A stretch of DNA of 64,000 bases from contig JAVKHP010000001.1 of the NCBI GenBank assembly GCA_031459855.1, positions 292,059 through 356,058 on the forward strand. The letters run 5' to 3'. Made by a program: the position numbers and the translations under genes. This DNA comes from Armatimonadota bacterium (lineage in GTDB: Bacteria; Sysuimicrobiota; Sysuimicrobiia; Sysuimicrobiales; Humicultoraceae). Positions 1-64,000 of this stretch are shown piece by piece (position 1 is the stretch's first letter; each line of letters starts with the position of its first letter). The notes under the pieces were generated by a model. It was not told the origin of the DNA. It did no database searches and saw only the letters and a list, made by a program, of their open reading frames with translations.

Positions 1-386
1 ACCACGACCGGCTCGTCGGCGGCCAGCGCCGCGCGCACCGCCTCCCACAGGACGTCGTCTGGGGCCGTCGGCTCCACGAAGACGTCGATGGCGCCGTTGC
101 AGCCCAGCCCCAGCCCCCAGACCATGTCGTCGTCGGCGGTCAGGTCGTAGGTCACCAGGCGCGGCACGCCGCTCGCCAGGACCTCCTCGGCGACCACGGC
201 CACGTCGCCTTCCAGGCACCCGCCGCTGATGTTGCCCACCTGCCGGCCGGTGGCCGTGGTCAGCAGGCGCGCGCCCGCACGCCGGTAGGTGGACCCGCGC
301 ACGCCGACGATGGTGGCCAGCGCGGTCGCCTCGCCCCGCGCCCGGGCGTCGTCCACTGCCGCAAGGATCTCCTGTAGCTCCTTCAT
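1..386 (-). CDS. XdhC/CoxF-type maturation protein, N-terminal part (cut by window edge)
   Basis: Proteins of the XdhC/CoxF family insert or sulfurate the molybdenum cofactor of molybdenum hydroxylases in the cytoplasm. The visible 128 residues show the N-terminal XdhC domain: a GSTYRRAGARLL segment near residue 35, GNISGGCLEGD near residue 57 and VWGLGLGCNGAID near residue 97, all typical of the family. The C-terminal Rossmann domain lies beyond the left edge. The ATG overlaps the stop of the VWA gene upstream by four bases (ATGA), so the two are translationally coupled. Its place after coxD and coxE matches coxF in CO dehydrogenase clusters; assignment to coxF rather than a generic xdhC is inference. 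Confidence 0.85.
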   Translation of the reverse strand, partial: MKELQEILAAVDDARARGEATALATIVGVRGSTYRRAGARLLTTATGRQVGNISGGCLEGDVAVVAEEVLASGVPRLVTYDLTADDDMVWGLGLGCNGAIDVFVEPTAPDDVLWEAVRAALAADEPVV

Positions 387-1573
387 CGCCTCGTCCCCAG
401 GTACCGCTCCAGCCGGCGCAGGCTCTCCAGGTTGTGCGCCGGCGCGAACACGTCCACGTAGGGCAGCGCCACCCGCATCCCCTGGCAGATCGGCTCGTAC
501 CCCGGGCTCGCCAGCAGCGGGTTGAGCCAGATCACCTTGGCGGCCCGGCGGTGGAGCTCGTCCATGGCGGCCTCGAGCACGTCCACGTCGCCCGTGTCCC
601 ACCCGTCGCTGATGATGATGACCACCGTGCGCCGGTCGAGCAGGGCGCCGTAGTGGTCCAGGAAGTCCCGCAGGCTCCGGCCGATCTTCGTGCCCCCGGA
701 CCAGTCCGGCACCTGACGCGCCACCGCGTCGAGGGCGGCCCGCAGGTCCTCGTGGGCCAGCTGGCCGGTGATGCGGCTGAGGCTCGTGCTGAACACGAAG
801 GTCTCGACGCGGCCGGTGGCGTGCTGCAGGGCGTAGACGAACTGGATCAGGAAGCGGCTGTAGAGGTCCATCGAGCCGCTCACGTCGCACAGCAGCACGA
901 TACGGCTCTTCTGCACCTTGCGTTCGCGCCGCAGGATCTCCAGGATCTCGCCGCCGCGGCGCAGGCTGTGCCGCATGGTGCGGCGCAGGTCGACCAGGTG
1001 TCCCCGGGCGCTGCGGCGCGTGCGCCGTGACAACCGCGTGGCCACCCGCCGGGCGATGGCCGCCACGATCCGCGCCATCTCGTTGAGCTCGTCGGGGGTG
1101 AACGTGCTGAAGTCCTTGCGCGTGAGGGCCTCGACGGGGCTGTAGGCGGGCAGGCGCTCGCCCTCGCCGTCGTCCTCGGCCTCTGTGGCGTCCTGCCACT
1201 CGAGCAGGACGCGGTCGAGGGCCTGCCGAGCGTCCAGCACCAGGGTACCCTCCTGCGCGGGGGCCGGCAGCAGGTCGGGCTCCGGGCGCGGGCCCCAGTA
1301 CTGCCAGAACGCCTCGTCGAAGATCTGCTGGGCGTCCTGCCCCGAGGCGAGCACCGCCCGCAGCGCCAGGTAGACCTCGCGCCGGTCGCCGACGTCCACG
1401 CTGACCAGCGCCCGGAGGGCGTCGGCCGCTTCCTGCGGGCCCACCGCCAGCCCACGGGCCCGCAGCAGCCGGCAGAAGCCCACCACGTTGGCGGCCAGGT
1501 TCGCCCAGCGGGCGTGGGCTACCGCCGGGCCTCCAGCCGCTGCGCGACCTGCGCGATACGCTCCTGGGTCCAC
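383..1573 (-). CDS. coxE: VWA-domain protein CoxE (CO dehydrogenase maturation)
   Basis: CoxE works with the AAA ATPase CoxD in building the CuSMo active site of aerobic CO dehydrogenase. The protein (about 396 residues from a GTG start) begins with the CoxE-type helical region (LAANVVGFCRLLRARGL, AVGPQEAADALRAL) and ends with a von Willebrand A domain whose MIDAS motif reads LLCDVSGSMD, followed by GGTKIGRSL and IIISDGWDTGD. The start is uncertain: GTG at 1573 lies inside the end of coxD, while GTG at 1486 would give 367 residues and less overlap. The stop overlaps the next XdhC gene in an ATGA junction. The family assignment is firm. Confidence 0.88.
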   Translation of the reverse strand: MDPGAYRAGRAAAGGPAVAHARWANLAANVVGFCRLLRARGLAVGPQEAADALRALVSVDVGDRREVYLALRAVLASGQDAQQIFDEAFWQYWGPRPEPDLLPAPAQEGTLVLDARQALDRVLLEWQDATEAEDDGEGERLPAYSPVEALTRKDFSTFTPDELNEMARIVAAIARRVATRLSRRTRRSARGHLVDLRRTMRHSLRRGGEILEILRRERKVQKSRIVLLCDVSGSMDLYSRFLIQFVYALQHATGRVETFVFSTSLSRITGQLAHEDLRAALDAVARQVPDWSGGTKIGRSLRDFLDHYGALLDRRTVVIIISDGWDTGDVDVLEAAMDELHRRAAKVIWLNPLLASPGYEPICQGMRVALPYVDVFAPAHNLESLRRLERYLGTRR

Positions 1574-2469
1574 GGGCGTCCGTCCCTCTCCAGCGTGGCG
1601 ACCCCGTCCAGCAGACGGTCCAGCCACTGGGTGCGGATCAACGCGGCGTCGTCCTGGTGCTTGAACAGCACCCCCAGGGTCTCCTCCACGGTGTCGCGGT
1701 CGAGGTGCTCGCGGTGCAGCGCGAGCAGGGCCGCGGTCCAGTCCAGCGTCTCGGCCACCCCGGGCGTCTTCTCGAGCTTGACGCGCCGCACCAGCTGCAT
1801 GAACGCCGCGATCTGCTCGGCCAGCCGGGTGTCGACGTCGGGCACCTTGCGCCGGACGATCTCCAGCTCCTTCTCGAAGCTGGGGTAGTCGATCCACAGG
1901 TACAGGCAGCGACGGCGCAGGGCGTCGCCGAGTTCCCGGGTGCGGTTGCTGGTCAGCACCACGTAGGGCGTGGCGCTGGCGCGAATGGTGCCGATCTCGG
2001 GGATCGTCACCTGGAAGTCGGACAGCACCTCCAGCAGGAACGCCTCGAACTCGATGTCCGCCCGGTCGATCTCGTCGACCAGCAGCACGGGCGCCACGTC
2101 ACGGGTGATGGCGTCCAGCAACGGGCGCTTCAGCAGGAACGGTTCGCTGAAGATCTCGGCCTCGCGTTCCTCGATGGTGCGGTCGCTGTTCTCCGACAAC
2201 CGGATGTGGAGGAGCTGGCGCTGGTAGTTCCACTCGTAGAGGGCGGTGGTGGCGTCCAGCCCCTCGTAGCACTGGAGCCGGATCAGGTCGGTGCCCAGCG
2301 ACCGGGCCATGACCTTGGCGACCTCGGTCTTGCCCACGCCCGCCGCGCCCTCGATGAGCAGCGGCTTGCGCAGGGCGATGGAGAGGTAGACGCTGGTGGC
2401 GATGGCGCGGTCGGCGACGTAGCCCTGGCCGGCCAGCAGCTCCTGGATGCGCTTGATCTCGGAATGCAT
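1519..2469 (-). CDS. coxD: MoxR-type AAA ATPase CoxD
   Basis: CoxD is a membrane-associated AAA+ chaperone-like ATPase required for maturation of the CO dehydrogenase active site. The 316-residue protein has a Walker A GAAGVGKTEVAK near residue 40, Walker B VLLVDEIDRAD near residue 126, a sensor 1 VLTSNRTREL near residue 172, and the MoxR-like winged C-terminal part. The length is normal for the family. The ATG follows CGGAGTGATCG, a modest ribosome-binding site. It sits directly before coxE, and the MoxR-VWA pairing is itself diagnostic. A separate promoter and leader hairpin lie just upstream. Confidence 0.92.
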   Translation of the reverse strand: MHSEIKRIQELLAGQGYVADRAIATSVYLSIALRKPLLIEGAAGVGKTEVAKVMARSLGTDLIRLQCYEGLDATTALYEWNYQRQLLHIRLSENSDRTIEEREAEIFSEPFLLKRPLLDAITRDVAPVLLVDEIDRADIEFEAFLLEVLSDFQVTIPEIGTIRASATPYVVLTSNRTRELGDALRRRCLYLWIDYPSFEKELEIVRRKVPDVDTRLAEQIAAFMQLVRRVKLEKTPGVAETLDWTAALLALHREHLDRDTVEETLGVLFKHQDDAALIRTQWLDRLLDGVATLERDGRPWTQERIAQVAQRLEARR

Positions 2470-2520
2470 CGATCACTCCGTCTTTGCCGATGATGGCGGT
2501 CCCACACAAACAAACGAAGA

Positions 2521-2539
2521 GGGATGGCCGCGCCATCCC
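2521..2539 (-). terminator. Stem-loop followed by T-rich stretch ahead of coxD
   Basis: A perfect 7-base inverted repeat (GGGATGG and CCATCCC, 5-base loop) is followed on the minus strand by TCTTCGTTTGTTTG. It lies between the XdhC-YHS gene and coxD. It could be an intrinsic terminator or attenuator reducing read-through from coxMSL. If the promoter just upstream is real, it would instead be a 5' hairpin at the very start of the coxDE transcript. Confidence 0.45.
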
Positions 2540-2546
2540 ACTGCGT

Positions 2547-2575
2547 ATCATAGCGGCTCGTCACCGAGACGTCCA
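2547..2575 (-). promoter_or_regulatory. Putative promoter for coxD-coxE
   Basis: On the minus strand TGGACG (4 of 6 to the -35 consensus) and TATGAT (5 of 6 to the -10 consensus) are separated by 17 bases, about 80 bases before the coxD start. This would let coxDE be transcribed apart from coxMSL. It is predicted from pattern only. Confidence 0.4.
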
Positions 2576-2621
2576 CCCCGCGGCGCCCGCGGTGGTGGTC
2601 GGCGGCCTTCCCCCAAGACGC

Positions 2622-3728
2622 CTACGTCGTCACCGCCGCGTAGCGCGCAGGCTCGCGGAGGAACGCCTGCCGGCAGTGCGCGCAGCAAAAGTAGTACTGG
2701 TGACCGCCGTACTCCGCCACAAGGGCGGCTGCGCGCGCCACGGTCATGCCGCACACCGGATCGACCGCCTCGCCGCCGGCAGGGACGTGCGCACCAGCGT
2801 CCAGCGCGCCGGCTGCCAGGGCGCCGCTCGCCACGTCGGGCGCGCGCGCAGCCTCAGGCCGCGCGTGCGGTGCAGGCGCGTGTGGCCCCTCGGCCTCGGC
2901 GCGCACACCCGGCGTTGCTGGCGTACCGACGGCCGGGGCGACCATCTCCGGCGCCGCCGCCGGCGTCGCCGCCGCCCGTCGGACCTGGACGAGCTCGGCG
3001 ACGATGCTGACGGCGATCTCCTCGGGGGTCCGCGCGCCGATGTCGAGGCCGGCGGGCGCCTTGACAGCGCGCAACCGTACGTCGTCGACGCCCCGCCGTG
3101 CCAGCTCGGCCCGCACCGCCGCCGCCCGCGTCCGGCTGGCCACCAGCCCCACGTAGGCCGGGGCGGCCTGCAGCACGTGCGCGAGCGCGTCCTCGTCGTA
3201 CTGGCCCATGGTGGCCACGACCACGTACGCGCCGGCCATCTGCGGGGCGGCCAGGGCCGCACGCGGCCCCTCCGGCCCGGCCTCCGCTGCGCCCGCGCGC
3301 ACCACGGCGAATCCGGCCAGCGCCCCCAGGTGCGCCAGCGCATCGGCCAGCGGGGCATCGCCCACCACGACGAGGCGCGGCGCCGGCAGCACCGGCTCGA
3401 GATAGATCTCCAGCGCACCGCCGCTGTGACAGGGCATCGGCTGCTCGACCACCCCCTCGTCCTCCGCGGGCACCGCGGTGGGGAGCAGGCGCAGCAAGCG
3501 CGGCTGCCCGGCGCGCAGCGCTCGCAACCCTTCCCGCACCACCGCGCCGTGGGCACAGCTGCCGCCGACCCAGCCGTCCAGTGTCCCATCGGCGGTGAGG
3601 ATCGCCTTCATGCCGGCCCGCGCCGATGCGGGACGCGCGACCCGCACCACCGTGGCCAGCACGAACGGCACCCCCTGCGCCCGGAGCGCCTGCGCGCGGT
3701 CGAGGACGTCATCCATGGCTCCCGCCAC
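2622..3728 (-). CDS. XdhC/CoxI-family protein with C-terminal YHS metal-binding domain
   Basis: A 368-residue protein predicted to help deliver molybdenum cofactor to the adjacent hydroxylase. Residues 1-75 form an XdhC N-terminal domain (GWVGGSCAHGAVVREG). A Rossmann-type XdhC C-terminal domain follows (RLVVVGDAPLADAL, VVVATMGQYDEDAL, GLDIGARTPEEIA). After an Ala/Pro-rich linker comes a YHS domain near residues 320-365 (DPVCGMTV, then FCCAHCRQAF) with cysteines able to bind metal. Start codons GTG at 3728 and ATG at 3716 are both possible. It lies directly after coxL in the same direction, where CoxI/CoxF-type genes are usual. The YHS fusion suggests a metal-handling step; that role is inference. 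Confidence 0.87.
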   Translation of the reverse strand: MAGAMDDVLDRAQALRAQGVPFVLATVVRVARPASARAGMKAILTADGTLDGWVGGSCAHGAVVREGLRALRAGQPRLLRLLPTAVPAEDEGVVEQPMPCHSGGALEIYLEPVLPAPRLVVVGDAPLADALAHLGALAGFAVVRAGAAEAGPEGPRAALAAPQMAGAYVVVATMGQYDEDALAHVLQAAPAYVGLVASRTRAAAVRAELARRGVDDVRLRAVKAPAGLDIGARTPEEIAVSIVAELVQVRRAAATPAAAPEMVAPAVGTPATPGVRAEAEGPHAPAPHARPEAARAPDVASGALAAGALDAGAHVPAGGEAVDPVCGMTVARAAALVAEYGGHQYYFCCAHCRQAFLREPARYAAVTT

Positions 3729-3780
3729 CCCGATCGCCGGCGGCGCGGAGGCCGGCCCGCGGCCGCAGCCGCGCCCGCAC

Positions 3781-6132
3781 CTACTCGGTCACCCCCCGCT
3801 CGCGCAGCACCTTCCACACCTTCCACGGCGTGATGGGGATGTCGATGTGCCGCACGCCCAGGTGCCACAGCGCGTCGATCACCGCGTTGGCGATGGCCGC
3901 CGGCGCGCCCACCGTCGCCGACTCGCCCACGCCCTTGGCACCCAGCGGGTGGTGGGGCGAGGGCGTCACCGTCTTGTCGGTCTCCCACCGCGGCGTCTCC
4001 ACCGCGGTGGGCAGCAGGTAGTCCATGAAGCTGCCCCCGAGCATGTTGCCGTGCTCGTCGTAGGTGATCTCCTCGTACAGCGCCGGCGCCAGGCCCATGG
4101 TGAGCCCGCCGTGGATCTGCCCTTCGACGATCATGGGGTTGATGATGTTGCCGCAGTCGTCGACGGCCACGAACCGGCGGATCTTGACCTCGCCCGTGCC
4201 CTTGTCGATGTCGACGACGCAGATGTAGCTGCCGAAGGGGAACGTGAGGTTCGGCGGATCGTAGTAGGCCACGGCCTCCAGCCCCGCTTCCAGCCCCGGC
4301 GGGTGGTTGGTGTACGCCGCGAAGGCGATCTCCTGGATGGTCTTGGCGCGCTCGGGCGAGCCCTTCACGTGGAACCGGCCCCGCTCCCACACCAGGTCGT
4401 CCTCGCGCGCCTCCAACAGGTAGGCGGCGATCTTCCGCGCCTTGTCCAGGATCTTGCGGGCCGCCACGGCCCCTGCCGCCCCCGCGGTCGGTGTGCTCCG
4501 GCTGGCGTAGGTGCCGAGCCCGTAGGGCGCGGTGTCGGTGTCGCCCTCCTCGACGACGATGTCGTCTTCGGGGATCCCCAGCTCGTGGGCGATGATCTGC
4601 GCGTAGGTGGTCTCGTGCCCCTGCCCCTGGGACTTGGTGCCAAAGCGCGCCACGACCTTGCCCGTGGGGTGGATGCGGATCTCGGCGCTGTCGAACATCT
4701 TCAGGCCCAGGATGTCGAAGGTATGGGAGGGGCCGGCCCCGACGATCTCGGTGAAGCTGGAGATGCCGATCCCCATGAGCTCGCCGCGGCGCCGCCGCTC
4801 GGCCTGCTCGCGGCGCAGGTCCCAGTACCCGATGCGCTCCATGGCCTTCCGCAGCGCCGCCTCGTAGTTGCCGCTGTCGTAGGTCCAGCCCAGCGCCGAC
4901 CGGTACGGGAACTGGTCGAGCCGGATGAAGTTCCGCAGGCGGAACTCGGCGGGGTCGATGCCCAGCTCGTGGGCCAGGATGTCCACCATGCGCTCGATGG
5001 TGTAGGAGGCCTCGGTGACGCGGAACGAGCAGCGGTAGGCGATCCCGCCCGGCGGCTTGTTGGTGTAGACGCCGTCGACCTCGGCGAAGGCCGTGCGGAA
5101 ATCGTAGGACCCGGTGCAGATGGAGAACAGCCCGGCGGGGAACTTGGACGGGTTGGCTGCCGCGTCGAAGGCGCCGTGGTCGGCGATGGTCTTCACCCGC
5201 AGCGCCTGCAGCCGGCCGTCCTTGGTGGCCGCCAGCTCGGCGGTGATGTGGTAGTCGCGGGCGAAGGAGTCGGCCTGCAGGTTCTCCATGCGGTCCTCGA
5301 TCCACTTCACGGGCCGGCCGGTCAGCACCGAGGCCGCCACCGCCAGCACGTAGCCAGGGTAGACCGGGACCTTGCCGCCAAAACCGCCGCCGATGTCGGG
5401 AGCGATCACGCGGATCTTGTGCTCGGCCAGCCCCAGGTGCCCGGCCACCAGCGCCACCACGGTCCGGATGGCGTGCGGGGCCTGCGTGGTCATCCACAGC
5501 GTCAGCTTGCCCTCCACGGGGTCCCACCGGGCGATGCAGCCGCAGGTCTCGATGGACGACACGTGGATGCGCGGGATGTACAGGTCCTGGGCCACCGTGA
5601 CCTCGGCCTCGCGGAACGCCCGGTCGGTGGCCTCCCGGTCGCCCACCTCCCAGTGCCAGATGTGGTTGGTCTTCTGGGCGCGGTCCTGGCGCAGGACCGG
5701 CGCATCGGGCCGCAGCGCCGCCCGCGGGTCGACGACGGCCGGCAGCGGCTCGTAGTCGACCTCGACCGCCGCGACGCCGTCGGCCGCGGTGTACCGGTCG
5801 GTGGCCACGACGGCGGCCACCTCCTGGGCCTGGTAGAGGACCGTGTCGATGGGCAGGACCATCTGCCGGTCGCTCATCAGGGTTGGCATCCAGGCCAGGC
5901 CGTACCGGTCGAGATCCCGGCCCATGATGACCGCCAGCACGCCCGGAATGGCCAGGGCCTTCTCGGTGTGGATGGCGGTGATGCGGGCGTGGGCGTACGG
6001 GCTGCGGACGATGTCCAGGTAGAGCATGCCCGGCAGCGTGATGTCGTCGATGTACGTGCCCTTGCCGCGCAGGAAACGGGCGTCCTCCTTGCGCTTGACC
6101 GCATGCCCCATGCCGTGCGCCTGGGTGGCCAT
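3781..6132 (-). CDS. coxL: Aerobic CO dehydrogenase large subunit (form I CoxL)
   Basis: This is the molybdopterin-cytosine-dinucleotide subunit that oxidises CO to CO2 at a copper-sulfur-molybdenum site. The decisive feature is AYRCSFR at residues 365-371, the form I active-site loop, with Cys368 as the copper ligand; form II and xanthine dehydrogenase relatives have AYRGAGR or PYRGAGR there. Also present are RGKGTYIDD near residue 22, APDIGGGFGGK near 244 and GAKGVGES near 732, whose glutamate (about residue 737) is the expected catalytic base. The length of 783 is close to family size. The ATG sits 4 bases after the coxS stop. Assignment as true CO dehydrogenase is strong. Confidence 0.96.
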   Translation of the reverse strand: MATQAHGMGHAVKRKEDARFLRGKGTYIDDITLPGMLYLDIVRSPYAHARITAIHTEKALAIPGVLAVIMGRDLDRYGLAWMPTLMSDRQMVLPIDTVLYQAQEVAAVVATDRYTAADGVAAVEVDYEPLPAVVDPRAALRPDAPVLRQDRAQKTNHIWHWEVGDREATDRAFREAEVTVAQDLYIPRIHVSSIETCGCIARWDPVEGKLTLWMTTQAPHAIRTVVALVAGHLGLAEHKIRVIAPDIGGGFGGKVPVYPGYVLAVAASVLTGRPVKWIEDRMENLQADSFARDYHITAELAATKDGRLQALRVKTIADHGAFDAAANPSKFPAGLFSICTGSYDFRTAFAEVDGVYTNKPPGGIAYRCSFRVTEASYTIERMVDILAHELGIDPAEFRLRNFIRLDQFPYRSALGWTYDSGNYEAALRKAMERIGYWDLRREQAERRRRGELMGIGISSFTEIVGAGPSHTFDILGLKMFDSAEIRIHPTGKVVARFGTKSQGQGHETTYAQIIAHELGIPEDDIVVEEGDTDTAPYGLGTYASRSTPTAGAAGAVAARKILDKARKIAAYLLEAREDDLVWERGRFHVKGSPERAKTIQEIAFAAYTNHPPGLEAGLEAVAYYDPPNLTFPFGSYICVVDIDKGTGEVKIRRFVAVDDCGNIINPMIVEGQIHGGLTMGLAPALYEEITYDEHGNMLGGSFMDYLLPTAVETPRWETDKTVTPSPHHPLGAKGVGESATVGAPAAIANAVIDALWHLGVRHIDIPITPWKVWKVLRERGVTE

Positions 6133-6136
6133 GGTC

Positions 6137-6634
6137 CTAGCTCCCCCTTCCCGTGGTGACCGGCGCGCCGCGCAGCTTCTCGGCCGCGTACCTGATCGCC
6201 TCGACGATGTTCACGTAGCCCGTGCACCGGCAGAGGTTGCCCGCGATGGCCCAGCGAATCTCCTCCTCGGTGGGCGCCGGGGTGCGCTGGAGCAGGGCAT
6301 AGGCCGTCATCATCATCCCGGGCGTGCAGAACCCGCACTGCAGGCCGTGCCGCTCGTGGAAGCCCTCCTGGATCGGGTGCAGCTCGCCGTCGCGGGCCAG
6401 GCCTTCCACCGTCATGAGGTCCCGGCCGTCGGCCTGCACCGCGAACACGGTGCACGACTTGACCGGTCGCCCGTCCAGCAGGACGGTGCACGCGCCGCAG
6501 TTCGTGGTGTCGCACCCGATGTGGGTCCCCGTGAGGCCCAGCACCTCCCGGATGAAGTGCACCAGGAGCAGCCGCGCCTCCACCTCGGCCTCGCGCGGGG
6601 TGCCGTTGACCGTCACGTGCACGCGGTAACCCAT
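6137..6634 (-). CDS. coxS: CO dehydrogenase small subunit, two [2Fe-2S] clusters (CoxS)
   Basis: The 165-residue iron-sulfur subunit passes electrons from CoxL to the FAD of CoxM. The N-terminal plant-type ferredoxin domain carries Cys41, Cys46, Cys49 and Cys61 ([12 protein letters not shown]). The C-terminal helical domain carries Cys100, Cys103, Cys135 and Cys137 (QCGFCTPG and NLCRCTGY). ATG at 6634 was chosen because GGGGAGGGA lies at good distance; a GTG six bases earlier would overlap the coxM stop. The spacing to both neighbours shows a single coxMSL operon. Confidence 0.96.
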
Positions 6635-6636
6635 GT

Positions 6637-7512
6637 TCACTCCCTCCCCGACGCCCGTGCCAGGGCCCGTCTGAGCGCCCGGGCCGCCAGCACCCGGACG
6701 ACGTCGCGCTTGTACTCGGCCGGACCGCGCAGGTCGCTGGACGGATCGGCCTCGCGCGCGGCGGCCTCGGCTGCCCGCGCGATGGTGGCCTCGTCGGGCA
6801 CGCGGCCCAGCAGCGCCTCCTCGGCGTCCCGGGCCCGCAGCGAGCGCGGGCCCGCGTTGCACAGCCCGATGCCCACGGCCGTGCAGACCCCGCGCGCATC
6901 CAGGGTCACCTGCGCGCCCACCGCGGCGATGGCGAAGTCCCCCACCTTGCGCTCGAGCTTCAGGTAGGCACCCCCGGTGCGCGGCGCCGGCTGCGGCACG
7001 CGGATCTCGGTGAGCACGTCGTCGGGCTCCAGCGCCGTGGCGAACGTGTCGAGGAAGAACTCGTCGATGGCCACGACCCGCTCGCCCCGGGGCCCGGTGG
7101 CCACCACGGTGGCGCGGGCGGCGAGCATTGCGGCGCCCCAGTCGCCCGCGGGGTCTGCGTGGGCCAGCGCGCCGCCGACCGTGCCCATGTTGCGCACCAG
7201 GGGATCGGCGATCACCCGGGCGGCGTCCGCGAGCAGCGGGTAGCGGCGCCGCACCACGTCGGCGTGCTCCATGTCGGCGTGACGGGTCATGGCGCCGATG
7301 CGCAGGACGCCGTCGGCCTCCTCGACGTAGGCGAGCCCCGGCACGCGGTTCAGGTCGATCACGTACCGCGGCATCGCGAGCCGGAGCTTCATGAGGGGGA
7401 TCAGGCTGTGGCCGCCGGCCAGGAGCCTGGCGTCGCCGCCGTGCGCGCGGAGGAGCTCCACGGCCTCGGCGACGCTGGTCGGCGCGAGGTACTCGAACCG
7501 CTCCGGGATCAT
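6637..7512 (-). CDS. coxM: CO dehydrogenase medium FAD-binding subunit (CoxM)
   Basis: The FAD subunit delivers electrons from the iron-sulfur clusters to the respiratory chain. From ATG 7512 the protein has 291 residues, the usual CoxM size. It starts [17 protein letters not shown] and carries the FAD motifs LAGGHSLIP near residues 31-39 and [11 protein letters not shown] at 111-121, followed by the CO dehydrogenase flavoprotein C-terminal domain. The reading frame stays open upstream to GTG 7830 and there encodes an IclR-type helix-turn-helix, so a 397-residue fusion is possible. GGGGAG lies only 3 bases before ATG 7512. The coxM stop overlaps the coxS start region. Confidence 0.94.
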
Positions 7513-7830
7513 GGCTCCCCACCCCCTGTGTCGTCGCTTGCGCGGCGCGATGGATCGGCCGCCCGAGATGGTGTGCAGGCTGCGGTCGATCGGCCGGCCG
7601 ACCGCGAAGAGCGCCGGCCCCAGCTGGTAGCGGCGCGAGCGCGGCAGGAACTCCACCAGTCTCAACGCCGCGAGGGTCTTGAGCAGGTTGTGGCAGGTGC
7701 TCTTGTTGAGGTCGAGGACGCGGTGGATCTGCGCGAGGGTCGCACCCCGGCTGCCCCGGCGCTCGAGGTACCTGATGATCCTGACGGCGCGGACGACAGC
7801 AGGTACCACCGGCCCCCCCTGCCGGAGCAC
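7513..7830 (-). other. IclR-type helix-turn-helix segment in frame with coxM
   Basis: From GTG 7830, preceded by GGAG at 5 bases, the open frame encodes about 72 residues of an IclR N-terminal DNA-binding domain: [32 protein letters not shown] (recognition helix) and the winged strand [13 protein letters not shown]. No effector-binding domain follows. After a basic linker of about 30 residues the frame runs straight into CoxM residue 1. It may be a true regulator-enzyme fusion, a truncated regulator read as its own product, or a remnant whose frame survived by chance. Confidence 0.7.
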
Positions 7831-7855
7831 GCGGACTCCGCGGATCGTTTCTAAA

Positions 7856-7877
7856 GTCGTTCTCTAGAGAGAACGAC
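7856..7877. promoter_or_regulatory. Perfect palindrome, putative operator of the cox operon
   Basis: The 10-base arm GTCGTTCTCT is repeated perfectly inverted across a 2-base centre. It lies 26 bases before the helix-turn-helix start codon and just downstream of the predicted -10 element. That is a fitting place for the adjacent IclR-type DNA-binding domain to act. Confidence 0.65.
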
Positions 7878-7899
7878 GCCTCCTGGGACTGTCGTGCCA

Positions 7900-7928
7900 A
7901 TAATCAGCGTGAAAAGGCGCCCTGTCAA
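7900..7928 (-). promoter_or_regulatory. Sigma-70-type promoter for coxMSL
   Basis: A perfect -35 box TTGACA (7928-7923) and GATTAT (4 of 6 to the -10 consensus, 7905-7900) are 17 bases apart on the minus strand. Transcription would start about 7893 and run through the palindrome into the helix-turn-helix/coxM frame. The patch is AT-rich for this genome. Confidence 0.6.
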
Positions 7929-8027
7929 CGCCTAAACGCGGCGAGAAAAGCAGGCGTTACAGGCAAATTACCGCGCGAGCGCCCCTCTTTGGCAGTTCTG
8001 CGCAGGCTTGCGAAAGGGCGAACGGCG

Positions 8028-8480
8028 TCAGGCGCGGTCTGCGCGCCGGGCCACCTCGCGCTCGAGGGCCTTGAAGAACTCGCCTGCCAGCTGCTTGGCC
8101 ACGCCGCCGAACAGCCGATGGCCCACGCTCATGAGCACGCCGGTGACCTGGGCGTCGCCCACGTACGTGACCAGGGTCTGATCGCCCTGCGCCTGCAGGG
8201 TCAGGTTGCCGGTGGCCTTGATCGTGCCGGCGCGGCCGCCGCCCTCGACCACCAGCGTCATCTTCTCGGGCGCGACCTGGTCGGTGATGCGCACCCTGCC
8301 GTCGTAGGAGCCCTTGACGGGCCCCACAGCCAGCTCGATGGTGGCCGCGTACTCGTTGGGCCCCGCGGGCCGCAGGGCCTTGAGCCCCGGCGTGGCCCTG
8401 GTGAGCACCTCGGGGTCGTTCAGGGCCTCCCACACCCGCTCGCGACGGGCAGGCAGCACGTACTGCCCTTCGATCTTCAT
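8028..8480 (-). CDS. coxG: CoxG-family SRPBCC protein
   Basis: CoxG-type proteins are START/SRPBCC-fold proteins thought to recruit CO dehydrogenase to the cytoplasmic membrane or bind a small hydrophobic ligand. The 150-residue product begins MKIEGQYVLPARRERVWEALNDPEVLTRATPG, the classic CoxG opening, and continues through the SRPBCC strands (GPVKGSYDGRVRI, LTLQAQGDQTLVTY) to an amphipathic end. ATG 8480 has GGAGGG 8 bases upstream. It is separated from coxM by a promoter region and has its own promoter, so it forms a separate transcript next to the coxMSL operon. Confidence 0.92.
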   Translation of the reverse strand: MKIEGQYVLPARRERVWEALNDPEVLTRATPGLKALRPAGPNEYAATIELAVGPVKGSYDGRVRITDQVAPEKMTLVVEGGGRAGTIKATGNLTLQAQGDQTLVTYVGDAQVTGVLMSVGHRLFGGVAKQLAGEFFKALEREVARRADRA

Positions 8481-8519
8481 CAACACACCCTCCGGGACGG
8501 TCAGCCGGCGTGCAGGCCC

Positions 8520-8549
8520 ACTATAGCCATGGCGCATTCCGCGTGTCAA
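8520..8549 (-). promoter_or_regulatory. Sigma-70-type promoter for coxG
   Basis: On the minus strand a perfect TTGACA (8549-8544) and TATAGT (5 of 6, 8525-8520) are separated by 18 bases, about 40 bases before the coxG start. This is one of the clearest promoters in the window. Confidence 0.65.
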
Positions 8550-8618
8550 ACCTGCGGCGGCCACGGCGCCGGCGTCGTGGAACAGACGCGCGACACCCGC
8601 GGTCTGTCCACGGAGAGC

Positions 8619-8657
8619 GCGTCGCGCGTGGGGTCGGGACGATCCCACGCGCGACGC
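8619..8657 (-). terminator. Strong GC-rich hairpin after the DoxX gene
   Basis: The 14-base arm GCGTCGCGCGTGGG is repeated perfectly inverted across an 11-base loop, 18 bases past the stop of the DoxX gene. There is no T-run. It probably ends or protects the DoxX transcript before the coxG promoter. Confidence 0.55.
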
Positions 8658-8675
8658 CGCCACGCCCCGGGCGAT

Positions 8676-9065
8676 CTACCGGCCCAGGCTCAGCGGCCAG
8701 GGCTGCGGGATGGCCAGCAGCGCCAGGGCCGCGCCCAGCAGCGCCATGTTCTTGGCGAACTGGACCATCTCCATCGTCTTCTGCATCGGGTCCTGCACGG
8801 CCCAGAAGTTGTGCATCCAGAACGTCACCGGGACGAAGAACACCACCAGGGCCAGGACGCCGACCGTGGGGTAGACGCCGAAGAGGATGCTCAACCCGCC
8901 GATCAGGAGCAAGACCCCGGTGACCAGCACCATGGCCTTGGGCGCCGGCACACCCTTGCTCCCCGCGTACCCGGCCATCATGTCGGCCTTCGTGAAGTGG
9001 TTGAGGGCGTTGAACAGGTAGAACCCGCCCAGCAGGATCCGACCGATGATGAAGAGCGTTTCCAT
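8676..9065 (-). CDS. DoxX-family membrane protein
   Basis: A 129-residue integral membrane protein of the DoxX/DUF417-like family. Members are four-helix proteins of uncertain role, linked to redox or sulfur metabolism. Four hydrophobic segments can be seen: IGRILLGGFYLFNALNHF near residues 5-22, VTGVLLLIGGLSILFG near 46, VGVLALVVFFVPVTFWMH near 66, and MALLGAALALLAIP near 105. ATG 9065 is preceded by AGGAGGG at 8 bases. Two inverted-repeat elements precede it, one almost identical to a site in front of the neighbouring ArsR gene, so it is probably the regulated target of that repressor. Confidence 0.85.
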   Translation of the reverse strand: METLFIIGRILLGGFYLFNALNHFTKADMMAGYAGSKGVPAPKAMVLVTGVLLLIGGLSILFGVYPTVGVLALVVFFVPVTFWMHNFWAVQDPMQKTMEMVQFAKNMALLGAALALLAIPQPWPLSLGR

Positions 9066-9091
9066 CGTGCGTCCCTCCTTCCGTATGCCCC

Positions 9092-9112
9092 GTAGTACCC
9101 ACACCGTACTAC
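9092..9112. promoter_or_regulatory. Inverted repeat in the DoxX leader
   Basis: GTAGTAC and GTACTAC form a perfect 7-base inverted repeat with 7 bases between, immediately upstream of the DoxX ribosome-binding site. It could be an operator or an RNA hairpin; no protein can be assigned to it. Confidence 0.4.
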
Positions 9113-9132
9113 GAAAAACGATGCTTCCAGAA

Positions 9133-9150
9133 TTCCAAAATAATCGAATT
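9133..9150. promoter_or_regulatory. ArsR-type operator, DoxX copy
   Basis: TTCCAAAATAATCGAATT matches 16 of 18 bases of the site directly before the arsR-type gene. The pair of AT-rich, near-identical sites in a GC-rich region marks a shared binding site. Confidence 0.6.
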
Positions 9151-9186
9151 GTCTTGCACACCGCAAGAGACCAGCGCAGGACCTGC

Positions 9187-9477
9187 TCAGGACTTTCGCG
9201 CGGTCCAGGCGTGCAGGACGCGCTCCACCAGGTGCCGGTCCACCCGGAAGAAGTGGTAGGCGCCCTCCTTGCGCATCTGCATCAGGCCGCACTCCTGGAG
9301 CACCCGGAAGTGGTGCGACAGCGCCGGTGCGCTCAGCGGGAACAGCCTGGCGAGGTCCCGGCAGGCCACCTCGCCCCGATCCATCAGGACGCGGACGATC
9401 CGGTAGCGCGTGGGATCGCCCAGCGCCTTGAAGATGCGCACCATGCGCTGCTCCTGCACCCTCGCTGCCTTTGGCAT
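9187..9477 (-). CDS. ArsR-family transcriptional regulator
   Basis: A 96-residue winged helix-turn-helix repressor. The ArsR core is clear: MVRIFKALGDPTRYRIVRVL, the recognition region ARLFPLSAPALSHHFRVLQEC, then the wing MQMRKEGAYHFFRVD. The classical ELCVC arsenic motif is replaced by EVACRDLA, with only one cysteine there, so metal sensing is not evident and redox or another cue is possible. ATG 9477 adjoins the operator; an internal ATG at 9444 has a better ribosome-binding site (AGGAG at 6 bases) and would give 85 residues. It probably controls itself and the DoxX gene. Confidence 0.9.
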   Translation of the reverse strand: MPKAARVQEQRMVRIFKALGDPTRYRIVRVLMDRGEVACRDLARLFPLSAPALSHHFRVLQECGLMQMRKEGAYHFFRVDRHLVERVLHAWTARKS

Positions 9478-9495
9478 TTCCAAAATCCTCGAATT
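9478..9495. promoter_or_regulatory. ArsR-type operator, autoregulatory copy
   Basis: TTCCAAAATCCTCGAATT lies against the arsR-type start codon and matches the DoxX-side site except for two central bases. It suggests autorepression and co-control of both genes. Confidence 0.6.
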
Positions 9496-9781
9496 CCACT
9501 ATGCCCGCCCCCGCGCGGGCCGTCAAGGGCGCCGCCGGACGATCGGCCGCGCCGGCAGCGGGTGCACGGCACCGGGGCCGGATCGGCCTGGTCAGCGCCG
9601 ACCCCACGGGCTACGATAGCCCGTGAGCGCGTCGACGCCGGTGCCGACGGCAGCGCTGGGCGACGCGCCAACGTGCGGGCGCGATCTGTCGGCCTGTCGG
9701 GCAATGCGCATGCACCCAGCTGTCCGACGATGCGCGTACACCATCTGCCCGGCGCACGGGCCGGGCGCCCGTGGAGGGAAG
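9496..9781. other. Intergenic region with one perfect hairpin
   Basis: Between the ArsR gene and the secreted protein. At 9605-9625 CACGGGCT and AGCCCGTG form a perfect 8-base inverted repeat around a 5-base loop. No T-run follows. Nothing else stands out; it should hold the promoters of the two divergent genes. Confidence 0.4.
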
Positions 9782-10378
9782 ATGATGCGACTGCCCGTGC
9801 CCATGGCGATCCTCCTCGTGACCGTGCTCGCGGCCTCCGCCGTGCGCGCGCAACCGGAGGGCCCGGGCGGCGAGGGCTCCCGCCCCGAGGTGTCGCGCCC
9901 CGGCAGCCAGGTCGTCGGCGACGGGCTGATCGTCCCGGGCGAGCGCGTGGGGCCCGCGCGGCTCACCATGACCATCGAGCAGATCGTCGCGGCCGTCGGC
10001 ACCAAGCCCCGGCGCGACGAGTTCCCCCGGGAAGGGATCGTGCTGTACGAGTGGCGCGCCGAGGGGCTGTGGGTCTCGCTGGCGATGGCCACGGGGCGGA
10101 TCCGCCTGATCAGCGCGTTTGGCACCAACGACCGGTACCGCACCGACCGCGGCGTGTCGCTCATGATGCGGCGCGGCAGGATCGAGGAGGTCTACGGCAA
10201 GACCTACAAGGAATACCGCTACCCCGAGGACCGCGTGGCGCGGCTCCACTACGACGACCTGGGCCTGCAGTTCGGGCTCGTCCACCAGCCCGGCAACCCC
10301 GCACTGCACGACCGGATCTTCCAGATCGGGGTGTACCGGCCCGGCCACCTGGCCCCGGTGAAGCAGCCGGCGCGATAG
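9782..10378 (+). CDS. Secreted protein of unknown function
   Basis: I do not recognise this 198-residue protein. ATG 9782 follows GGAGGGAAG. Residues 1-24 form a signal peptide (MRLPVPMAILLVTVLAASA, cleavage after VRAQ). After a Gly/Pro-rich stretch, the mature part looks like one alpha/beta domain with the pattern GPARLTMTIEQIVAAVG, EGIVLYEWRAEGLWVSL, RIRLISAFGTNDRYRTDRGV and EEVYGKTYKEYRYPED. This resembles small periplasmic proteins that predict a slope or threshold from a YxxR/Y pattern, but I cannot name a family. It stands alone between the ArsR unit and the convergent BMP importer operon. Export is well supported; function is unknown. Confidence 0.75.
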   Translation: MMRLPVPMAILLVTVLAASAVRAQPEGPGGEGSRPEVSRPGSQVVGDGLIVPGERVGPARLTMTIEQIVAAVGTKPRRDEFPREGIVLYEWRAEGLWVSLAMATGRIRLISAFGTNDRYRTDRGVSLMMRRGRIEEVYGKTYKEYRYPEDRVARLHYDDLGLQFGLVHQPGNPALHDRIFQIGVYRPGHLAPVKQPAR

Positions 10379-10450
10379 TCCGGCGGCTCGGGGGGGTGCC
10401 GCTTGCGCGGCGCCGCGGGCGGCTCCTCTCCCCCGGCGGCGCCCTTCCCG

Positions 10451-11326
10451 CTAGTCGCTCGGGTAGGGCCGCCCCAGCGCCTCGGGCTTCGCCAGGCCCC
10501 AGCGGGCCCGGAACCATGGGGTCGAGATGACCGCCAGGATCACGATGGTCGTGACGAAGGGCACCGTGCGCCAGATGTAGCGCGAGAGCACGCCCGGCAG
10601 CAGGAGCTCCGGACTGAGCGAGAGCTGCCACATCAGGCCAAAGAGGAGCGCGCCGCCGAGCAAGATCACGGGATGCCACAACGAGAAGAAGACCAGGGCC
10701 AGGCTGACGAACCCCCACCCCATCAGGAAGTTGTAGTTCCACACGGGGTTGTAGGACAGGGTGTAGACTGCGCCGGACAGGCCCGCCAGCATGCCCCCGC
10801 CGATCACGCACAGGTACCGGACCGCGGCCACGTCGATGCCCGACGCTTCGGCCGCCGCCGGATTCTCGCCCACGGCGCGGATCGCGAGCCCCGGGCCGGT
10901 CCGGGCCAGCAGCCCCCATACCGCGAGCACCAGCACGACGCCCAGCAGCACGAACGGCGAGAGGCCCCACAGCGTCGGGAGACGGCCCAGCCCCAGCGGA
11001 CCGGTGTGCGGGTTGCCGATGTAGGTCGTGAGCCCGAAGCTGAGGATCCACAGCCCCATGCCGCTCACGACCTGGTCACCGCGCAAGGTGATGGCGAAGA
11101 AGCCGTGGGCGCCGCCCAGCACGGCGCCGATGGCCAGCGCTGCCGCGAATCCCAGGGCATGGCTGGCGGCGGCCTGCGCTGCCAGGAACCCCAGCGTCCC
11201 GCCAAAGAGCATGACGCCCTCGAGCCCCACGTTGAGGACCCCGCCGCGCTGGTTCACGAGCTCGCCCAGGGCCGCGAAGAGGAAGACGGTGGAGGCCTCC
11301 AGGCTGCGCACGAGGAGTTCCGTCAC
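10451..11326 (-). CDS. BMP-type ABC transporter permease 2
   Basis: One of two inner-membrane channel subunits of a nucleoside/BMP-type importer (branched-chain permease fold). The 291-residue protein from GTG 11326 has about eight to nine hydrophobic segments and the family signatures NVGLEGVMLFG, ITLRGDQVVSGMGLWILSFG, IRAVGENPAAAEASGIDV and GGMLAGLSGA. It is last in the operon SBP, ATPase, permease 1, permease 2, in line with nupNOPQ/yufNOPQ order. A gap of about 160 bases separates it from permease 1. Confidence 0.9.
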   Translation of the reverse strand: MTELLVRSLEASTVFLFAALGELVNQRGGVLNVGLEGVMLFGGTLGFLAAQAAASHALGFAAALAIGAVLGGAHGFFAITLRGDQVVSGMGLWILSFGLTTYIGNPHTGPLGLGRLPTLWGLSPFVLLGVVLVLAVWGLLARTGPGLAIRAVGENPAAAEASGIDVAAVRYLCVIGGGMLAGLSGAVYTLSYNPVWNYNFLMGWGFVSLALVFFSLWHPVILLGGALLFGLMWQLSLSPELLLPGVLSRYIWRTVPFVTTIVILAVISTPWFRARWGLAKPEALGRPYPSD

Positions 11327-11485
11327 GCGCCGCCCTCCGCTACCGCCGTCCACCTCCCGACGGCCCCACCGTGTCGTCGACGGGGCCACGGTCTGCCCGT
11401 CCGGGCACGGTCCGCCCAGGGCCGCTCCGCGCGCGGTGGTGGCCAGCGCCGCATCCGCCTGACCCGCATGGCCGTCCCCCCGCGG

Positions 11486-12622
11486 TCAGGGCCACCTGGG
11501 CGAGGGCGCCGGCGTGACCGCCAGCGCCACCGGCCGCCAGGCGATGCGGTAGTGGTACAGCACGTGCGAGCCGACGAACGTCATCATGAGCAGGCCCAGC
11601 ATGGCGTAGTCGACGCCGAACGGCAGGCGCAGCGCGCCCTGCGCGAAGCGGGCGCCCAGCGAGAGCCCGGCGAACAGCACCGCGATGGGCACGGCGCCCA
11701 GCGAGCTGCCGCGGGCGATCAGGGCGCAGATGATCCCGTAGAACGCCAGGTCGCCGTAGAAGCCGTAGTTCCCCGGAATCTTGTAGAGCCCCGGGACGGC
11801 CCCGAAGTAGTGGTAGCCGGCCAGCCCCGCCAGCGCGCCGCCGACCACGAAGACGAGCACCGTGAGCCGCACCGGGGAGACACCGGCGTACCGTGCGGCC
11901 GCGGGGTTCTCGCCCAACGCCCGCACGCGGTAGCCGGCCGCGGTGCGGGCGAAGAAGAGATCGAGCAGCACGGCGGCGCCGAGCGCCACCGCGGCCGTGA
12001 GCGGGACGTCGAGCACCAGCGGCGCCCGCAGCGCCACCGGGAGGGTGAAGCTCTCGCCCTCGGCTGTGGCGCTCATGAACGGGCCGCCCTCCTTGATGAA
12101 GTTCGCGACGAGCCAGAACAGGATCGAGTTCAGCATCATGGTCACCAGGATCTCGTTCACCTGGAATCGGGCCCGCAGGAGGCCCACCGCCCCGGCGACT
12201 GCCGCGCCTGCGACGGCGGCGGCCGCCGCCATCAGCGCGACGAGCAGCACCGGGGGCAGCGGCAGGGCCTGCGGGTCGGCGCCCAGCGCAAACGGCACGG
12301 CGAACGCTGCCAGCGCGCCCGCGTAGACCTGGCCGGGCAACCCGATGTTCCACAGGCCCGCGCGCAGCGGGACCACGAACGCCACGGTGCACAGCAGCAG
12401 GTAGATGGCCCGGTGCACGGTGGCGACGAAACCCCGGGGGTTGAGGAACGCGTACGAGAAGATGGCCCGGTAGGCGGCGAGCACACCGGCCTCGCTGGAG
12501 AGGAACAGCACGCTGGACCCTGCCAGGGCCAGGGCGATGGCCAGGACCGCGGTCAGGACCGCGTGGGCGGCGGGACGCGTCGGCCGCCGCTCGAGCACCA
12601 GCGCGTAGCGCCCGAGCCTCAC
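11486..12622 (-). CDS. BMP-type ABC transporter permease 1
   Basis: The first channel subunit of the same importer, 378 residues. It has many transmembrane segments (for example HAVLTAVLAIALALAGSSVLFL and VLLVALMAAAAAVAGAAVAG) and the permease signature FQVNEILVTMMLNSILFWLV, plus RALGENPAAARYAGVSPVRL and GALAGLAGYHYFG. GTG 12622 overlaps the ATPase stop by four bases (GTGA), indicating translational coupling. The paired permeases are related but not identical, as in YufP/YufQ nucleoside importers. Confidence 0.92.
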   Translation of the reverse strand: MRLGRYALVLERRPTRPAAHAVLTAVLAIALALAGSSVLFLSSEAGVLAAYRAIFSYAFLNPRGFVATVHRAIYLLLCTVAFVVPLRAGLWNIGLPGQVYAGALAAFAVPFALGADPQALPLPPVLLVALMAAAAAVAGAAVAGAVGLLRARFQVNEILVTMMLNSILFWLVANFIKEGGPFMSATAEGESFTLPVALRAPLVLDVPLTAAVALGAAVLLDLFFARTAAGYRVRALGENPAAARYAGVSPVRLTVLVFVVGGALAGLAGYHYFGAVPGLYKIPGNYGFYGDLAFYGIICALIARGSSLGAVPIAVLFAGLSLGARFAQGALRLPFGVDYAMLGLLMMTFVGSHVLYHYRIAWRPVALAVTPAPSPRWP

Positions 12623-14166
12623 GCCAGGCCCGCCTCCTCCGGCCGCAGCCCCGCCATCATGGCGCCCACGGTCTCGGCGGAGGCAGCCTCGCGCGGCAGG
12701 ATCGCCACGAACCGGCCCTCGTACATGGCCGCCACGCGGTCGGCGAGCGCCAGGATCTCGTCCAGGTCCTCGGAGATGAGCAGGACGGCCGCCCCGCCAG
12801 CCCGCGCCTCCAGGAGCTTGCCGCGCACGAACGCAGCCGCCTCGACGTCCAGCCCCTGCGTGGGCAGGTGGGCGATGAGCACGCGCGGCGCGCGGGCGAG
12901 GACCCGGCCCAGGATGAGCTTTTGGAGGTTGCCACCCGAGAGGTGCTGCGCCGGGACCCGCGGGCCGGGCGCCTGGACCCGATAGCTTGCGAGGATGCGC
13001 GCCGTCAGGGCCTCGAGCCCCGCGTAGTCGAACAGACCGCGCCGGGTGTACGCCGGGTCGAAGTGGAAGTTCATCGCGGTGTTCTCGACCAGCGAGAACG
13101 TCGCGATGGAGGCCACCGTGGTGCGCTCTGCGGGGATGTACCCGATGCCCAGCCGCCACCGCTCCAGGGGCGAGGCCGCGGTGATGTCGCGGCCGTCCAG
13201 ACGCACGGTCCCGCTGGCCGCGGGCCGCAACCCCGCCAGGACCTGGGCGAGTTCCTCCTGGCCATTGCCCGTGACGCCGGCCACGCCCAGGATCTCGCCC
13301 GCGTGGAGCGCAAACGAGAGGCCGCGCAGTGCCAACAGGTTCTTGTCGTTGTAGGCCGCCAGGTGGTCCGCCTCCAGCACGGGCCGCCCGGCCGTCGTCG
13401 GGGCGTCGACCGTCGGGGCGGCGACCTCCTGGCCGATCATGTGCTGCACCAGCGTCGCTTCCGTTGCCGCAGCGGTCGGCAGGCGCGCGACGACCCGCCC
13501 CGCCCGGAGCACCGTCACGCGGTGGCTGATCGCCATCACGATCGGCAGCTTGTGGGTGACGAGCAGCACCGTGAGCCCCTGCTCTGCCACCATGGCCCGG
13601 AGCACGTCCAGCAGGGTCTTCACCTCGGGCGGCGTCAGGGCGGAGGTGGGCTCGTCGAGGATCAGAATCCTGGCGCCGCCGTAGAGCGCTTTGAGAATCT
13701 CGACCCACTGCTTCTCGCCCTCGGAGAGCTGCCAGACCTTCGCCCCCAGGTCGATGGCGAGGCCATAGCGGGCGCAGTAGGCTTCGAGGTCCCGGCGGGC
13801 CCGGCGCAGATCGAGCACGCCGCGGGCCCGCGGATGGCCCAGGATGACGTTCTCGACCACCGTGTGGGCCGCTACGAGCCTGCGGGTCTGGTGCACCATG
13901 CCGATCCCCGCGGCAAGCGCGTCGTGGGGGGACCGGAACGCCACCGGCCGGCCACGCAGGACGAGCTGGCCCTCGTCCGGGTGCACCAGGCCGAAGAGGA
14001 CGTTCATCAGGGTGGTCTTGCCGGCGCCGTTCTGGCCGAGGATCGCCTGCACCTCGCCGGCACGCACGTCGAGGTCGACGCGGTCCAGCGCCAGCACCCC
14101 GGGGAACCGCTTGGTGATGCCCCGGGCCTCCAGGATGACCTCGCCGGCCGGTGTGTCGTGGTGCAC
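12619..14166 (-). CDS. BMP/sugar-type ABC transporter ATPase with two ABC domains
   Basis: The energy-coupling subunit of the importer: 515 residues with two fused nucleotide-binding domains. The first has Walker A GQNGAGKTT near residue 42, signature LSEGEKQWVEI near 145 and Walker B ILILDEPTSAL. The second has a degenerate Walker A (GVTGNGQEEL), signature LSGGNLQKLI near 407 and an altered Walker B (VLIAHLPTQGLD in place of the usual acidic form). Such a weak second site is common in RbsA/YufO relatives. GTG 14166 was chosen because the domain starts soon after; GTG 14190 is also possible. Confidence 0.92.
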   Translation of the reverse strand: MHHDTPAGEVILEARGITKRFPGVLALDRVDLDVRAGEVQAILGQNGAGKTTLMNVLFGLVHPDEGQLVLRGRPVAFRSPHDALAAGIGMVHQTRRLVAAHTVVENVILGHPRARGVLDLRRARRDLEAYCARYGLAIDLGAKVWQLSEGEKQWVEILKALYGGARILILDEPTSALTPPEVKTLLDVLRAMVAEQGLTVLLVTHKLPIVMAISHRVTVLRAGRVVARLPTAAATEATLVQHMIGQEVAAPTVDAPTTAGRPVLEADHLAAYNDKNLLALRGLSFALHAGEILGVAGVTGNGQEELAQVLAGLRPAASGTVRLDGRDITAASPLERWRLGIGYIPAERTTVASIATFSLVENTAMNFHFDPAYTRRGLFDYAGLEALTARILASYRVQAPGPRVPAQHLSGGNLQKLILGRVLARAPRVLIAHLPTQGLDVEAAAFVRGKLLEARAGGAAVLLISEDLDEILALADRVAAMYEGRFVAILPREAASAETVGAMMAGLRPEEAGLA

Positions 14167-14458
14167 TAGTGCCGACCCCGGGACGCGCACGGTGCGAGGC
14201 GGGCGCGGCAGCACGGCGTGTCGCCTGTCGGGCCGATGGCCGGGCGCCACTGACCATCACCGTGCGGGCCACGGGGAGCGCGCGAGGGACGCGACCGGTC
14301 GCTTGTCGGCCCGGTAGGCCCAGGACGCCTCCTCCCGGCGCTGGCAGCCCCGGGAGGAGACGTCCACGTCACGACCCTGCGCGCCGCGGCCACGTCACCG
14401 GCGCGGGAGCGGCCCCCGCCGTCTACGCCCCGCGCAGCCCCGGCGCCCGCGTGGGGCC
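14167..14458. other. Intergenic region without recognised gene
   Basis: About 290 GC-rich bases between the solute-binding gene and the ATPase of the BMP operon. Such a gap often carries a hairpin that raises the SBP share of the operon mRNA. I see no convincing gene or T-tailed terminator. Confidence 0.4.
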
Positions 14459-15724
14459 TCACCGAAGGATGGTCATGCCCTCCAGCGCGAAGTTGAACTT
14501 CGACAGCAGCCACTCGTCCGAGGGCATCTCCCCGGCTTTCTTGACGACGGTCCCCCGGGCCGGAATCGGCAGGTCCTTGAGCGCCAGGCCGGTGCCGTTG
14601 CTCACCAGGGCGTGGGCCTGGAAGGGATCCCACTCGCCCTTCATCATCTGCTCGCGGCGCTGCGCGACGAGCCGCACGATCGTCTCGGGCAGCGCCCGGC
14701 GTGCCTTGGGGCTGATGGCCTCCACACCGATCTTCTTGTTGTTCATGATGTCCACCGCGCTGACCACGGTCCCGTCGGCCAGGGTCATGGTGTCCCGCAT
14801 GCCCAGGTACAGCAACGTGCGCGGCGACAGGCTGCCGGCCAGCTTGGCTCGCACCATGCGGTCGTAGAGAACCTCCCAGCGCGTATCGAACGAGATGGCC
14901 ACGGTGTCGGTGTTCGACCACCCGTAGAAGCCCACGATGTCCATGTCCTTGCCCACGAACCAGATGCCCCGCTCCTGCGCCACGTCCAGCGGCGAGCCCG
15001 AGTCGGTCTGCTGGGTGAGCACGTCGACCCGGTGCTGGCTCACCAGGGTCCGGGCCACCTCGCGTTCCTCGGTGGGCTTGTACCAGTCGCCCACGTACTT
15101 GATGTAGACGTTCACGCGCTTGCCCAGCGCCCGGGCTGCGTCCTGCACGCCCAGGTGGAAGCCCGCCGTACGGCGCAGCACCTGGATGTTGGGGAACGCC
15201 GAGACGACCCCGATGTTGCCGGTCTTGGTCAGGGCGCCGGCGACGAGCCCTTCCAGGTAGAGCGCCTGGTACTGGCGCGGGAAGAACCGGATGAAGTTGG
15301 GCTTCTGGGAGATGTCGCTGGCGACTACCGAGCCGAAGTAGACGTTGGGGTAGCGGTCGGCGATCTCCCGCAGCGGCAACCCCATGAACTCCGCGTTGCC
15401 CACCACGATGCTCGCGCCCTGGCGGATCAGCTCCTCGGCGAACGGCACCGTGGCGTCGGGGCCCACTTCCTCGCGGTAGACGTACTTCACGTTGGGGTAC
15501 TTGGCCGCGATGCGCTGCCCGGCGCGGTGGTGCGCGCCGGACCACGTGGTGCCCTTGATCACGCTGAAGTGCAGGATAGCCAGGGTCACCGTGGGCCCGG
15601 CCGCCGCCGACGTCGGCGCGGGCTGCCACGCCGCGGCGCCCGCCAGCAACGCGACCAGCACCGCCGCGACGGCGACCAGGCGGCCTGCCGCGATCCCCCT
15701 GCGCACACGAGCCTCTCCAGCCAT
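14459..15724 (-). CDS. BMP-family solute-binding protein (PnrA-like)
   Basis: The periplasmic receptor of the importer, 421 residues. ATG 15724 has GAGGGAGGAG ahead of it. A signal peptide of about 45 residues (LVAVAAVLVALLAGAAAW, then PTSAAA) lacks a lipobox cysteine. The mature part has BMP features: LAILHFSVIKGTTWSGAHH, EELIRQGASIVVGNAEFM, YLEGLVAGALTKTGNIGVV, AFPNIQVLRRTAGFHLG and a C-terminal GFYGWSNTDTVAISFD. BMP receptors typically bind purine nucleosides or related compounds, which fits a purine-salvage setting, but the ligand cannot be read directly. Its leader carries a tandem repeat. Confidence 0.9.
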   Translation of the reverse strand: MAGEARVRRGIAAGRLVAVAAVLVALLAGAAAWQPAPTSAAAGPTVTLAILHFSVIKGTTWSGAHHRAGQRIAAKYPNVKYVYREEVGPDATVPFAEELIRQGASIVVGNAEFMGLPLREIADRYPNVYFGSVVASDISQKPNFIRFFPRQYQALYLEGLVAGALTKTGNIGVVSAFPNIQVLRRTAGFHLGVQDAARALGKRVNVYIKYVGDWYKPTEEREVARTLVSQHRVDVLTQQTDSGSPLDVAQERGIWFVGKDMDIVGFYGWSNTDTVAISFDTRWEVLYDRMVRAKLAGSLSPRTLLYLGMRDTMTLADGTVVSAVDIMNNKKIGVEAISPKARRALPETIVRLVAQRREQMMKGEWDPFQAHALVSNGTGLALKDLPIPARGTVVKKAGEMPSDEWLLSKFNFALEGMTILR

Positions 15725-16080
15725 AGGCGCTCCTCCCTCAAGGGTGTTGTGCTTCTCATTCCGCAGCCGCCGCCCGGCCCCCTGCCCGCCGCGCATCCGA
15801 GGGGCTGCCCCTGCATCCCCGCCGCCACGACGTGAGGCTTGTGCGGGAGATCCCCAGGCGGCCGCTCACGCCGCCTGCAACGCGGACCCGGTGGTCGCGG
15901 CATTCACGCTTGATCATCAGCCTGGTTGCCGTGGCCGGCATTCAGGTCTGGTCTGCAACGCGGACCCGGTGGCGGCGCATTCACGCACGAGACTGCCCGC
16001 AGGCGCCCCGCGGCGGCGCGCCGCCCGGCACGCACGGACGACCACGTGCGCCACCATCGGCGGCCGCGCCTTCCGGCGGC
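15725..16080. repeat. Leader region of the BMP operon with direct repeat (15875-15909 and 15952-15986)
   Basis: The 356-base gap holds no gene. The 20-base core CTGCAACGCGGACCCGGTGG occurs at 15875-15894 and again at 15953-15972. Each copy is followed within a few bases by GCATTCACGC, giving two near-identical 35-base units 78 bases apart. On the transcribed (minus) strand each unit begins GCGTGAATGC. The copies could be tandem operators or a repeated RNA leader element; no known riboswitch is recognised. Confidence 0.6.
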
Positions 16081-17574
16081 TCAGAAGAACGTCGCCGTGC
16101 GCTTGGCGCCGGTGTAGTCGAGGTAGACGACCTTGAGCTCGCTGTAGAAGTCGATGGCCACGCTCCCCTGCTCCCGCGGGCCCACGCCGGTGGCCTTGGT
16201 GCCGCCGAAGGGCAGGTGCGCTTCGCCGCCCACCGTGGGGTTGTTGATGTGGACGATCCCCACTTCGCTGCGGTCGACGAACCGCATCGCCTTCGCCAGG
16301 TCCTGCGTGTAGATGGATGAGGCGAGCCCGTAGGGCACCGCGTTGGCGGCCTCGACCGCCGCGTCGAAGTCGGGCACGCGACAGACCGCCAGCACGGGGC
16401 CGAAGATCTCTTCCTGGAAGATGCGCATCCGGGGCGTGACGTGGTCGAAGATGGTGGGCTCGACGAAGTACCCCCGGCCGTAGGCGCCCTCGGTCAGGCG
16501 CCGGCCACCGGTGACCAGCCGGGCGCCCTCCTCCTGCCCGATGGCGATGTAGCGCAGCACCGTCTTCATCTGGGACTCGTCCACCGAGGGCCCCATCTGG
16601 GTGCGGGGGTCGAGCCCGTCGCCGACCACCAGGGCCCGCGCCCGCGCCGCCAGTTCCTCCACGAACCGGTCGGCGATGCGCTCGACGACGATGACCCGGC
16701 TGGTGGCGGTGCAGCGCTGGCCCGTCGACCCATAGGCACCCTGGATCGTGCCCGCCAGCGCCAGCTCCAGGTCGGCGTCCTCCAGGACGACGACCGGGTT
16801 CTTGCCGCCCATCTCGGCCTGCACGCGTCGACCGCCGGCGGCCGCCCGTTCGTAGAGCTTGATCCCCACCTCGTTGGAGCCGGTGAAGGACACGGCGCGC
16901 ACCGCAGGGTGCGTGATCAGCTCGTCGCCGACGGTGCTGCCCGGCCCGATGACCATGTTCAGCACCCCGTCGGGCAGGCCGGCCTCCTGGAAGAGCTCCA
17001 CGAGCGCCGAGGCGGTCCACGGCGTCAGCGTGGCGGGTTTGAAGACCACGGTGTTGCCGCAGACCAGCGCGGGCGCCAGCTTCCAGATGGGGATGGCCGC
17101 CGGGAAGTTCCACGGGGTGATCACCGCCACGACGCCCAGCGGCTCGCGCACGGTGTAGGTGAAGGTGTTGGGCAGCTCGCTGGGCAGCGTCTCCCCCCGC
17201 AGGCGCCGCCCCTCGCCGGCGATGTACTCGAGGATGTTGCGGCTGCGCACGAGCTCGCCCGTGGACTCGGCGAGGGTCTTGCCCTCCTCGCGGGTGAGGA
17301 TCTCCGCCAGCTGCGGCATCTTCCGCTCGAAGAGCTCCAGCACCTTGAACAGGATGCGGCCGCGCACGGGGCCCGGCGTGGCGCGCCACCGGGGGAACGC
17401 GTCGACCGCGGCCTGGATCGCGGCGCGCGCCTCCTCGCGCGTCGACAGTGGCACCTGGCCCAGCACCTCGCCCGTGGCGGGGTTGCGGTTGGCGACCAGG
17501 CGGTCGGAGGACGAGGCGACCCAGCGGCCGCCGATGAAGTTCTTGTAGGTCTGCTCGCTCGCCGCGATGGCCAT
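16081..17574 (-). CDS. NAD(P)-dependent aldehyde dehydrogenase (semialdehyde type)
   Basis: A 497-residue aldehyde dehydrogenase that oxidises an aldehyde to its acid. Key parts are present: the nucleotide-binding segment VITPWNFPAAIPIWKLAPAL near residue 150, FTGSNEVGIKL near 226, the general base in QAEMGGKNPVVV near 250, and the nucleophile in STGQRCTATSRV near residue 285. Closest by pattern are alpha-ketoglutarate-semialdehyde and related sugar-acid dehydrogenases. ATG 17574 follows GGGAGGG. It stands between the phosphate transporter and the BMP operon in the same direction, and no neighbour reveals its substrate. Confidence 0.93.
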   Translation of the reverse strand: MAIAASEQTYKNFIGGRWVASSSDRLVANRNPATGEVLGQVPLSTREEARAAIQAAVDAFPRWRATPGPVRGRILFKVLELFERKMPQLAEILTREEGKTLAESTGELVRSRNILEYIAGEGRRLRGETLPSELPNTFTYTVREPLGVVAVITPWNFPAAIPIWKLAPALVCGNTVVFKPATLTPWTASALVELFQEAGLPDGVLNMVIGPGSTVGDELITHPAVRAVSFTGSNEVGIKLYERAAAGGRRVQAEMGGKNPVVVLEDADLELALAGTIQGAYGSTGQRCTATSRVIVVERIADRFVEELAARARALVVGDGLDPRTQMGPSVDESQMKTVLRYIAIGQEEGARLVTGGRRLTEGAYGRGYFVEPTIFDHVTPRMRIFQEEIFGPVLAVCRVPDFDAAVEAANAVPYGLASSIYTQDLAKAMRFVDRSEVGIVHINNPTVGGEAHLPFGGTKATGVGPREQGSVAIDFYSELKVVYLDYTGAKRTATFF

Positions 17575-17669
17575 GGTCCACCCTCCCCGGCACAGTGTCG
17601 GCGGGGAATGCCTTCTGCGGCGCCGCACAGCAGTCCTGGCGCCGGCCCGGCACCGTTCCCACGCCGGCC

Positions 17670-18605
17670 TCACCGCACGAGCGCCAGCACCCCGAGCCCC
17701 AGGTACGTGAGCACGCCGGCGGTCGAGATGCTCACCAGCCAGCCCGCCGGCGCGAGCCAGAAGATGCGCCGGTTCACCGCCACGATGCCCTTGGTGAGCC
17801 CGACCCCTACCACCGCGCCCACCATGGCCTGGGACGTGGAGACCGGCACGCCGACCTGGGTGAAGAGGTGGGTGGTCAGCGCGGTGGCCGCGGCGGCCAC
17901 CAGCGCGGAGGCGGGGTCGAGCGCGGTGATCTGGTTGCCCACCAGCAGGATCACACGGCGGCTGAAGGTCAGGACGCCCGCGGCGATCGCCGCACCGCCC
18001 AGCGCCGCACCGGCCGCCGGGGTCAGCACGCCCGCGGCGACGGCTGGCGCCATGGCGTTGCCCACGTTGTTGGACCCCAGGGCGTAGGCGGCGTAGCAGC
18101 CCACCAGCACGGCCGCGACGCGGACGAGCCGGTCGAAGCGCCGCGCGTCCAGCCCGCGTATCCCCTGCAGGACGGCCAGCAGACGGTAGAGCAGGTAGGC
18201 GATGCCGCCGGCACCCACAGGCGCCGTCACCATCGACGCCAGCATCTTGGCCAGGATCCCCCGGTGGATCCCGGTGGGCTCCGTCGTCCCCACCGCCACC
18301 AGCGCCCCGACGATCGCGTGCGACGTCGAGATGGGCATCCCCAGCGCAGTCATCAGGTGGACGCTCATCCCGGCCCCCAGCGTGGCCACGGCGGCGGTGT
18401 GCGGGCGCAGGCGCGTCAGGCCCCCCACGGTGCCGAACACCTTCTGGCCTTCGACCACGGCGCCCAGGAAGGCGAACACCGCGGCGAGGACCACCGCGCG
18501 GCGGAACGCGATCACACCGGCCCCGATCTGCGGGCCAAACGTGTTGGCGGCGTCGTTGGCGCCGACGCCCCACCCGAGGTAGAGGGCCGGCAGGAGCGCC
18601 AGCAT
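17670..18605 (-). CDS. pit: PiT-family inorganic phosphate transporter
   Basis: A cation-coupled phosphate permease of the inner membrane, 311 residues with about ten hydrophobic segments. Both PiT signatures are present: GANDAANTFGP near residue 15 and GSNNVGNAMAPA near 177, together with the duplicated motif MPISTSHAIVGA and VPVSTSQAMVGA. It is short for the family, missing the large loop seen in longer PiTs, which is normal for the bacterial DUF47-linked type. Its ATG follows directly after the TAG of the DUF47 gene with no gap. Confidence 0.94.
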   Translation of the reverse strand: MLALLPALYLGWGVGANDAANTFGPQIGAGVIAFRRAVVLAAVFAFLGAVVEGQKVFGTVGGLTRLRPHTAAVATLGAGMSVHLMTALGMPISTSHAIVGALVAVGTTEPTGIHRGILAKMLASMVTAPVGAGGIAYLLYRLLAVLQGIRGLDARRFDRLVRVAAVLVGCYAAYALGSNNVGNAMAPAVAAGVLTPAAGAALGGAAIAAGVLTFSRRVILLVGNQITALDPASALVAAAATALTTHLFTQVGVPVSTSQAMVGAVVGVGLTKGIVAVNRRIFWLAPAGWLVSISTAGVLTYLGLGVLALVR

Positions 18606-19274
18606 CTACAGCTTGAGGCCGATCAGCAGGATCTCCAGCCGGTCGCCGGCGTCTTCCACGTCGTCGGAGATCTCGGTGAGCGCCTCCAGGAACGCCTTGA
18701 CGTGCATGCGCGCGGCCAGCGGCAGGGTCGAGGTGAAGATCTGGCGCGTGAGCTTCCACTCGTGGTCGTCGATGGTGGACTCGGTGATCCCCACCTGCTT
18801 GAGCCGCTCGCGGATGGCACCCTGGTCACCGCCGGTCAGGTACAGCGTGACCGCCTCGTGCAGCGCCGCAAACGTCTCGCGGGTGAGGCGGACGATCTCG
18901 CGCAGGCTCTCGGCGTACTCGGCGGGGATCTCGGGGCGCTGGCCGAGCAGGAAGTCGCAGGTGACCTCGGCCGCGTCGGCGATCATGTCCACCCGTTCGG
19001 CGAAGTCGTGGATGTCGGGCCGGGCCACGGGCAGGAACGCCCCACGGTAGAGCAGGTCGATCACCGCCCGCCGCAGGTGGTCGGCTTCGGTCTCCAGGTG
19101 GTCGACCTCGATGGCGCCGGCCTTGGCTTCGTCGAGGCGTCCGGCCAGGTAGTCGTCGAGCACTTCGCCTGCCCGCGCCACGCACTCGCCGACCTTGTCG
19201 AGGTGCCGGCGCATCAACGCCCGGACCTCGGCTTCGCGGCCCTGCCCGAAGAGGAACTCGACGACCCTGCTCAC
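18606..19274 (-). CDS. DUF47/PhoU-like partner of the phosphate transporter
   Basis: A 222-residue helical protein of the DUF47 (TIGR00153) family, relatives of PhoU that regulate the adjacent PiT permease. It starts MSRVVEFLFGQGREAEVRAL, the family opening, and shows the acidic metal-ligand helices HLETEADHLRR, DFAERVDMIADAAE and ALTEISDDVEDAGDRLE. GTG 19274 has GGAGG upstream. The stop codon abuts the PiT start, a strong sign of coupled translation. Confidence 0.93.
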   Translation of the reverse strand: MSRVVEFLFGQGREAEVRALMRRHLDKVGECVARAGEVLDDYLAGRLDEAKAGAIEVDHLETEADHLRRAVIDLLYRGAFLPVARPDIHDFAERVDMIADAAEVTCDFLLGQRPEIPAEYAESLREIVRLTRETFAALHEAVTLYLTGGDQGAIRERLKQVGITESTIDDHEWKLTRQIFTSTLPLAARMHVKAFLEALTEISDDVEDAGDRLEILLIGLKL

Positions 19275-19823
19275 CCTCGCACCTCCAGCGCCGTGCGGCG
19301 CTGCGCCCGCCGATCCCGGCGCGGAGCCGCCGGCCATCCGCACGCCGTGCCCGCGCCTGTGCCCTGGGCCCGCGCGAACGACCGCCGGCGATGACGCCCT
19401 CCGTGCCGGCCGGCGTCGTCGGGCGCTGGCCCGTGCTCCGTGACTTCGGTGTCGGACGCAGGGCGCCCTCCGCTGCGCCCGCCGTGCGGCGCACGGCGCA
19501 CCAGGCGCCGCGCAGGGGGCCACGCGTGCGGTCTGCGCCGGCACGGCTGCAGGCTCCCGGCCGCATCGGCTCTGGCCCATCTGCGGGCGCACCCGCGGGC
19601 AGCGTGCGTGCGGGACGCGTACGCCCGGCGGTCGTGGGACGGGCTGCCATGCGGCGGCGGGGCTGCGGGCGCACCGACGGACAGCGTGCGCGCGACACCG
19701 CGCGGCATCCGCCGGACGGCCGCGCGGAGCTCCGCGCTCGGGAGGAGCCGGTTGGCACGGTCCCGAAACAACACTTCTCTTCCGCCCGGCGAGACCGGCC
19801 GGGTGGCGCCCTGGAGGGTCCGG
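19275..19823. repeat. Divergent intergenic region with imperfect direct repeat
   Basis: About 550 bases between the DUF47 gene and the second molybdenum hydroxylase operon, very GC-rich, with no gene I can support. A 32-base unit at 19581-19612 recurs at 19663-19694 with four mismatches (shared opening CTGCGGGCGCACC, shared CAGCGTGCG), 82 bases apart. The role is unknown. Confidence 0.45.
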
Positions 19824-22163
19824 ATGGCGACCCGCTGGTTCGGCGCGCGGATCCCGCGCAACGAGGACCCGCGCCTGCTGACAGGACACGGCACGTACAT
19901 CGACGACCTCCAGCTCCCGGGCCTGCTGCACGCGGCCTTCTACCGGAGCCCCCACGCCCACGCGCGCGTGGTGCGTCTGGACGTCAGCCGGGCGCGGGCG
20001 CATCCGGGCGTGGTGGCGGTCTTCACCGCCGCGGACCTCCCGCCGGGGATCCGCGGGCCGCTGCCCAAACTCATCCCCCACCCGGCCCTGGTCCACCACA
20101 AGACCCAGGTGGCGCTGGCCGGCGACGTGGTCCGTCACGTCGGCGAGCCCGTGGCGATGGTGGTGGCGACCAGCCGGTACGTGGCCGAGGACGCCGCGGA
20201 CCTGATCGCAGTGGAGTTCGACCCGCTGCCCGCCGTGGTGGACCTGGAGGCGGCGGTCCGACCGGGCAGCCCGCGCGTGCACGACGACGTGCCCGACAAC
20301 GTCGCCGCCCACTACACCCAGCGCGTGGGCGACGTGGAGGCGGCGTTCGCGCGGGCCGCCCATGTGTTCCGCGAGCGGTTCGTGATCGACCGGGGTGCCT
20401 CGTCGCCCATCGAGACCCGCGGGGTCGTGGCCCAGTGGGAGGCCAGGACCCGGCAACTCGTGGTGTGGGACACGACGCAGGCGCCCATCCGAATCCGGAA
20501 CTTCCTCGCCCAGCTCTTCGGGCTGTCGCTGAACGACGTGCGGGTGGTGGCCCCCGACATCGGCGGCGGATTCGGTCCCAAGATCATGATGTGCTACCCG
20601 GAGGAGATCCTGGTCCCCCACGCCGCCATGGTCCTGGGGCGCCCCGTGAAGTGGATCGAGGACCGGCGCGAGCACTTCGTGGCCACCAACCACGAGCGCG
20701 TGCAAATCTACGACGCGGCCATCGCCGTCGACCGGGACGGGCGCATCGAGGGCGTGCGGGTCGAGTTCCTGCACGACACCGGCGCCTACATCGCCTACGG
20801 CCTGATCGTGCCCATCGTGGCCAGCACCACGCTGCCAGGGCCGTACCGCATCCCCAACTACCATGCGGAGTTCAAGGCGGTGTTCACCAACAAGACCCAG
20901 GTGAGCCCCTACCGGGGGGCCGGCCGCCCGCACGGCGTCTTCGTCATGGAACGGCTGCTGGACCGCGTGGCGCGAGAGCTGGGGCTGGACCGCGCCGAGG
21001 TGCGGCGGCGCAACCTGGTGCAGCCCGACGACTTCCCCTACGACGTCGGGCTGATCTACCAGGACAACGCGCCCCTGATCTACGACAGTGGCAACTACCC
21101 TGCGGTGCTCGAGACCGCGCTGGAGGCCATCGGCTACCGCGACTGGCCGACGGCGAAGGCCCGGGCCGCGCGCGAGGGCCGCCGGGTGGGGCTGGGGCTG
21201 GCGATGTACGTGGAAGGGACAGGGATCGGCCCGTACGAGGGCTGCCGCATCACGGTGGAGCCCTCGGGCAAGGTGTTCGCGGCCACCAGCGTGGGCACCC
21301 AGGGCCAGGGCCACTACACGGCCTTCGCGCAGATCATCGCCGACGCCCTGGGCGTGGACGTGCGGGACGTCACCGTCACCACCGGCGACACCGCCGCCTT
21401 CCAGTGGGGCACGGGCACCTTCGCCAGCCGCGCCGCCGTGGTGGCCGGCAACGCCGTGGCGCTGGCCGCGCAGGCCGTCCGCGAGAAGACGTTGACCGTG
21501 GCCGCCACCCTGCTGGAAGCCCGTCGGGAGGACCTGGAGCTCTCGGGGGGCAAAGTCTTCGTACGGGGCGCGCCGGGACGCGCCGTGACGCTGGGCGAGG
21601 TGGCCGCTGCGGCCAACCCGCTGCGCGGCGTCATCCCCCGCGAGTGGGAAGGGCCCGGGCTGGAGGCCACGCGCTACTTCGCGCCCCCGCGCGGGACGTT
21701 CGCGGCGGGGTGTCACGCGGCGGTGCTGGAGGTCGATCCCGACACCGGCCTGGTGCGCATCCTGCGCTACGTCGTGGTGCACGACTGCGGTCCGGTCATC
21801 AACCCGTTGATCCTCGAGGGGCAGATCCGGGGCGGCGTCGCGCAGGGCATTGGTGGCGCGTTCTACGAGCGCCTGGTGTACGACGACACGGGGCAGCTGC
21901 TGACCCAGACGTTCATGGACTACCTGCTGCCCACGATCGCGGAGGTGGCCCCCATCGAGATCCGACACCTCGAGACGCCCTCGCCCCTGAACCCGCTGGG
22001 GCTCAAGGGCGCCGGCGAAGCCGGCGTGATCCCCGTGCCGGCGGTGTTCGCGTCGGCGCTGGACGACGCCCTGGGAACCTGGATCACCGAGATGCCGCTG
22101 TCGCCCGCGCGCGTGCGTGAGCTCGCCGCGCAGGCGGCGCTGCCCGCAGGAGGCCGGCGGTGA
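19824..22163 (+). CDS. Molybdenum hydroxylase large subunit (xanthine dehydrogenase family)
   Basis: A 779-residue molybdopterin-binding subunit. It has GHGTYIDD near residue 21, APDIGGGFGPK near 243, the active-site loop PYRGAGRP at 362-369 and GAGEAG near 731 with the catalytic glutamate at about residue 732. The loop excludes form I CO dehydrogenase, so it is a purine/aldehyde hydroxylase or form II-like enzyme. The residue after the loop proline is His370, where relatives usually have Glu. ATG 19824 has GGAGGG. The downstream DUF2877/AllH gene and window-wide purine themes favour a purine or related heterocycle as substrate; this is inference. Confidence 0.93.
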   Translation: MATRWFGARIPRNEDPRLLTGHGTYIDDLQLPGLLHAAFYRSPHAHARVVRLDVSRARAHPGVVAVFTAADLPPGIRGPLPKLIPHPALVHHKTQVALAGDVVRHVGEPVAMVVATSRYVAEDAADLIAVEFDPLPAVVDLEAAVRPGSPRVHDDVPDNVAAHYTQRVGDVEAAFARAAHVFRERFVIDRGASSPIETRGVVAQWEARTRQLVVWDTTQAPIRIRNFLAQLFGLSLNDVRVVAPDIGGGFGPKIMMCYPEEILVPHAAMVLGRPVKWIEDRREHFVATNHERVQIYDAAIAVDRDGRIEGVRVEFLHDTGAYIAYGLIVPIVASTTLPGPYRIPNYHAEFKAVFTNKTQVSPYRGAGRPHGVFVMERLLDRVARELGLDRAEVRRRNLVQPDDFPYDVGLIYQDNAPLIYDSGNYPAVLETALEAIGYRDWPTAKARAAREGRRVGLGLAMYVEGTGIGPYEGCRITVEPSGKVFAATSVGTQGQGHYTAFAQIIADALGVDVRDVTVTTGDTAAFQWGTGTFASRAAVVAGNAVALAAQAVREKTLTVAATLLEARREDLELSGGKVFVRGAPGRAVTLGEVAAAANPLRGVIPREWEGPGLEATRYFAPPRGTFAAGCHAAVLEVDPDTGLVRILRYVVVHDCGPVINPLILEGQIRGGVAQGIGGAFYERLVYDDTGQLLTQTFMDYLLPTIAEVAPIEIRHLETPSPLNPLGLKGAGEAGVIPVPAVFASALDDALGTWITEMPLSPARVRELAAQAALPAGGRR

Positions 22164-23029
22164 AACCCGCACCGTTCCAGTACCTGGCACCCCGCACGCG
22201 CGACGAGGCCCTGGAGGCGCTGCGCCAGTTCGGCCCCGACGCCAAGGTGCTGGCGGGCGGGCAGAGCCTGGTGCCGCTGCTGGCGATGCGCCTGGCGCGG
22301 CCCGCGGTGCTCGTCGACATCAACCGCGTGCCCGACCTGGCGTTCGTCCGGGCCGCCCGCGGGGCGATCGTGATCGGGGCCATGACGCGTCAGCGCACGG
22401 TCGAGACCCACCCACTGGTGGCCACGCAGTTGCCCCTGCTGCGCGAGGCCCTGCGGTGGGTCGGGCACCCGCAGATCCGTACCCGCGGTACCATCGGCGG
22501 CAGCCTGGCCCACGCCGATCCCGCAGCCGAGCTGCCGGCGGTCGCCTCGGTGCTGGGGGCGACGTTCAAGGTGGTCAGCCGGCGCCGCCAGCGGACGCTT
22601 GGCTGTGAGGAGTTCTTCACCGGCTACCTGACCACAGCGCTGGAGCCCGACGAGCTGCTCACCGAGATCCGCTTCCCGGTGCCGCCGCCCAGGACGGGCT
22701 GGGCGTTCCAGGAAGTGGCGCGGCGCCACGGCGACTTCGCCCTGGTGGGTGTGGCCGCGCTGGTGCGGCTCGACGGTGACCGGCGGTGCATCGAGGCGCG
22801 GCTGGCGTTCACCGGTGTCGGACCCGGACCGGTGCGGGTGGCCGACGCCGAGGCGCTGCTCGTCGGACGCGCGCTCACGCGCGAGGCGGCCGACGAGGCC
22901 GGACGCGCGGTGACGGCCGCGCTCGAGCCCGAGGGCGACATCCACGCCAGCGCCGAGTACCGCAAGCACGTGGCCGGCGTGCTGGCGGCGCGGGCGCTCC
23001 TGCAGGCGGCAGAGAGGGTGCAGACATGA
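22160..23029 (+). CDS. Molybdenum hydroxylase FAD-binding subunit
   Basis: A 289-residue flavin subunit passing electrons from the 2Fe-2S subunit to the final acceptor. It has the FAD motif KVLAGGQSLVPLLAMRLARP near residue 30 and RTRGTIGGSLAHADPAAELP near residue 110, followed by the C-terminal flavoprotein domain with ASAEYRKHVAGVLAARAL. The GTG start overlaps the large-subunit stop by four bases. Gene order here is large-FAD-small, opposite to coxMSL, so the two hydroxylases arose separately. Confidence 0.93.
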   Translation: MKPAPFQYLAPRTRDEALEALRQFGPDAKVLAGGQSLVPLLAMRLARPAVLVDINRVPDLAFVRAARGAIVIGAMTRQRTVETHPLVATQLPLLREALRWVGHPQIRTRGTIGGSLAHADPAAELPAVASVLGATFKVVSRRRQRTLGCEEFFTGYLTTALEPDELLTEIRFPVPPPRTGWAFQEVARRHGDFALVGVAALVRLDGDRRCIEARLAFTGVGPGPVRVADAEALLVGRALTREAADEAGRAVTAALEPEGDIHASAEYRKHVAGVLAARALLQAAERVQT

Positions 23030-23640
23030 GGCGATCGGGGAAGCGGATGCTGCAGCCGGTCACCCACGCCGAGGTGCGCATGCGCATCAACGGCGCGGAG
23101 GTCGTGCGCACCGTAGAGGTGCGCCGGACCCTGGCCGACTTCATCCGCGAGGACGCAGGGCTCACGGGCACCCACCTGGGGTGCGAGCACGGAGTCTGCG
23201 GCGCGTGCACGGTGCTGCTGGACGGCGAGCCGGTGCGCTCGTGCCTGCTGTTCGCGGTGCAGGCCGACGGGCACGAGATCACGACGGTCGAGGCCCTGGG
23301 CACGCCCGAGCACCTGTCGCCGCTGCAGCAGGCGTTCCGCGACTACCACGCGCTGCAGTGCGGCTTCTGCACACCGGGCTTCCTGATGAGCGCCCATGCC
23401 CTGTTGCGGGACAACCCGCAGGCCTCCGACGAGGAGATCCTGGAGGTGCTCGCCGGCCACCTGTGTCGGTGCACCGGCTACACGTCGATCTTCGACGCCG
23501 TGCGGGCGGCGGCCGGGCGGCCGCCCGGGCCGCCGCCCGCAGAGCCCTGGCCCACGCCGACCGGTGCCGGCGCGTCGTCGGCAGCGCCGGACGCCGCCGG
23601 GGGGACCGCGCCGACTACGCCCGAGCCGCATGCAGGGTGA
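23026..23640 (+). CDS. Molybdenum hydroxylase [2Fe-2S] subunit
   Basis: A 204-residue iron-sulfur subunit. The N-terminal cluster ligands are Cys53, Cys58, Cys61 and Cys73 ([12 protein letters not shown]). The second set is Cys112, Cys115, Cys147 and Cys149 (QCGFCTPG and HLCRCTGY). The last 40 residues form a Pro/Ala/Thr-rich tail beyond the normal family end, of unknown meaning. ATG overlaps the FAD subunit stop (ATGA). The DUF2877 gene overlaps its 3' end by 11 bases. Confidence 0.93.
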
Positions 23641-24979
23641 GGCGGCGGCCGATGTGCCGTTCGCCCTGCCCGTAGCGGTCGTGCATCGCAGCCAAGCCCT
23701 CTGGACGACGACGCGCGCGGCGCCGCGCCTGCGGCTACCGGCAGTCCGGGTGGCCACCCCGCTGGCGGCGCTCGCGCACACCCGGGGCACCGCGCGGGTG
23801 CTGGCGACCTTCCAGCGGAGCGCCTACCTCGAGCTGGTCGACATCGAGCACGAGCTCGCGGCCATCGAGAACGCTGCTCCCGTAGAGGCTCTCGAGGCGG
23901 GGGCTGGCGCCAACCGGGCTTCCCCTGGGAGCCCTACCCGGGGCGCCGGTGCTCGGGTCACCCTCCAGGAAGCCGGATTGCCTGATACACGCAGCGCCGC
24001 ACCCGGGGCCGATGGAGCCCACGAGGACCGTTCGGGGCGGACGCGCGCGCACGCCGGGGACGTCCCGCGCCTGGTCGCGCTCACCTCGCCGCACCTGGAA
24101 CCAGGCCCGTTCGACGCCGCAGTCGCCGGCTTCGAGCACCTGCGCGCTGCGCTGTACGCCACTGCAGGACCGGTGCGGCTGGACCGGGGTGTGCTGACGG
24201 TCGGTGACGTCGAGGTGAACCTCCGCGCGGGCGCGCGCTGGGACCCCGAGGTGCCCCGGCCCTGGGGCGACGGGGATGCCCCTCATACGTCTGCCGCACG
24301 CCGGGCGGTCGAGCAGGTGCTGCGCGAGGCTGCGCCTCCCGAGAGCCTGGCCGGGCTGCTGTGGAGAGGCGGGCTCCCCGCGGACCACACGCTCGCGCAT
24401 CGTGGGCATCCCGAGCGTCTGGGGGGGCTGCCCTCGACAGGCGCAGACCTCCCCGACCGTCTCGCGCCCTTCGCCCGGGCCCTGGAGATCCTTGCGTCGC
24501 TCTTCTACCAGCCCGCGCGCGCGGGACTTCCTGCCGCGCGCGGATCGGGTGAGGCGCTGCTCGACCGCACCCTGCCCAATGTGCGGCAGCCTGACGATGC
24601 GTGCGCGCAGGCCGCCGCGCTCGTTGCCGGGCTGGGGCCCGGGCTGACGCCCTCGGGTGACGACCTGCTGTGTGGCGTCATGCTGGCCACGTGGGTCTGG
24701 CCCACGCTCGCGGGCGCAGAGCATGCGGCCGAGGTGCGCGCGCGGATCGCAACGGCGGCCCGCCCGCGCACGACGCGGGTGGGCGCCGCGTACCTGCTGG
24801 CGGCACAGCGCGGGTGGGCGCCCAGGCCCTGGCACCGGCTGGCCCGGGCGCTGGACAACGCCCCGGCCGCGCGCGCAGCCGCCCTGCAGGTGGTGGCCAT
24901 CGGCGAGACCTCGGGCGCTGACGGGCTCACCGGCTTCTGCTGGGCCTGGCGGGTGGTGTCGGGCCCGCAGGAGTCGTGA
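23630..24979 (+). CDS. DUF2877 protein, AllH-type oxamate carbamoyltransferase subunit
   Basis: DUF2877 proteins include YlbF/AllH, a subunit of the oxamate carbamoyltransferase that ends anaerobic allantoin use by yielding carbamoyl phosphate. The hallmark GLGPGLTPSGDDLLCG lies near residue 334, followed by helices and the end motif GETSGADGLTGFCWA. The protein (449 residues) is longer than YlbF. An apparent low-complexity insertion (about residues 85-145, rich in Gly, Ala, Pro and Thr) accounts for much of this. It overlaps the hydroxylase small subunit by 11 bases, so it belongs to that operon. DUF1116 and FdrA, the partner subunits, are 37 kb away. The precise substrate is inferred. Confidence 0.82.
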   Translation: MQGEAAADVPFALPVAVVHRSQALWTTTRAAPRLRLPAVRVATPLAALAHTRGTARVLATFQRSAYLELVDIEHELAAIENAAPVEALEAGAGANRASPGSPTRGAGARVTLQEAGLPDTRSAAPGADGAHEDRSGRTRAHAGDVPRLVALTSPHLEPGPFDAAVAGFEHLRAALYATAGPVRLDRGVLTVGDVEVNLRAGARWDPEVPRPWGDGDAPHTSAARRAVEQVLREAAPPESLAGLLWRGGLPADHTLAHRGHPERLGGLPSTGADLPDRLAPFARALEILASLFYQPARAGLPAARGSGEALLDRTLPNVRQPDDACAQAAALVAGLGPGLTPSGDDLLCGVMLATWVWPTLAGAEHAAEVRARIATAARPRTTRVGAAYLLAAQRGWAPRPWHRLARALDNAPAARAAALQVVAIGETSGADGLTGFCWAWRVVSGPQES

Positions 24980-24986
24980 GGGCGGC

Positions 24987-26240
24987 GTGCCGGTCGTTCC
25001 ATCCCGCGCGGCGACGCGGTCGGCCAGCCCACGCTGGACACGCGACGGCTGGCTGCTGACGGTCTGTGCCTCCCGCGCCGCCACCCAGCTCGTCTTCCTC
25101 ATCTACCCGGCGGCGGTGACCGTGCTGCGGCCGGCCTGGCAGATGTCGGCCGCGGCGGCCGGCTCGATCTCCACCGGCTTCCAGCTGGGGTTCGCTGTCT
25201 CGCTGTTTGGCTGCTCGTGGCTGGCCGATCGGATCGGCGCGCGACGCGTCTACCTCGCATCGCTGGTCGCCGCAGCCGTGGCCGCCACGGCGTTCGCCCT
25301 GTTCGCGCGCTCGTACCGCTCGGGCTTGGTCCTCTACACGCTGGTGGCGCTGACCCTGGGCGGCACCTACACGACCCTGATCATGCTCATCGCCGACCGC
25401 TACGAGCCCGCGCGCCGGGGCGGCGCCATGGGCTGGCTCATCGCTGCGTCGTCGCTGGGTTCGGCGGTCTCGCTGGCCTCCGCCGGGGTGACGCTGCCGC
25501 GGGGTGGCTACCCGCTGGCCTTCGCCGTGGCGTCCGGCGGCGTGGTCACGGGCGCGGTGCTCGGCTGGCTCGCCATGCGCGGCGTCCCCAACGTGGTGCA
25601 CCGACGCGGCACGCACCTGCGCTTCCGCCAGGACGTCGGGCGCAACCCGGCCGCGGTGCGGCTGATTGCGGGCTACGTCTTCCACAGCTGGGAGCTGCTG
25701 GCGATGTGGGCCTGGACGCCGGCGTTCCTCGCGGCGAGCCTAGCAGCCACCGGCGCGTCGGCCGGCCGCGCGCTGGCGGGCGCGTCGTACGTCGCGGCCG
25801 GCTTTCATCTCATCGGCCTGCTGGCGTCTGCCACCATGGGCCGGCTGTCCGACCGCCTGGGCCGCCGCACCGTCCTGGTGTGGCTGGCCGGGGCCAGCGC
25901 GGCGTGCTCGCTGGTCATCGGCTGGCTGGTCGCCGCGCCGCCGGCGGTCGTGGTGGGCGTCGGCGCCCTCTACGCCTTCACCGCCCTGGGCGACTCCCCG
26001 GTGCTCTCGGTGGCGCTGACCGAAGCGGTCCCACCGGCGTTCCTGGGCACGACGCTGGCGCTGCGCTCGCTGCTGGGGTTTGGGGCTGGCGCCGTGGCGC
26101 CGCTGGTGTTCGGTGTGGTGCTGGACGCGACCAATCCGCCGGGCATCCCGGTGGTCTGGGGCTGGGCGTACACGGCGCTGGGCGCCGGGGGCGTGCTGGC
26201 GACGGCGTGCGCGCTCTCCCTGAAGCGCGAGCACGCATGA
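24987..26240 (+). CDS. MFS transporter
   Basis: A 417-residue major facilitator carrier of the cytoplasmic membrane with twelve predicted helices. It shows the MFS loop motif WLADRIGARRVYLASLVAAA near residue 68 in the N-half and its echo MGRLSDRLGRRTVLVWLAG near residue 285 in the C-half. GTG 24987 begins 7 bases after the DUF2877 stop, so it closes the hydroxylase operon and probably moves its substrate or product. The family is clear, the cargo is not. Confidence 0.88.
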   Translation: MPVVPSRAATRSASPRWTRDGWLLTVCASRAATQLVFLIYPAAVTVLRPAWQMSAAAAGSISTGFQLGFAVSLFGCSWLADRIGARRVYLASLVAAAVAATAFALFARSYRSGLVLYTLVALTLGGTYTTLIMLIADRYEPARRGGAMGWLIAASSLGSAVSLASAGVTLPRGGYPLAFAVASGGVVTGAVLGWLAMRGVPNVVHRRGTHLRFRQDVGRNPAAVRLIAGYVFHSWELLAMWAWTPAFLAASLAATGASAGRALAGASYVAAGFHLIGLLASATMGRLSDRLGRRTVLVWLAGASAACSLVIGWLVAAPPAVVVGVGALYAFTALGDSPVLSVALTEAVPPAFLGTTLALRSLLGFGAGAVAPLVFGVVLDATNPPGIPVVWGWAYTALGAGGVLATACALSLKREHA

Positions 26241-26410
26241 TCAGGTCAATTTCACAGGCGCACATGCCCGCCGATGGCAGGTCGGCCGGGCACACACGGC
26301 GCTGCACGTGGCGCCAGTGTCACCGTCGCGCAGCCACCGTCGTCCCGGCGGCGCGGCCGGCCGCGCGCGTGTTCGCCTGCGCGGAGGCCTTGGAGCGTGT
26401 GGGGTCGCCC
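26241..26410. terminator. Convergent intergenic region with GC palindrome (26351-26366)
   Basis: Between the MFS gene and the oppositely read tRNA-thiolation gene. The 16-base palindrome GCGCGGCCGGCCGCGC could fold into a 6-base stem with loop CCGG and act as a two-way terminator. No T-run, so the call is weak. Confidence 0.3.
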
Positions 26411-27382
26411 TCAGCCGCTGACCGCAGAGCCCGCCCCGGCAGGCACGCTGGCGTCGGCAGCCCCCGCCCGCCGCACCCGCAGCCGCGCCGCGGCCCGCTC
26501 GGTCATGCGGCAGAACGCGCAGACCTCGGTGGTGGTGGGCTGGCCGCAGTGCTGGCATGCGCGCAGCGCCACGGGCGCGGGCGCAGCGGCGAGGTGAGGA
26601 CGGAGCTTCTCGAGGAAGTTCCAGTAGAGGCTCTGCTTGGTGCCCGGGGCCTCGCGCTCCAGCAGGTTCAGCGCCTCCTTGAGCAGCAGCGACCGGGCAC
26701 CGACGCTGTTGGGACACTCCTCCACGATGTAGTCGATGCCGCGCAGCACCGCGTAGGCGGCGGTCTCGCGCTCGGCCAGCCGGTACAGCGGCTTCACCTT
26801 GCGCACCAGCCCGGCGGGCGAGCCCTCGAGCACGGGCGCCTGGCGGGCCAGGGCCTCGACCTGGCCGCTGATCAGGTTGCCCAGCAGCACCGCGGCCTCG
26901 TCGTCCAGGTTGTGGGCGGTGGCGACGACGTCGAAGCCGTGGTCGCGCGCGATCTTGTTGAACAGGTAGCGCTTCGAGAGCCCGCACGCCGAGCACGACA
27001 CCCGGCCCGAGGCTGCCGCCAGCTCGTCGACGCCCATGCCGTACTCGGCGGGGAGGTCGGCGATCAGCAGCTCGGCGTCGCGCGCCTGCGCGAAGGCCAC
27101 GCACTTCTCCTGCGAGACGCGGGAGTAGTCGCCGATGCCCAGGTGGACGTACAGGCCGGCAGCGCGGTAGCCCAGACGCAGCAGGACGTCCCACAGCGCC
27201 AGGCTGTCCTTGCCGCCCGAGACGCAGACCAGCACCCGGTCGGTGCGGGTGAACATCCGGTCGCGCTCGATCGCCCGCTGCACCTGCGCTTCGAACCACT
27301 CGAGGAAGTGCGGGGCGCAGAACGCCGCTCGGTGCCGTCGAATCTCGACCGCGGCCCTCTCCGGGCACTTGGCACACCGCAT
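26411..27382 (-). CDS. ttuA: tRNA 2-thiolation enzyme TtuA
   Basis: TtuA adds sulfur to position 54 ribothymidine of tRNA, a heat-stabilising modification, using a sulfur-carrier protein. The 323-residue protein has an N-terminal zinc finger (Cys3, Cys6, Cys22, His25), the PP-loop SGGKDS at 55-60, iron-sulfur ligands Cys130, Cys133 and Cys223 (SCSACG and EECPNS), and a C-terminal zinc finger (Cys276, Cys279, Cys288, Cys291). All are diagnostic for TtuA rather than TtcA. ATG 27382 lies 4 bases after the carrier gene's stop. A 20-residue Ala-rich tail follows the last finger. Confidence 0.93.
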   Translation of the reverse strand: MRCAKCPERAAVEIRRHRAAFCAPHFLEWFEAQVQRAIERDRMFTRTDRVLVCVSGGKDSLALWDVLLRLGYRAAGLYVHLGIGDYSRVSQEKCVAFAQARDAELLIADLPAEYGMGVDELAAASGRVSCSACGLSKRYLFNKIARDHGFDVVATAHNLDDEAAVLLGNLISGQVEALARQAPVLEGSPAGLVRKVKPLYRLAERETAAYAVLRGIDYIVEECPNSVGARSLLLKEALNLLEREAPGTKQSLYWNFLEKLRPHLAAAPAPVALRACQHCGQPTTTEVCAFCRMTERAAARLRVRRAGAADASVPAGAGSAVSG

Positions 27383-27386
27383 GCTG

Positions 27387-27743
27387 CTAACCCGCCCCGG
27401 TGGTCGCCACGCGATGCGTGAGGATCCCGATCGCGCGCGCGCCGACGTGCTCCCGGACAGGCCTCCGACGCACCGCGCGGACCGCTGCGGCACTCCCGGT
27501 GGCCCGCAGGCCCCTCGAGACGAGCGGTCCGCCCGGCACCGCGGCACGCCCGCCGCCCGAGATCACCGGTCGCAGCTCGATCCGGTCGCCGTCGTGCAGC
27601 TCGGCGTCGTGCGTGAGCAGGTCGCTGCCCCGGATGACGAGGTAGGCTTCGGGGTTGAGCTGCAGGCGCTGGAACACGTCGCGCACGCGGCGCACGCCGT
27701 CGAGCTCCAGGTCCTTGCGCTGGTGACGCACCGTGATGGACAC
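27387..27743 (-). CDS. ttuB: Ubiquitin-like sulfur carrier TtuB with C-terminal extension
   Basis: The sulfur donor for TtuA: a beta-grasp protein activated as a thiocarboxylate at a C-terminal Gly-Gly. From GTG 27743 (GAGGGG 8 bases upstream) residues 1-64 match a ThiS/MoaD fold: SITVRHQRKDLELDG, VRDVFQRLQLNPEAYLVIRG, HDGDRIELRPVISGG. Normally the protein ends at this diglycine. Here the frame continues for over 50 Gly/Ala/Arg-rich residues to a TAG, giving 118 in total. If translated, the tail must be removed before activation, as in ubiquitin precursors; a sequence error could also explain it. The pairing with ttuA supports the identity. Confidence 0.85.
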   Translation of the reverse strand: MSITVRHQRKDLELDGVRRVRDVFQRLQLNPEAYLVIRGSDLLTHDAELHDGDRIELRPVISGGGRAAVPGGPLVSRGLRATGSAAAVRAVRRRPVREHVGARAIGILTHRVATTGAG

Positions 27744-27888
27744 GCAGTTCCCCTCGCGACGAACTCCGGCGAGCGCCCCACCACACACCGGCGACGGCCA
27801 GGCGCTGTGGGCCGCTCGCGACGGATCTCCTTCGATCTTACCCCAGCGGGCCGCACGCCTGCCACCGTGCGGCGGCGGCAAGCGCCTG

Positions 27889-29772
27889 TCAGGACGGGGC
27901 CTGGCTGCCGATGGTGCCGCCGGCGGTGACCTGGCCGCGCCGCTGCCAGCGCTGCTCGACCGACTCGAACAGCTCCTGCACCTCGCGGATCACGTCGCGC
28001 CAGGGGCCGCCCACCTCGCCGATGCGGCGGTACTTGCGGTAGCGCTGCTCCACCAGGCGCGCGGGCGCAAGGCGCAACAGCGGCGCCAGCGCCGCCACCA
28101 CGTAGCGACGCAGGGTGGCGGCGGCGGCGGCCGGGTCGCGGTGGGCCCCGCCGGGCGGTTCGGGCACGATGCCGTCGATCACACCCAGGCGCAGCAGGTC
28201 CAACGCCGTCAGCTTCAGGGCGGCAGCCACCTCGGGCGCCCGGCGTGCATCACGGTAGAGGATCGCCGCCGCAGCCTCCGGCGAGATCACCGAGAAGAAG
28301 GCGTGCTCCTGCATCAACAGCCGGTCGCCCACCGCCAGCGCCAGCGCGCCGCCGCTGCCGCCCTCGCCGATGACCACCGCGACCACGGGTGTGGGCAGCA
28401 GCGCCATGGTCATCAGGCTCTGCGCCAGCGCCTGCGCGATGCCCCGTCGCTCCGCATCGTACCCGGGCCAGGCACCCGGCGTGTCCACCAGCGTCACCAC
28501 CGGCAGGCGGAACTTCGCGGCCAGCTGCATCAGGCGCATGGCTTCGCGGTACCCCTCGGGCAGGGCCATGCCCTGATGCCAGCCCTTCCCGTCGCCGGCG
28601 TCGCGCCCCCGCTCGATGCCGATGGCGACCACCGGCAGCCCGTCGAGCTCGCCAAGGCCGCCGATGATCGACGGGTCGTCGCCGTACTGCCGGTCGCCGT
28701 GCAGCTCGACGAACGACCCGACCAGGTGGCGCAGGTAGTCGGACGCCCGTGGGCGCTCAGGGTGCCGCGCGATCTGCACGACGTCCCACGCCGACGGCGC
28801 GGCGGGGCGGTCGGCGGGTAGTTGGGGGAGCCGCTCGGCCACCAGGCGGGGTGGCGGCGCGTGCCGCAGGTGGCGCACCAGGTACTGCAGCGTCTCGCGC
28901 AGGCGCCGGCGGTCGAGCAGCAGGTCGACCATGCCGCCCGCGTACAGCCGCTCGGCGCGGTGCGAGTCGGGCGGCAGCTGCTCGCCCACGGTGGCCTCGA
29001 TCACGCGCGGCCCCACGAAACCGATCTGCGCGCCCGGCTCGGCGATCAGCACGTCGCCCAGCGACGCGAACGACGCCGCGACCCCGCCGAAGGTGGGATG
29101 CGCGAGCACCGAAACGTAGGCGAGCCCGGCAGCGTGGTGCCGCGCCCGTGCCGCGGCCGTCTTGGCCATCTGCATCAGCGAGAGCATGCCCTCCTGCATG
29201 CGGGCCCCGCCGGTCGCGGTGACGGTGATCACGGGCAGCCGGCGGCGGGTGGCCACCTCGAAGGCGTCGGCGATCTTCTCACCGACCACCGAGCCCATGG
29301 TGCCGCCCATGAACTCGAAGTCGAAGACGGCGAGCACCACGGGCACCCCGCCCACGCGCGCCTGGCCCACCACCACGGCTTCGCGCAGCCCGGTGCGGCG
29401 GCGGGCCTCGATGAGGCGGGCGCGGTAGGCCCGCTGGTCGGCGAACCGCAACGGATCCACCGAGACCAGCCGACGGTCGAACTCCCGGAACGACCCGGCG
29501 TCGGCGATGGCCTCGATGCGGTCGCGGGCGGGCATCGCCAGGTGCCAGCCGCATGTCGGACAGATCCACAAGGCGGCCCGCAGCACCGCGCGGGGGGTCT
29601 CGGTGCCGCACGCCGGACAGCGCACGCGCGCCTCCTGCGGCGGCGCCGCCGGCCGCCGGGGGCGCCGCAGGGCGCGCCAGGGGGGCGCGGGGTGCTCCCC
29701 GCTGCCTGCGGGCGGCTGGTCGGTCGGCCCGCTAGATGGCGCCATCGCGCCGAAGATCGGCAATCTGCGCAT
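27889..29772 (-). CDS. accDA: Acetyl-CoA carboxylase carboxyltransferase, beta-alpha fusion (AccD-AccA)
   Basis: It transfers carboxyl groups from biotin to acetyl-CoA (or a relative), forming malonyl-CoA. The 627-residue protein joins an AccD half to an AccA half. The AccD zinc ribbon has Cys52, Cys55, Cys71 and Cys74 (VRCPACG and WICPTCG), then FMGGTMGSVVGEK and VTATGGARMQEGMLSL. The AccA half carries LHGDRQYGDDPSIIGGL, TLVDTPGAWPGYDAE and VIGEGGSGGALALAVGD. Fusions of this kind occur in several bacterial and archaeal lineages. ATG 29772 overlaps the CaiB gene by 41 bases; ATG 29745 is an alternative. No biotin carboxylase or carrier gene is in the window. Confidence 0.93.
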   Translation of the reverse strand: MRRLPIFGAMAPSSGPTDQPPAGSGEHPAPPWRALRRPRRPAAPPQEARVRCPACGTETPRAVLRAALWICPTCGWHLAMPARDRIEAIADAGSFREFDRRLVSVDPLRFADQRAYRARLIEARRRTGLREAVVVGQARVGGVPVVLAVFDFEFMGGTMGSVVGEKIADAFEVATRRRLPVITVTATGGARMQEGMLSLMQMAKTAAARARHHAAGLAYVSVLAHPTFGGVAASFASLGDVLIAEPGAQIGFVGPRVIEATVGEQLPPDSHRAERLYAGGMVDLLLDRRRLRETLQYLVRHLRHAPPPRLVAERLPQLPADRPAAPSAWDVVQIARHPERPRASDYLRHLVGSFVELHGDRQYGDDPSIIGGLGELDGLPVVAIGIERGRDAGDGKGWHQGMALPEGYREAMRLMQLAAKFRLPVVTLVDTPGAWPGYDAERRGIAQALAQSLMTMALLPTPVVAVVIGEGGSGGALALAVGDRLLMQEHAFFSVISPEAAAAILYRDARRAPEVAAALKLTALDLLRLGVIDGIVPEPPGGAHRDPAAAAATLRRYVVAALAPLLRLAPARLVEQRYRKYRRIGEVGGPWRDVIREVQELFESVEQRWQRRGQVTAGGTIGSQAPS

Positions 29773-30916
29773 CGTCGTATCCCAGCTCCCGCAGGATCGT
29801 CTCCGTGTGCTCGCCCAGCACCGGCGGCGGCGCCGCCACGCGGCCGGGCGTGGCCGACAGCTTCACCGGCACGCCCGTCTGCTTGATGCGGCCCGCGCGC
29901 GGGTGGTCGATCTCCAGCAGCATCTCGCGGTGTAGCACTTGAGGGTCGGCGAACAGGTCGGACATGAGGTAGATGGGCCCCGCGGGCACCCCGTGGCGAT
30001 CCAGCACCTCGACCCACGCCCGCGTGGGACGCTGCGCGAAGATCGGTTCCAGGAGCGCGAGCAGCGCCTGCCGGTGACGGACCCGGTCGGCGTTGGTGCG
30101 AAACCGCGGGTCGTGGGCCAGGTGCGGCGCGCCGATGGCCTCCACGAACCGCTGCCAGATCGCCTCGCTGCCCACGGCGACGTTCACGTAGCCGTCAGCG
30201 GTGCGGAACGCCTGGTAGGGCACCAGCGAAGGGTGGGCGCTGCCCAGGCGCCGGGGGTTCTCGCCGGTGGCGAAGTAGTAGCCCGCCTGGTAGGTCATCC
30301 AGGCCACCTGGCAGTCCAGCATCGAGACGTCCACGTACTGCCCGACCCCCGTGCGCTCGCGCACCCGCAGCGCGGCCAGGATGCCAAACGCCGCGAACAT
30401 GCCCGCGGCGATGTCGGTGATGGCCACGCCCACCTTGATCGGCGGTCCCCCTTCCTCGCCGGTGGTGCCCATCAATCCTCCCATACCCTGGACGATCAGG
30501 TCATAGGCGGTCCGGTCGCGATACGGCCCGTCCTGCCCGAACCCCGAGATCGACGCGAACACCAGCCGCGGGTTCAGGGCGTGCACGACCGGCCAGCCGA
30601 AGCCCAGCCGCTCCATGGTGCCGGCGCGGAAGTTCTCGACCAGGACATCGGCGCGCCGCAGCAGCTGGCGCAGGATCTCCTGACCGGCGGGGTGCTTGAG
30701 GTTGAGGGTCAGGCTCTGCTTGTTCCGGTTGATGCCGAGGAAGTACGAGCTCTCGCCGTTGATGAACGGCGGCCCCCAGCCCCGCGTGTCGTCGCCGCCC
30801 TCGGGCGACTCGATCTTGATGACGCGGGCGCCGTAGTCCCCGAGCATCAGCGTGCAGTAGGGGCCGGCCAGAGCGCGGGTCAGGTCGATGACGAGCAGGT
30901 CGTCGAGCGGACGCAG
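29732..30916 (-). CDS. CaiB/BaiF-type (class III) CoA transferase
   Basis: These cytoplasmic enzymes move CoA between carboxylic acids, often to activate a substrate for breakdown. The protein opens LRPLDDLLVIDLTRALAGPY, with IKIESPEGGDDTRGWGPPF and NRNKQSLTLNLKHPAG, and holds the catalytic aspartate in VAITDIAAGMFAAFG. No ATG, GTG or TTG lies at the expected start; a CTG at 30916 sits 6 bases after a perfect AGGAGG and fits the family N-terminus, so I take that. ATG 30964 would add 16 residues but lacks a ribosome-binding site. It overlaps accDA, suggesting a shared acyl-CoA pathway. Confidence 0.9.
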   Translation of the reverse strand: MRPLDDLLVIDLTRALAGPYCTLMLGDYGARVIKIESPEGGDDTRGWGPPFINGESSYFLGINRNKQSLTLNLKHPAGQEILRQLLRRADVLVENFRAGTMERLGFGWPVVHALNPRLVFASISGFGQDGPYRDRTAYDLIVQGMGGLMGTTGEEGGPPIKVGVAITDIAAGMFAAFGILAALRVRERTGVGQYVDVSMLDCQVAWMTYQAGYYFATGENPRRLGSAHPSLVPYQAFRTADGYVNVAVGSEAIWQRFVEAIGAPHLAHDPRFRTNADRVRHRQALLALLEPIFAQRPTRAWVEVLDRHGVPAGPIYLMSDLFADPQVLHREMLLEIDHPRAGRIKQTGVPVKLSATPGRVAAPPPVLGEHTETILRELGYDDAQIADLRRDGAI

Positions 30917-30980
30917 AACACACCTCCTGGGAACGTCTCGGGTATCCCCAATCGGCAACACCATCTATCGTAGCAGACCA

Positions 30981-32291
30981 TCAGCCGTCCAGCGCCCTGT
31001 CCCGAAGATGTTCGAGGCCGGCGCGGCGCAGCAACGCGGTTGCGCGGCGCTGGGCATCCTCGACCACGGCCGCCTCGTCGACGCCCCGGATCCGGCCACG
31101 GTGCAGGCGCGTCTGCCCATCCACCACGACGGCCTCCAGATCTGCGGGCGTGCAGGTGAAGACCAGGGTGTGGGCCACGCGATGCACCGGCGCGGCGCGC
31201 GCAGAGGCCAGCGAGACGACCGTCAAATGAGCGGCACGGCCGGGCACCAGGGCGCCGCTATCCAGGCCGAGCACCCGCGCGCCCTCTGCGGTGGCCATCG
31301 CGAGGACCTCGTCCGGCGCGACTGGCTCGTCGCTGAGCCCCGCGATCAGGGCCGCGGCCTTCATGGTGCCGAACATGTCCTGCGAGTCGTTGCTGGCTGG
31401 GCCGTCGGTGCCCAGGGCGACAGGTATGCCGTGGCGCCGCATCCGACCCACGCGTGCAATCCCGCTGCGCAAGTAGAGGTTGGAGACAGGGCAGTGCACG
31501 ACGCTCACGCCACGGTCGGCCAGCAGGGCGATCTCGTCGTCGGTGAGGGCCACCGCGTGGGCGACCACCAATTCCGGGCGCAGGAGGCCCAGGCGATCTA
31601 GGTAGGGCACTTCGCGCATCCCCAGCACGCGGGCCGCGGCGGCGGCCTCGGCCTCGCTCTCTGCGAGATGCAGGTGCAGCCGCGCGCCGGCGTCCACCGC
31701 CAGCGCCATCAGGTCACGCAGCCAGTCACCGGGCGCGTGAATGGCGGTGGGTACACCGGCCCAAAACCGGACGAGCCCGCCCGCTGCCGGGCGCCGCAGC
31801 AGCGCCTCGGCGTCGGCCAGGGCGCGGCGGGGTTCGGTCAGCATGGCCGGCGGCGCGTTGGTGAGGTAGGCTGACTTGACGTGCACTCCCCGCAGGCCTG
31901 CCTGGGCTATGGCGTCTGCAGCTGCCAGCGAGGCCTCAACATCGTTGGGGAAGGCGTGGAAGTTGAGCACGGCCACAGCGCCCCCATGCAGCGCGTCCAA
32001 CGCACCGAGCAACGTGAACGCGCGCACGTCGTCGGGGCGAAGCGCCAGATAGAGCGGCTGGATCACCTCGCCGTGCCATGCCGCGACGGGACGTCCCGGC
32101 GCCAGCCCGCGGGCCATGGTCTGGAACAGGTGGGTGTGCGCGTTGACCAGGCCGGGCAGTACCGCGCGCAGCGCCGGCGCACCGGCGGCCTCCTCCCGAA
32201 TCTCGGCGATGCGCCCGGCAGCCAGCGCAATTGCTCCGCGGCACGGTGGCGCCGTTGGGGAGACCAGCAGGGCCCGCTCGAGCAGCTCCAC
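30981..32291 (-). CDS. TRZ/ATZ-family amidohydrolase (deaminase type)
   Basis: A metal-dependent hydrolase of the triazine/guanine/8-oxoguanine deaminase group, 436 residues. Metal and catalytic sites are intact: VNAHTHLFQ (His52, His54), HLHLAESEAE near residue 217, VVAHAVALTDDEI, HCPVSNLYLRSG and GTDGPASNDSQDMF near residue 300. The GTG start is 3 bases beyond the permease stop, so it is the last gene of the importer operon that also begins with another amidohydrolase. Likely cytoplasmic deamination or dechlorination-type hydrolysis of the imported heterocycle; the substrate is unknown. Confidence 0.9.
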   Translation of the reverse strand: MELLERALLVSPTAPPCRGAIALAAGRIAEIREEAAGAPALRAVLPGLVNAHTHLFQTMARGLAPGRPVAAWHGEVIQPLYLALRPDDVRAFTLLGALDALHGGAVAVLNFHAFPNDVEASLAAADAIAQAGLRGVHVKSAYLTNAPPAMLTEPRRALADAEALLRRPAAGGLVRFWAGVPTAIHAPGDWLRDLMALAVDAGARLHLHLAESEAEAAAAARVLGMREVPYLDRLGLLRPELVVAHAVALTDDEIALLADRGVSVVHCPVSNLYLRSGIARVGRMRRHGIPVALGTDGPASNDSQDMFGTMKAAALIAGLSDEPVAPDEVLAMATAEGARVLGLDSGALVPGRAAHLTVVSLASARAAPVHRVAHTLVFTCTPADLEAVVVDGQTRLHRGRIRGVDEAAVVEDAQRRATALLRRAGLEHLRDRALDG

Positions 32292-32294
32292 CTC

Positions 32295-33128
32295 TCAGCC
32301 GGCCTGCGTGTAGCGAAATAGCAGCCGGCCGATGAGCAGGCGAAACGCCAGGTCGCTCGCAAACCCCAGGAGGCTGATCATCGCTAGCGCCACGAAGATG
32401 CGGTCGGTCTGCACGAGCAGTCCGGCCTGCTGCAGCAGAAACCCCAGCCCGGACTCTGCTGCCAGCATCTCGGCCGGAATGATGGCCATGAAAGCCGACG
32501 CCAGGGCGACGCGCATGCCCGAGAGCACGTGCGGGACGGCCGAGGGCAGGATGACGAACAGGAAGATCTGCACCGGTCGCGCACCCATGGCCTGCGCCGC
32601 ACGGATCCGCACGGTCGGCGTGGCCGCCACGCCCGCGATGGTGTTGATCACCACGATGAAGAACGTGGCGTACAGGATGAGGAAGTACTTCGACAGCTCG
32701 CCGATGCCGAACCAGATAATGGCCAGGGGGATCATCGCGGTCGGCGACAGGAACCGGAAGAACTGGAGCTGAGGATCCGTCAGGTCCGCGACCATCGCGA
32801 CGCGACCGGCTACTAGGCCGAATGCCACGCCTGCCAGACTCCCCATGCTAAACCCCACCGCGATTCGAGCCAGGCTGGCCGTGACGTGGGCCTTCAACTC
32901 GCCGGTGCTGAGCATCGGCCCGACGGCCCGCGCCACCCTCACGGGCGGCGGTAGCAGATGCGGGTTGATGACGTAGGACGAGAGAGCCTGCCAGACGGCA
33001 AGCGTCAGCAGCACCGAGACGGCGTACCGGACCAGCCGGACCGCGGGCGCCGCACGGCCGCCCGCTCCGGGGCGAAGCAGGACTCGCCGGCCCGCAAGCT
33101 GGACGGAGAACGAGCGGTCAGTGGCCAT
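32295..33128 (-). CDS. Nitrate/taurine-type ABC transporter permease
   Basis: The inner-membrane subunit of an SsuC/TauC-type importer, 277 residues with about six hydrophobic segments. The binding-protein-dependent transport signature is present (FRFLSPTAMIPLAIIWFGIG, then AAQAMGARPVQIFLFVILPSAVP). It overlaps the ATPase gene by 11 bases. Importers of this class move sulfonates, nitrate, hydroxymethylpyrimidine and other small nitrogen or sulfur compounds. Confidence 0.92.
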   Translation of the reverse strand: MATDRSFSVQLAGRRVLLRPGAGGRAAPAVRLVRYAVSVLLTLAVWQALSSYVINPHLLPPPVRVARAVGPMLSTGELKAHVTASLARIAVGFSMGSLAGVAFGLVAGRVAMVADLTDPQLQFFRFLSPTAMIPLAIIWFGIGELSKYFLILYATFFIVVINTIAGVAATPTVRIRAAQAMGARPVQIFLFVILPSAVPHVLSGMRVALASAFMAIIPAEMLAAESGLGFLLQQAGLLVQTDRIFVALAMISLLGFASDLAFRLLIGRLLFRYTQAG

Positions 33129-33873
33129 CCGAGCCCTGGTGCGCGAACAGTTCTCGCACCTCCCGGTAGGCCTGCGCGAACCCTTCGACAGCCGGATCCC
33201 GGGGACGCGGTAGCGTCACTGTCACGACTCGCCGGATTGTCGCGGCTGGCCCCGGGGACATCACAACGATCCGATCCGCGAGCGTCACCGCCTCAGCAAT
33301 GTCGTGCGTCACGAACAGGATCGTCGTCCCCGTGGCCTCCCAGATGCGCAGCAGCTCCACGTGCATCCTGCTACGCGTGTGGGCATCCAGCGCGCCGAAC
33401 GGCTCATCCATCAGCAGCAGCCGGGGCTCGAGCGCCAGTGCCCGGGCGATCTGAAGGCGCTGTTGCATCCCGCCCGATAGCTGCCGGGGGAACTTCCGGC
33501 GATGCGCGTCCAACCCGACCAGGTGGAGCAACTGGTCGACCGTGGCCCGCCGCTGCGCTGCCGGCACGCCCTGCAGCCGCAGGCCAAACTCGACGTTTTC
33601 CTCCGCCGTCAGCCACGGAAAGAGCGCCGCGGCTGAGTCCTGGAACACGATGCCGCGCTCGCGCCCGGGCGCGCGCACCGGCTCGCCGTCGAACCGAATT
33701 TCCCCCGCCGTGGGCCTCTCGAACCCCGCGGTCAGGTAGAGCAGTGTACTCTTCCCGCACCCGCTGGGCCCGAGCAAGCAACACAGCTCGCCGGGACGCA
33801 CAGAAAACGTGACGTCCCGCAAGACCGGAGGGCCGATGTCAAACGCCTTGCCGACCCCGAGGAATTCCACCAT
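33118..33873 (-). CDS. Nitrate/taurine-type ABC transporter ATPase
   Basis: The 251-residue nucleotide-binding subunit of the importer. Walker A GPSGCGKST lies near residue 36, the signature [16 protein letters not shown] near 131, Walker [13 protein letters not shown] near 150, and the switch histidine in FVTHDIAEA near 185. ATG 33873 has GAGG at 6 bases and gives the proper N-terminus VEFLGVGKAFD. It lies 8 bases after the solute-binding gene. Confidence 0.93.
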   Translation of the reverse strand: MVEFLGVGKAFDIGPPVLRDVTFSVRPGELCCLLGPSGCGKSTLLYLTAGFERPTAGEIRFDGEPVRAPGRERGIVFQDSAAALFPWLTAEENVEFGLRLQGVPAAQRRATVDQLLHLVGLDAHRRKFPRQLSGGMQQRLQIARALALEPRLLLMDEPFGALDAHTRSRMHVELLRIWEATGTTILFVTHDIAEAVTLADRIVVMSPGPAATIRRVVTVTLPRPRDPAVEGFAQAYREVRELFAHQGSDGH

Positions 33874-33881
33874 CACGTGCC

Positions 33882-34877
33882 TCACTGCTTCGGCGGAGGC
33901 ACCGCCAGCGCGCGGTCGACCCCGCGCAGCCCGTCCAGGTAGACAAACTCCGACCACACCAGCGGTTCGCTGAGCAGGCCGGTTTCACGCATCCAGTCGG
34001 CGACGCTGCCGAGATCCTGGTAGAAGCGCTCGTCGAAGCGCAGGAGCAGATCGGTCACGTCGTACATGGCGCCAGCCTGCAGGACGTCGAGCTGGAACTT
34101 TCTGTTCAGGTAGGCCAGGACCTGACTCTTGTGCCGCTGAGCATACTCGCGTCCCCGTACCGACGCCGCCAGGAACCGGTCCACAATCGCACGGTTCCGC
34201 CGAATCCACTCGCCACGCGCGCTGATCATGGTGTAGTAGCCGGAGCCCACCGCGTCGGCGTGAGCCAGGATGTGGACGCGATCGCCGGAGACTTCCAGGG
34301 CCCGCTGGGGGAACGGCGCCCAGAAGAAGAACCCGTCGATATCGCCCCGATCGAGTGCGGCGACGGCCGCCGGCGCGTCCATGTTCACGATGGTGACGTC
34401 GCGTTCGGTCATGCCGTGCTTCCGCAGGTAGGCCCAGATGAAGTGGGACCCCGAGGAGCCGACGCGAATGGCAATGCGCTTCCCGCGCAGGTCAGCGGCC
34501 GACCGGATGGCGCGCCGCACCACCAGGCCGTAGCCCCTGGCGTTGCGTTCCACCGGGGCGATCACCCGTGTGGCGCGGCCAGATTCCGCCCAGTTGCGGA
34601 TGGCCGGCACGTCCCCGCTGTAGACGATGTCACCGGCACCAGCGCGGAAGGACTGCCAGGCCGTCGTCCCCGAGGCGAAGTAGCGAAAGACCACCTCAAG
34701 ACCCTCTTCGGCGTAGTACCCTTGCTCCTGCGCCATCTCAAAGGGAGTCGTCTGCACCTGCTGCTGGCTGAACACCACGATACGAGGCCGCCCCTGTCCT
34801 ACCGAGGGTCCCGCCGCAGTCACCAGGATCAGCACGATGACGCCAGCGATCAGTCCTGCACCACTCCACCGTCTCAC
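33882..34877 (-). CDS. Nitrate/taurine-type solute-binding protein
   Basis: The periplasmic receptor, 331 residues. A signal peptide of about 25 residues (SGAGLIAGVIVLILVTAAG) lacks a lipobox. The mature part matches the SsuA/NMT1 fold: EMAQEQGYYAEEGLEVVFRY, AGAGDIVYSGDVPAIRNWAE, DLRGKRIAIRVGSSGSHFIW and DRGDIDGFFFWAPFP. GTG 34877 has GGGAGGGG upstream. The ligand is unknown; operon partners suggest a nitrogen-rich ring compound. It follows the zinc-ribbon miniprotein by 53 bases, where a new -10 may lie. Confidence 0.92.
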   Translation of the reverse strand: MRRWSGAGLIAGVIVLILVTAAGPSVGQGRPRIVVFSQQQVQTTPFEMAQEQGYYAEEGLEVVFRYFASGTTAWQSFRAGAGDIVYSGDVPAIRNWAESGRATRVIAPVERNARGYGLVVRRAIRSAADLRGKRIAIRVGSSGSHFIWAYLRKHGMTERDVTIVNMDAPAAVAALDRGDIDGFFFWAPFPQRALEVSGDRVHILAHADAVGSGYYTMISARGEWIRRNRAIVDRFLAASVRGREYAQRHKSQVLAYLNRKFQLDVLQAGAMYDVTDLLLRFDERFYQDLGSVADWMRETGLLSEPLVWSEFVYLDGLRGVDRALAVPPPKQ

Positions 34878-34890
34878 CTGACACCCCTCC

Positions 34891-34908
34891 CTATACGCAC
34901 TATACGCA
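34891..34908 (-). promoter_or_regulatory. Duplicated TATAG element, putative -10
   Basis: The 9-base unit CTATACGCA is repeated in tandem. On the minus strand this gives two TGCGTATAG boxes, one reading TATAGT (5 of 6 to the -10 consensus) about 22 bases before the solute-binding start. It may be an internal promoter raising receptor expression. No clear -35 was found. Confidence 0.35.
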
Positions 34909-34930
34909 CTCCAGGGTACACCCCCCGGGC

Positions 34931-35101
34931 TCAACACACGTCGTCCAGCGTCACCCACCCGTCGCGTTCTCCGGCGAGGCACGCGGCACAGATGCACAAC
35001 TCCGGGAACTGCTCCAACCGCACGAGGCCGAGCTCCTCGGGCGCTTGGGCTCGGGCGCAAAGGATGCAGGTCACCGCAGGCGCGTGCGCATCGTCGCCCA
35101 T
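34931..35101 (-). CDS. 56-residue zinc-ribbon miniprotein
   Basis: A short gene whose ATG shares one base with the stop of the amidohydrolase (TGATG), implying coupled translation. The product has Cys12-x2-Cys15 (TCILCARA) and Cys38-x2-Cys41 (ICAACLAG) about 22 residues apart, plus Cys36 and a terminal Cys56, with an acidic end WVTLDDVC. This looks like a single zinc ribbon without a DNA-binding extension. I know no named family for it. It could be a small subunit, metal chaperone or regulator of the amidohydrolase or importer. Its coding nature is supported by the cysteine spacing, junction and operon position. Confidence 0.72.
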   Translation of the reverse strand: MGDDAHAPAVTCILCARAQAPEELGLVRLEQFPELCICAACLAGERDGWVTLDDVC

Positions 35102-36555
35102 CAGTAGACCACTCCCGTCCAGAAGTCACGCGGCAGCCGGAGCAGCGGCCCCACGCCGCTGCGCGCAATGGCCGCCCGCGCTTCCTCCGCCGCCGCTGCC
35201 ATCACCTCCATCTCGTCTACCAGCACCGCGCGCCCGTCGCGCACCACCACCTGACCATCTACCAGTACGGTCTCCACATCGTGTCCGCAGGCTTTCTCCA
35301 CCAGGCGGTGCTCGATCAAATAGGCCGGCACCAGGTGGGGTCGCTGCAGGTTCACCAGCACCACGTCGGCGCGCTTGCCGGGTTCCAGGGACCCCAGCTC
35401 ACGGTCGACGCCCATTGCCCGCGCAGCCTCGATGGTGATCATGCGCAGCGCCCGTCCGGGTGGGAGGACATAGGGGTTGGCGAAGTGGACGCGCTGGAGC
35501 GTCATGGCCATGCGCATGTCCTTGAACAGATCAAAGGTGGTGTCGGCGGTTCCATCGCTGCCGATGGCCACGGTGACCCCGCGCGCAAGCATCTCCACCA
35601 CGGGGACCCTGGCTTTGAACTGATAGATCCGCCGTGACGTAGGACAGTGCGACACCTTCGTGCCGGTGGCAGCCAGGATCTCGATCTCCCGAGCGCTGAC
35701 ACCTGTACAGTGCGCCAGCAAGACGTCGGGGCCGAGGATGCCGGTCTGCTCGTGCACCCACTGAATTGCCCCGCCGTAGGAGTGCGTGTGGATGCCCACA
35801 CGATACAGGTCAGCCAGCTCGCGCATGACCGTCGCCTGCCGGCGCGCCACGGGCAGGTCGGCCGGGTCGAACATGGGGTCGTAGGGAGACGGCGCCAAGA
35901 AGCGCGAGGCGCTCACCCAGACCGTCACGCGACCGCCGGCACCACCGTGCCATGTGCGGATCACCGCTTCCGTGGTCGCGACGCAGTCCTCAAACGACAC
36001 CCGGACGTCCGTCTTCACGCCCTCGGTCCAGTGGGAGAACGTCTTGGGCCAGGGCGGCCGCGGCGGTCCCACGCCAACGGCCGCCCGACCACCTACGGCC
36101 ACCGCACCGCGGCAGAACGCGTCAGCGTAGCGGGGATCGTCGGCGCGTGGAGCGGAACCCAGCATGGCCATGCCATACGTCGTGCCGAACTTCAGCCGCT
36201 CCAGCGTGGCCAACATCCCATCGGCGTGCCAAAATGCCGGCGTGGTGCCCCGGAAGTAGATGTGGTCCATCAGGCGCCGCCAGGCAGCGGGCGGAAGGTG
36301 TTCGCCGATGTGTTTGACGAGCGAGTGCCCCGCGTGTCCATGGGTATCGATCAACCCTGGAAGCACAGCGCGCCCCCGCGCGTCGAGCACGTCGCGCGGC
36401 TGGTACCGCGCCCGAAGCTCGGAGGCCGGCCCGACGGCCACGATGCGGCCTTCGGCGATGGCAACCGCGCCATCGGGGTAGACAGTCGAGGCAGTGTCCA
36501 TGGTGAGGACATAGCCACCGTCGATCAGGAGGTCCACGGTTGCTCGTTCAGTCAT
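35101..36555 (-). CDS. TRZ/ATZ-family amidohydrolase
   Basis: A 484-residue metal-dependent hydrolase with N-terminal composite beta domain and TIM barrel. Visible ligands are in LPGLIDTHGHAGHSL (His72, His74), GIHTHSYGGAIQWVHE, VLLAHCTGVSAREIE, KVSHCPTSRRIY and VAIGSDGTADTTFDLF, ending in the usual GSLEPGKRADVVLVNL. It is related to atrazine/melamine/8-oxoguanine-type hydrolases but differs clearly from the second amidohydrolase of the same operon, so two successive hydrolyses are likely. ATG 36555 lies 98 bases after the cyclase gene. The substrate is unknown. Confidence 0.92.
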   Translation of the reverse strand: MTERATVDLLIDGGYVLTMDTASTVYPDGAVAIAEGRIVAVGPASELRARYQPRDVLDARGRAVLPGLIDTHGHAGHSLVKHIGEHLPPAAWRRLMDHIYFRGTTPAFWHADGMLATLERLKFGTTYGMAMLGSAPRADDPRYADAFCRGAVAVGGRAAVGVGPPRPPWPKTFSHWTEGVKTDVRVSFEDCVATTEAVIRTWHGGAGGRVTVWVSASRFLAPSPYDPMFDPADLPVARRQATVMRELADLYRVGIHTHSYGGAIQWVHEQTGILGPDVLLAHCTGVSAREIEILAATGTKVSHCPTSRRIYQFKARVPVVEMLARGVTVAIGSDGTADTTFDLFKDMRMAMTLQRVHFANPYVLPPGRALRMITIEAARAMGVDRELGSLEPGKRADVVLVNLQRPHLVPAYLIEHRLVEKACGHDVETVLVDGQVVVRDGRAVLVDEMEVMAAAAEEARAAIARSGVGPLLRLPRDFWTGVVY

Positions 36556-36653
36556 GCGGATCCCATCGGTGCATCAGCTCGGCTCCGAACTCCCGGCGCA
36601 GACCGAGGACATCACCAGCCATCGACGGCGGGCGCATCCTGGGTTCCGAGCGC

Positions 36654-37616
36654 CTAGCGCCCCCTCCTCCCCGCCCGCCGCTGCCCCGGCCGCCCCTCCG
36701 GGGGCCGCCGGGCGCGGGCCGGGCGTGCCTGCGGTGCCGGCGCTGCGGCGGCCGGGACGGCGGGCGGCGCAGCCGCGGCTGCGCCGTCGGCCTCCACGAA
36801 CGCCACGAACCGGCAGAGCGCCGCCTCCCCACCCTTGAACCGGAACGGGAAGCACCCCACCCATACCCGTTGGTTCAGGATCTGGTCGATCTCCCCACCG
36901 ACGTTCTCGACGTGGAAGACACCCTTGGGGAACAGCAGCGTGTGCGTGGCCTGGTAGTCCTTGGGCCAGGGGAACGCCTTGTCGATGGCCATGCCGATCT
37001 TCTGCTCGACCTCGGGGATCAGGTCGCGGCGAGCGTCGCGCACCTTGGTGTTGAAGGGATGGTCGGTGGAGATGGCGTCGATGGCCATCCACCGGATGCC
37101 GCGGTCGAGCACCCACTGGCAGAACTCCGCCCGCGGTCCCGGGTGCCGCAGGAACGCCCGCGGCAGGTCGGGGCGCGCGTCGGGATGGTGGCGCCGGGTG
37201 GTCGGCGACCAGTCCTCGTTGTAGTAGGCGTGGTACCCGGTGTGGATCACCAGGATGTCACCGCGCTCGATGCGGATGTTGTACTTCTGCTCCCAGGCCT
37301 CGAAGTGCTCGGGGCCGTAGATGTCGTAGTCCCCGATCCCGAACTGTTGCAGGTCGACCACGCACGCCGGCCCCACCAGGTGCTCGATGGGAATGCCCGC
37401 GACGTCGGGCCCCGGGTCGTAGAAGTGGAGCGGCGCGTCGAGGTGCGTGGCGATGTGGTTGGTGGTGCTGAGGTGCTGGGCGTTGACGCCCTCGAAGGCG
37501 ATCTTCTTGACCCAGGTGACCTTGGGGCCCTCGTAGTACGCAAAGGGCGGCGAGTCCACGCTGAAGTTCTGCGAGAGGTCGAGTACTCGTACCCGCGAGA
37601 GATCCACCGATCTCAT
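36654..37616 (-). CDS. Cyclase-family metal hydrolase (kynurenine formamidase-like)
   Basis: A 320-residue protein of the Cyclase/KynB/isatin hydrolase superfamily, manganese or zinc enzymes that open amide rings or cleave formamides. The metal motif reads NHIATHLDAPLHFYDPG near residue 53 (the usual HxGTHxDxPxH with the Gly changed to Ala), and GDILVIHTGYHAYYNEDW and WMAIDAISTDHPFN follow. A Pro/Ala/Arg-rich tail of about 45 residues extends past the domain. It is first in the operon with two amidohydrolases and an importer, consistent with ring opening of the imported compound; that step is inferred. Confidence 0.9.
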   Translation of the reverse strand: MRSVDLSRVRVLDLSQNFSVDSPPFAYYEGPKVTWVKKIAFEGVNAQHLSTTNHIATHLDAPLHFYDPGPDVAGIPIEHLVGPACVVDLQQFGIGDYDIYGPEHFEAWEQKYNIRIERGDILVIHTGYHAYYNEDWSPTTRRHHPDARPDLPRAFLRHPGPRAEFCQWVLDRGIRWMAIDAISTDHPFNTKVRDARRDLIPEVEQKIGMAIDKAFPWPKDYQATHTLLFPKGVFHVENVGGEIDQILNQRVWVGCFPFRFKGGEAALCRFVAFVEADGAAAAAPPAVPAAAAPAPQARPARARRPPEGRPGQRRAGRRGR

Positions 37617-38179
37617 GCTGTGTCTACCTCCCTCGTCGGCGTTCTACAGACGACCCTCCGACGGCGCCGTCACCTTTCATAGTGGCATCCGGCGCCGGTG
37701 GCTCCTGCAACGCACGATGCAGCATTCATCGGCGCGCGCGCCACGCGACAGTCCGCGGCGTAGGCCCCGAGCATGCCGGCAGCCCCACGGGCAGGCGCGT
37801 CGCGGCTACCGTGCAGGCGCTGGGAGCACAGGACTCTCGCCGGAGGATCGCGTCGCCAGTGGCACCACACGACACCGAGCGCAGCCGGGGTGGCGTCGCT
37901 TGGCAACATAGTCGACGATTTCGTCGATCTTCCCCGACCATACCGCTGTTCGGAAGATCCGGCCGACCTCCTGGCGACCTCCGGCCGTATGGTCTTCGAG
38001 CAACGGCAGCGTCATGCCTGCCCTCAGCCGCATCTCTCATAGCCCCCGCGCCCTTGAGGATGCGCCCCCCGACGTCGACGTGTAGGGCTCTCGGAAGTTC
38101 AGAAGCGGGAGCCCCGCGCGAGTATGCCGTGCCTGCATTGGCGTATGGGACCCCGCGGGGGCACCGCCTTCCTGCAGTC
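37617..38179. other. Gene-poor region at the border of the lower-GC segment
   Basis: About 560 bases between the cyclase operon and the LysR gene. A short minus-strand frame at 37806-38033 opens with plausible protein (MTLPLLEDHTAGG, then VWSGKIDEIVDYVAK) and turns into Arg-rich nonsense, as a decayed gene fragment might. It should also hold the cyclase promoter. No insertion sequence or attachment site seen. Confidence 0.35.
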
Positions 38180-39166
38180 TCAGGAAGACGCGACAGGCAC
38201 CCGCAACGAGCGCGATGACTGCGTCCGGCGCAATTTAGCGCGACGATGCGCTTCGCGCGAGTGCTGGAACTTCATTATCGTGTAGGTCTCGCGAACGCTG
38301 TTGAGAAACGCCAAGGCGACGGAGGTCAACGGCTGGTGGCGCCGGTGTACGACGTCGAGGCTGCCGCCGGGCAGGACGACATCCTCCACCGTGATGGCCA
38401 CCAACTTCCGCCGTCGCAGTTCCTCGGCTATGGAAAGATAGGGCAGAACAGCCAGTCCCATTCCATACTCGGTGATGCGTATAGCCAGTTCCGTCGTTTC
38501 TACCTCCAACGCGATGTTGGGCACAACGCCTGCTCGGCGAAACAGGCGTTGCGTAAGCGTCCACTCATCGGATCCGCGGTCGACGAAAATGAATGGGCGA
38601 TCGGCGATCTCCGCCCAACGCACCGGTCGCCTGGGCGTAATGGGCGCCCCGGGACGCCCCACGAGCACGAGCGGGTCATCGGCAAGGCTAATGGTTTCCA
38701 GGTCCGGATGGTGGAGCGATCGAGCGATCCCGATCTCCACGTCGCCAGCCAGCAACGTCTCCGCGACGAACTTGGTGGAACCGGGACGAACGCTTACAGC
38801 CGTCTCGGGATGCTGGCCACGGAATCGCCAGAGCGCCTGAGGTAATAGATAGGTGCACGCGGCGAACACAGCCGCGACATGAAGCGAGGCGCTGCCACTA
38901 CTGGAGCACCTGACCCGAGCCGCCAAGCGCGCCAGGGCTGCCGTGTGGAGCAGGTGTTCGGCATGGGGCCGGAACTGTCTTCCGGCCTCGGTGAGGGTCA
39001 CGCCCTCGCGCCGATCGCGCTCAAAAAGATGCGTCCCCAGAGAGCGCTCAAGCGCCTTGATCCTGGCACTTACCGCAGGCTGCGAGAGGTTAAGAGACTC
39101 CGCCGCTCGTCGAAAGCTTCCGAACGTGGCGACCGCTAGAAAGGCCTCTACCTGAGAAATCTCCAC
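38180..39166 (-). CDS. LysR-family transcriptional regulator
   Basis: A 328-residue regulator read divergently from the amide-transport operon. Residues 1-62 are the LysR helix-turn-helix: ISQVEAFLAVATFGSFRRAA, LNLSQPAVSARIKALERSLG, LFERDRREGVTLTEAG. A periplasmic-binding-like co-inducer domain follows (VSVRPGSTKFVAETLLAGDV, GMGLAVLPYLSIAEEL). GTG 39166 has GGGAGCGGGG upstream; an ATG at 39190 is possible. Cytoplasmic, probably activating the facing operon in response to its substrate or product. Codon use is visibly lower in GC than the genes to its left. Confidence 0.92.
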   Translation of the reverse strand: MEISQVEAFLAVATFGSFRRAAESLNLSQPAVSARIKALERSLGTHLFERDRREGVTLTEAGRQFRPHAEHLLHTAALARLAARVRCSSSGSASLHVAAVFAACTYLLPQALWRFRGQHPETAVSVRPGSTKFVAETLLAGDVEIGIARSLHHPDLETISLADDPLVLVGRPGAPITPRRPVRWAEIADRPFIFVDRGSDEWTLTQRLFRRAGVVPNIALEVETTELAIRITEYGMGLAVLPYLSIAEELRRRKLVAITVEDVVLPGGSLDVVHRRHQPLTSVALAFLNSVRETYTIMKFQHSREAHRRAKLRRTQSSRSLRVPVASS

Positions 39167-39301
39167 CCCCGCTCCCTCGCTTCTCGGCATCGGCGCTGAC
39201 CTACATGCGCCGGGGAGGCTTCGCGGCAGGGCGCAAGGAATCCTGTAGCACAGGTTTTCAGGCGATAAACAGAATCTTCTTGGCGTCACGCTGCATTTGG
39301 A

Positions 39302-39325
39302 GGTACAGTACCAAAGGTACAGCAC
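39302..39325. promoter_or_regulatory. Putative LysR-regulator binding region
   Basis: In the divergent gap a perfect GGTAC-A-GTACC inverted repeat (39302-39312) is followed after three bases by a second GGTACAG. Upstream TTGGCG and TACAGT, 18 bases apart, could be the -35 and -10 of the rightward operon. No classic T-N11-A box was proven. Confidence 0.4.
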
Positions 39326-39375
39326 AGTGGCGTAGATGCATGTCGATTCACACTGCGTGAGGAGAGCCAGGACCC

Positions 39376-40575
39376 ATGGGGCGGCGATGTCGCCAGCACG
39401 CGAGCGCGAGAGACCGGGAGGGGAGTCGGCGCGAGGAGCCACCGATCCGCATAGGGGTCATCTCGCCCCTTACCGGGGCCTGGACAGCATATGGGCGCGC
39501 CCACTTCTCAGGTTTCGAACTCGCAGTCGACGAAATCAACAGGGCGGGCGGAGTCTTGGGGCGCCGCTTGCAGATCGTTGTTGCAGATTCCCAGACCAAT
39601 CCCCGTGTCGCGGCCGAGGAGGCCCATCGCCTCATCCGCCACGAGCAGGTCAGCCTGCTGGCCGGGACGTTCAGCAGCGCTGAACGTAATGCCGTAGGCC
39701 CGGTCGTGGCTGCCGCGAACTGTCTGCTCCTCTATCCGACGTTCTACGAAGGCCAGGATCCTGCGGATTACCCAGGGGTGTGCAACCAGAACATCTTCAT
39801 GTTCGGCTTGGAACCAACCCAGCAAGTATGGCCTCACGTGGAGTACATGCTCCGCACACACGGGCGCCGCTTCTTCCTGATCGGTTCGGACTACGTCTGG
39901 CCCCGGGGCGCCAACCGCTTGGCCAAGCAACGGATCCGAGAAGCAGGCGGCGAGATCGTGGGCGAGACTTACCTGGCGTTGGGCACCCGTCGGTACGAGG
40001 ATGCGCTGGAGCAGATTCGCGCTGCCAGGCCAGACGTCATCTTCAGCAGCGTAGCTGCTTACGATAGCGTGGAGTTTCGTCGGCAACTGCACGCAGCGGG
40101 TATGCGGCGTGATATGGTGCTCTGGAGCGTTGACGACGAGGAGATCGTCACCACCCGTGTCGGTGCCGAAGCGTCGGCAGGAGACTACGCGAGCTTCGAC
40201 TACTTCATGGCATTGCACCATCCGAACAACCATGGGTTCCTCGCGAGGTTGCGGAGGAAGTTCGGTCGCGATGCAATGACGAACACGGTCGGGGTCGCCA
40301 TGTACAATGCCGCGCACATGGTCGTGCAGGCGATCGCCCACGCGGGCACCCTGGAGACTGGGGCGGTGAGGGAGGCGCTCTCCCATCTGCGCTTCGACGG
40401 TGCTCCACAGGGAACGGTACGCATGCGCCCGACCGACCACCAGGCAATCCTCCCTTCTCACCTGCTGCGCGTCCGCGCGGGCTGGACCGGCGGACATGAC
40501 ATGTTTGAACCCGTGCAGTCGTTCGAGAGCGTTGAGCCGTCGCCAGCCCTTTCAGGAGTGGCCACGCGAGTGTAG
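39376..40575 (+). CDS. AmiC-like amide-binding protein without signal peptide
   Basis: A 399-residue type I periplasmic-binding-fold protein. It resembles AmiC, the cytoplasmic amide sensor of Pseudomonas, and urea/amide receptors: PIRIGVISPLTGAWTAYGRA, NCLLLYPTFYEGQDPADYPG, FFLIGSDYVWPRGANRL, ARPDVIFSSVAAYDSVEFRR and DGAPQGTVRMRPTDHQAI. The N-terminus (residues 1-22) is polar and charged, and an in-frame stop lies just before the ATG, so no signal peptide can be added. It therefore most likely stays in the cytoplasm as a ligand sensor. It is first in the operon, beside a LysR regulator; no AmiR partner is in the window. Confidence 0.85.
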   Translation: MGRRCRQHASARDREGSRREEPPIRIGVISPLTGAWTAYGRAHFSGFELAVDEINRAGGVLGRRLQIVVADSQTNPRVAAEEAHRLIRHEQVSLLAGTFSSAERNAVGPVVAAANCLLLYPTFYEGQDPADYPGVCNQNIFMFGLEPTQQVWPHVEYMLRTHGRRFFLIGSDYVWPRGANRLAKQRIREAGGEIVGETYLALGTRRYEDALEQIRAARPDVIFSSVAAYDSVEFRRQLHAAGMRRDMVLWSVDDEEIVTTRVGAEASAGDYASFDYFMALHHPNNHGFLARLRRKFGRDAMTNTVGVAMYNAAHMVVQAIAHAGTLETGAVREALSHLRFDGAPQGTVRMRPTDHQAILPSHLLRVRAGWTGGHDMFEPVQSFESVEPSPALSGVATRV

Positions 40576-40646
40576 CCCCGCCGCACTGCCAGTCGTCATG
40601 CTCCTCGCACGTCAAAAACCTTGATCACCCTATAACAAGAATCCGT

Positions 40647-40677
40647 TTGACGCGGTTCACGCGTCCCATCGTATTCT
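40647..40677 (+). promoter_or_regulatory. Possible internal promoter ahead of the permease-ATPase gene
   Basis: TTGACG (5 of 6) and TATTCT (4 of 6) are 19 bases apart in an AT-richer gap of 136 bases between the sensor gene and the transport genes. Long spacing makes this tentative. Confidence 0.3.
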
Positions 40678-40711
40678 CAAATCTAGACCGGTCCAACGGT
40701 TATGTTATGGC

Positions 40712-42640
40712 GTGGCCATGGGCAGATGGCTGGGGTTTCGAACCAGTGCCACCGTTGAACACGTGACGAGAGACCCGGCATACCGACAGGTCGGGAACCG
40801 TACCGGACCGCTCGGGCGCATCGAGACGGCCCAGCGCTGGCCGCGGTTGCTGGCAGGAAGTGCCCTGTTGGCAGTGTGGGGACTAGGCCCCCTGGTACTG
40901 GGCACGTTTGCGCTCCGGATCCTCTCCCAGGCGTTTCTATTCGCGATAGCGGCACTGACGGTCGACCTGCTGTGGGGGTACACCGGCGTCCTGACGTTCG
41001 GCCAGTCGGCGTTCTTCGGGATCGGTGTGTACGGCCTCGGGCTGACGCTCGCCTACCACGCTAGCGGCCTTGCGGGCACTGTGGCAGCGATGCTTGGGGC
41101 GATGGCCGTTGCAGCGGCGGTCGGCGCGCTGATTGGGTGGCTGGCGTTCTGGGATGGGGCATCACCGATCTACCCGGGCGTGGTGACGCTGGCCCTGCCG
41201 ATTGTCTTCACGCAGATCATCCTGAGCGGCGGCTCATACACCGGTTCCAGCAGCGGCCTGCCTATCCCTGTGCCTCCGCTCTCGTTCGAGCAGTGGTACT
41301 GGCTGTCCGGCGGGACCCTGCTTGTCGTAGCCATTGCCGCCTACCGGTTCGTGACAAGTGATGCGGGGCGTATCCTCGTTGCGATCAGAGAGAACGAGGA
41401 GCGGTGTCGATACCTGGGGCTGCGACCATCGCGCTGGAAGATCGGCCTCATGACCGCGTGCAGCGCCCTGGCTGCACTGGCCGGTGCTCTGTACGTGCTC
41501 TTCGCCAGCGTGGCGGCGCCCCAGTATGGTGACTTCCTGTTCGGGACAGAACTGGTGGTGTGGACGGCGCTTGGAGGACGGGGGAGCTTGGTCGGCCCGA
41601 TCTTCGGTACCATCGGGATCAACTACGTGTCAGCCGTACTCGGTGGCAATTTGCCGTTCGTTTGGCTCCTCGCCATAGGCGTCGTCTTCGTGCTCGTGGT
41701 CGTCTACCTCCCGCACGGAATCGTCCCGCCCCTAATGAGAAGGCTCGGGACGGTCGGCCGCGGCGTCGAGGCACGGGTTACGCGACGTACGCAGCGCCCG
41801 GCAGCCGAGGACAGCCACGGCGCTGGCGCGATCGTCGCGTCGCCGGCACGGCGAGGTCCGGGCCCCGACGACAACGAACGGCGCGGGGACGAGCCACCTG
41901 CACTCGAGCTACGGGACGTGACAAAGTCATACGGTAGCCTTCCTGTGCTTCGCGGCATCACCCTCGCGGTGCGCAAAGGCGAAGTCGTGAGCATCGTTGG
42001 CCCCAACGGCGCCGGCAAGACTACGCTGCTACGCTGCATCAGCGACGGTCGCGAACGATCAGGAGGCGCCATCTTCATCAACGGACGGCGAACCGACGGG
42101 CTACCACCTCAAGCGTGTGTAGCGCTGGGATTGGGCCGCAAGTTCCAGACCCCCAATGTGTTCGAGGCACTCTCCGTCCTTGACTGCCTGCGCATCGCGC
42201 GGTCGTATCGGGTGGCTCCGTCGTTTTGGCGCCGCGCACCTACAGTGGAACTCCCACCGGTGGCGTTGCGCGTCGTGGAGGCCACAGGCCTGCTGTCCGT
42301 ACTCGATCGGGCGGCCGGCCAGCTGCCCCACGGTATGAAACAGGCGCTAGAGCTCGCGATGGTGCTCGCACTGGAACCCAATGTGTTGCTGCTGGATGAA
42401 CCCACGGCTGGGCTGACAGGGGGGGAACGCGCCGCGATCGGGTCCGTGCTCACCGAGCTGGCACACGACCACAGGCTCTCCGTGGTGTTGATCGAGCACG
42501 ACGTCGACTTCGTCCGCACCATCAGCACCCGGTTAGTTGTTCTCCACATGGGCCGGATCGTGCTGGACGGTCCGCCGGCGGACGTCGCAGAGTCCGACGT
42601 TGTCCGCGAGATCTACATCGGCGGAGGTGCTCGCCGATGA
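40712..42640 (+). CDS. Fused LivM/UrtC-type permease and LivG/UrtD-type ATPase
   Basis: One 642-residue chain joins two usually separate subunits of a urea/amide/branched-chain-type importer. Residues 1-350 are a LivM/UrtC permease (LWGYTGVLTFGQSAFFGIGV, VAIRENEERCRYLGLRPSRW, WTALGGRGSLVGPIFG). After a 45-residue charged linker, residues about 395-642 are an ABC ATPase with Walker A GPNGAGKTT at about 429, signature LPHGMKQALELAMVLAL and Walker B LLLDEPTAGLTGGE. The signature resembles UrtD. The stop overlaps the next ATPase (ATGA). Start is GTG 40712 or ATG 40718. The ligand is predicted to be an amide or urea-like compound. Confidence 0.92.
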   Translation: MAMGRWLGFRTSATVEHVTRDPAYRQVGNRTGPLGRIETAQRWPRLLAGSALLAVWGLGPLVLGTFALRILSQAFLFAIAALTVDLLWGYTGVLTFGQSAFFGIGVYGLGLTLAYHASGLAGTVAAMLGAMAVAAAVGALIGWLAFWDGASPIYPGVVTLALPIVFTQIILSGGSYTGSSSGLPIPVPPLSFEQWYWLSGGTLLVVAIAAYRFVTSDAGRILVAIRENEERCRYLGLRPSRWKIGLMTACSALAALAGALYVLFASVAAPQYGDFLFGTELVVWTALGGRGSLVGPIFGTIGINYVSAVLGGNLPFVWLLAIGVVFVLVVVYLPHGIVPPLMRRLGTVGRGVEARVTRRTQRPAAEDSHGAGAIVASPARRGPGPDDNERRGDEPPALELRDVTKSYGSLPVLRGITLAVRKGEVVSIVGPNGAGKTTLLRCISDGRERSGGAIFINGRRTDGLPPQACVALGLGRKFQTPNVFEALSVLDCLRIARSYRVAPSFWRRAPTVELPPVALRVVEATGLLSVLDRAAGQLPHGMKQALELAMVLALEPNVLLLDEPTAGLTGGERAAIGSVLTELAHDHRLSVVLIEHDVDFVRTISTRLVVLHMGRIVLDGPPADVAESDVVREIYIGGGARR

Positions 42641-43386
42641 CGGCCACTGGCCACGAGCGCGACGCGGCAGACCGATCGGCGCACACACCCGCAGTTCGCG
42701 TCGAGTCGCTGTGTGGAGGCTACGGCGAGTCCAACGTGATCCGCGACGTGACATTCCAGGTTCACCGAGGCGAGATCTTCGCGATTCTCGGCAAGAACGG
42801 CATGGGGAAGTCCACGCTGCTGAAGGCGATGATGGGCTTCCTCCCGCGGCGGCAAGGCTATGTCGAGCTCCTGGGAACCGACGTCACGCGCTGGCCTCCC
42901 TACCTGATCGCGCGACACGGCGTGGGGTACGTGCCGCAGGAGAAAGCCATCTTCCAGGACCTGTCTGTGGAGGAGAACCTTCGACTGGCGGCGGTCGGTC
43001 TCCGTCGTGTCAAAGAGCGTCTCGACTTGGTGTCACACTGGTTTCCCGCGGTGGCTCTTCGCCGGCGGCAGCGGGCTGGTACGCTGTCTGGCGGCGAGCA
43101 GAAGATGCTGCTGGTCGCGCGTGCGCTCCTGGCGGAGCCTCGGCTGCTCCTTGTTGACGAGATCAGCGAGGGATTGCAGCCCGCACTGATCGGTCGTCTC
43201 CAGGAGGTTCTTGCGGAGGAGCGGCAACGCGGCCGCCTGACGACCATCCTGGTGGAACAGAACGTACGTTTCGCACTGGCGCTGGCCGACAGATACGCGG
43301 TCCTCAAGCTGGGAACGATTGTCGACAGCGGGCCCGCCACGGCCGAGGCGCGTGCCCGCATCGAGCACCACTTGGCGGCCTTCTGA
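42637..43386 (+). CDS. LivF/UrtE-type ABC transporter ATPase
   Basis: A 249-residue second ATPase. The Walker A GKNGMGKST near residue 52 carries the NGMGK form seen in UrtE. Signature TLSGGEQKMLLVARALLAEP, Walker B LLLVDEISEGLQP and the switch region ILVEQNVRFALALADRYAVL are present. ATG overlaps the fused permease-ATPase stop by four bases. With the LivH-type permease and the receptor it completes the importer. Confidence 0.93.
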   Translation: MTATGHERDAADRSAHTPAVRVESLCGGYGESNVIRDVTFQVHRGEIFAILGKNGMGKSTLLKAMMGFLPRRQGYVELLGTDVTRWPPYLIARHGVGYVPQEKAIFQDLSVEENLRLAAVGLRRVKERLDLVSHWFPAVALRRRQRAGTLSGGEQKMLLVARALLAEPRLLLVDEISEGLQPALIGRLQEVLAEERQRGRLTTILVEQNVRFALALADRYAVLKLGTIVDSGPATAEARARIEHHLAAF

Positions 43387-43459
43387 ACGCGATGGGGGGT
43401 GAGAGCGGAGGTTACGTATGCATCGCCGACGGTCAACAACATGAAGGGGTGAGATCCAT

Positions 43460-44647
43460 ATGTACAGGCGGAGAGTGGCAAGATGGTGGACAGCGTCCGC
43501 AATGGCCAGCTTTCTGGCGGCCGGGGTGCTTGCCCTCGCGCTGCCCGGTAGGGCGCAACAGAAGCCGATTCTTATCGGGATTCCCGTGGGATTGAGTGGT
43601 GTGAACAGTGTGGTGGCACCCGCGGTGGTACAGTCCGCGGAGTTGGCCGTTGACGAGATCAATGCCCGCGGAGGCGTCCTTGGGCGTAGGGTCGAGCTGG
43701 CCGTGGCCGACGACGAAAGCGGTCCGGCTGGGGCGGTCAAGGCGTTCAACAGCCTAATCTACCAGCGCAAGGTTGACGTCATCATCACCATGGAAACGAG
43801 CGCGGCCCGCAACGCGGGCTACCCGATCGCGGAGCGGGCAAAAGTGCCCTACATCTACACGTCGTTCTACGAGGGACGCGCTTGTGGCAAATACCTGTTT
43901 GTGAACGCCTGGGTACCCGAGCAGGTCGTGCCACCCCTGATTCGATTCCTGACCGACGAGAAAAAGGTGAAGCGATGGTTCGCCGTGGGAAGCGACTACG
44001 CCTTCGGGCGAGGCATGATCGAGGCGGCGAAGGCTACCATCAAGCAGATGGGAGGCACGGTCCTCGGGGAGGAGTACCTCCCGCTGCAGGCCTCTGACTG
44101 GACGCCGATCATTAGCAAGATCCGGGCGGCGAATCCCGACGGCATCATCTACTCCACGTCAGGCGGCGGTCCCAACATCGACTTCATGAAGCAGTACAAG
44201 GCCGCCGGCCTGACCATGCCAGTGGGCAGCCTGAGCATCGATGAGCTGACCGCGCAGGCAGGCGGCGGCGCGGCGGCGGGCGTCTACTACACCGGGGACT
44301 ATTTCACCGGGATCGACACGCCGGAGAACAAAGCGTTTCTGGCGGCCATGAAGAAAAAGTTTGGAGCGAGCCTCAAGACGCCCAACTCCCTCTCCCAACA
44401 ACAGTACGATGGCGTGCATGCGTACGCGCTGGCCGTCCAGAAGGCCGGTTCCACCAACGCCGAAGCCGTGCTGAAAGTACTTCCCACCGTGGTCTTCAAA
44501 GGCCCACGAGGTCCGATCCAGATGAACAGGCAGCACCACGCACCACTGCCGATCTATTTGGCGCAGGTGCAAGCCGATGGCACTACCAAGGTGCTCAAGA
44601 GCTTCGGGTTGATCGACCCTGGGAACCAGTGCCCGAACCTGAAGTAG
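43460..44647 (+). CDS. Urea/amide-type solute-binding protein (exported)
   Basis: A 395-residue periplasmic receptor of the importer. A signal peptide spans about residues 1-32 (MASFLAAGVLALALPGRAQ) with no lipobox. The mature protein has PILIGIPVGLSGVNSVVAPA, AELAVDEINARGGVLGRRVE, KVPYIYTSFYEGRACGKYLF, WFAVGSDYAFGRGMIEAAK and GPRGPIQMNRQHHAPLPIYL. It is a relative of UrtA and of the sensor encoded four kilobases upstream, but with export signal. ATG 43460 follows GGGGTGAGATCCAT. Confidence 0.92.
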   Translation: MYRRRVARWWTASAMASFLAAGVLALALPGRAQQKPILIGIPVGLSGVNSVVAPAVVQSAELAVDEINARGGVLGRRVELAVADDESGPAGAVKAFNSLIYQRKVDVIITMETSAARNAGYPIAERAKVPYIYTSFYEGRACGKYLFVNAWVPEQVVPPLIRFLTDEKKVKRWFAVGSDYAFGRGMIEAAKATIKQMGGTVLGEEYLPLQASDWTPIISKIRAANPDGIIYSTSGGGPNIDFMKQYKAAGLTMPVGSLSIDELTAQAGGGAAAGVYYTGDYFTGIDTPENKAFLAAMKKKFGASLKTPNSLSQQQYDGVHAYALAVQKAGSTNAEAVLKVLPTVVFKGPRGPIQMNRQHHAPLPIYLAQVQADGTTKVLKSFGLIDPGNQCPNLK

Positions 44648-44674
44648 CACCGCGTCGTTGACAGGAGGCCGGGC

Positions 44675-45505
44675 GTGGTTCTGACGCAGTTGCTGGACGT
44701 ACTGAGTACCGCAGGGATTCTGTACGTTGTGGCGCTCGGCCTCCTGCTGGTCTTTGGCGTGCTCAAGATCATCAACCTCGCCCACGGGGCGTTCCTGGCA
44801 ACTGGCGCGTACACTGCTGTGGTCGTCACGCGCCTGGGATGGAATCCGTGGACTGTTGTGCTCCTGGCACCAGCGGTCGGCGTGATTCTGGCCGCGTTGA
44901 TCGAGTGGCGTGTACTCCGGCCAATCTACGAGCGACCGTTGGACACCATCTTGGCCACGTGGGGGCTGAATCTCATCGTCACCCAGGCGATCACCCTGTA
45001 CTTCGGGCGCGAGATCCAGTTCGCCAAGAGCGCCATCGAGCAGGCGGTCACCGTGGGCGGCACGACCTATTCTCAGTACCGGCTCGTACTGCTGGGGATC
45101 TCGGTCATCATCGGTGGGCTCGTGTGGGCCTTGTTCCATCGAACCAACGTCGGCTTGGTGGCACGCGCGGTTGTCATGAACGAGGAACTGGCGCAGGGTC
45201 TGGGCATCGATACTCGTCGGACGCGATTTGCGACGTTCTGCGTTGGCGCTGCACTAGCGAGCCTTGCCGGAGCCCTCATCACCCCCTTGATCAGCGTGCA
45301 CCCCTATCTCGGACTCCCCTGGCTGGTGAACTCGTTCATGTTGGTGCTCGTTGCTGGGGTCTCCCTCGGGAACTTGGCCCTGGCGGCGTTGACGCTGGGC
45401 GGTGCGCAGGTACTGGTCAGCTCGTACGGGAATCCCGTGCTCGGGAGCCTGACGATCGTTATCCTGGCCGTGATCATTCTTCGCCTGCGGAACGTCACGC
45501 TTTGA
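44675..45505 (+). CDS. LivH/UrtB-type ABC transporter permease
   Basis: The second membrane subunit, 276 residues with about eight hydrophobic helices. LivH signatures are GLLLVFGVLKIINLAHGAFL near residue 22 and ARAVVMNEELAQGLGIDTRR near 165, then GAALASLAGALITPLI. GTG 44675 follows AGGAGG. It lies between the receptor and the AtzG-like gene. Only one LivH and one fused LivM copy exist, giving a heterodimeric channel. Confidence 0.92.
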   Translation: MVLTQLLDVLSTAGILYVVALGLLLVFGVLKIINLAHGAFLATGAYTAVVVTRLGWNPWTVVLLAPAVGVILAALIEWRVLRPIYERPLDTILATWGLNLIVTQAITLYFGREIQFAKSAIEQAVTVGGTTYSQYRLVLLGISVIIGGLVWALFHRTNVGLVARAVVMNEELAQGLGIDTRRTRFATFCVGAALASLAGALITPLISVHPYLGLPWLVNSFMLVLVAGVSLGNLALAALTLGGAQVLVSSYGNPVLGSLTIVILAVIILRLRNVTL

Positions 45506-45520
45506 GCCTGAGGAGGACTT

Positions 45521-45700
45521 ATGGAAGAAGTGCTTGCTACGCTTGCAGCCATGGCCGGCTATCCCTTGACGAAAGAAGACCTAAAACGGGTAGGGGCGTA
45601 CCTCGCGGACTACTGGCGTGAACTCGAAGCCCTGCGGGCTGTCGTGCTCCCGGAAGACATCGAGCCCGTTGTCCAGTTTCGCCTCGAGCGGTGGAGCTGA
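45521..45700 (+). CDS. AtzG-like (DUF4089) small amidase subunit
   Basis: A 59-residue gene with AGGAGG 4 bases before its ATG. The protein resembles DUF4089/AtzG, the small GatC-like subunit that wraps around and stabilises the amidase AtzE (1-carboxybiuret hydrolase): an N-terminal helix pair (LATLAAMAGYPLTKEDLKRV, YLADYWRELEALRAVVL) and the terminal motif LPEDIEPVVQFRLERWS. The amidase gene starts directly behind it (GTG 45702), the same arrangement as atzG-atzE. Family identity is by motif and context only, since the protein is short. Confidence 0.8.
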   Translation: MEEVLATLAAMAGYPLTKEDLKRVGAYLADYWRELEALRAVVLPEDIEPVVQFRLERWS

Positions 45701-45701
45701 C

Positions 45702-47105
45702 GTGCGCGCGTGGGACTGGCCCTGGCAGTCTCTCGCTGACGCAGCACGGGCGGTGGAGACCCACCAGGTCTCGCCGGTTGAGCTGGTCCGGGCGTGTCTG
45801 GATCGCATTGAGCGCGTGGATCCTCGGATCAGGGCGTTCAGCACGGTGGATGCGGACGCTGCCCTGGATGCTGCGCGGGCGGCGGAGGCCGAGATCTCGC
45901 GCGGTCGGTACCGCGGCCCATTGCACGGCATTCCGGTCGCCCTGAAAGACAACTATGACACACGGGCCCTGCCGACGACCAATGGGTCGCAGGTATTCGC
46001 CGATAGACGTCCAGATCGGGATGCGGCAGTGTGGGACCGTCTCCGGAGCGCCGGCGCGGTACTCCTCGGGAAGCTCAGCATGCACGAGATCGCGTGGGGC
46101 GTCGACGTGCCTCCCACGCGGAACCCATGGGACCTGCGTCGCACCCCAGGTCTGTCGAGCGCTGGTGCCGGCGCGGCGGTCGCGGCCGGCCTGTGCTTCG
46201 CGGCTCTTGGCACCGATACCGGCGGTTCGATTCGGATTCCCGCGGCGTGTTGCGGCGTCGTCGGTCTCAAACCCACCTATGGACGGGTGAGCCGGTTCGG
46301 CATTCTGCCGCACTCCTGGTCCCTTGACCACGCGGGTCCCCTGACGCGTCGTGCCGAGGACGCCGCCATCGTGCTGAGCCTCATCGCAGGGAGAGATGCC
46401 AGGGACCCGAGCACGGCCGACGTCGACGTCCCAGACTACTCCGCCAGGCTTCGCGGGGGCATCGAGGGGCTTCGGCTTGGCGTCCCGACCACCCATTTCT
46501 TCGAGCGAATCGAGCCCGGTGTCGAGGCCACTGTCCGAACCGCCATGCGAGAGCTCGAGCGCTTGGGTGCGCACCTGCAGTCAGTCTCCATTCCCCATAT
46601 CCGGTACGGTCTCGCCGCCATCCTGACCATCGAACTGGCGTCCGCGACGGCGTGGCACGACCGGTACCTGCGTGACCCCATCTTGCGCACGCGGTTTACA
46701 CCGGAGGTCCGACTCCTCTTGGATGCCGGCAAGTTCGTCTTCGCCAGCGACTTCGTGAAGGCTCAGCAGCTTCGGGGCATGCTGCTGCAAGAGCTGCGCG
46801 CCGCGTTTCAGGAGGTCGACGCGCTGGTGACGCCGACGATGCCCCTGGTCGCGTGGCCCGTCGATCGGAACACTGTACGGCTAGGCGACCAGGAGGAGCA
46901 CGTGTTGCACGCGTGCTGGCGGTACACGTACGTCTTCAACCTGACCGGGCTGCCGGCGGTCACCGTCCCGTGCGGCTTCGTAGACGGGATGCCCGTCGGC
47001 CTCCAGCTTGTGGGCCGCCCCTTCGACGAGCAAACGATCCTGCGCATTGCCCACGCATACGAGGAGGCCACGCCATGGCACCGTTCAGCGCCATCTCTGA
47101 CGTAG
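45702..47105 (+). CDS. AtzE/GatA-type amidase-signature hydrolase
   Basis: A 467-residue amidase of the amidase-signature family, hydrolysing an amide or carbamoyl bond in the cytoplasm. The Ser-cisSer-Lys triad is visible: Lys in IPVALKDNYD near residue 84, the paired serines in TPGLSSAGAGAAVAAG near 150, and the nucleophile in GTDTGGSIRIPAACCGVVGL near 175. The usual GGSSGGS is here GLSSAGA. GTG 45702 follows GGAG at 6 bases and the AtzG-like stop. Together they form a likely heteromeric enzyme related to 1-carboxybiuret hydrolase, though the true substrate is unknown. Confidence 0.92.
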   Translation: MRAWDWPWQSLADAARAVETHQVSPVELVRACLDRIERVDPRIRAFSTVDADAALDAARAAEAEISRGRYRGPLHGIPVALKDNYDTRALPTTNGSQVFADRRPDRDAAVWDRLRSAGAVLLGKLSMHEIAWGVDVPPTRNPWDLRRTPGLSSAGAGAAVAAGLCFAALGTDTGGSIRIPAACCGVVGLKPTYGRVSRFGILPHSWSLDHAGPLTRRAEDAAIVLSLIAGRDARDPSTADVDVPDYSARLRGGIEGLRLGVPTTHFFERIEPGVEATVRTAMRELERLGAHLQSVSIPHIRYGLAAILTIELASATAWHDRYLRDPILRTRFTPEVRLLLDAGKFVFASDFVKAQQLRGMLLQELRAAFQEVDALVTPTMPLVAWPVDRNTVRLGDQEEHVLHACWRYTYVFNLTGLPAVTVPCGFVDGMPVGLQLVGRPFDEQTILRIAHAYEEATPWHRSAPSLT

Positions 47106-47202
47106 TGCCGGGCCCAGACCCGTGCCAGGCAGCGGGCGCGCCATCGGGTAACATGCCCCCTCAGTGAGCAGGCGGCCAAAGATCCGCCGGGAGGTGCACG
47201 CC

Positions 47203-48096
47203 ATGGGAGCCGATGAAGATCGAACGCGGGGGGCGGAAAGCCTCGTTGCCGTGGCATGCGTCCAATTCGAGCCGCAGGTAGGGTACAAGGGAGAAAATGT
47301 GGCTCGAAGCGTCGCGTTGCTGCACCAGGCGGCTGATCGCGGGGCTCGGTTCTGCGTCCTCCCGGAACTGTGCAATTCCGGCTACGTGTTCAACACGCGC
47401 GCGGAAGCCTATGCGGCCGCAGAGGAGGTACCCGGAGGCCCCACGGTGCGCGCCTGGGCCGAGGTGGCGCGTGCGCGCGATCTGTTCGTGGCGGCAGGCA
47501 TCGCCGAGCGGGCGGGCGACAACCTCTACAACACCGCGGTGCTGGTGGGGCCGGAAGGCTACATCGGAAAGTACCGCAAGATGCACCTGTGGTACGAAGA
47601 GAAACTCTTTTTCGAGCCCGGAGACATGGGGTTTCCCGTATACCGGACCCCGGTCGGCATCGTCGGCATGGCCATCTGCTATGACATCTGGTTTCCCGAG
47701 ACGATGAGGTTGCTGGCCGTCCAAGGGGCAGACCTCGTCTGCGTACCGACCAACTGGGTACCGATTCCCGGCCAGGCGGACAGTGAGTGGCCCATGGCGG
47801 TCTATCTCTGCATGACCGGGGCGCACTGCAACGGCATCTTTGTCGCAGCGGCTGACCGCGTGGGCGTGGAACGTGGGCAGCCGTTCCTGGGGCGCAGCAT
47901 CCTCGTCAGCCCCTCGGGCTGGCCCATTGCAGGTCCCGCCAGCGCAGAGCGAGAGGAAATTCTCATCGGAAGCTGCAATCTCGTAGAAGCGCGACGGATG
48001 AAGACGTGGAGCGACCTCAACGTCATCCTCCGCGACCGTCGTACGGACTACTACGACGTGACGCTGGGCGCCGACGCACGCCCGCACCCGTTCTGA
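47203..48096 (+). CDS. Nitrilase-superfamily hydrolase (N-carbamoyl or amide type)
   Basis: A 297-residue carbon-nitrogen hydrolase. The Glu-Lys-Cys triad is complete: Glu55 in FCVLPELCNSGY, Lys126 in GKYRKMHLWYEE and Cys159 in GMAICYDIWFPE. The pattern is closest to beta-ureidopropionase, N-carbamoyl-amino-acid hydrolase and aliphatic amidase branches. ATG 47203 has GGGAGG at 8 bases; an upstream GTG 47164 is less likely. Its stop shares one base with the next gene (TGATG). It likely removes ammonia or a carbamoyl group from the amidase product; substrate unknown. Confidence 0.92.
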   Translation: MGADEDRTRGAESLVAVACVQFEPQVGYKGENVARSVALLHQAADRGARFCVLPELCNSGYVFNTRAEAYAAAEEVPGGPTVRAWAEVARARDLFVAAGIAERAGDNLYNTAVLVGPEGYIGKYRKMHLWYEEKLFFEPGDMGFPVYRTPVGIVGMAICYDIWFPETMRLLAVQGADLVCVPTNWVPIPGQADSEWPMAVYLCMTGAHCNGIFVAAADRVGVERGQPFLGRSILVSPSGWPIAGPASAEREEILIGSCNLVEARRMKTWSDLNVILRDRRTDYYDVTLGADARPHPF

Positions 48097-48479
48097 TGGC
48101 CGCCGCGGAGGCCGGTCCGATCCTGCTTCGATCCACGCTGCCAGCGGTCGTCGCAGCGAACTGCTACCAGTACTTTTGCGTGCTAGGCAGTGCGACGGCA
48201 CAAACACCTGTTCGTATTCGGCGCGTAACCGTGCGATCGCAGGGGCCGCACTGCTGGGTGACCAGCGTTCCGCTGGCCAACGCTGTGGATCTTCAGGTGT
48301 CTGCCGATGAGTGGTGCGTCCTGACCGCAGGCGTGCTGCGAGTGTCGGGCGCTGCGCCGCCGGGCGAGTACGTGCTGGAACTGCGGGTTGACCTGGAAGC
48401 CACCGGCGAGGATGCGGTGCGCACCGTTCAAGAGGTTCTCCGGGTGTCGGTACGCGGTCACGGCGGTTGTTGCAGCTGA
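48096..48479 (+). CDS. Unknown 127-residue protein in the amide operon
   Basis: I do not recognise this protein. It is coupled to the nitrilase gene by a TGATG junction and lies 60 bases before the M20 hydrolase gene. There is no signal peptide or membrane segment. The sequence is rich in predicted beta strands (RIRRVTVRSQGPHCWVTSVP, EYVLELRVDLEATGEDAVRT) and cysteines (VAANCYQYFCVL, DEWCVLTAG and a terminal GGCCS). It may be a beta-sandwich subunit or metal-binding accessory of the neighbouring hydrolases. Coding status is supported by junction, codon use and position. Confidence 0.72.
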   Translation: MAAAEAGPILLRSTLPAVVAANCYQYFCVLGSATAQTPVRIRRVTVRSQGPHCWVTSVPLANAVDLQVSADEWCVLTAGVLRVSGAAPPGEYVLELRVDLEATGEDAVRTVQEVLRVSVRGHGGCCS

Positions 48480-48539
48480 CGTGCACAGGCGACAGACACG
48501 GCCTCGCAAGCATTCTGAGAACCAGGAGGGAGGCGCACG

Positions 48540-49766
48540 GTGATGGCCCACGTGCTGGGCGACCGGCTGCGTGACACCATCGATCGCTGGGCCACGATCG
48601 GAGGCACCGAACGTGGTGGGGTGACCCGGCTGGCACTTACCGATGAAGATAAGGCGGCCAGAGATCTACTGGCCATGTGGATGCACGACCTCGGGTTGCG
48701 GGTTGCTGTAGACGACGTCGGCAACATGTACGGCTGGCGCACGGGAGAAGATGGCGCGGCACCACCTGTGGCTTTTGGCTCTCACCTTGACACAGTCATT
48801 CGGGGCGGGCGCTTCGACGGCACCCTGGGCGTTGCGGCGGCGTTAGAGGTAATGCGCGCCCTCGCCGACGCTGGGCAGCGCACTCGACGGCCGCTGGTAT
48901 TGGTGAACTGGACAAACGAAGAAGGAGTCCGATTCTCTCCAGCGATGCTCGGAAGTGGGGTCGTAGCGGGCAGATTCCCTCGCGCCTACGCGGATGCGCG
49001 CCTGGCGCCAGATGGCCGAACCTTTGGCGCGGAGCTTGAGCGTATCGGGTATCGGGGGGACGAGGCCGCGCGGTTACGTCAGATAGCGGCGTACGTGGAA
49101 CTACACATCGAGCAAGGGCCGGTATTGGAGGAGCTCGGGGCTGACATCGGCGTGGTCGAAGGCATCCAGGGGATCTCCTGGTCTACCTGTCGGATCACCG
49201 GACAGGCGGGCCATGCGGGGACAACGCCCATGGCCCGGCGGCGAGACGCGCTCGTCGCCGCGGCCGAGGCGGTGCTGGCAGCGAACCAGCTCCCCGTTCA
49301 GATCAGGAACGACCTGGTCGCCACGGTCGGCAGCCTGCGTGTATCGCCCAACGCGATCAACGTCATCCCGGAAAGCGTGGAATTTACCCTGGACCTCCGG
49401 GCGCCACGGGAGCAGACGCTGACAGACGCCAAAGCCCGTTTTGCACAGCACCTGGCGGACCTGCGGTCGCGAGGCTATCACCCAGTATGGGAGGAGTTTT
49501 GGGCCAGCGAGCCAACCGCGTTCGCTCCTACGATCATATCGGTGATCGAGGGGACGGCCCGAGCGCGAGGCTTGCGCACGCACCGGATGCTGTCCGGCGC
49601 CGGACACGACGCCAAGTACGCGGCCACCCTGGGGCCGACTGGTATGATCTTTGTTCCCTGTCGGGACGGTCGTAGTCACGCCGAGGACGAGGACGTTCCA
49701 TGGGAGTCTGCTGTCGCCGGGGCCCAGGTACTGTTGGACGTTGTGGTCGCGCTGGCGGCGCAGTGA
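48540..49766 (+). CDS. M20-family N-carbamoyl-L-amino-acid hydrolase/allantoate amidohydrolase
   Basis: A 408-residue di-metal amidohydrolase that removes carbamoyl or ureido groups, releasing CO2 and ammonia. Signatures are GSHLDTVIRGGRFDGTLGV (His82, Asp84, Asp93), NWTNEEGVRF (Glu127/128), YVELHIEQGPVLEELG near residue 190, GQAGHAGTTPM, LSGAGHDAKYAA and CRDGRSHAEDED. These fit the HyuC/AllC group. GTG 48540 and ATG 48543 are both possible after AGGAGGGAGG. It is the last gene of the lower-GC operon, so it probably performs the final decarbamoylation. Confidence 0.92.
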   Translation: MMAHVLGDRLRDTIDRWATIGGTERGGVTRLALTDEDKAARDLLAMWMHDLGLRVAVDDVGNMYGWRTGEDGAAPPVAFGSHLDTVIRGGRFDGTLGVAAALEVMRALADAGQRTRRPLVLVNWTNEEGVRFSPAMLGSGVVAGRFPRAYADARLAPDGRTFGAELERIGYRGDEAARLRQIAAYVELHIEQGPVLEELGADIGVVEGIQGISWSTCRITGQAGHAGTTPMARRRDALVAAAEAVLAANQLPVQIRNDLVATVGSLRVSPNAINVIPESVEFTLDLRAPREQTLTDAKARFAQHLADLRSRGYHPVWEEFWASEPTAFAPTIISVIEGTARARGLRTHRMLSGAGHDAKYAATLGPTGMIFVPCRDGRSHAEDEDVPWESAVAGAQVLLDVVVALAAQ

Positions 49767-49905
49767 TACTGCGTGCCGCCAGTTGCCAACCGCGCGAAGG
49801 CAACGGGTACGACCCGCCCCGCACACTGCCCTGCCGCCACGGCAGGGAAACCCCGGCACCGGGCCTAATTCCTGAGCGATTCCCGCGCCGCCCCTGTGGG
49901 GTGCA

Positions 49906-51189
49906 GTGATCGAGGTGCCGCCGGTGGACCTGATCGTCCGGCATGCGACGACCCTCGACGGGGAGGCCGTCGACGTCGGCATCGTGGGCGACCGGATCGC
50001 CCGCATCGCCCCCGCGCTACCCGACCGCGCACCGGTCGAGCTCGACGCCGGCGGCGGCCTGGTGACGCCCGCGCTGGTGGAGATCCACATCCACCTGGAC
50101 GCGGTGCTCACCGTGGGGGAGCCGCGCTACAACCAGAGCGGCTCGCTGTTCGAGGGCATCGAGATCTGGAGCGAGCGGGTCAAGACGCTGTCGGCCGAGG
50201 ACGTCCGGCGGCGCGCCGACCGCGCGCTCCGCTGGCTGCTGGCCCACGGGGTGACCTACGTCCGGACCCACGTGGACGTCTGCGACCCGCGCCTGGTGGC
50301 GCTGCAGGCGCTCCTGGAGCTGCGGGAGGCGTGGCGCGACGTGGTGACGATCCAGCTGGTGGCCTTCCCCCAGCAGGGGATCTACGCGTTCCCCGACGGC
50401 GAGGCGCTGCTGGCCCGGGCGCTGGCGCTGGGCGCCGACGTCGTGGGCGGCATCCCCCACTACGAGTGGACCCGCGAGGACGGCGAGCGCGACGTGAAGA
50501 CCGCCCTGCGCCTGGCCGCCGCCCACGGGCGGCGGGCCGACCTCCACTGCGACGAGACCGACGACGACCAGAGCCGGTTCCTCGAGCTGGTGGCGGCCGA
50601 GACGATCCGGCTGGGGCTGCAGGGCCGGGTGACGGCCAGCCACACCACGGCCATGCACTCCTACAACAACGCCTACGCCTACCGGTTGATGCGGTGGATG
50701 CGGGCGGCCGGCGTCCACATCGTCACCAACCCGCTGGACAACGCGGTGCTGCAGGGGCGGTTCGACGGCTACCCGGTCCGCCGGGGGTACACCCGCGTCA
50801 AGGAGCTGCTGGCCAACGGCATCAACGTCGCCCTGGGCCACGACTCCATCATGGACCCCTGGTACCCGCTGGGCGTGGGCGACCCGATCCAGGCGTGCTT
50901 CGTGATGGTGCACTACGGGCACATGTCGGGCTACCAGGAGTTCCGCACCCTGCTGGAGATGGTCACCACCCGCGCGGCCGCGTGCTTCGGCCTGACCGAC
51001 TACGGCCTGGCCGAGGGAAAACGCGCCGACCTGGTGGTCTTCGCCGCGCCCACGCCCATGGACGTGATCCGCACCCTGAGCCCGCGCCTGGCGGTCATCT
51101 CCGGTGGCCGGCTGGTGGCCCGCACCACGCCGGCACAGACCGAGGTGCTGCTCGGCGGCCGGGCCGAGCCGGTGAGCCTCCTCCAATGA
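49906..51189 (+). CDS. codA: Cytosine deaminase-type amidohydrolase
   Basis: A 427-residue metal hydrolase of the CodA group, converting cytosine (or a related pyrimidine, isoguanine or creatinine) to the keto form plus ammonia. CodA signatures are abundant: LVEIHIHLD (His61, His63), VAFPQQGIYAFPD, DLHCDETDDDQSRFLE, TASHTTAMHSYNNAYAYRL and LGHDSIMDPWYPLGVGDP. GC content returns to the genome level here, so it starts a new unit. It is read with a taurine-type ABC importer that probably brings in its substrate. Confidence 0.93.
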   Translation: MIEVPPVDLIVRHATTLDGEAVDVGIVGDRIARIAPALPDRAPVELDAGGGLVTPALVEIHIHLDAVLTVGEPRYNQSGSLFEGIEIWSERVKTLSAEDVRRRADRALRWLLAHGVTYVRTHVDVCDPRLVALQALLELREAWRDVVTIQLVAFPQQGIYAFPDGEALLARALALGADVVGGIPHYEWTREDGERDVKTALRLAAAHGRRADLHCDETDDDQSRFLELVAAETIRLGLQGRVTASHTTAMHSYNNAYAYRLMRWMRAAGVHIVTNPLDNAVLQGRFDGYPVRRGYTRVKELLANGINVALGHDSIMDPWYPLGVGDPIQACFVMVHYGHMSGYQEFRTLLEMVTTRAAACFGLTDYGLAEGKRADLVVFAAPTPMDVIRTLSPRLAVISGGRLVARTTPAQTEVLLGGRAEPVSLLQ

Positions 51190-51214
51190 GCGCGCCCGCG
51201 GCGAGGGGCCACCC

Positions 51215-52066
51215 GTGAGCCAGGACGCCACCCCGGCCCCCACGGCCCTGGCTGGCCGCCCGGCGGGCGGGCCGGGCCGGCCGCGCGCTGCCGCCCGCCC
51301 GCGCCTGCCCCTGGGCGAGCTGCGCTCGTGGACCGTGTTCGCTATCATCGTCACCGGTGCGTGGGAGGTCGCCTCCCGCGTCTACGCGCAACCCTACCTG
51401 CTGCCCGCGCCCTCGGCGATCGCCCGCGAGCTGCGCGACAACGCCGAGCTGGTCTTCGGCTACACGTGGATCACGACGCAGGAAGTGGTAGCAGGCTTCC
51501 TCATCGGCGCGGCGGCGGCGCTGCTGGGGGCCATGGTGTTCATCTGGCTGCCCCGGGGGCTCGAGCAGTTCCTGTTCCGCATCGTGGTGACGCTGAACAG
51601 CACCCCGTTCGTGGCCCTGGCGTCGCTGGCGGTGGTCTGGTTCGGGCTGGGCCTGCGCAGCAAGGTGATCATCGCAGCCCTCTACACCTTCTTCGCGGTG
51701 CTCTACACCACCCACAAGGAGTTCGTCTCGGTCGAGGTCATCCGCGAGCAGCTCCTGGACGTCTACAACGCCACCTGGTGGCAGCGCATCGTGCTGTTGA
51801 AGATCCCCTCGGCGCTGCCCATCATCTTCGTGAGCCTCAAGGGCGGCGTCATGGCCGCGGTGAACGGCGCCATCGTCGGCGAGCTCTACGGGGCGTCCGA
51901 GGGCCTGGGGTACATGATCCTCGACTCCCGCTACGTGGCCAACACCACCCGGGTGTTCCTGGCCGCGGTCTTCTGTACCGTGATCGGGTGGCTGCTGCTC
52001 GGCGTCGTGACCGTGGCCGAGCGGCTGGCGCTGCCCTGGCACGTGAGCATGGCAGAACGCCGCTAG
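51215..52066 (+). CDS. Nitrate/taurine-type ABC transporter permease
   Basis: A 283-residue inner-membrane importer subunit with about six hydrophobic segments and the SsuC signature (NSTPFVALASLAVVWFGLGL and LDVYNATWWQRIVLLKIPSA). GTG 51215 starts 26 bases after the cytosine deaminase. A long polar N-terminus of about 35 residues precedes the first helix. With the following receptor and ATPase it forms a complete importer next to a pyrimidine deaminase. Confidence 0.92.
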   Translation: MSQDATPAPTALAGRPAGGPGRPRAAARPRLPLGELRSWTVFAIIVTGAWEVASRVYAQPYLLPAPSAIARELRDNAELVFGYTWITTQEVVAGFLIGAAAALLGAMVFIWLPRGLEQFLFRIVVTLNSTPFVALASLAVVWFGLGLRSKVIIAALYTFFAVLYTTHKEFVSVEVIREQLLDVYNATWWQRIVLLKIPSALPIIFVSLKGGVMAAVNGAIVGELYGASEGLGYMILDSRYVANTTRVFLAAVFCTVIGWLLLGVVTVAERLALPWHVSMAERR

Positions 52067-52213
52067 GGGGTGAGCAGGGCACCGACGGCCTGGCCCGCCG
52101 GGCATCGCACGACGCACGTGTCCTGTCCGCCGGCCCCAGCGGTGTCGCACAGCGTGCGGCCGCGGGGGTGGGCTCGGCGGAGACCGTGGATTTGCAACGA
52201 GGAGGAGGATGCG

Positions 52214-53218
52214 ATGCGCACTGCACTGCGGCTCGCCGTGATGGTGGTGGCGCTCGCCGTGCTCCTGGGCCCGACGCCCGTGCTGCGGGCGCAGGGCAGG
52301 ACGGCGGTGACGATCTTCGAGGCCTGGTTCATCCACAACGAGTCCATGGGGGACCCGGTCGCGGTGGAGAAGGGCTTCTACAGGCAGCTGAACCTGGACG
52401 TCAAGGTGGTGGGCGGTGGTCCGGGCCTGTCGCCCATCGAGCGCACCATGGCCGAGGCCAAGAAGGGCGTGATCGCGTTTGGCGTCGACTACCCCTACAA
52501 CATCCTCGAGGCCCGGGAGAAGCAGCGGCTGCCGCTGGTCGTCGTGGCCCACGACTTCCAGAAGTCGGCGGTGCGCCTGCTGTCGTGGAAGGAGCTGAAG
52601 GGCCCGCAGGACATCTCGGGCGTCGTCGCCACGTGGATCGGCTACGACAAGCAGATCAAGGCCGCCATCGGCCCCGACTGGGAGAAGAAGATCCGGATCG
52701 TCAACCAGCAGGGCGACCCGGCCACCATCGGCTCGTGGCTGAAGAAGGAGTACACCTTCGCCCACGCCATGGCCTACAACGAGGTCCTGGTGGCCAAGCG
52801 GATGGCCAAGGAGAAGTACTGGGTCTACGACTTCCCCAGCTTCGGCATCGACTGGCCCGAGAACGTGGTCTTCACCACCGAGGAGATCGTGCAGAAGTAC
52901 CCCCAGGTGGTCCAGGCGTTCGTCACCGGGCGCTACCAGGGCTACAAGTACGCGCTGGCCAACCGTCAGGAGGCCGTGCAGATCCTGCTGAAGTACAACA
53001 GCAACCTCAAGGGGAACGAGGCCCACGAGCTGGAGGGGATGGACGCCATCGCGGCCATCATGATCACCGACGGCTCGAAGAAGAACGGCCTGGGCTGGGT
53101 CGACCCGGCCGCGTGGGACCGCGTGGCGCGGGACATGGTGCGCGCCAAGCTGCTGCCGGCCTCGGCCAACCACAAGGCCGCGTTCACGACCAGGTTCCCC
53201 AGCAAGGTGCTGCCGTAG
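52214..53218 (+). CDS. NMT1/SsuA-type solute-binding protein
   Basis: A 334-residue periplasmic receptor. ATG 52214 follows GGAGGAGG. The signal peptide covers residues 1-27 (LRLAVMVVALAVLLG to VLRAQ), no lipobox. Core features: NESMGDPVAVEKGFYRQLNL, GVIAFGVDYPYNILEAREKQ, ENVVFTTEEIVQKYPQVVQA and VTGRYQGYKYALANRQEA. It is related to nitrate/taurine and pyrimidine-precursor receptors; the neighbouring deaminase points to a pyrimidine-like ligand. Confidence 0.9.
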   Translation: MRTALRLAVMVVALAVLLGPTPVLRAQGRTAVTIFEAWFIHNESMGDPVAVEKGFYRQLNLDVKVVGGGPGLSPIERTMAEAKKGVIAFGVDYPYNILEAREKQRLPLVVVAHDFQKSAVRLLSWKELKGPQDISGVVATWIGYDKQIKAAIGPDWEKKIRIVNQQGDPATIGSWLKKEYTFAHAMAYNEVLVAKRMAKEKYWVYDFPSFGIDWPENVVFTTEEIVQKYPQVVQAFVTGRYQGYKYALANRQEAVQILLKYNSNLKGNEAHELEGMDAIAAIMITDGSKKNGLGWVDPAAWDRVARDMVRAKLLPASANHKAAFTTRFPSKVLP

Positions 53219-53330
53219 CGCGCACGGTGCTGGGCCAGCGCCGCACCGGACAGGAGGCGCACCACCGCGGCGGTAGAGGACCGCGCCACAGCCGGTGCGC
53301 CACCTGTCACCCGTGCCACACCGCAGCAAG

Positions 53331-53366
53331 GCCGGAGGGGAGGCGGACGTGCGCCTCCCCTCCGGC
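53331..53366 (+). promoter_or_regulatory. Hairpin overlapping the ATPase ribosome-binding site
   Basis: GCCGGAGGGGAGGC and GCCTCCCCTCCGGC form a perfect 14-base inverted repeat with an 8-base loop. The left arm contains the only good ribosome-binding sequence, and the loop contains the GTG start used here. Folding would hide translation initiation, or the element may simply be a processing/terminator hairpin between receptor and ATPase genes. Confidence 0.5.
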
Positions 53367-54251
53367 ACGCCACCCCTGAGCATGGGCGCTGCACCCGGCG
53401 ACGTGATCATCCGCCTGGAGCACCTCTCCAAGGCGTACGCGTTGGGCCGGACGGCCCGTGACGCGGCGACCCTCGACGTGGTGCGGGACGTCTCCCTCGA
53501 GATCCGGCGCCGCGAGTTCGTCTCGATCATCGGCCCCTCCGGCTGCGGGAAGACCACGGTGCTGTTCATGCTGGCCGGGCTGCGCGAGCCCACCGCCGGA
53601 CGGATCGAGGTCGCCGGCCGGCCCCCACGGGAGGCCGTGCGCGCGGGGCTGTCCACGGTGATCTTCCAGCAGCCGGTGCTGTTCGAGTGGCTGACCGCCG
53701 AGGAGAACGTGCTGCTGCCGCTGCGCATGCGCGACCCCCGGTGGTGGGCCTGGCCCCTGCGCCGGCGCCACCACCTGGCGGCCGCACGGCGGGCCCTGGA
53801 GCTGGTGGACCTGGTGCCGTTCGCCGGCTACTACCCGGACAAGCTCTCGGGCGGCATGCAGCAGCGGGTGGCGCTGGCGCGGGCCCTCACCCTCGATCCC
53901 CAGGTGCTGCTGATGGACGAGCCGTTTGGGGCCCTGGACGAGATCACCCGGGACCGGATGAACCTGGAGCTGCTCCGGCTCTTCCAGGACCGCCAGCTCA
54001 CCATCGTCTTCGTGACCCACTCGATCGAGGAAGCGGTGTTCCTCTCGGACCGCGTGGTCGTCATGAGCCGCGGCCCCTCGCCACGCACGGGGTCGAGCGT
54101 CGTGCGCGTCATCGATGTCGACCTCCCCCACCCCCGCCACCTGGCCCTCAAAGAGGAGGCCGCGTTCTTCCAGAAGGTCAGGGAAGGCCGCGAGGCGCTG
54201 CGGGAGGCCCAGGCAATCGGTCAGCCGAGCGCGGCGCTGGTGGCCCCGTAG
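53349..54251 (+). CDS. Nitrate/taurine-type ABC transporter ATPase
   Basis: The 300-residue nucleotide-binding subunit (289 if ATG 53382 is used). It carries Walker [10 protein letters not shown] near residue 64, Q-loop [20 protein letters not shown], signature [20 protein letters not shown], Walker [13 protein letters not shown] and [14 protein letters not shown]. Its C-terminal 50 residues after the domain follow the SsuB pattern. The 3' end overlaps the convergent GNAT gene by 31 bases. The start is unsettled because the ribosome-binding site lies in a hairpin. Confidence 0.92.
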
Positions 54252-55138
54252 ATCTGCGCCCGCCGGCCCGGCGGCCGGCGGGCGCCCAGCACCATGTAGT
54301 GCGTGGACCGCACGTGCCGGAGGCCCGCGCGCTCCAGCAGCGGCGGGGCGTCCACGTTGGCGCGCGGGACCAGCGCCACTGGCCCGCTCTCGAACCCCAG
54401 GGCCCAGGCTGCCGCCAGCAGCGCCGCCGCGTCGGCAGGGGAGGCGGCCGCCCACGGCCCCAGGCGCCGGGGCTGGGCCACCAGGTAGCTCCTGACGGCG
54501 CCGTCGGACGCGCAGATCACCAGCGCGCGACCGGGGTGCGCGGTCACCAGCTCGCGGAGCACCGCGCGCCGGTCGCCGCCGAAGATGCGGGCGTCGGCGG
54601 CCGCGAGCGCCTCGACCTCGTCGGCGTGCAGCGCGCGGACGGAGCCAGCGGGCGTCCCCTCCTCGGCCCCGGCACCGAAGCGCACGCTGGCGCCGGCGTC
54701 GGCCCCACCGGTCGCCTGGCCTCCGCCGTCCCCGCCATACTCCCAGATGTCCGTGGCGTCCACCGCGACGAAGCCCACACGCCGGCACAGCACGGCGCCC
54801 GCGTCGCTGGCGTCGACGACCACGAGGGGGATGCCGCGGGAGGCGATCCAGCCCAGCCAGTGCTGGAGCAGCGCTGCGCCGATCCCGCGCCCCTGGGCCT
54901 CGGGGGCCACCGCGAACAGACCGCCGTAGACGAACCGGCCGTAGTCCAGGCCGCCGATCACGCCCACGGGCGTCCCGTCCTCGAGCGCCAGGAACCACCC
55001 GTCGGCCTGCAGGCGGAGCAACTGCTGCAGCGAGCCCAGCCGGCTCTCCTCGATCAAAAAGGCCGCCCGCACGATCCGATCTGCGGCCGCCAGATCGTCC
55101 TGGGCCAGCGGCCGGATGACCGGGGCGGCCCGCGCCAC
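54221..55138 (-). CDS. Tandem GNAT-domain acetyltransferase
   Basis: A 305-residue protein with two GNAT folds in a row. The first is complete, with the acetyl-CoA motif VAPEAQGRGIGAALLQHWL near residue 85 and GFVAVDATDIWEY. After an Ala/Gly linker the second half (VRALHADEVEALAAADARIF, SYLVAQPRRLGPW, VDAPPLLERAGLRHVRSTHY) is diverged, as in the YitH/Rv0428-like acetyltransferases. The GTG start shares a base with the stop of the RidA gene (TAGTG). Substrate unknown, possibly an amine or amino acid. Confidence 0.85.
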   Translation of the reverse strand: MARAAPVIRPLAQDDLAAADRIVRAAFLIEESRLGSLQQLLRLQADGWFLALEDGTPVGVIGGLDYGRFVYGGLFAVAPEAQGRGIGAALLQHWLGWIASRGIPLVVVDASDAGAVLCRRVGFVAVDATDIWEYGGDGGGQATGGADAGASVRFGAGAEEGTPAGSVRALHADEVEALAAADARIFGGDRRAVLRELVTAHPGRALVICASDGAVRSYLVAQPRRLGPWAAASPADAAALLAAAWALGFESGPVALVPRANVDAPPLLERAGLRHVRSTHYMVLGARRPPGRRAQIYGATSAALG

Positions 55139-55596
55139 TACTCCACCTCGAGGACCATCTCGATCTCGACGGCGATGTTGCGGGGTAACGCGCCCATCCC
55201 CACCGCCGAGCGGGCGTGCCGGCCGGCGTCGCCGTACAGCGCCACCAGCAGGTCGGAGCACCCGTTGATGACCTCGGGCTGCCGGTCGAACTCCGGGGTG
55301 CAGTTGACCATGCCCAGCACCTTGACGACCCGCTTCACGCGGTCCAGGTCGCCCAGCGCCTCCTTCACCGAGGCCAGGCAGTTGAGCGCCACCAGCCGGG
55401 CGGCCTCGTAGCCCTGCTCGACCGTCAGGTCCCGGCCCACCTTGCCGGTGTACACGAGCGTCCCGTCGCGGTGCGGCCCGTGGCCGGAGACGAACAGCAG
55501 GTTGCCCGTGCGCACGGTGCGCACGTAGTTGGCCACCGGCGCTGGCGGCGGTGGCAGCTGCAGCCCCATCTCGGCGAGCTTGGCTTCGACCTTCAT
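55138..55596 (-). CDS. RidA-family (YjgF/UK114) protein
   Basis: A 152-residue trimeric deaminase-like protein; RidA relatives hydrolyse reactive enamines and imines or act as accessory deaminases in pyrimidine and amino acid catabolism. It begins VEAKLAEMGLQLPPPPAPVANYV and contains LLFVSGHGPHRDG, ALNCLASVKEALGDLDRVKR and a C-terminal LPRNIAVEIEMVLEVE. This is the longer subgroup with a PPPPAPV opening rather than classical RidA. ATG 55596 has GAGGAGGAG upstream. It is coupled to the GNAT gene. Confidence 0.9.
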   Translation of the reverse strand: MKVEAKLAEMGLQLPPPPAPVANYVRTVRTGNLLFVSGHGPHRDGTLVYTGKVGRDLTVEQGYEAARLVALNCLASVKEALGDLDRVKRVVKVLGMVNCTPEFDRQPEVINGCSDLLVALYGDAGRHARSAVGMGALPRNIAVEIEMVLEVE

Positions 55597-55750
55597 GCAT
55601 CTCCTCCTCGAGGACCGTGATGTGATCGGCCGCTGGAGGATATACGACGCACGTGGGGATCGTCCCGCCGGCAGCACGGCACCGGGGCCGCAGCGACACC
55701 TGCGAGCCGGTGGTGCGGAACGAGGGCGAACGCGTCAGGCAGCTCGCGCT

Positions 55751-56173
55751 CTACGCCGGGAAGGTGCGCGGGTCGAGCCGGCGGACATCGGGGACCGCAT
55801 CGAAGTCGGCATCGGCAGTGAGGATCTCCTCGATGCCGTGCCGCAGCATGATCGCCAGGTGGATGAGGTCGCGCGGACTCAGCCGGTCGTGGCGCTCCGC
55901 CAGGGCGCGGGCCTGGCGCACGTCCTGTTCGTCGACGGCAAAGACGCGTCCGGCCATCAGGCGGGTGAAGGCGTCGAAGACGTGAAATCCAGCCGCGCGC
56001 TGCCCGATGTGCCAGTAACGGTAGAGGATCTCCTGAAGGACCTCGGAATCGGTGACGCCGTCGACTCGTCCGTCCACCAGCGCCTCGATGACCCGCCGCG
56101 CAGGCTCGACCAGGGGATGCGCGGCGCCCGCGGCGTACATCGGGATGTTCGTATCGATGAAGACGCGGGACAC
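55751..56173 (-). CDS. PIN-domain toxin (VapC-like)
   Basis: A 140-residue predicted ribonuclease of the PIN family. Acidic active-site residues can be placed at Asp7 (VFIDTNIPMYAAG), Glu44 (TDSEVLQEIL), Asp102 (LSPRDLIHLAIML) and Asp121/123 (ILTADADFDAVP). The start lies 2 bases after the antitoxin stop, so the two are one unit. Likely inhibits translation when freed from the antitoxin by cleaving RNA. Confidence 0.9.
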   Translation of the reverse strand: MSRVFIDTNIPMYAAGAAHPLVEPARRVIEALVDGRVDGVTDSEVLQEILYRYWHIGQRAAGFHVFDAFTRLMAGRVFAVDEQDVRQARALAERHDRLSPRDLIHLAIMLRHGIEEILTADADFDAVPDVRRLDPRTFPA

Positions 56174-56175
56174 GG

Positions 56176-56424
56176 CTAGCCGTGGCGGGCCCGCGCTTCG
56201 GCGATCTCGTGCTCCATCTGCGGCCAGTCCGCTACCGGCGCGCCGACCGCGAACAGCGCTCGGGCCGCCTGCAGCCGCGTCTCGCGATCGTACTGGAGAC
56301 GGAACTCGATGGCCTCACGCACCAGCTGGGCCACCGACACCCCACGGCGGTGTGCCTCGTCCCGCAATAGCTGAAGTGTGTGGGCTGGGAGTCTGATCTC
56401 TAATCGATCCGTAAGTTGCGGCAT
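56176..56424 (-). CDS. Ribbon-helix-helix antitoxin
   Basis: An 82-residue partner of the PIN toxin. Residues 1-45 form a ribbon-helix-helix (RLEIRLPAHTLQLLRDEAHR, GVSVAQLVREAIEFRL), which binds DNA as a dimer; the charged tail DWPQMEHEIAEARARHG should wrap the toxin. ATG 56424 has GGAGAGG upstream. A promoter and an inverted repeat upstream point to autoregulation. Confidence 0.88.
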   Translation of the reverse strand: MPQLTDRLEIRLPAHTLQLLRDEAHRRGVSVAQLVREAIEFRLQYDRETRLQAARALFAVGAPVADWPQMEHEIAEARARHG

Positions 56425-56478
56425 ATCGCACCTCTCCATCGTGATCGTACGAGTATTGCATGCTTCGCCGGTGCCATT

Positions 56479-56499
56479 TACCGTAATCCGGCTACGGTA
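56479..56499. promoter_or_regulatory. Operator of the toxin-antitoxin pair
   Basis: TACCGTA and TACGGTA form a perfect 7-base inverted repeat with 7 bases between, placed between the -10 box and the antitoxin start. Ribbon-helix-helix antitoxins bind such sites to repress their own operon. Confidence 0.55.
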
Positions 56500-56511
56500 T
56501 GCCTTAACGTA

Positions 56512-56541
56512 ATTATTCGCTACCCAGGACACAGTTGTCAA
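56512..56541 (-). promoter_or_regulatory. Sigma-70-type promoter of the toxin-antitoxin pair
   Basis: On the minus strand a perfect TTGACA (56541-56536) and AATAAT (5 of 6, 56517-56512) are 18 bases apart, about 90 bases before the antitoxin ATG. The patch is strikingly AT-rich. Confidence 0.65.
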
Positions 56542-56832
56542 CGGTGGACAGGAGATCGGCTGTCTACCTCACCGGTACCATGCCGCCTCAGACCGCACGC
56601 ACAGCGTGGGGATAGGGCGCGACACGCCACGCTCCGGCGCAGGCCCGGAGCCCCTTCGGCGCCTGCCCCCAGGCGGCCCCTGCGCGACGGCGTGTCGGCT
56701 CGGCGAGCACCCCGTGGGATTGACGCCGTCGGCCTGACCGCACACACTACGCGTACCGATGCATAGGGCTCGCCCGTGCGACGGCACGTAAGGCGGCCGT
56801 TCGGGTGCGAGCCGGCAGCTCGGAGGCTGCCG
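56542..56832. other. Intergenic region without recognised gene
   Basis: About 290 bases between the toxin-antitoxin promoter and the HAD hydrolase. GC-rich; no gene, hairpin or terminator that I can defend. Confidence 0.4.
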
Positions 56833-57525
56833 ATGGATCTCCAGGTCGTGACCTTCGACGTCTACTCCGCCCTGTACGACATCACCGCGGGCCTGGCGGC
56901 GGCGGTCGGTGAGCTCTTCAGGCGCCGGGGGCTGGCGCAGGATCCCGTGCCGATCGCACGGACCTGGCGGCAGAAGCACATGGAGTACCTGCTGGTGGCC
57001 ACCGCGCTGGCGCGCGAGCCCGCCTCCAACCGCCGCGCCATCGAGCTCACGGCCCGCTGGACGCTACGGACGCTGGACCCGCCGCTCTCAGACGCGGAGC
57101 TGGCCGACCTCGTGGCGTCCTGGACGCGCCTGCCCCCCTGGCCCGAGGCGCTCGAGGTGCTGGCGGCGGTGCGGCGCCGGCCGCTGCGGCTGGCCACGCT
57201 CTCCAACGGCGACGAGGCGATGCAGCGCGCCCTGCTGGCGGCCACGCTGCCCGTACCGTTCGACGACGTCATCTCCACCGAGGGCGGGCAGTTCAAACCA
57301 CACCCCTCGGTCTACGCCCGAGCGCTACAGCGGCTCGGCGTCGAGGCCAGCGCCGTGCTGCACGTGGCGGGCTCGCCCACCGACGCCATGGGCGCCACCG
57401 CTGCCGGCATCCGGACCGTGTGGGTGAACCGCACCGGTGACGCCGTGCTCGACCCGCGGTTTGCGCCGGCGGTGGAGGTGGCCGATCTCCGGGGACTCCT
57501 GCCCCTGCTCGACCGACCGGCGTAA
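56833..57525 (+). CDS. HAD-superfamily hydrolase (haloacid dehalogenase type II-like)
   Basis: A 230-residue cytoplasmic hydrolase. Motif I is VVTFDVYSALYDI with nucleophile Asp9 and Tyr in the type II dehalogenase pattern; motif II is LATLSNGDEAMQRAL; motif III Lys lies in GGQFKPHPSVYARAL; motif IV is LHVAGSPTDAMGATAAGI. The canonical DVYGTL becomes DVYSAL, and motif IV has Ser-Pro-Thr-Asp. Phosphatase or 2-haloacid dehalogenase activity are both possible. ATG 56833 follows GGAGGCTGCCG. It stands alone, convergent with the peptide importer. Confidence 0.88.
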   Translation: MDLQVVTFDVYSALYDITAGLAAAVGELFRRRGLAQDPVPIARTWRQKHMEYLLVATALAREPASNRRAIELTARWTLRTLDPPLSDAELADLVASWTRLPPWPEALEVLAAVRRRPLRLATLSNGDEAMQRALLAATLPVPFDDVISTEGGQFKPHPSVYARALQRLGVEASAVLHVAGSPTDAMGATAAGIRTVWVNRTGDAVLDPRFAPAVEVADLRGLLPLLDRPA

Positions 57526-57544
57526 TATCCGTCGGCCCGCCGGC

Positions 57545-58444
57545 TCACGTGCGCAGCCGCGGGTCGAAGTGGTCGCGCAGCGCGTCGCCGAACACGTTGA
57601 ACGCCAGGACGGCCAGGCTGATGACGAGCCCGGGGAAGACGGCCATCCACGGCGCCTTGGTGGCGAAGTCGACGGCCGCTCCCCGCAGCATCAGGCCCCA
57701 GGCCGGCGTCGGCTCCGAGACGCCCAGCCCCAGGAACGACAGCGACGCCTCCAGGAGGATGGCCTGTCCCAGGAAGGCGGTGAGCATCACCAGGTAGGGC
57801 GCCATGACGTTGGGCGCCATGTGCCGGCGGATGATGTGGCCATGGGAGCCGCCTACCGCCCGCGCCGCCTCGATGTACACCATCTGGCGCACGGCCAGGG
57901 CGCTGCTGCGCACCACCCGCGCGGCCCGCGGCAGGAACGAGAGCGCGATGGCCACGATCAGCTTGTCGGTGCCGGCACCGATCAAGGCCACGACGGCCAT
58001 GGCCAGGATGATGATGGGGAAGGCGAGCAGCACCTCCACCAGCCGCTGCACCAGCAGGTCGGTCAGGCCGCCGAAGTAGGCGCTGGCCACTCCGATGGCC
58101 GCACCGGCGGTCGCGCCCAGCACCGACGCGCCGAACCCCACCAGCGTGGCGGTACGTGCCCCGTAGAGGATGCGGCTGAAGACGTCGCGGCCGAACGCGT
58201 CGCTGCCAAACCAGTGGGCGCGCCCGGGCGGGGCGAACATCGCGGCGAAGTCCGTGGCCAGCGGGTCGTAGGGCGCCAGCCGGGGCGCCAGCAGCCCGGC
58301 CAGCAGCATGGCGGCGATCACCGCGGCGCCGGCCGCGCCCACCGGGTAGCGGCGGACGAAGCGCCAGGCCGGGTGGCGCCGCGGGCGCAACGGCGGCGCG
58401 AGCCGCACACCGGCGAGGACGTCGGCGTCGGCCTGTGGCGCCAT
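57545..58444 (-). CDS. Peptide/nickel-type ABC permease (DppC-like)
   Basis: A 299-residue inner-membrane subunit of an Opp/Dpp-type importer. It has an N-terminal helix (YPVGAAGAAVIAAMLLAGLL), the DppC opening HWFGSDAFGRDVFSRILYG near residue 80 and the permease signature EAARAVGGSHGHIIRRHMAP near 200. ATG 58444 was chosen; upstream in-frame codons exist but give an unusual basic extension. The gene begins 83 bases past the end of dppB-like. It is last in the three-gene operon; ATPase genes are missing from the window. Confidence 0.91.
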   Translation of the reverse strand: MAPQADADVLAGVRLAPPLRPRRHPAWRFVRRYPVGAAGAAVIAAMLLAGLLAPRLAPYDPLATDFAAMFAPPGRAHWFGSDAFGRDVFSRILYGARTATLVGFGASVLGATAGAAIGVASAYFGGLTDLLVQRLVEVLLAFPIIILAMAVVALIGAGTDKLIVAIALSFLPRAARVVRSSALAVRQMVYIEAARAVGGSHGHIIRRHMAPNVMAPYLVMLTAFLGQAILLEASLSFLGLGVSEPTPAWGLMLRGAAVDFATKAPWMAVFPGLVISLAVLAFNVFGDALRDHFDPRLRT

Positions 58445-58526
58445 CACGCTCCGGCGCACCTGCGCACGCCTGCGCCCTGGCGCCGCACCTCCGCTGCGCG
58501 CCCGCGGGTCCACCCTCAGCTGCCGC

Positions 58527-59480
58527 CTATTGGTAAGCCACCCGCGGGTCGATCCACGCATAGAGCAGGTCGGTGAGGAAGTTGACCAGCACGTAGGCCG
58601 TGGCCACCAGCAGCAGCAGGCCCTGGATCAGCGTGTAGTCGCGCTGGGCAATGGCGTCCACGATCAGCTTGCCGATGCCGTTGAGGTTGAACACCTGCTC
58701 GGTGACCACCAGGCCGCCGATCAGGAAGGCGAACTCGAGGCCGATCACCGTCACCACGGGCATCAAGGCGTTGCGCAGGGCGTGGCGGCGCAGGATCGTC
58801 CGCCGCTCCAGCCCCTTGGCCCAGGCGGTGCGGATGTAGTCCTCGCGCAGCACCTCCAGCAACGCCGAGCGCGTCATGCGGGTGGCCACCGCCGAGTACC
58901 GGTACCCCACGGCCAGGGCGGGCCAGATCAGCTGGGCCAGGTTGGCCCGCGGGTTCTCCCACAGGGAGGTGAACGTCAACGGCGGCAGGTACCGGAAGAC
59001 CGAGAGCAGGAACAGGATGATGAGGATCCCCAGCCAGAAGGACGGGACCGCCAGCCCGGCGACGCTGAAGACCTGCACCAGGTGGTCGGGCCAGCGGCCG
59101 CGGTAGACGGCCGCCACCGTCCCCAGCGGGATGGCGATGGCCGTGGCGAGGAGCGTGGCCATCACCGCCAGCTGCAACGACAGCTCCAGGCGCAGGGCGA
59201 TCTCCTTAGCCACCGGCTCGCCCGACCACATCGACAGCCCGAGGTCGCCGCGGACGATGCCGGTCATCCAGGCCGCAAACTGCGCCCACAGCGGCCGGTC
59301 CAGGCCCAGGCGCGCGCGCTCGGCGGCCAGGACCTGCGGCGTCACGTACGAGCCGCCCAGTACCATGCGCAGCTCCACGATGTCGCCCGGGACCACGCGC
59401 ACCAACACGAAGATCAGCACCGCCACCGACAGCAGCGTCGGCACCATCAGGAGCAGACGGGTCAGGACGTAACGTTGCAC
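58527..59480 (-). CDS. Peptide/nickel-type ABC permease (DppB-like)
   Basis: The 317-residue partner permease. It opens with the canonical RYVLTRLLLMVPTLLSVAVL and VRVVPGDIVELRMVLGGSYV, holds AERARLGLDRPLWAQFAAWM and ends NFLTDLLYAWIDPRVAYQ, all DppB-like. The cytoplasmic loop RTAWAKGLERRTILRRHALR contacts the ATPase. GTG 59480 begins 91 bases after the receptor gene. Confidence 0.93.
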   Translation of the reverse strand: MQRYVLTRLLLMVPTLLSVAVLIFVLVRVVPGDIVELRMVLGGSYVTPQVLAAERARLGLDRPLWAQFAAWMTGIVRGDLGLSMWSGEPVAKEIALRLELSLQLAVMATLLATAIAIPLGTVAAVYRGRWPDHLVQVFSVAGLAVPSFWLGILIILFLLSVFRYLPPLTFTSLWENPRANLAQLIWPALAVGYRYSAVATRMTRSALLEVLREDYIRTAWAKGLERRTILRRHALRNALMPVVTVIGLEFAFLIGGLVVTEQVFNLNGIGKLIVDAIAQRDYTLIQGLLLLVATAYVLVNFLTDLLYAWIDPRVAYQ

Positions 59481-59571
59481 AGCATCACCCCGGACGCCGG
59501 CCGCTGCCCGGGGACGAGGGTCGCGCGTCGTGCGGGGGGCGGCGCCGCAGGCGCCGCCCCCTCGCGGGAGT

Positions 59572-61197
59572 CTACTGACTGCCCTCGGCCAGCCAGTACT
59601 CGGCCAGGTCGGGCTCGACGTAGTGGTTGGTCGTGGTCTTGTAGCCCTGCAGCGTCCGCCAGTGCGGGATGATGCGCTGCCACCACAGCACGTACATGAC
59701 GTAGGCCTGCTCGTCCAGCAGGCGCCGCTCGAAGCGGCGGACGATCTCGAGGCGCTTGGCCCGGTCGGCGGTCCGGCTCTGCTGCACGAACAGCAGGTCC
59801 AGCTGCCGGTCGATGTAGCCGCCGTAGTTGAGCGGGTTCACGTCGGAGGAGACGAACTTGGCCAGCTGCACGTCGGGGTCGTCGATGAAGTCGCACGCGA
59901 AGTCCACCGAGGCCTCGTAGTCGCCCGCCCGCATGTCCGCCAGGTACTTGGCGGTCTCCTGCTGCACGTGCTGCACGTTGAGGCCGATCTGCCGCCACTG
60001 GTCCACCAGGAAGATCCCCACGGGCTCGTAGGGCATCTGCACGTCGCGGTTCTTCAGGGTGAAGCCGAAGCCCTCGGGCACGCCGGCCTCCCGCAGCAGC
60101 GCCCGGGCCTGCGCGCGCGCCTGGGCGATGTCGCGGCCGTAGCCGGCCAGCCGGACGAGCTCGGCCTCGGGCATGGCGAACTCCGAGCCGGGGCGCATCA
60201 CGGCACCCACCGGGCCGACGAAGGCGATCTGCGAGAGGGCCCGCGAGCCACTCCACCGGTCCACAGCCAGGGTGAGGGCCCGGCGCACCCGGGCGTCGTC
60301 GAAGGGCTTCCGCCTGGTGTTGAAGGCGACGATCAGGTTGCACAGCCAGGGCTGCTCCTGCACGTTGACGCGGGGCCCCAGCGTGCGCACGATGTCGTCG
60401 CGCTCGGCGGGCGAGACCCCGCGGAACTCGATGAGCACCTGCCCGCTCTTGAGGGCCGCGATCAACGCCGAGCGGCTGCTGATGAACAGCGCCGTGTAGC
60501 CGTCGAGGTAGGGCTTGCCGCGCTCGAAGTAGTCCTCGTTGCGCCGCCCGACCCAGCGCGCACCGCGCACGTACTCGACGAACCGAAACGGCCCGGTGCC
60601 CATGACGTTCCGCTCGTACCAGCGCGGGTCGCGGGCCAGGATGTCGGCCTTGTAGATCCAGTTGAAGGGCGATGCGAGCTTCTCCAGGAAACTGGGGACC
60701 GGCCACTTCAGCCGGAACACCACGGTCTGGGGATCGGGCGCCTCGACGGCCCGGACGCCCTGGTAGATGGCCTGCCGGGCGCTGACCACCCCCTCGGGCG
60801 GGAAGATGATCTTGTCGAAGCTGGCCTTGACGTCGCGCGAGGTCAGCACCGCGCCGTCGTGGAACTTGACCCCCTGCCGCAGCTTGAAGGTCCACGTCAG
60901 GCCGTCGCGCGAGCTGGTCCACGACTCCGCCAGGTCGGGGACGATCTTCGGGTAGTTCTGCGGGTCGAACTTCACCAGCAGGTTGTAGTGCGGGCGGATG
61001 GGGTGGATCATGGCGAACGTGGTCTCGCGGTGGGCGTCGAACGACGGCGGCAGCGCGCTCACGGCGTAGGACAGCGTGCCACCCCGGCGGGGCTGCTGGG
61101 CATCGACGGGCACCGGCGCGGCCAGCAGGGCCGCCACCACCACGAGCCCTGCGGCCGCTGTGCCCCAACGCACTCTGGGCATCCTCTGCGTCCGCAT
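59572..61197 (-). CDS. Peptide/nickel-type (family 5) solute-binding protein
   Basis: A 541-residue periplasmic receptor. ATG 61197 follows GAGGAGG. The signal peptide covers residues 1-34 (AAAGLVVVAALLAAPVPVDAQ) without a lipobox. Family 5 marks: RRGGTLSYAVSALPPSFDAH, PDLAESWTSSRDGLTWTFKL, GVKFHDGAVLTSRDVKASFD and NVMGTGPFRFVEY. The ligand could be a peptide, opine or another nitrogen compound. Confidence 0.93.
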   Translation of the reverse strand: MRTQRMPRVRWGTAAAGLVVVAALLAAPVPVDAQQPRRGGTLSYAVSALPPSFDAHRETTFAMIHPIRPHYNLLVKFDPQNYPKIVPDLAESWTSSRDGLTWTFKLRQGVKFHDGAVLTSRDVKASFDKIIFPPEGVVSARQAIYQGVRAVEAPDPQTVVFRLKWPVPSFLEKLASPFNWIYKADILARDPRWYERNVMGTGPFRFVEYVRGARWVGRRNEDYFERGKPYLDGYTALFISSRSALIAALKSGQVLIEFRGVSPAERDDIVRTLGPRVNVQEQPWLCNLIVAFNTRRKPFDDARVRRALTLAVDRWSGSRALSQIAFVGPVGAVMRPGSEFAMPEAELVRLAGYGRDIAQARAQARALLREAGVPEGFGFTLKNRDVQMPYEPVGIFLVDQWRQIGLNVQHVQQETAKYLADMRAGDYEASVDFACDFIDDPDVQLAKFVSSDVNPLNYGGYIDRQLDLLFVQQSRTADRAKRLEIVRRFERRLLDEQAYVMYVLWWQRIIPHWRTLQGYKTTTNHYVEPDLAEYWLAEGSQ

Positions 61198-61520
61198 CAC
61201 CGCACCTCCTCGTCCAGGCTCCGGACCGCCGCCTCGGAAATTCGGGAGGCCCCCCGGCCCCTCCTCGGCGACCGGCCGCCGGCGCGGTTCCACCTTGGTG
61301 GTTGGTGGCGCACCGCGCGTCCGGCCCCCGGCCCGCTTGCGCCGCCACGCCCCTCGTCGGCGACCGCCCTCCCACCGTCGGCCACCGCCGTAACGCCGCC
61401 GACACTGATCGTCAGTGCCGGGTACCCCCGCTCCGACGATTACCGTCCCACCGCCGGCGGCCGCGACGCCGCGGGCGCTGCATCGTGGGTGCCGGGCCCG
61501 GGTACCACCGACTCCGACGA
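61198..61520. repeat. Intergenic region with imperfect 80-base duplication
   Basis: GGTACC followed by CTCCGACGA and TACCG occurs at about 61421-61445 and again at 61501-61526, 80 bases apart; the second copy runs into the end of the DUF1116 gene. A small perfect hairpin CACTGA-CGA-TCAGTG lies just before the first copy. The region should hold the promoter of the peptide importer. No gene seen. Confidence 0.4.
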
Positions 61521-62762
61521 CTACCGCCCGAGCGCCGTCGCCAGCGCCTCCAGCGCCCGCTCGAAGCAGGCCATGGGTGGCCGGACCAGCCCCGCGCCGA
61601 TCTGCCCGATGCCGGGCCGGCGGTGCGCGATACCGGTGTTGATGCGGGGCGTGATGCCCGTACGCACCACCTTGCGCACGTCGATGCCGGTGGGGGTGCC
61701 GCGGAAGTCGAGCGGGGGCAGGCCGAACGCCGGGTTCTCGCCCACGGTGATCTCGTACATCTCCAGCGTCGCGTCCATAGCCTCCCTGGGCGTGCCGCCC
61801 ACGAACTTCACGATGGCCGGCGCGGCGGCCATGGCGAAAGCGCCGATCCCGACGGTCTCGGTGATGGTCGAGTCGCCGATGTCGGGGTTGGCGTCGTCGG
61901 CCGCAAACCCCGGGAAGTAGAGGCCCACCGGTACCTCGGCCGGTGCGGTGAACCATCGGTCGCCCAGGCCCGAGACGCGGATGCCGAAGTCGGTGCCGTT
62001 GCGGGCCATACAGGTCACCACGGTGCTGCCGGGGATACCGTGCGCCGCGTCGGCGGTGGCCTTGCAGGCGGCCATGACCGGGTTGAGGACGGCCAGGTCG
62101 TTGTCGGCGAAGTAGCGGAGCACCTGCTCCAGCGCATCGGGCGGCAGCCCTACCCGGGCCAGGTGCGGCGCCAGGAGCCGACCGAACAGGGCCGAGCCCG
62201 CCACGTTGCGGTTGTGGCCCTCGTCGCCCATGGTGAGCTGGCGGGCGATGAGCGCCTTCATGTCGAGGCCGCCCATGCGCTCCAGCGCGGCGCCCACCGC
62301 CGGCCCCAGCACGTCGTTCATCCAGCGCAGGCGCGCCAGCACCTCCTCGCTGTAGGCGCCGTAGCGCAGGACCTTCCCGTAGCCTTCGTTGAGGTTGCAG
62401 TAGGCGCGGGTGCCGGTCGCGCGGTTCTCCACGACGTAGACCACCATGGACGCCGTGGTGACCCCGGCCATGGGCCCCACCGCGGCGTGGTGGTGCGTGG
62501 GCTCCAGCACCACCTCGCCCTGCTCCACGAGCCGCACCGCCTCCTCCTCGGTCCTGGCCAAGCCCTCGAACAGCAGCCCGCCGATGACGGCGCCGCGCAG
62601 CGGCCCGCTGGCGCGGTCCCAGGTGATCGGCGGACCGGCGTGCAGGACGAGCCGGTCGTGCATCCCGGGGATGACGTCGCGGGCCCGCGCGGTGCCCACC
62701 AGCACGGGTTGGGCGGCCAGCAAGCGACGCAACGCTTCCTGATTGGCGGCGGCGATGTCCAT
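61521..62762 (-). CDS. allG: DUF1116 protein, AllG-type oxamate carbamoyltransferase subunit
   Basis: A 413-residue protein of the DUF1116 (YlbE/AllG) family, subunit of the oxamate carbamoyltransferase that turns oxalurate into oxamate and carbamoyl phosphate. Family regions include WDRASGPLRGAVIGGLLFEG, LEPTHHHAAVGPMAGVTTAS, NLNEGYGKVLRYGAYSEEVL, LIARQLTMGDEGHNRNVAGS and ARNGTDFGIRVSGLGDRWFT. ATG 62762 was preferred to 62777. It directly follows the FdrA gene, as in fdrA-ylbE-ylbF of enteric bacteria. Here the third subunit (DUF2877) is encoded elsewhere. Confidence 0.88.
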   Translation of the reverse strand: MDIAAANQEALRRLLAAQPVLVGTARARDVIPGMHDRLVLHAGPPITWDRASGPLRGAVIGGLLFEGLARTEEEAVRLVEQGEVVLEPTHHHAAVGPMAGVTTASMVVYVVENRATGTRAYCNLNEGYGKVLRYGAYSEEVLARLRWMNDVLGPAVGAALERMGGLDMKALIARQLTMGDEGHNRNVAGSALFGRLLAPHLARVGLPPDALEQVLRYFADNDLAVLNPVMAACKATADAAHGIPGSTVVTCMARNGTDFGIRVSGLGDRWFTAPAEVPVGLYFPGFAADDANPDIGDSTITETVGIGAFAMAAAPAIVKFVGGTPREAMDATLEMYEITVGENPAFGLPPLDFRGTPTGIDVRKVVRTGITPRINTGIAHRRPGIGQIGAGLVRPPMACFERALEALATALGR

Positions 62763-62837
62763 GGCCCTCTCACGCATCCTGGTCAGTGGTGATGTGGGCT
62801 CCCGCGCCCCTCGGACTCCCGGTAATCCTTATCGCTG

Positions 62838-64000
62838 TCAGGCCTCCAGCTTGTCGAGCAGGTCGAGCAGGTGCTTCTTGCCCCCGGCTGGCGGCTGCCA
62901 GTCCACGCTGACGACCGGCACACCTTGCTCCTGCAGGCTCTCGGCGAACAGCTCCAGCCCCACGTTGATCACCGCCGGCGGTGCCTGCAGGAGGCGGCGT
63001 ACGGCGCTGACGTCGGGCCAGGGTGGCGGCGCTTCCGCCGGGGCGATCGGCGTCCTGCTCCACGGCGCACCCCGGCTGCCGCGGGCCTCGGCGATGAGCC
63101 CCGCCAGGCGCACCGCCCGCGCGTTGCTGTCCTCGACGAGCACGCCGGCGTCCACCAGCGCCGCGCGCTGGGCGGCCGCGTCCTGGGGGTCGTCGTCGGT
63201 GCCGCACACCGAGGCCACCAAACACACGGAGCGCCCGGCGCCCTGTGCCCGCAGGGCGCGGACCACGGGCACCAGCGCGCCGGCCGGATCGGGGTGGGCG
63301 CCGTAGCCCAGCACCACGTCGAAGAGCACCACGGCCGTCTCGGGATCTGCCGCCTCCTGCTGGAGGCGCTGCAGCCGCAGGGTGGGGTCGAGCATGGGGT
63401 GGAGGCGCCCCTGGGTGAACTCGTCGGCGCCCATGTCCACCACCGTGTGGCCGCGGCTGCGCGTGGGAGGATCGAGCTGCTCCTCCGGTACCAGCGGCGT
63501 GTTGGACGCCACCGGCCCCACGTGGCCGCGCAGCAACACCAGCGCCTCGTAGCAGAGCGTGCCACCGGCGTACAGCCCGCGGACGTAGCGCTGCTCGGGC
63601 TGCAACCGCGCGGCCTCCTGCGCCGGCAGCGCGCGCAGCCCCAGCCCGCCGGGGTCGGCGCCGGTCGCCCGGCGCACCGCCAGCCGCGCGGCCTCTTCCA
63701 GGGTCGTGGCGTTCTGGACCCCGCCCCCGGCCTCCACCGGCGCGCCAACGAAGCAGACCACCACGGGCTTGCCGCAGGCGCGGGCGGCCGCGAGCAGCGT
63801 CGCGGCCACCTCCGGGGCCGGCGGTTTGCCGACCAGCACGATGACCTCCGTGGCCGGATCGAGGACCAGCGCCCGCAAACCCTGGAGCATCGTGACACCG
63901 CCCACGGCCACCGAGAGGTCGCGGCCGCCGGTCCCGATCGCGTGGGTGATGCCGCCGCCGAACCGATGGATCAGTGAGGTGACCTCCTGCAACCCGGTGC
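62838..64000 (-). CDS. fdrA: FdrA/AllF-type acyl-CoA synthetase-like protein, C-terminal part (cut by window edge)
   Basis: FdrA resembles the succinyl-CoA synthetase alpha subunit and is the largest subunit of oxamate carbamoyltransferase. The visible 387 residues lack the N-terminus, which lies beyond the right edge (the frame is open to base 64000). Marks: LQEVTSLIHRFGGGITHAIG, TGGRDLSVAVGG with LQGLRAL, LVGKPPAPEVAATLL, RGLYAGGTLCYEALVLLRGH, HTVVDMGADEFTQGRLHPML and VVLFDVVLGYGAHPDPAGAL. It is followed by the DUF1116 gene after 75 bases. Energy conservation by carbamoyl phosphate formation is the known role of the complex. Confidence 0.88.
   Translation of the reverse strand, partial: TGLQEVTSLIHRFGGGITHAIGTGGRDLSVAVGGVTMLQGLRALVLDPATEVIVLVGKPPAPEVAATLLAAARACGKPVVVCFVGAPVEAGGGVQNATTLEEAARLAVRRATGADPGGLGLRALPAQEAARLQPEQRYVRGLYAGGTLCYEALVLLRGHVGPVASNTPLVPEEQLDPPTRSRGHTVVDMGADEFTQGRLHPMLDPTLRLQRLQQEAADPETAVVLFDVVLGYGAHPDPAGALVPVVRALRAQGAGRSVCLVASVCGTDDDPQDAAAQRAALVDAGVLVEDSNARAVRLAGLIAEARGSRGAPWSRTPIAPAEAPPPWPDVSAVRRLLQAPPAVINVGLELFAESLQEQGVPVVSVDWQPPAGGKKHLLDLLDKLEA

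Follow-up and report, generated by a model that had tools for sequence, protein, structure and literature searches.

An apparently horizontally acquired operon, probably for scavenging amide nitrogen, in an Armatimonadota bacterium

The closest described counterparts of the gene block analyzed here are the Pseudomonas ami operon (amiE-amiB-amiC-amiR-amiS) and the acetamidase operon of a Klebsiella plasmid, which carries amiC, amiR and an ABC transporter (PMC13209695). These operons share with the block a nitrilase-superfamily amidase, an AmiC-type sensor and amide uptake, and several relatives of the block likewise combine an AmiC-type protein with AmiR. By contrast, the block itself has a LysR-family regulator and no AmiR, it carries an extra amidase, an M20 hydrolase and an orphan protein, and its nitrilase reaches 46.7 bits on the aliphatic amidase model, whose cut-off is 427. 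The UrtABCDE and fmdDEF-type importers match its transporter in family and gene set, but in the block UrtC and UrtD are fused and three key urea contacts of the exported binding protein, SBP2, are replaced. In the atzG-atzE (1-carboxybiuret hydrolase) and hpxXY-type systems, as here, a small GatC-like protein precedes an amidase-signature hydrolase near transporter and LysR genes, whereas the amidase of the block falls well short of the AtzE cut-off and belongs to a different clade; AtzH/HpxZ and AtzD were not found within the block. As in hyuC/M20 systems the M20 hydrolase passes TIGR01879, but the block holds no hydantoinase or dihydropyrimidinase. An earlier note on this DNA knew of no described operon with this gene set, and we likewise found no description in the literature searched, from which most subscription papers were missing.

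The block lies in a 64,000-nucleotide stretch of DNA (the window) from a 3.19-Mb genome. Every gene listed in the earlier note was found where it had been placed, and the gene calls were backed by Pfam and NCBIfam profile matches (Table 1). The genes do not all run in one direction, as had been proposed, because the LysR gene is on the minus strand and diverges from the plus-strand run. The tight junctions that the note reported were confirmed from UrtCD through M20: UrtCD and UrtE overlap by 4 bases, gaps of 15 bases and 1 base separate UrtB from the 59-aa ORF and the latter from the amidase, and the nitrilase stop overlaps the orphan start (TGATG). The spacing between SBP1 and UrtCD is 136 bases. 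Some starts can be placed in more than one way: 39190 and 39166 are both possible for LysR, whose longest ORF reaches 39442; about 45,702 is likelier for the amidase than the ORF start at 45,618; and the true start of the nitrilase is possibly downstream of 47164. All scores against the NCBIfam UrtA-E models were below their cut-offs (for example, UrtA 225 versus 493). In the LysR-SBP1 intergenic region, positions 39300-39330 contain the inverted repeat GGTACAGTACC followed by one more GGTACAG, a candidate regulator site.

Table 1. Predicted features of the gene block (positions in the window)
Feature	Position	Strand	Supporting match
LysR-family regulator	38180..39166	-	Pfam HTH_1 (2.3e-22) and LysR_substrate
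SBP1, UrtA/AmiC-type binding protein without signal peptide	39376..40575	+	Peripla_BP_5, 1e-82
UrtCD fusion, permease and ATPase of urea/amide-type importer	40712..42640	+	BPD_transp_2 and ABC_tran, single 642-aa frame
UrtE-like ATPase	42637..43386	+	TIGR03410, 225 bits (cut-off 286, not reached)
SBP2, exported binding protein with altered acidic ligand pocket	43460..44647	+	Peripla_BP_6, 2e-89
UrtB-like permease	44675..45505	+	BPD_transp_2, 1e-33; TIGR03409, 178 bits (cut-off 250)
GatC/AtzG-like small amidase partner, 59 aa	45521..45700	+	named via relatives
Amidase-signature hydrolase, separate clade	45702..47105	+	Pfam Amidase, 8e-118
Nitrilase-family hydrolase	47164..48096	+	CN_hydrolase, 4e-52
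Orphan protein, 127 aa	48096..48479	+	no family match
M20-family N-carbamoyl-amino-acid hydrolase	48540..49766	+	TIGR01879, 387 bits (cut-off 204)

The visibly lower G+C content noticed earlier was borne out, at about 0.63-0.66 inside the block versus about 0.69-0.75 around it, and was accompanied by a break in GC3, which was 0.67-0.80 for all genes from LysR to M20, with most flanking genes at 0.82-0.98 (left side 0.82-0.93, right side 0.94-0.98; two NMT1 rows that were cut out of frame are left out). In two genomes of the same family (L071 and L072) the cyclase and CodA-like deaminase genes on either side of the block are direct neighbours, with about 118 and 171 bases between them. This arrangement and the GC3 break show that the block of about 12 kb was inserted between the cyclase and cytosine-deaminase genes, apparently by horizontal acquisition. 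Other genomes of the host family gave only nitrilase matches of about 45% identity, or none. No tRNA or RNA families were detected in the window, so no tRNA-borne integration was seen and the ends of the block are unmarked. The cyclase/CodA gap is thus empty in two genomes, is occupied in a third of the same family (L073) by a frame read as Kelch-repeat-like, and holds the operon in the window; it is possibly a site of repeated gene gain. The flanks (29732-37616, minus strand, and 49906-54251, plus strand) contain amidohydrolase, cyclase and NMT1-type ABC transporter genes, with the CodA-like cytosine deaminase scoring above the PRK07572 cut-off, and form a second nitrogen-compound region, older than the insert.

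The exact gene set of the window occurred once, but a core made up of the nitrilase and SBP2-UrtB-UrtCD-UrtE was present in about 18 other loci, drawn from several phyla and from plasmids and including a genome of the same order and alpha-, beta- and gammaproteobacteria; most of the UrtCD fusion could be aligned in 18 loci. Given this recurrence, the clustering is far above chance, and the scattering that would have undone the earlier note's proposal was not found. The same-order genome (G038; loci L017 and L030), deposited as Bacillota MAG Centralia_MAG_45, has the order SBP1-UrtCD-UrtE-SBP2-UrtB-small protein-amidase-nitrilase, as in the window, with 43-73% identity between the proteins. In Bradyrhizobium centrolobii (L020), UrtCD-UrtE-SBP2-UrtB, at 64-80% identity, diverges from the nitrilase, and in Kiloniellaceae (L021-L023) SBP2-UrtB-UrtCD-UrtE is followed, after a DUF1028 protein in two of three cases, by the small protein, the amidase and the nitrilase. 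On plasmids of Paracoccus, Ancylobacter and Enterobacter, urease genes come after nitrilase-SBP2-UrtB-UrtCD-UrtE, and in Rhizobium sp. Kim5 a different amidase takes the post-UrtE place. The second hydrolase is therefore variably a GatC-like protein with an amidase, a urease, another amidase, a DUF1028 protein or none: minimal relatives have an AmiC-type protein, the nitrilase and the importer only, and in L079 and L080 no second hydrolase was recognisable beside the core nitrilase. An AmiC-type protein occurs in many proteobacterial versions; in several an AmiR/ANTAR regulator comes next, an arrangement shared with known amide operons. The Bacilli loci pair this nitrilase with a sodium:solute symporter instead, and two of them also have a DUF1028 protein.

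Within a drawn sample of 398 Pseudomonadota genomes, a close nitrilase was found in six and was beside the importer in all six. Searching 297 genomes of the Bradyrhizobium family with the amidase gave one locus (L046/L081), where the full core is present; a search of 385 Alphaproteobacteria with SBP2, limited to the best four candidates per genome, returned only the known Kiloniellaceae genome, which says little on rarity. In trees, SBP2 grouped with its L020 and L017 counterparts (100/100) and the nitrilase with those of L017 and L018 (98/97); because the two group differently, the parts of the operon may have been reassorted. Across the loci, the conserved unit is a nitrilase and importer core with interchangeable second enzymes. 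DUF1028 (PF06267) genes lie in the nitrilase's cluster at L021:7608-8351, L022:7609-8352, L026:10948-11646 and L028:10899-11600, assigned by Pfam for the L021 and L028 proteins and by eye for the other two; this co-clustering in both Alphaproteobacteria and Bacilli suggests that the protein acts in the nitrilase's pathway. We found no papers on DUF1028 in the literature searched, which lacked most subscription papers. On Klebsiella and Shinella plasmids (L038 and L044), the nitrilase has as neighbours a glutamine-amidotransferase-like gene and an M24 peptidase/ABC unit but no Urt-type importer.

The urea contacts of Prochlorococcus UrtA (W120, S122, Y141, Q144, E146, Y190, N246 and S274) are reported to be strictly conserved in UrtA homologues (PMC10392092). 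In an alignment of 17 SBP2 rows, W120 was replaced by Glu in 16, Q144 by Phe in all and N246, whose column can shift by one, by Gly in all. The window SBP2 keeps every other listed contact, and S122, Y141, E146 and Y190 are retained in nearly all orthologues. With these three contacts missing from SBP2, import of urea itself is unlikely, and the urea side of the urea/amide-type importer described in the earlier note is not supported. The replacements also bear on a plainer account, in which SBP2 takes up urea and formamide or acetamide, a urease or amidase is used as available, and nothing goes beyond the ami and fmd operons. The kinship of the transporter to UrtABCDE and AmiC, the urease genes that come next on several plasmids and the published ami and fmd clusters that include urt genes (PMC13209695) would all fit such generic uptake; however, the pocket is altered in essentially all SBP2 orthologues, the Urt scores stay below the family cut-offs and the host genome has no urease above cut-off, so that we consider this account unlikely. 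Unless such a host has some other route for urea, it could make no use of it, and nitrogen would be lost through any pathway that stopped there.

The pocket residues of SBP1 differ again (F, F, A/T and D). The protein is 68% identical to its L017 counterpart, which also starts without a signal peptide, and 63% identical to a relative in L019 that bears a Tat-like signal; in the window an in-frame stop lies six codons upstream and the N-terminus is not hydrophobic. Because both the window and L017 versions lack a signal peptide, SBP1 is likely a cytoplasmic sensor, as the earlier note held. The comparison with AmiC did not hold in its plain form: no AmiR/ANTAR gene was found beside SBP1 within the block, the pocket is unlike that of AmiR-paired AmiC-type proteins, and the L019 relative carries its export signal.

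Catalytic residues are intact in all three hydrolases: the Ser-cisSer-Lys triad of the amidase (motifs LKDN, LSSAG and GTDTGGS), the Glu-Lys-Cys triad of the nitrilase (LPELCNSGY, YRKMHLWYEE and ICYDIWFPE) and, by motif, the metal ligands of M20, which falls within the hydantoinase/carbamoylase family. The amidase was rejected both as AtzE (312 bits on TIGR02715, cut-off 426, versus 771 for the control AtzE of pADP-1) and as GatA (330 bits, cut-off 481), and nine cluster amidases formed a clade of their own (92/88) that excluded AtzE and the GatA-like protein of the host (L015). Thus, what had been called an AtzG/AtzE-like pair keeps its small GatC-like frame, 1 base before the amidase, but not its AtzE identity. 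The 59-aa protein has no meaningful Pfam match by itself; it is 43% identical to the L017 protein, itself a weak PF13318 (AtzG-like) match, and a profile of six small partner proteins weakly matched GatC in the PDB (3h0l_C, E=0.015). Most cluster amidases have a small GatC-like frame directly upstream.

No homologue of the orphan was found in plasmids or, beyond its own genome, in the phylum sample of 43 genomes, all from one order, and its AlphaFold2 single-sequence model (mean pLDDT 51) was too poor for a fold search. M20 relatives in core-carrying genomes are usually elsewhere, in most cases on other contigs, and in L047 near an ABC ATPase. This distribution would suit two unrelated units, namely an amide operon ending at the nitrilase and an orphan/M20 pair serving the neighbouring cytosine-deaminase/NMT1 transporter region. 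We hold that division to be very unlikely, since M20 and the orphan share the low GC3 (0.73 and 0.70, versus 0.98 for the next gene) and the tight junctions, and M20 directly follows the nitrilase in one Kiloniellaceae locus (L022), an exception among the relatives. M20 and the orphan are local additions to the core. The earlier note had further read the three hydrolases as successive steps of one pathway; as an obligatory sequence this is not supported, given the minimal relatives, whose only hydrolase is the nitrilase, the replacement of the amidase by urease in some loci, and the unlinked M20 and orphan in the nearest relative.

L017 encodes an isochorismatase-like enzyme between the amidase and the nitrilase, absent from the window, whose nearest PDB structure is N-carbamoylsarcosine amidohydrolase (7.6e-34); this enzyme and M20 may stand in for each other as N-carbamoyl or amic-acid hydrolases. 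The biuret hydrolase BiuH is isochorismatase-like, and the L017 enzyme scores 50 bits on its model (cut-off 370). A biuret-like ureide path, in which the nitrilase would deaminate biuret to allophanate, passed on to the GatC-like/amidase pair or decaying to urea in the urease variants, would account for the sharing of the post-UrtE place by urease and an AtzE/AtzF-related amidase and for the N-carbamoyl hydrolases (M20 and isochorismatase-like) that accompany the core; biuret and urea are dead ends in cyanuric acid catabolism (PMC6219798). We nonetheless regard it as improbable, because the known biuret hydrolases come from another family, the L017 enzyme falls far short of the BiuH cut-off and the minimal operons have no second enzyme at all.

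The sense-import-hydrolyse system for an amide or ureido compound proposed in the earlier note is thus well supported as an operon. We put at roughly 60% the probability that it is a horizontally acquired operon for scavenging nitrogen from a small amide-bearing compound; it is best read as a relative of the ami/fmd amide-scavenging operons, and we infer an amide, amic acid or ureido substrate. SBP2, UrtB, UrtCD and UrtE would bring the compound in, the nitrilase-family hydrolase would make the core cut with release of ammonia, the amidase and its GatC-like partner would cut a second amide in the window variant, and M20 would decarbamoylate any N-carbamoyl amino acid that is produced or taken in, with LysR and a probably cytoplasmic SBP1 as regulators. 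We found no enzyme or ligand in this family that had been assayed. The substrate may differ among relatives, given their widely differing linked enzymes, and co-transcription could also join genes whose functions are unrelated. More tentatively, the Glu/Phe/Gly pocket of SBP2 might mark an undescribed, horizontally mobile system that catabolizes a single unrecognised nitrogen compound, with the nitrilase making the first cut and urease, the GatC-like/amidase pair, DUF1028, isochorismatase-like or M20 proteins serving as interchangeable finishers.

While amide-scavenging operons are known as a kind, the window variant, the pocket signature and the spread of the system seem to be undescribed in the literature searched. 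The core allows many proteins that carry no more than a nitrilase-family, substrate-binding-protein or amidase label to be read as one system; plasmids of Rhizobium, Paracoccus and Enterobacter, among others, carry it. The SBP2 pocket signature cautions against annotation as a urea transporter and offers a direct binding test that could name the compound.
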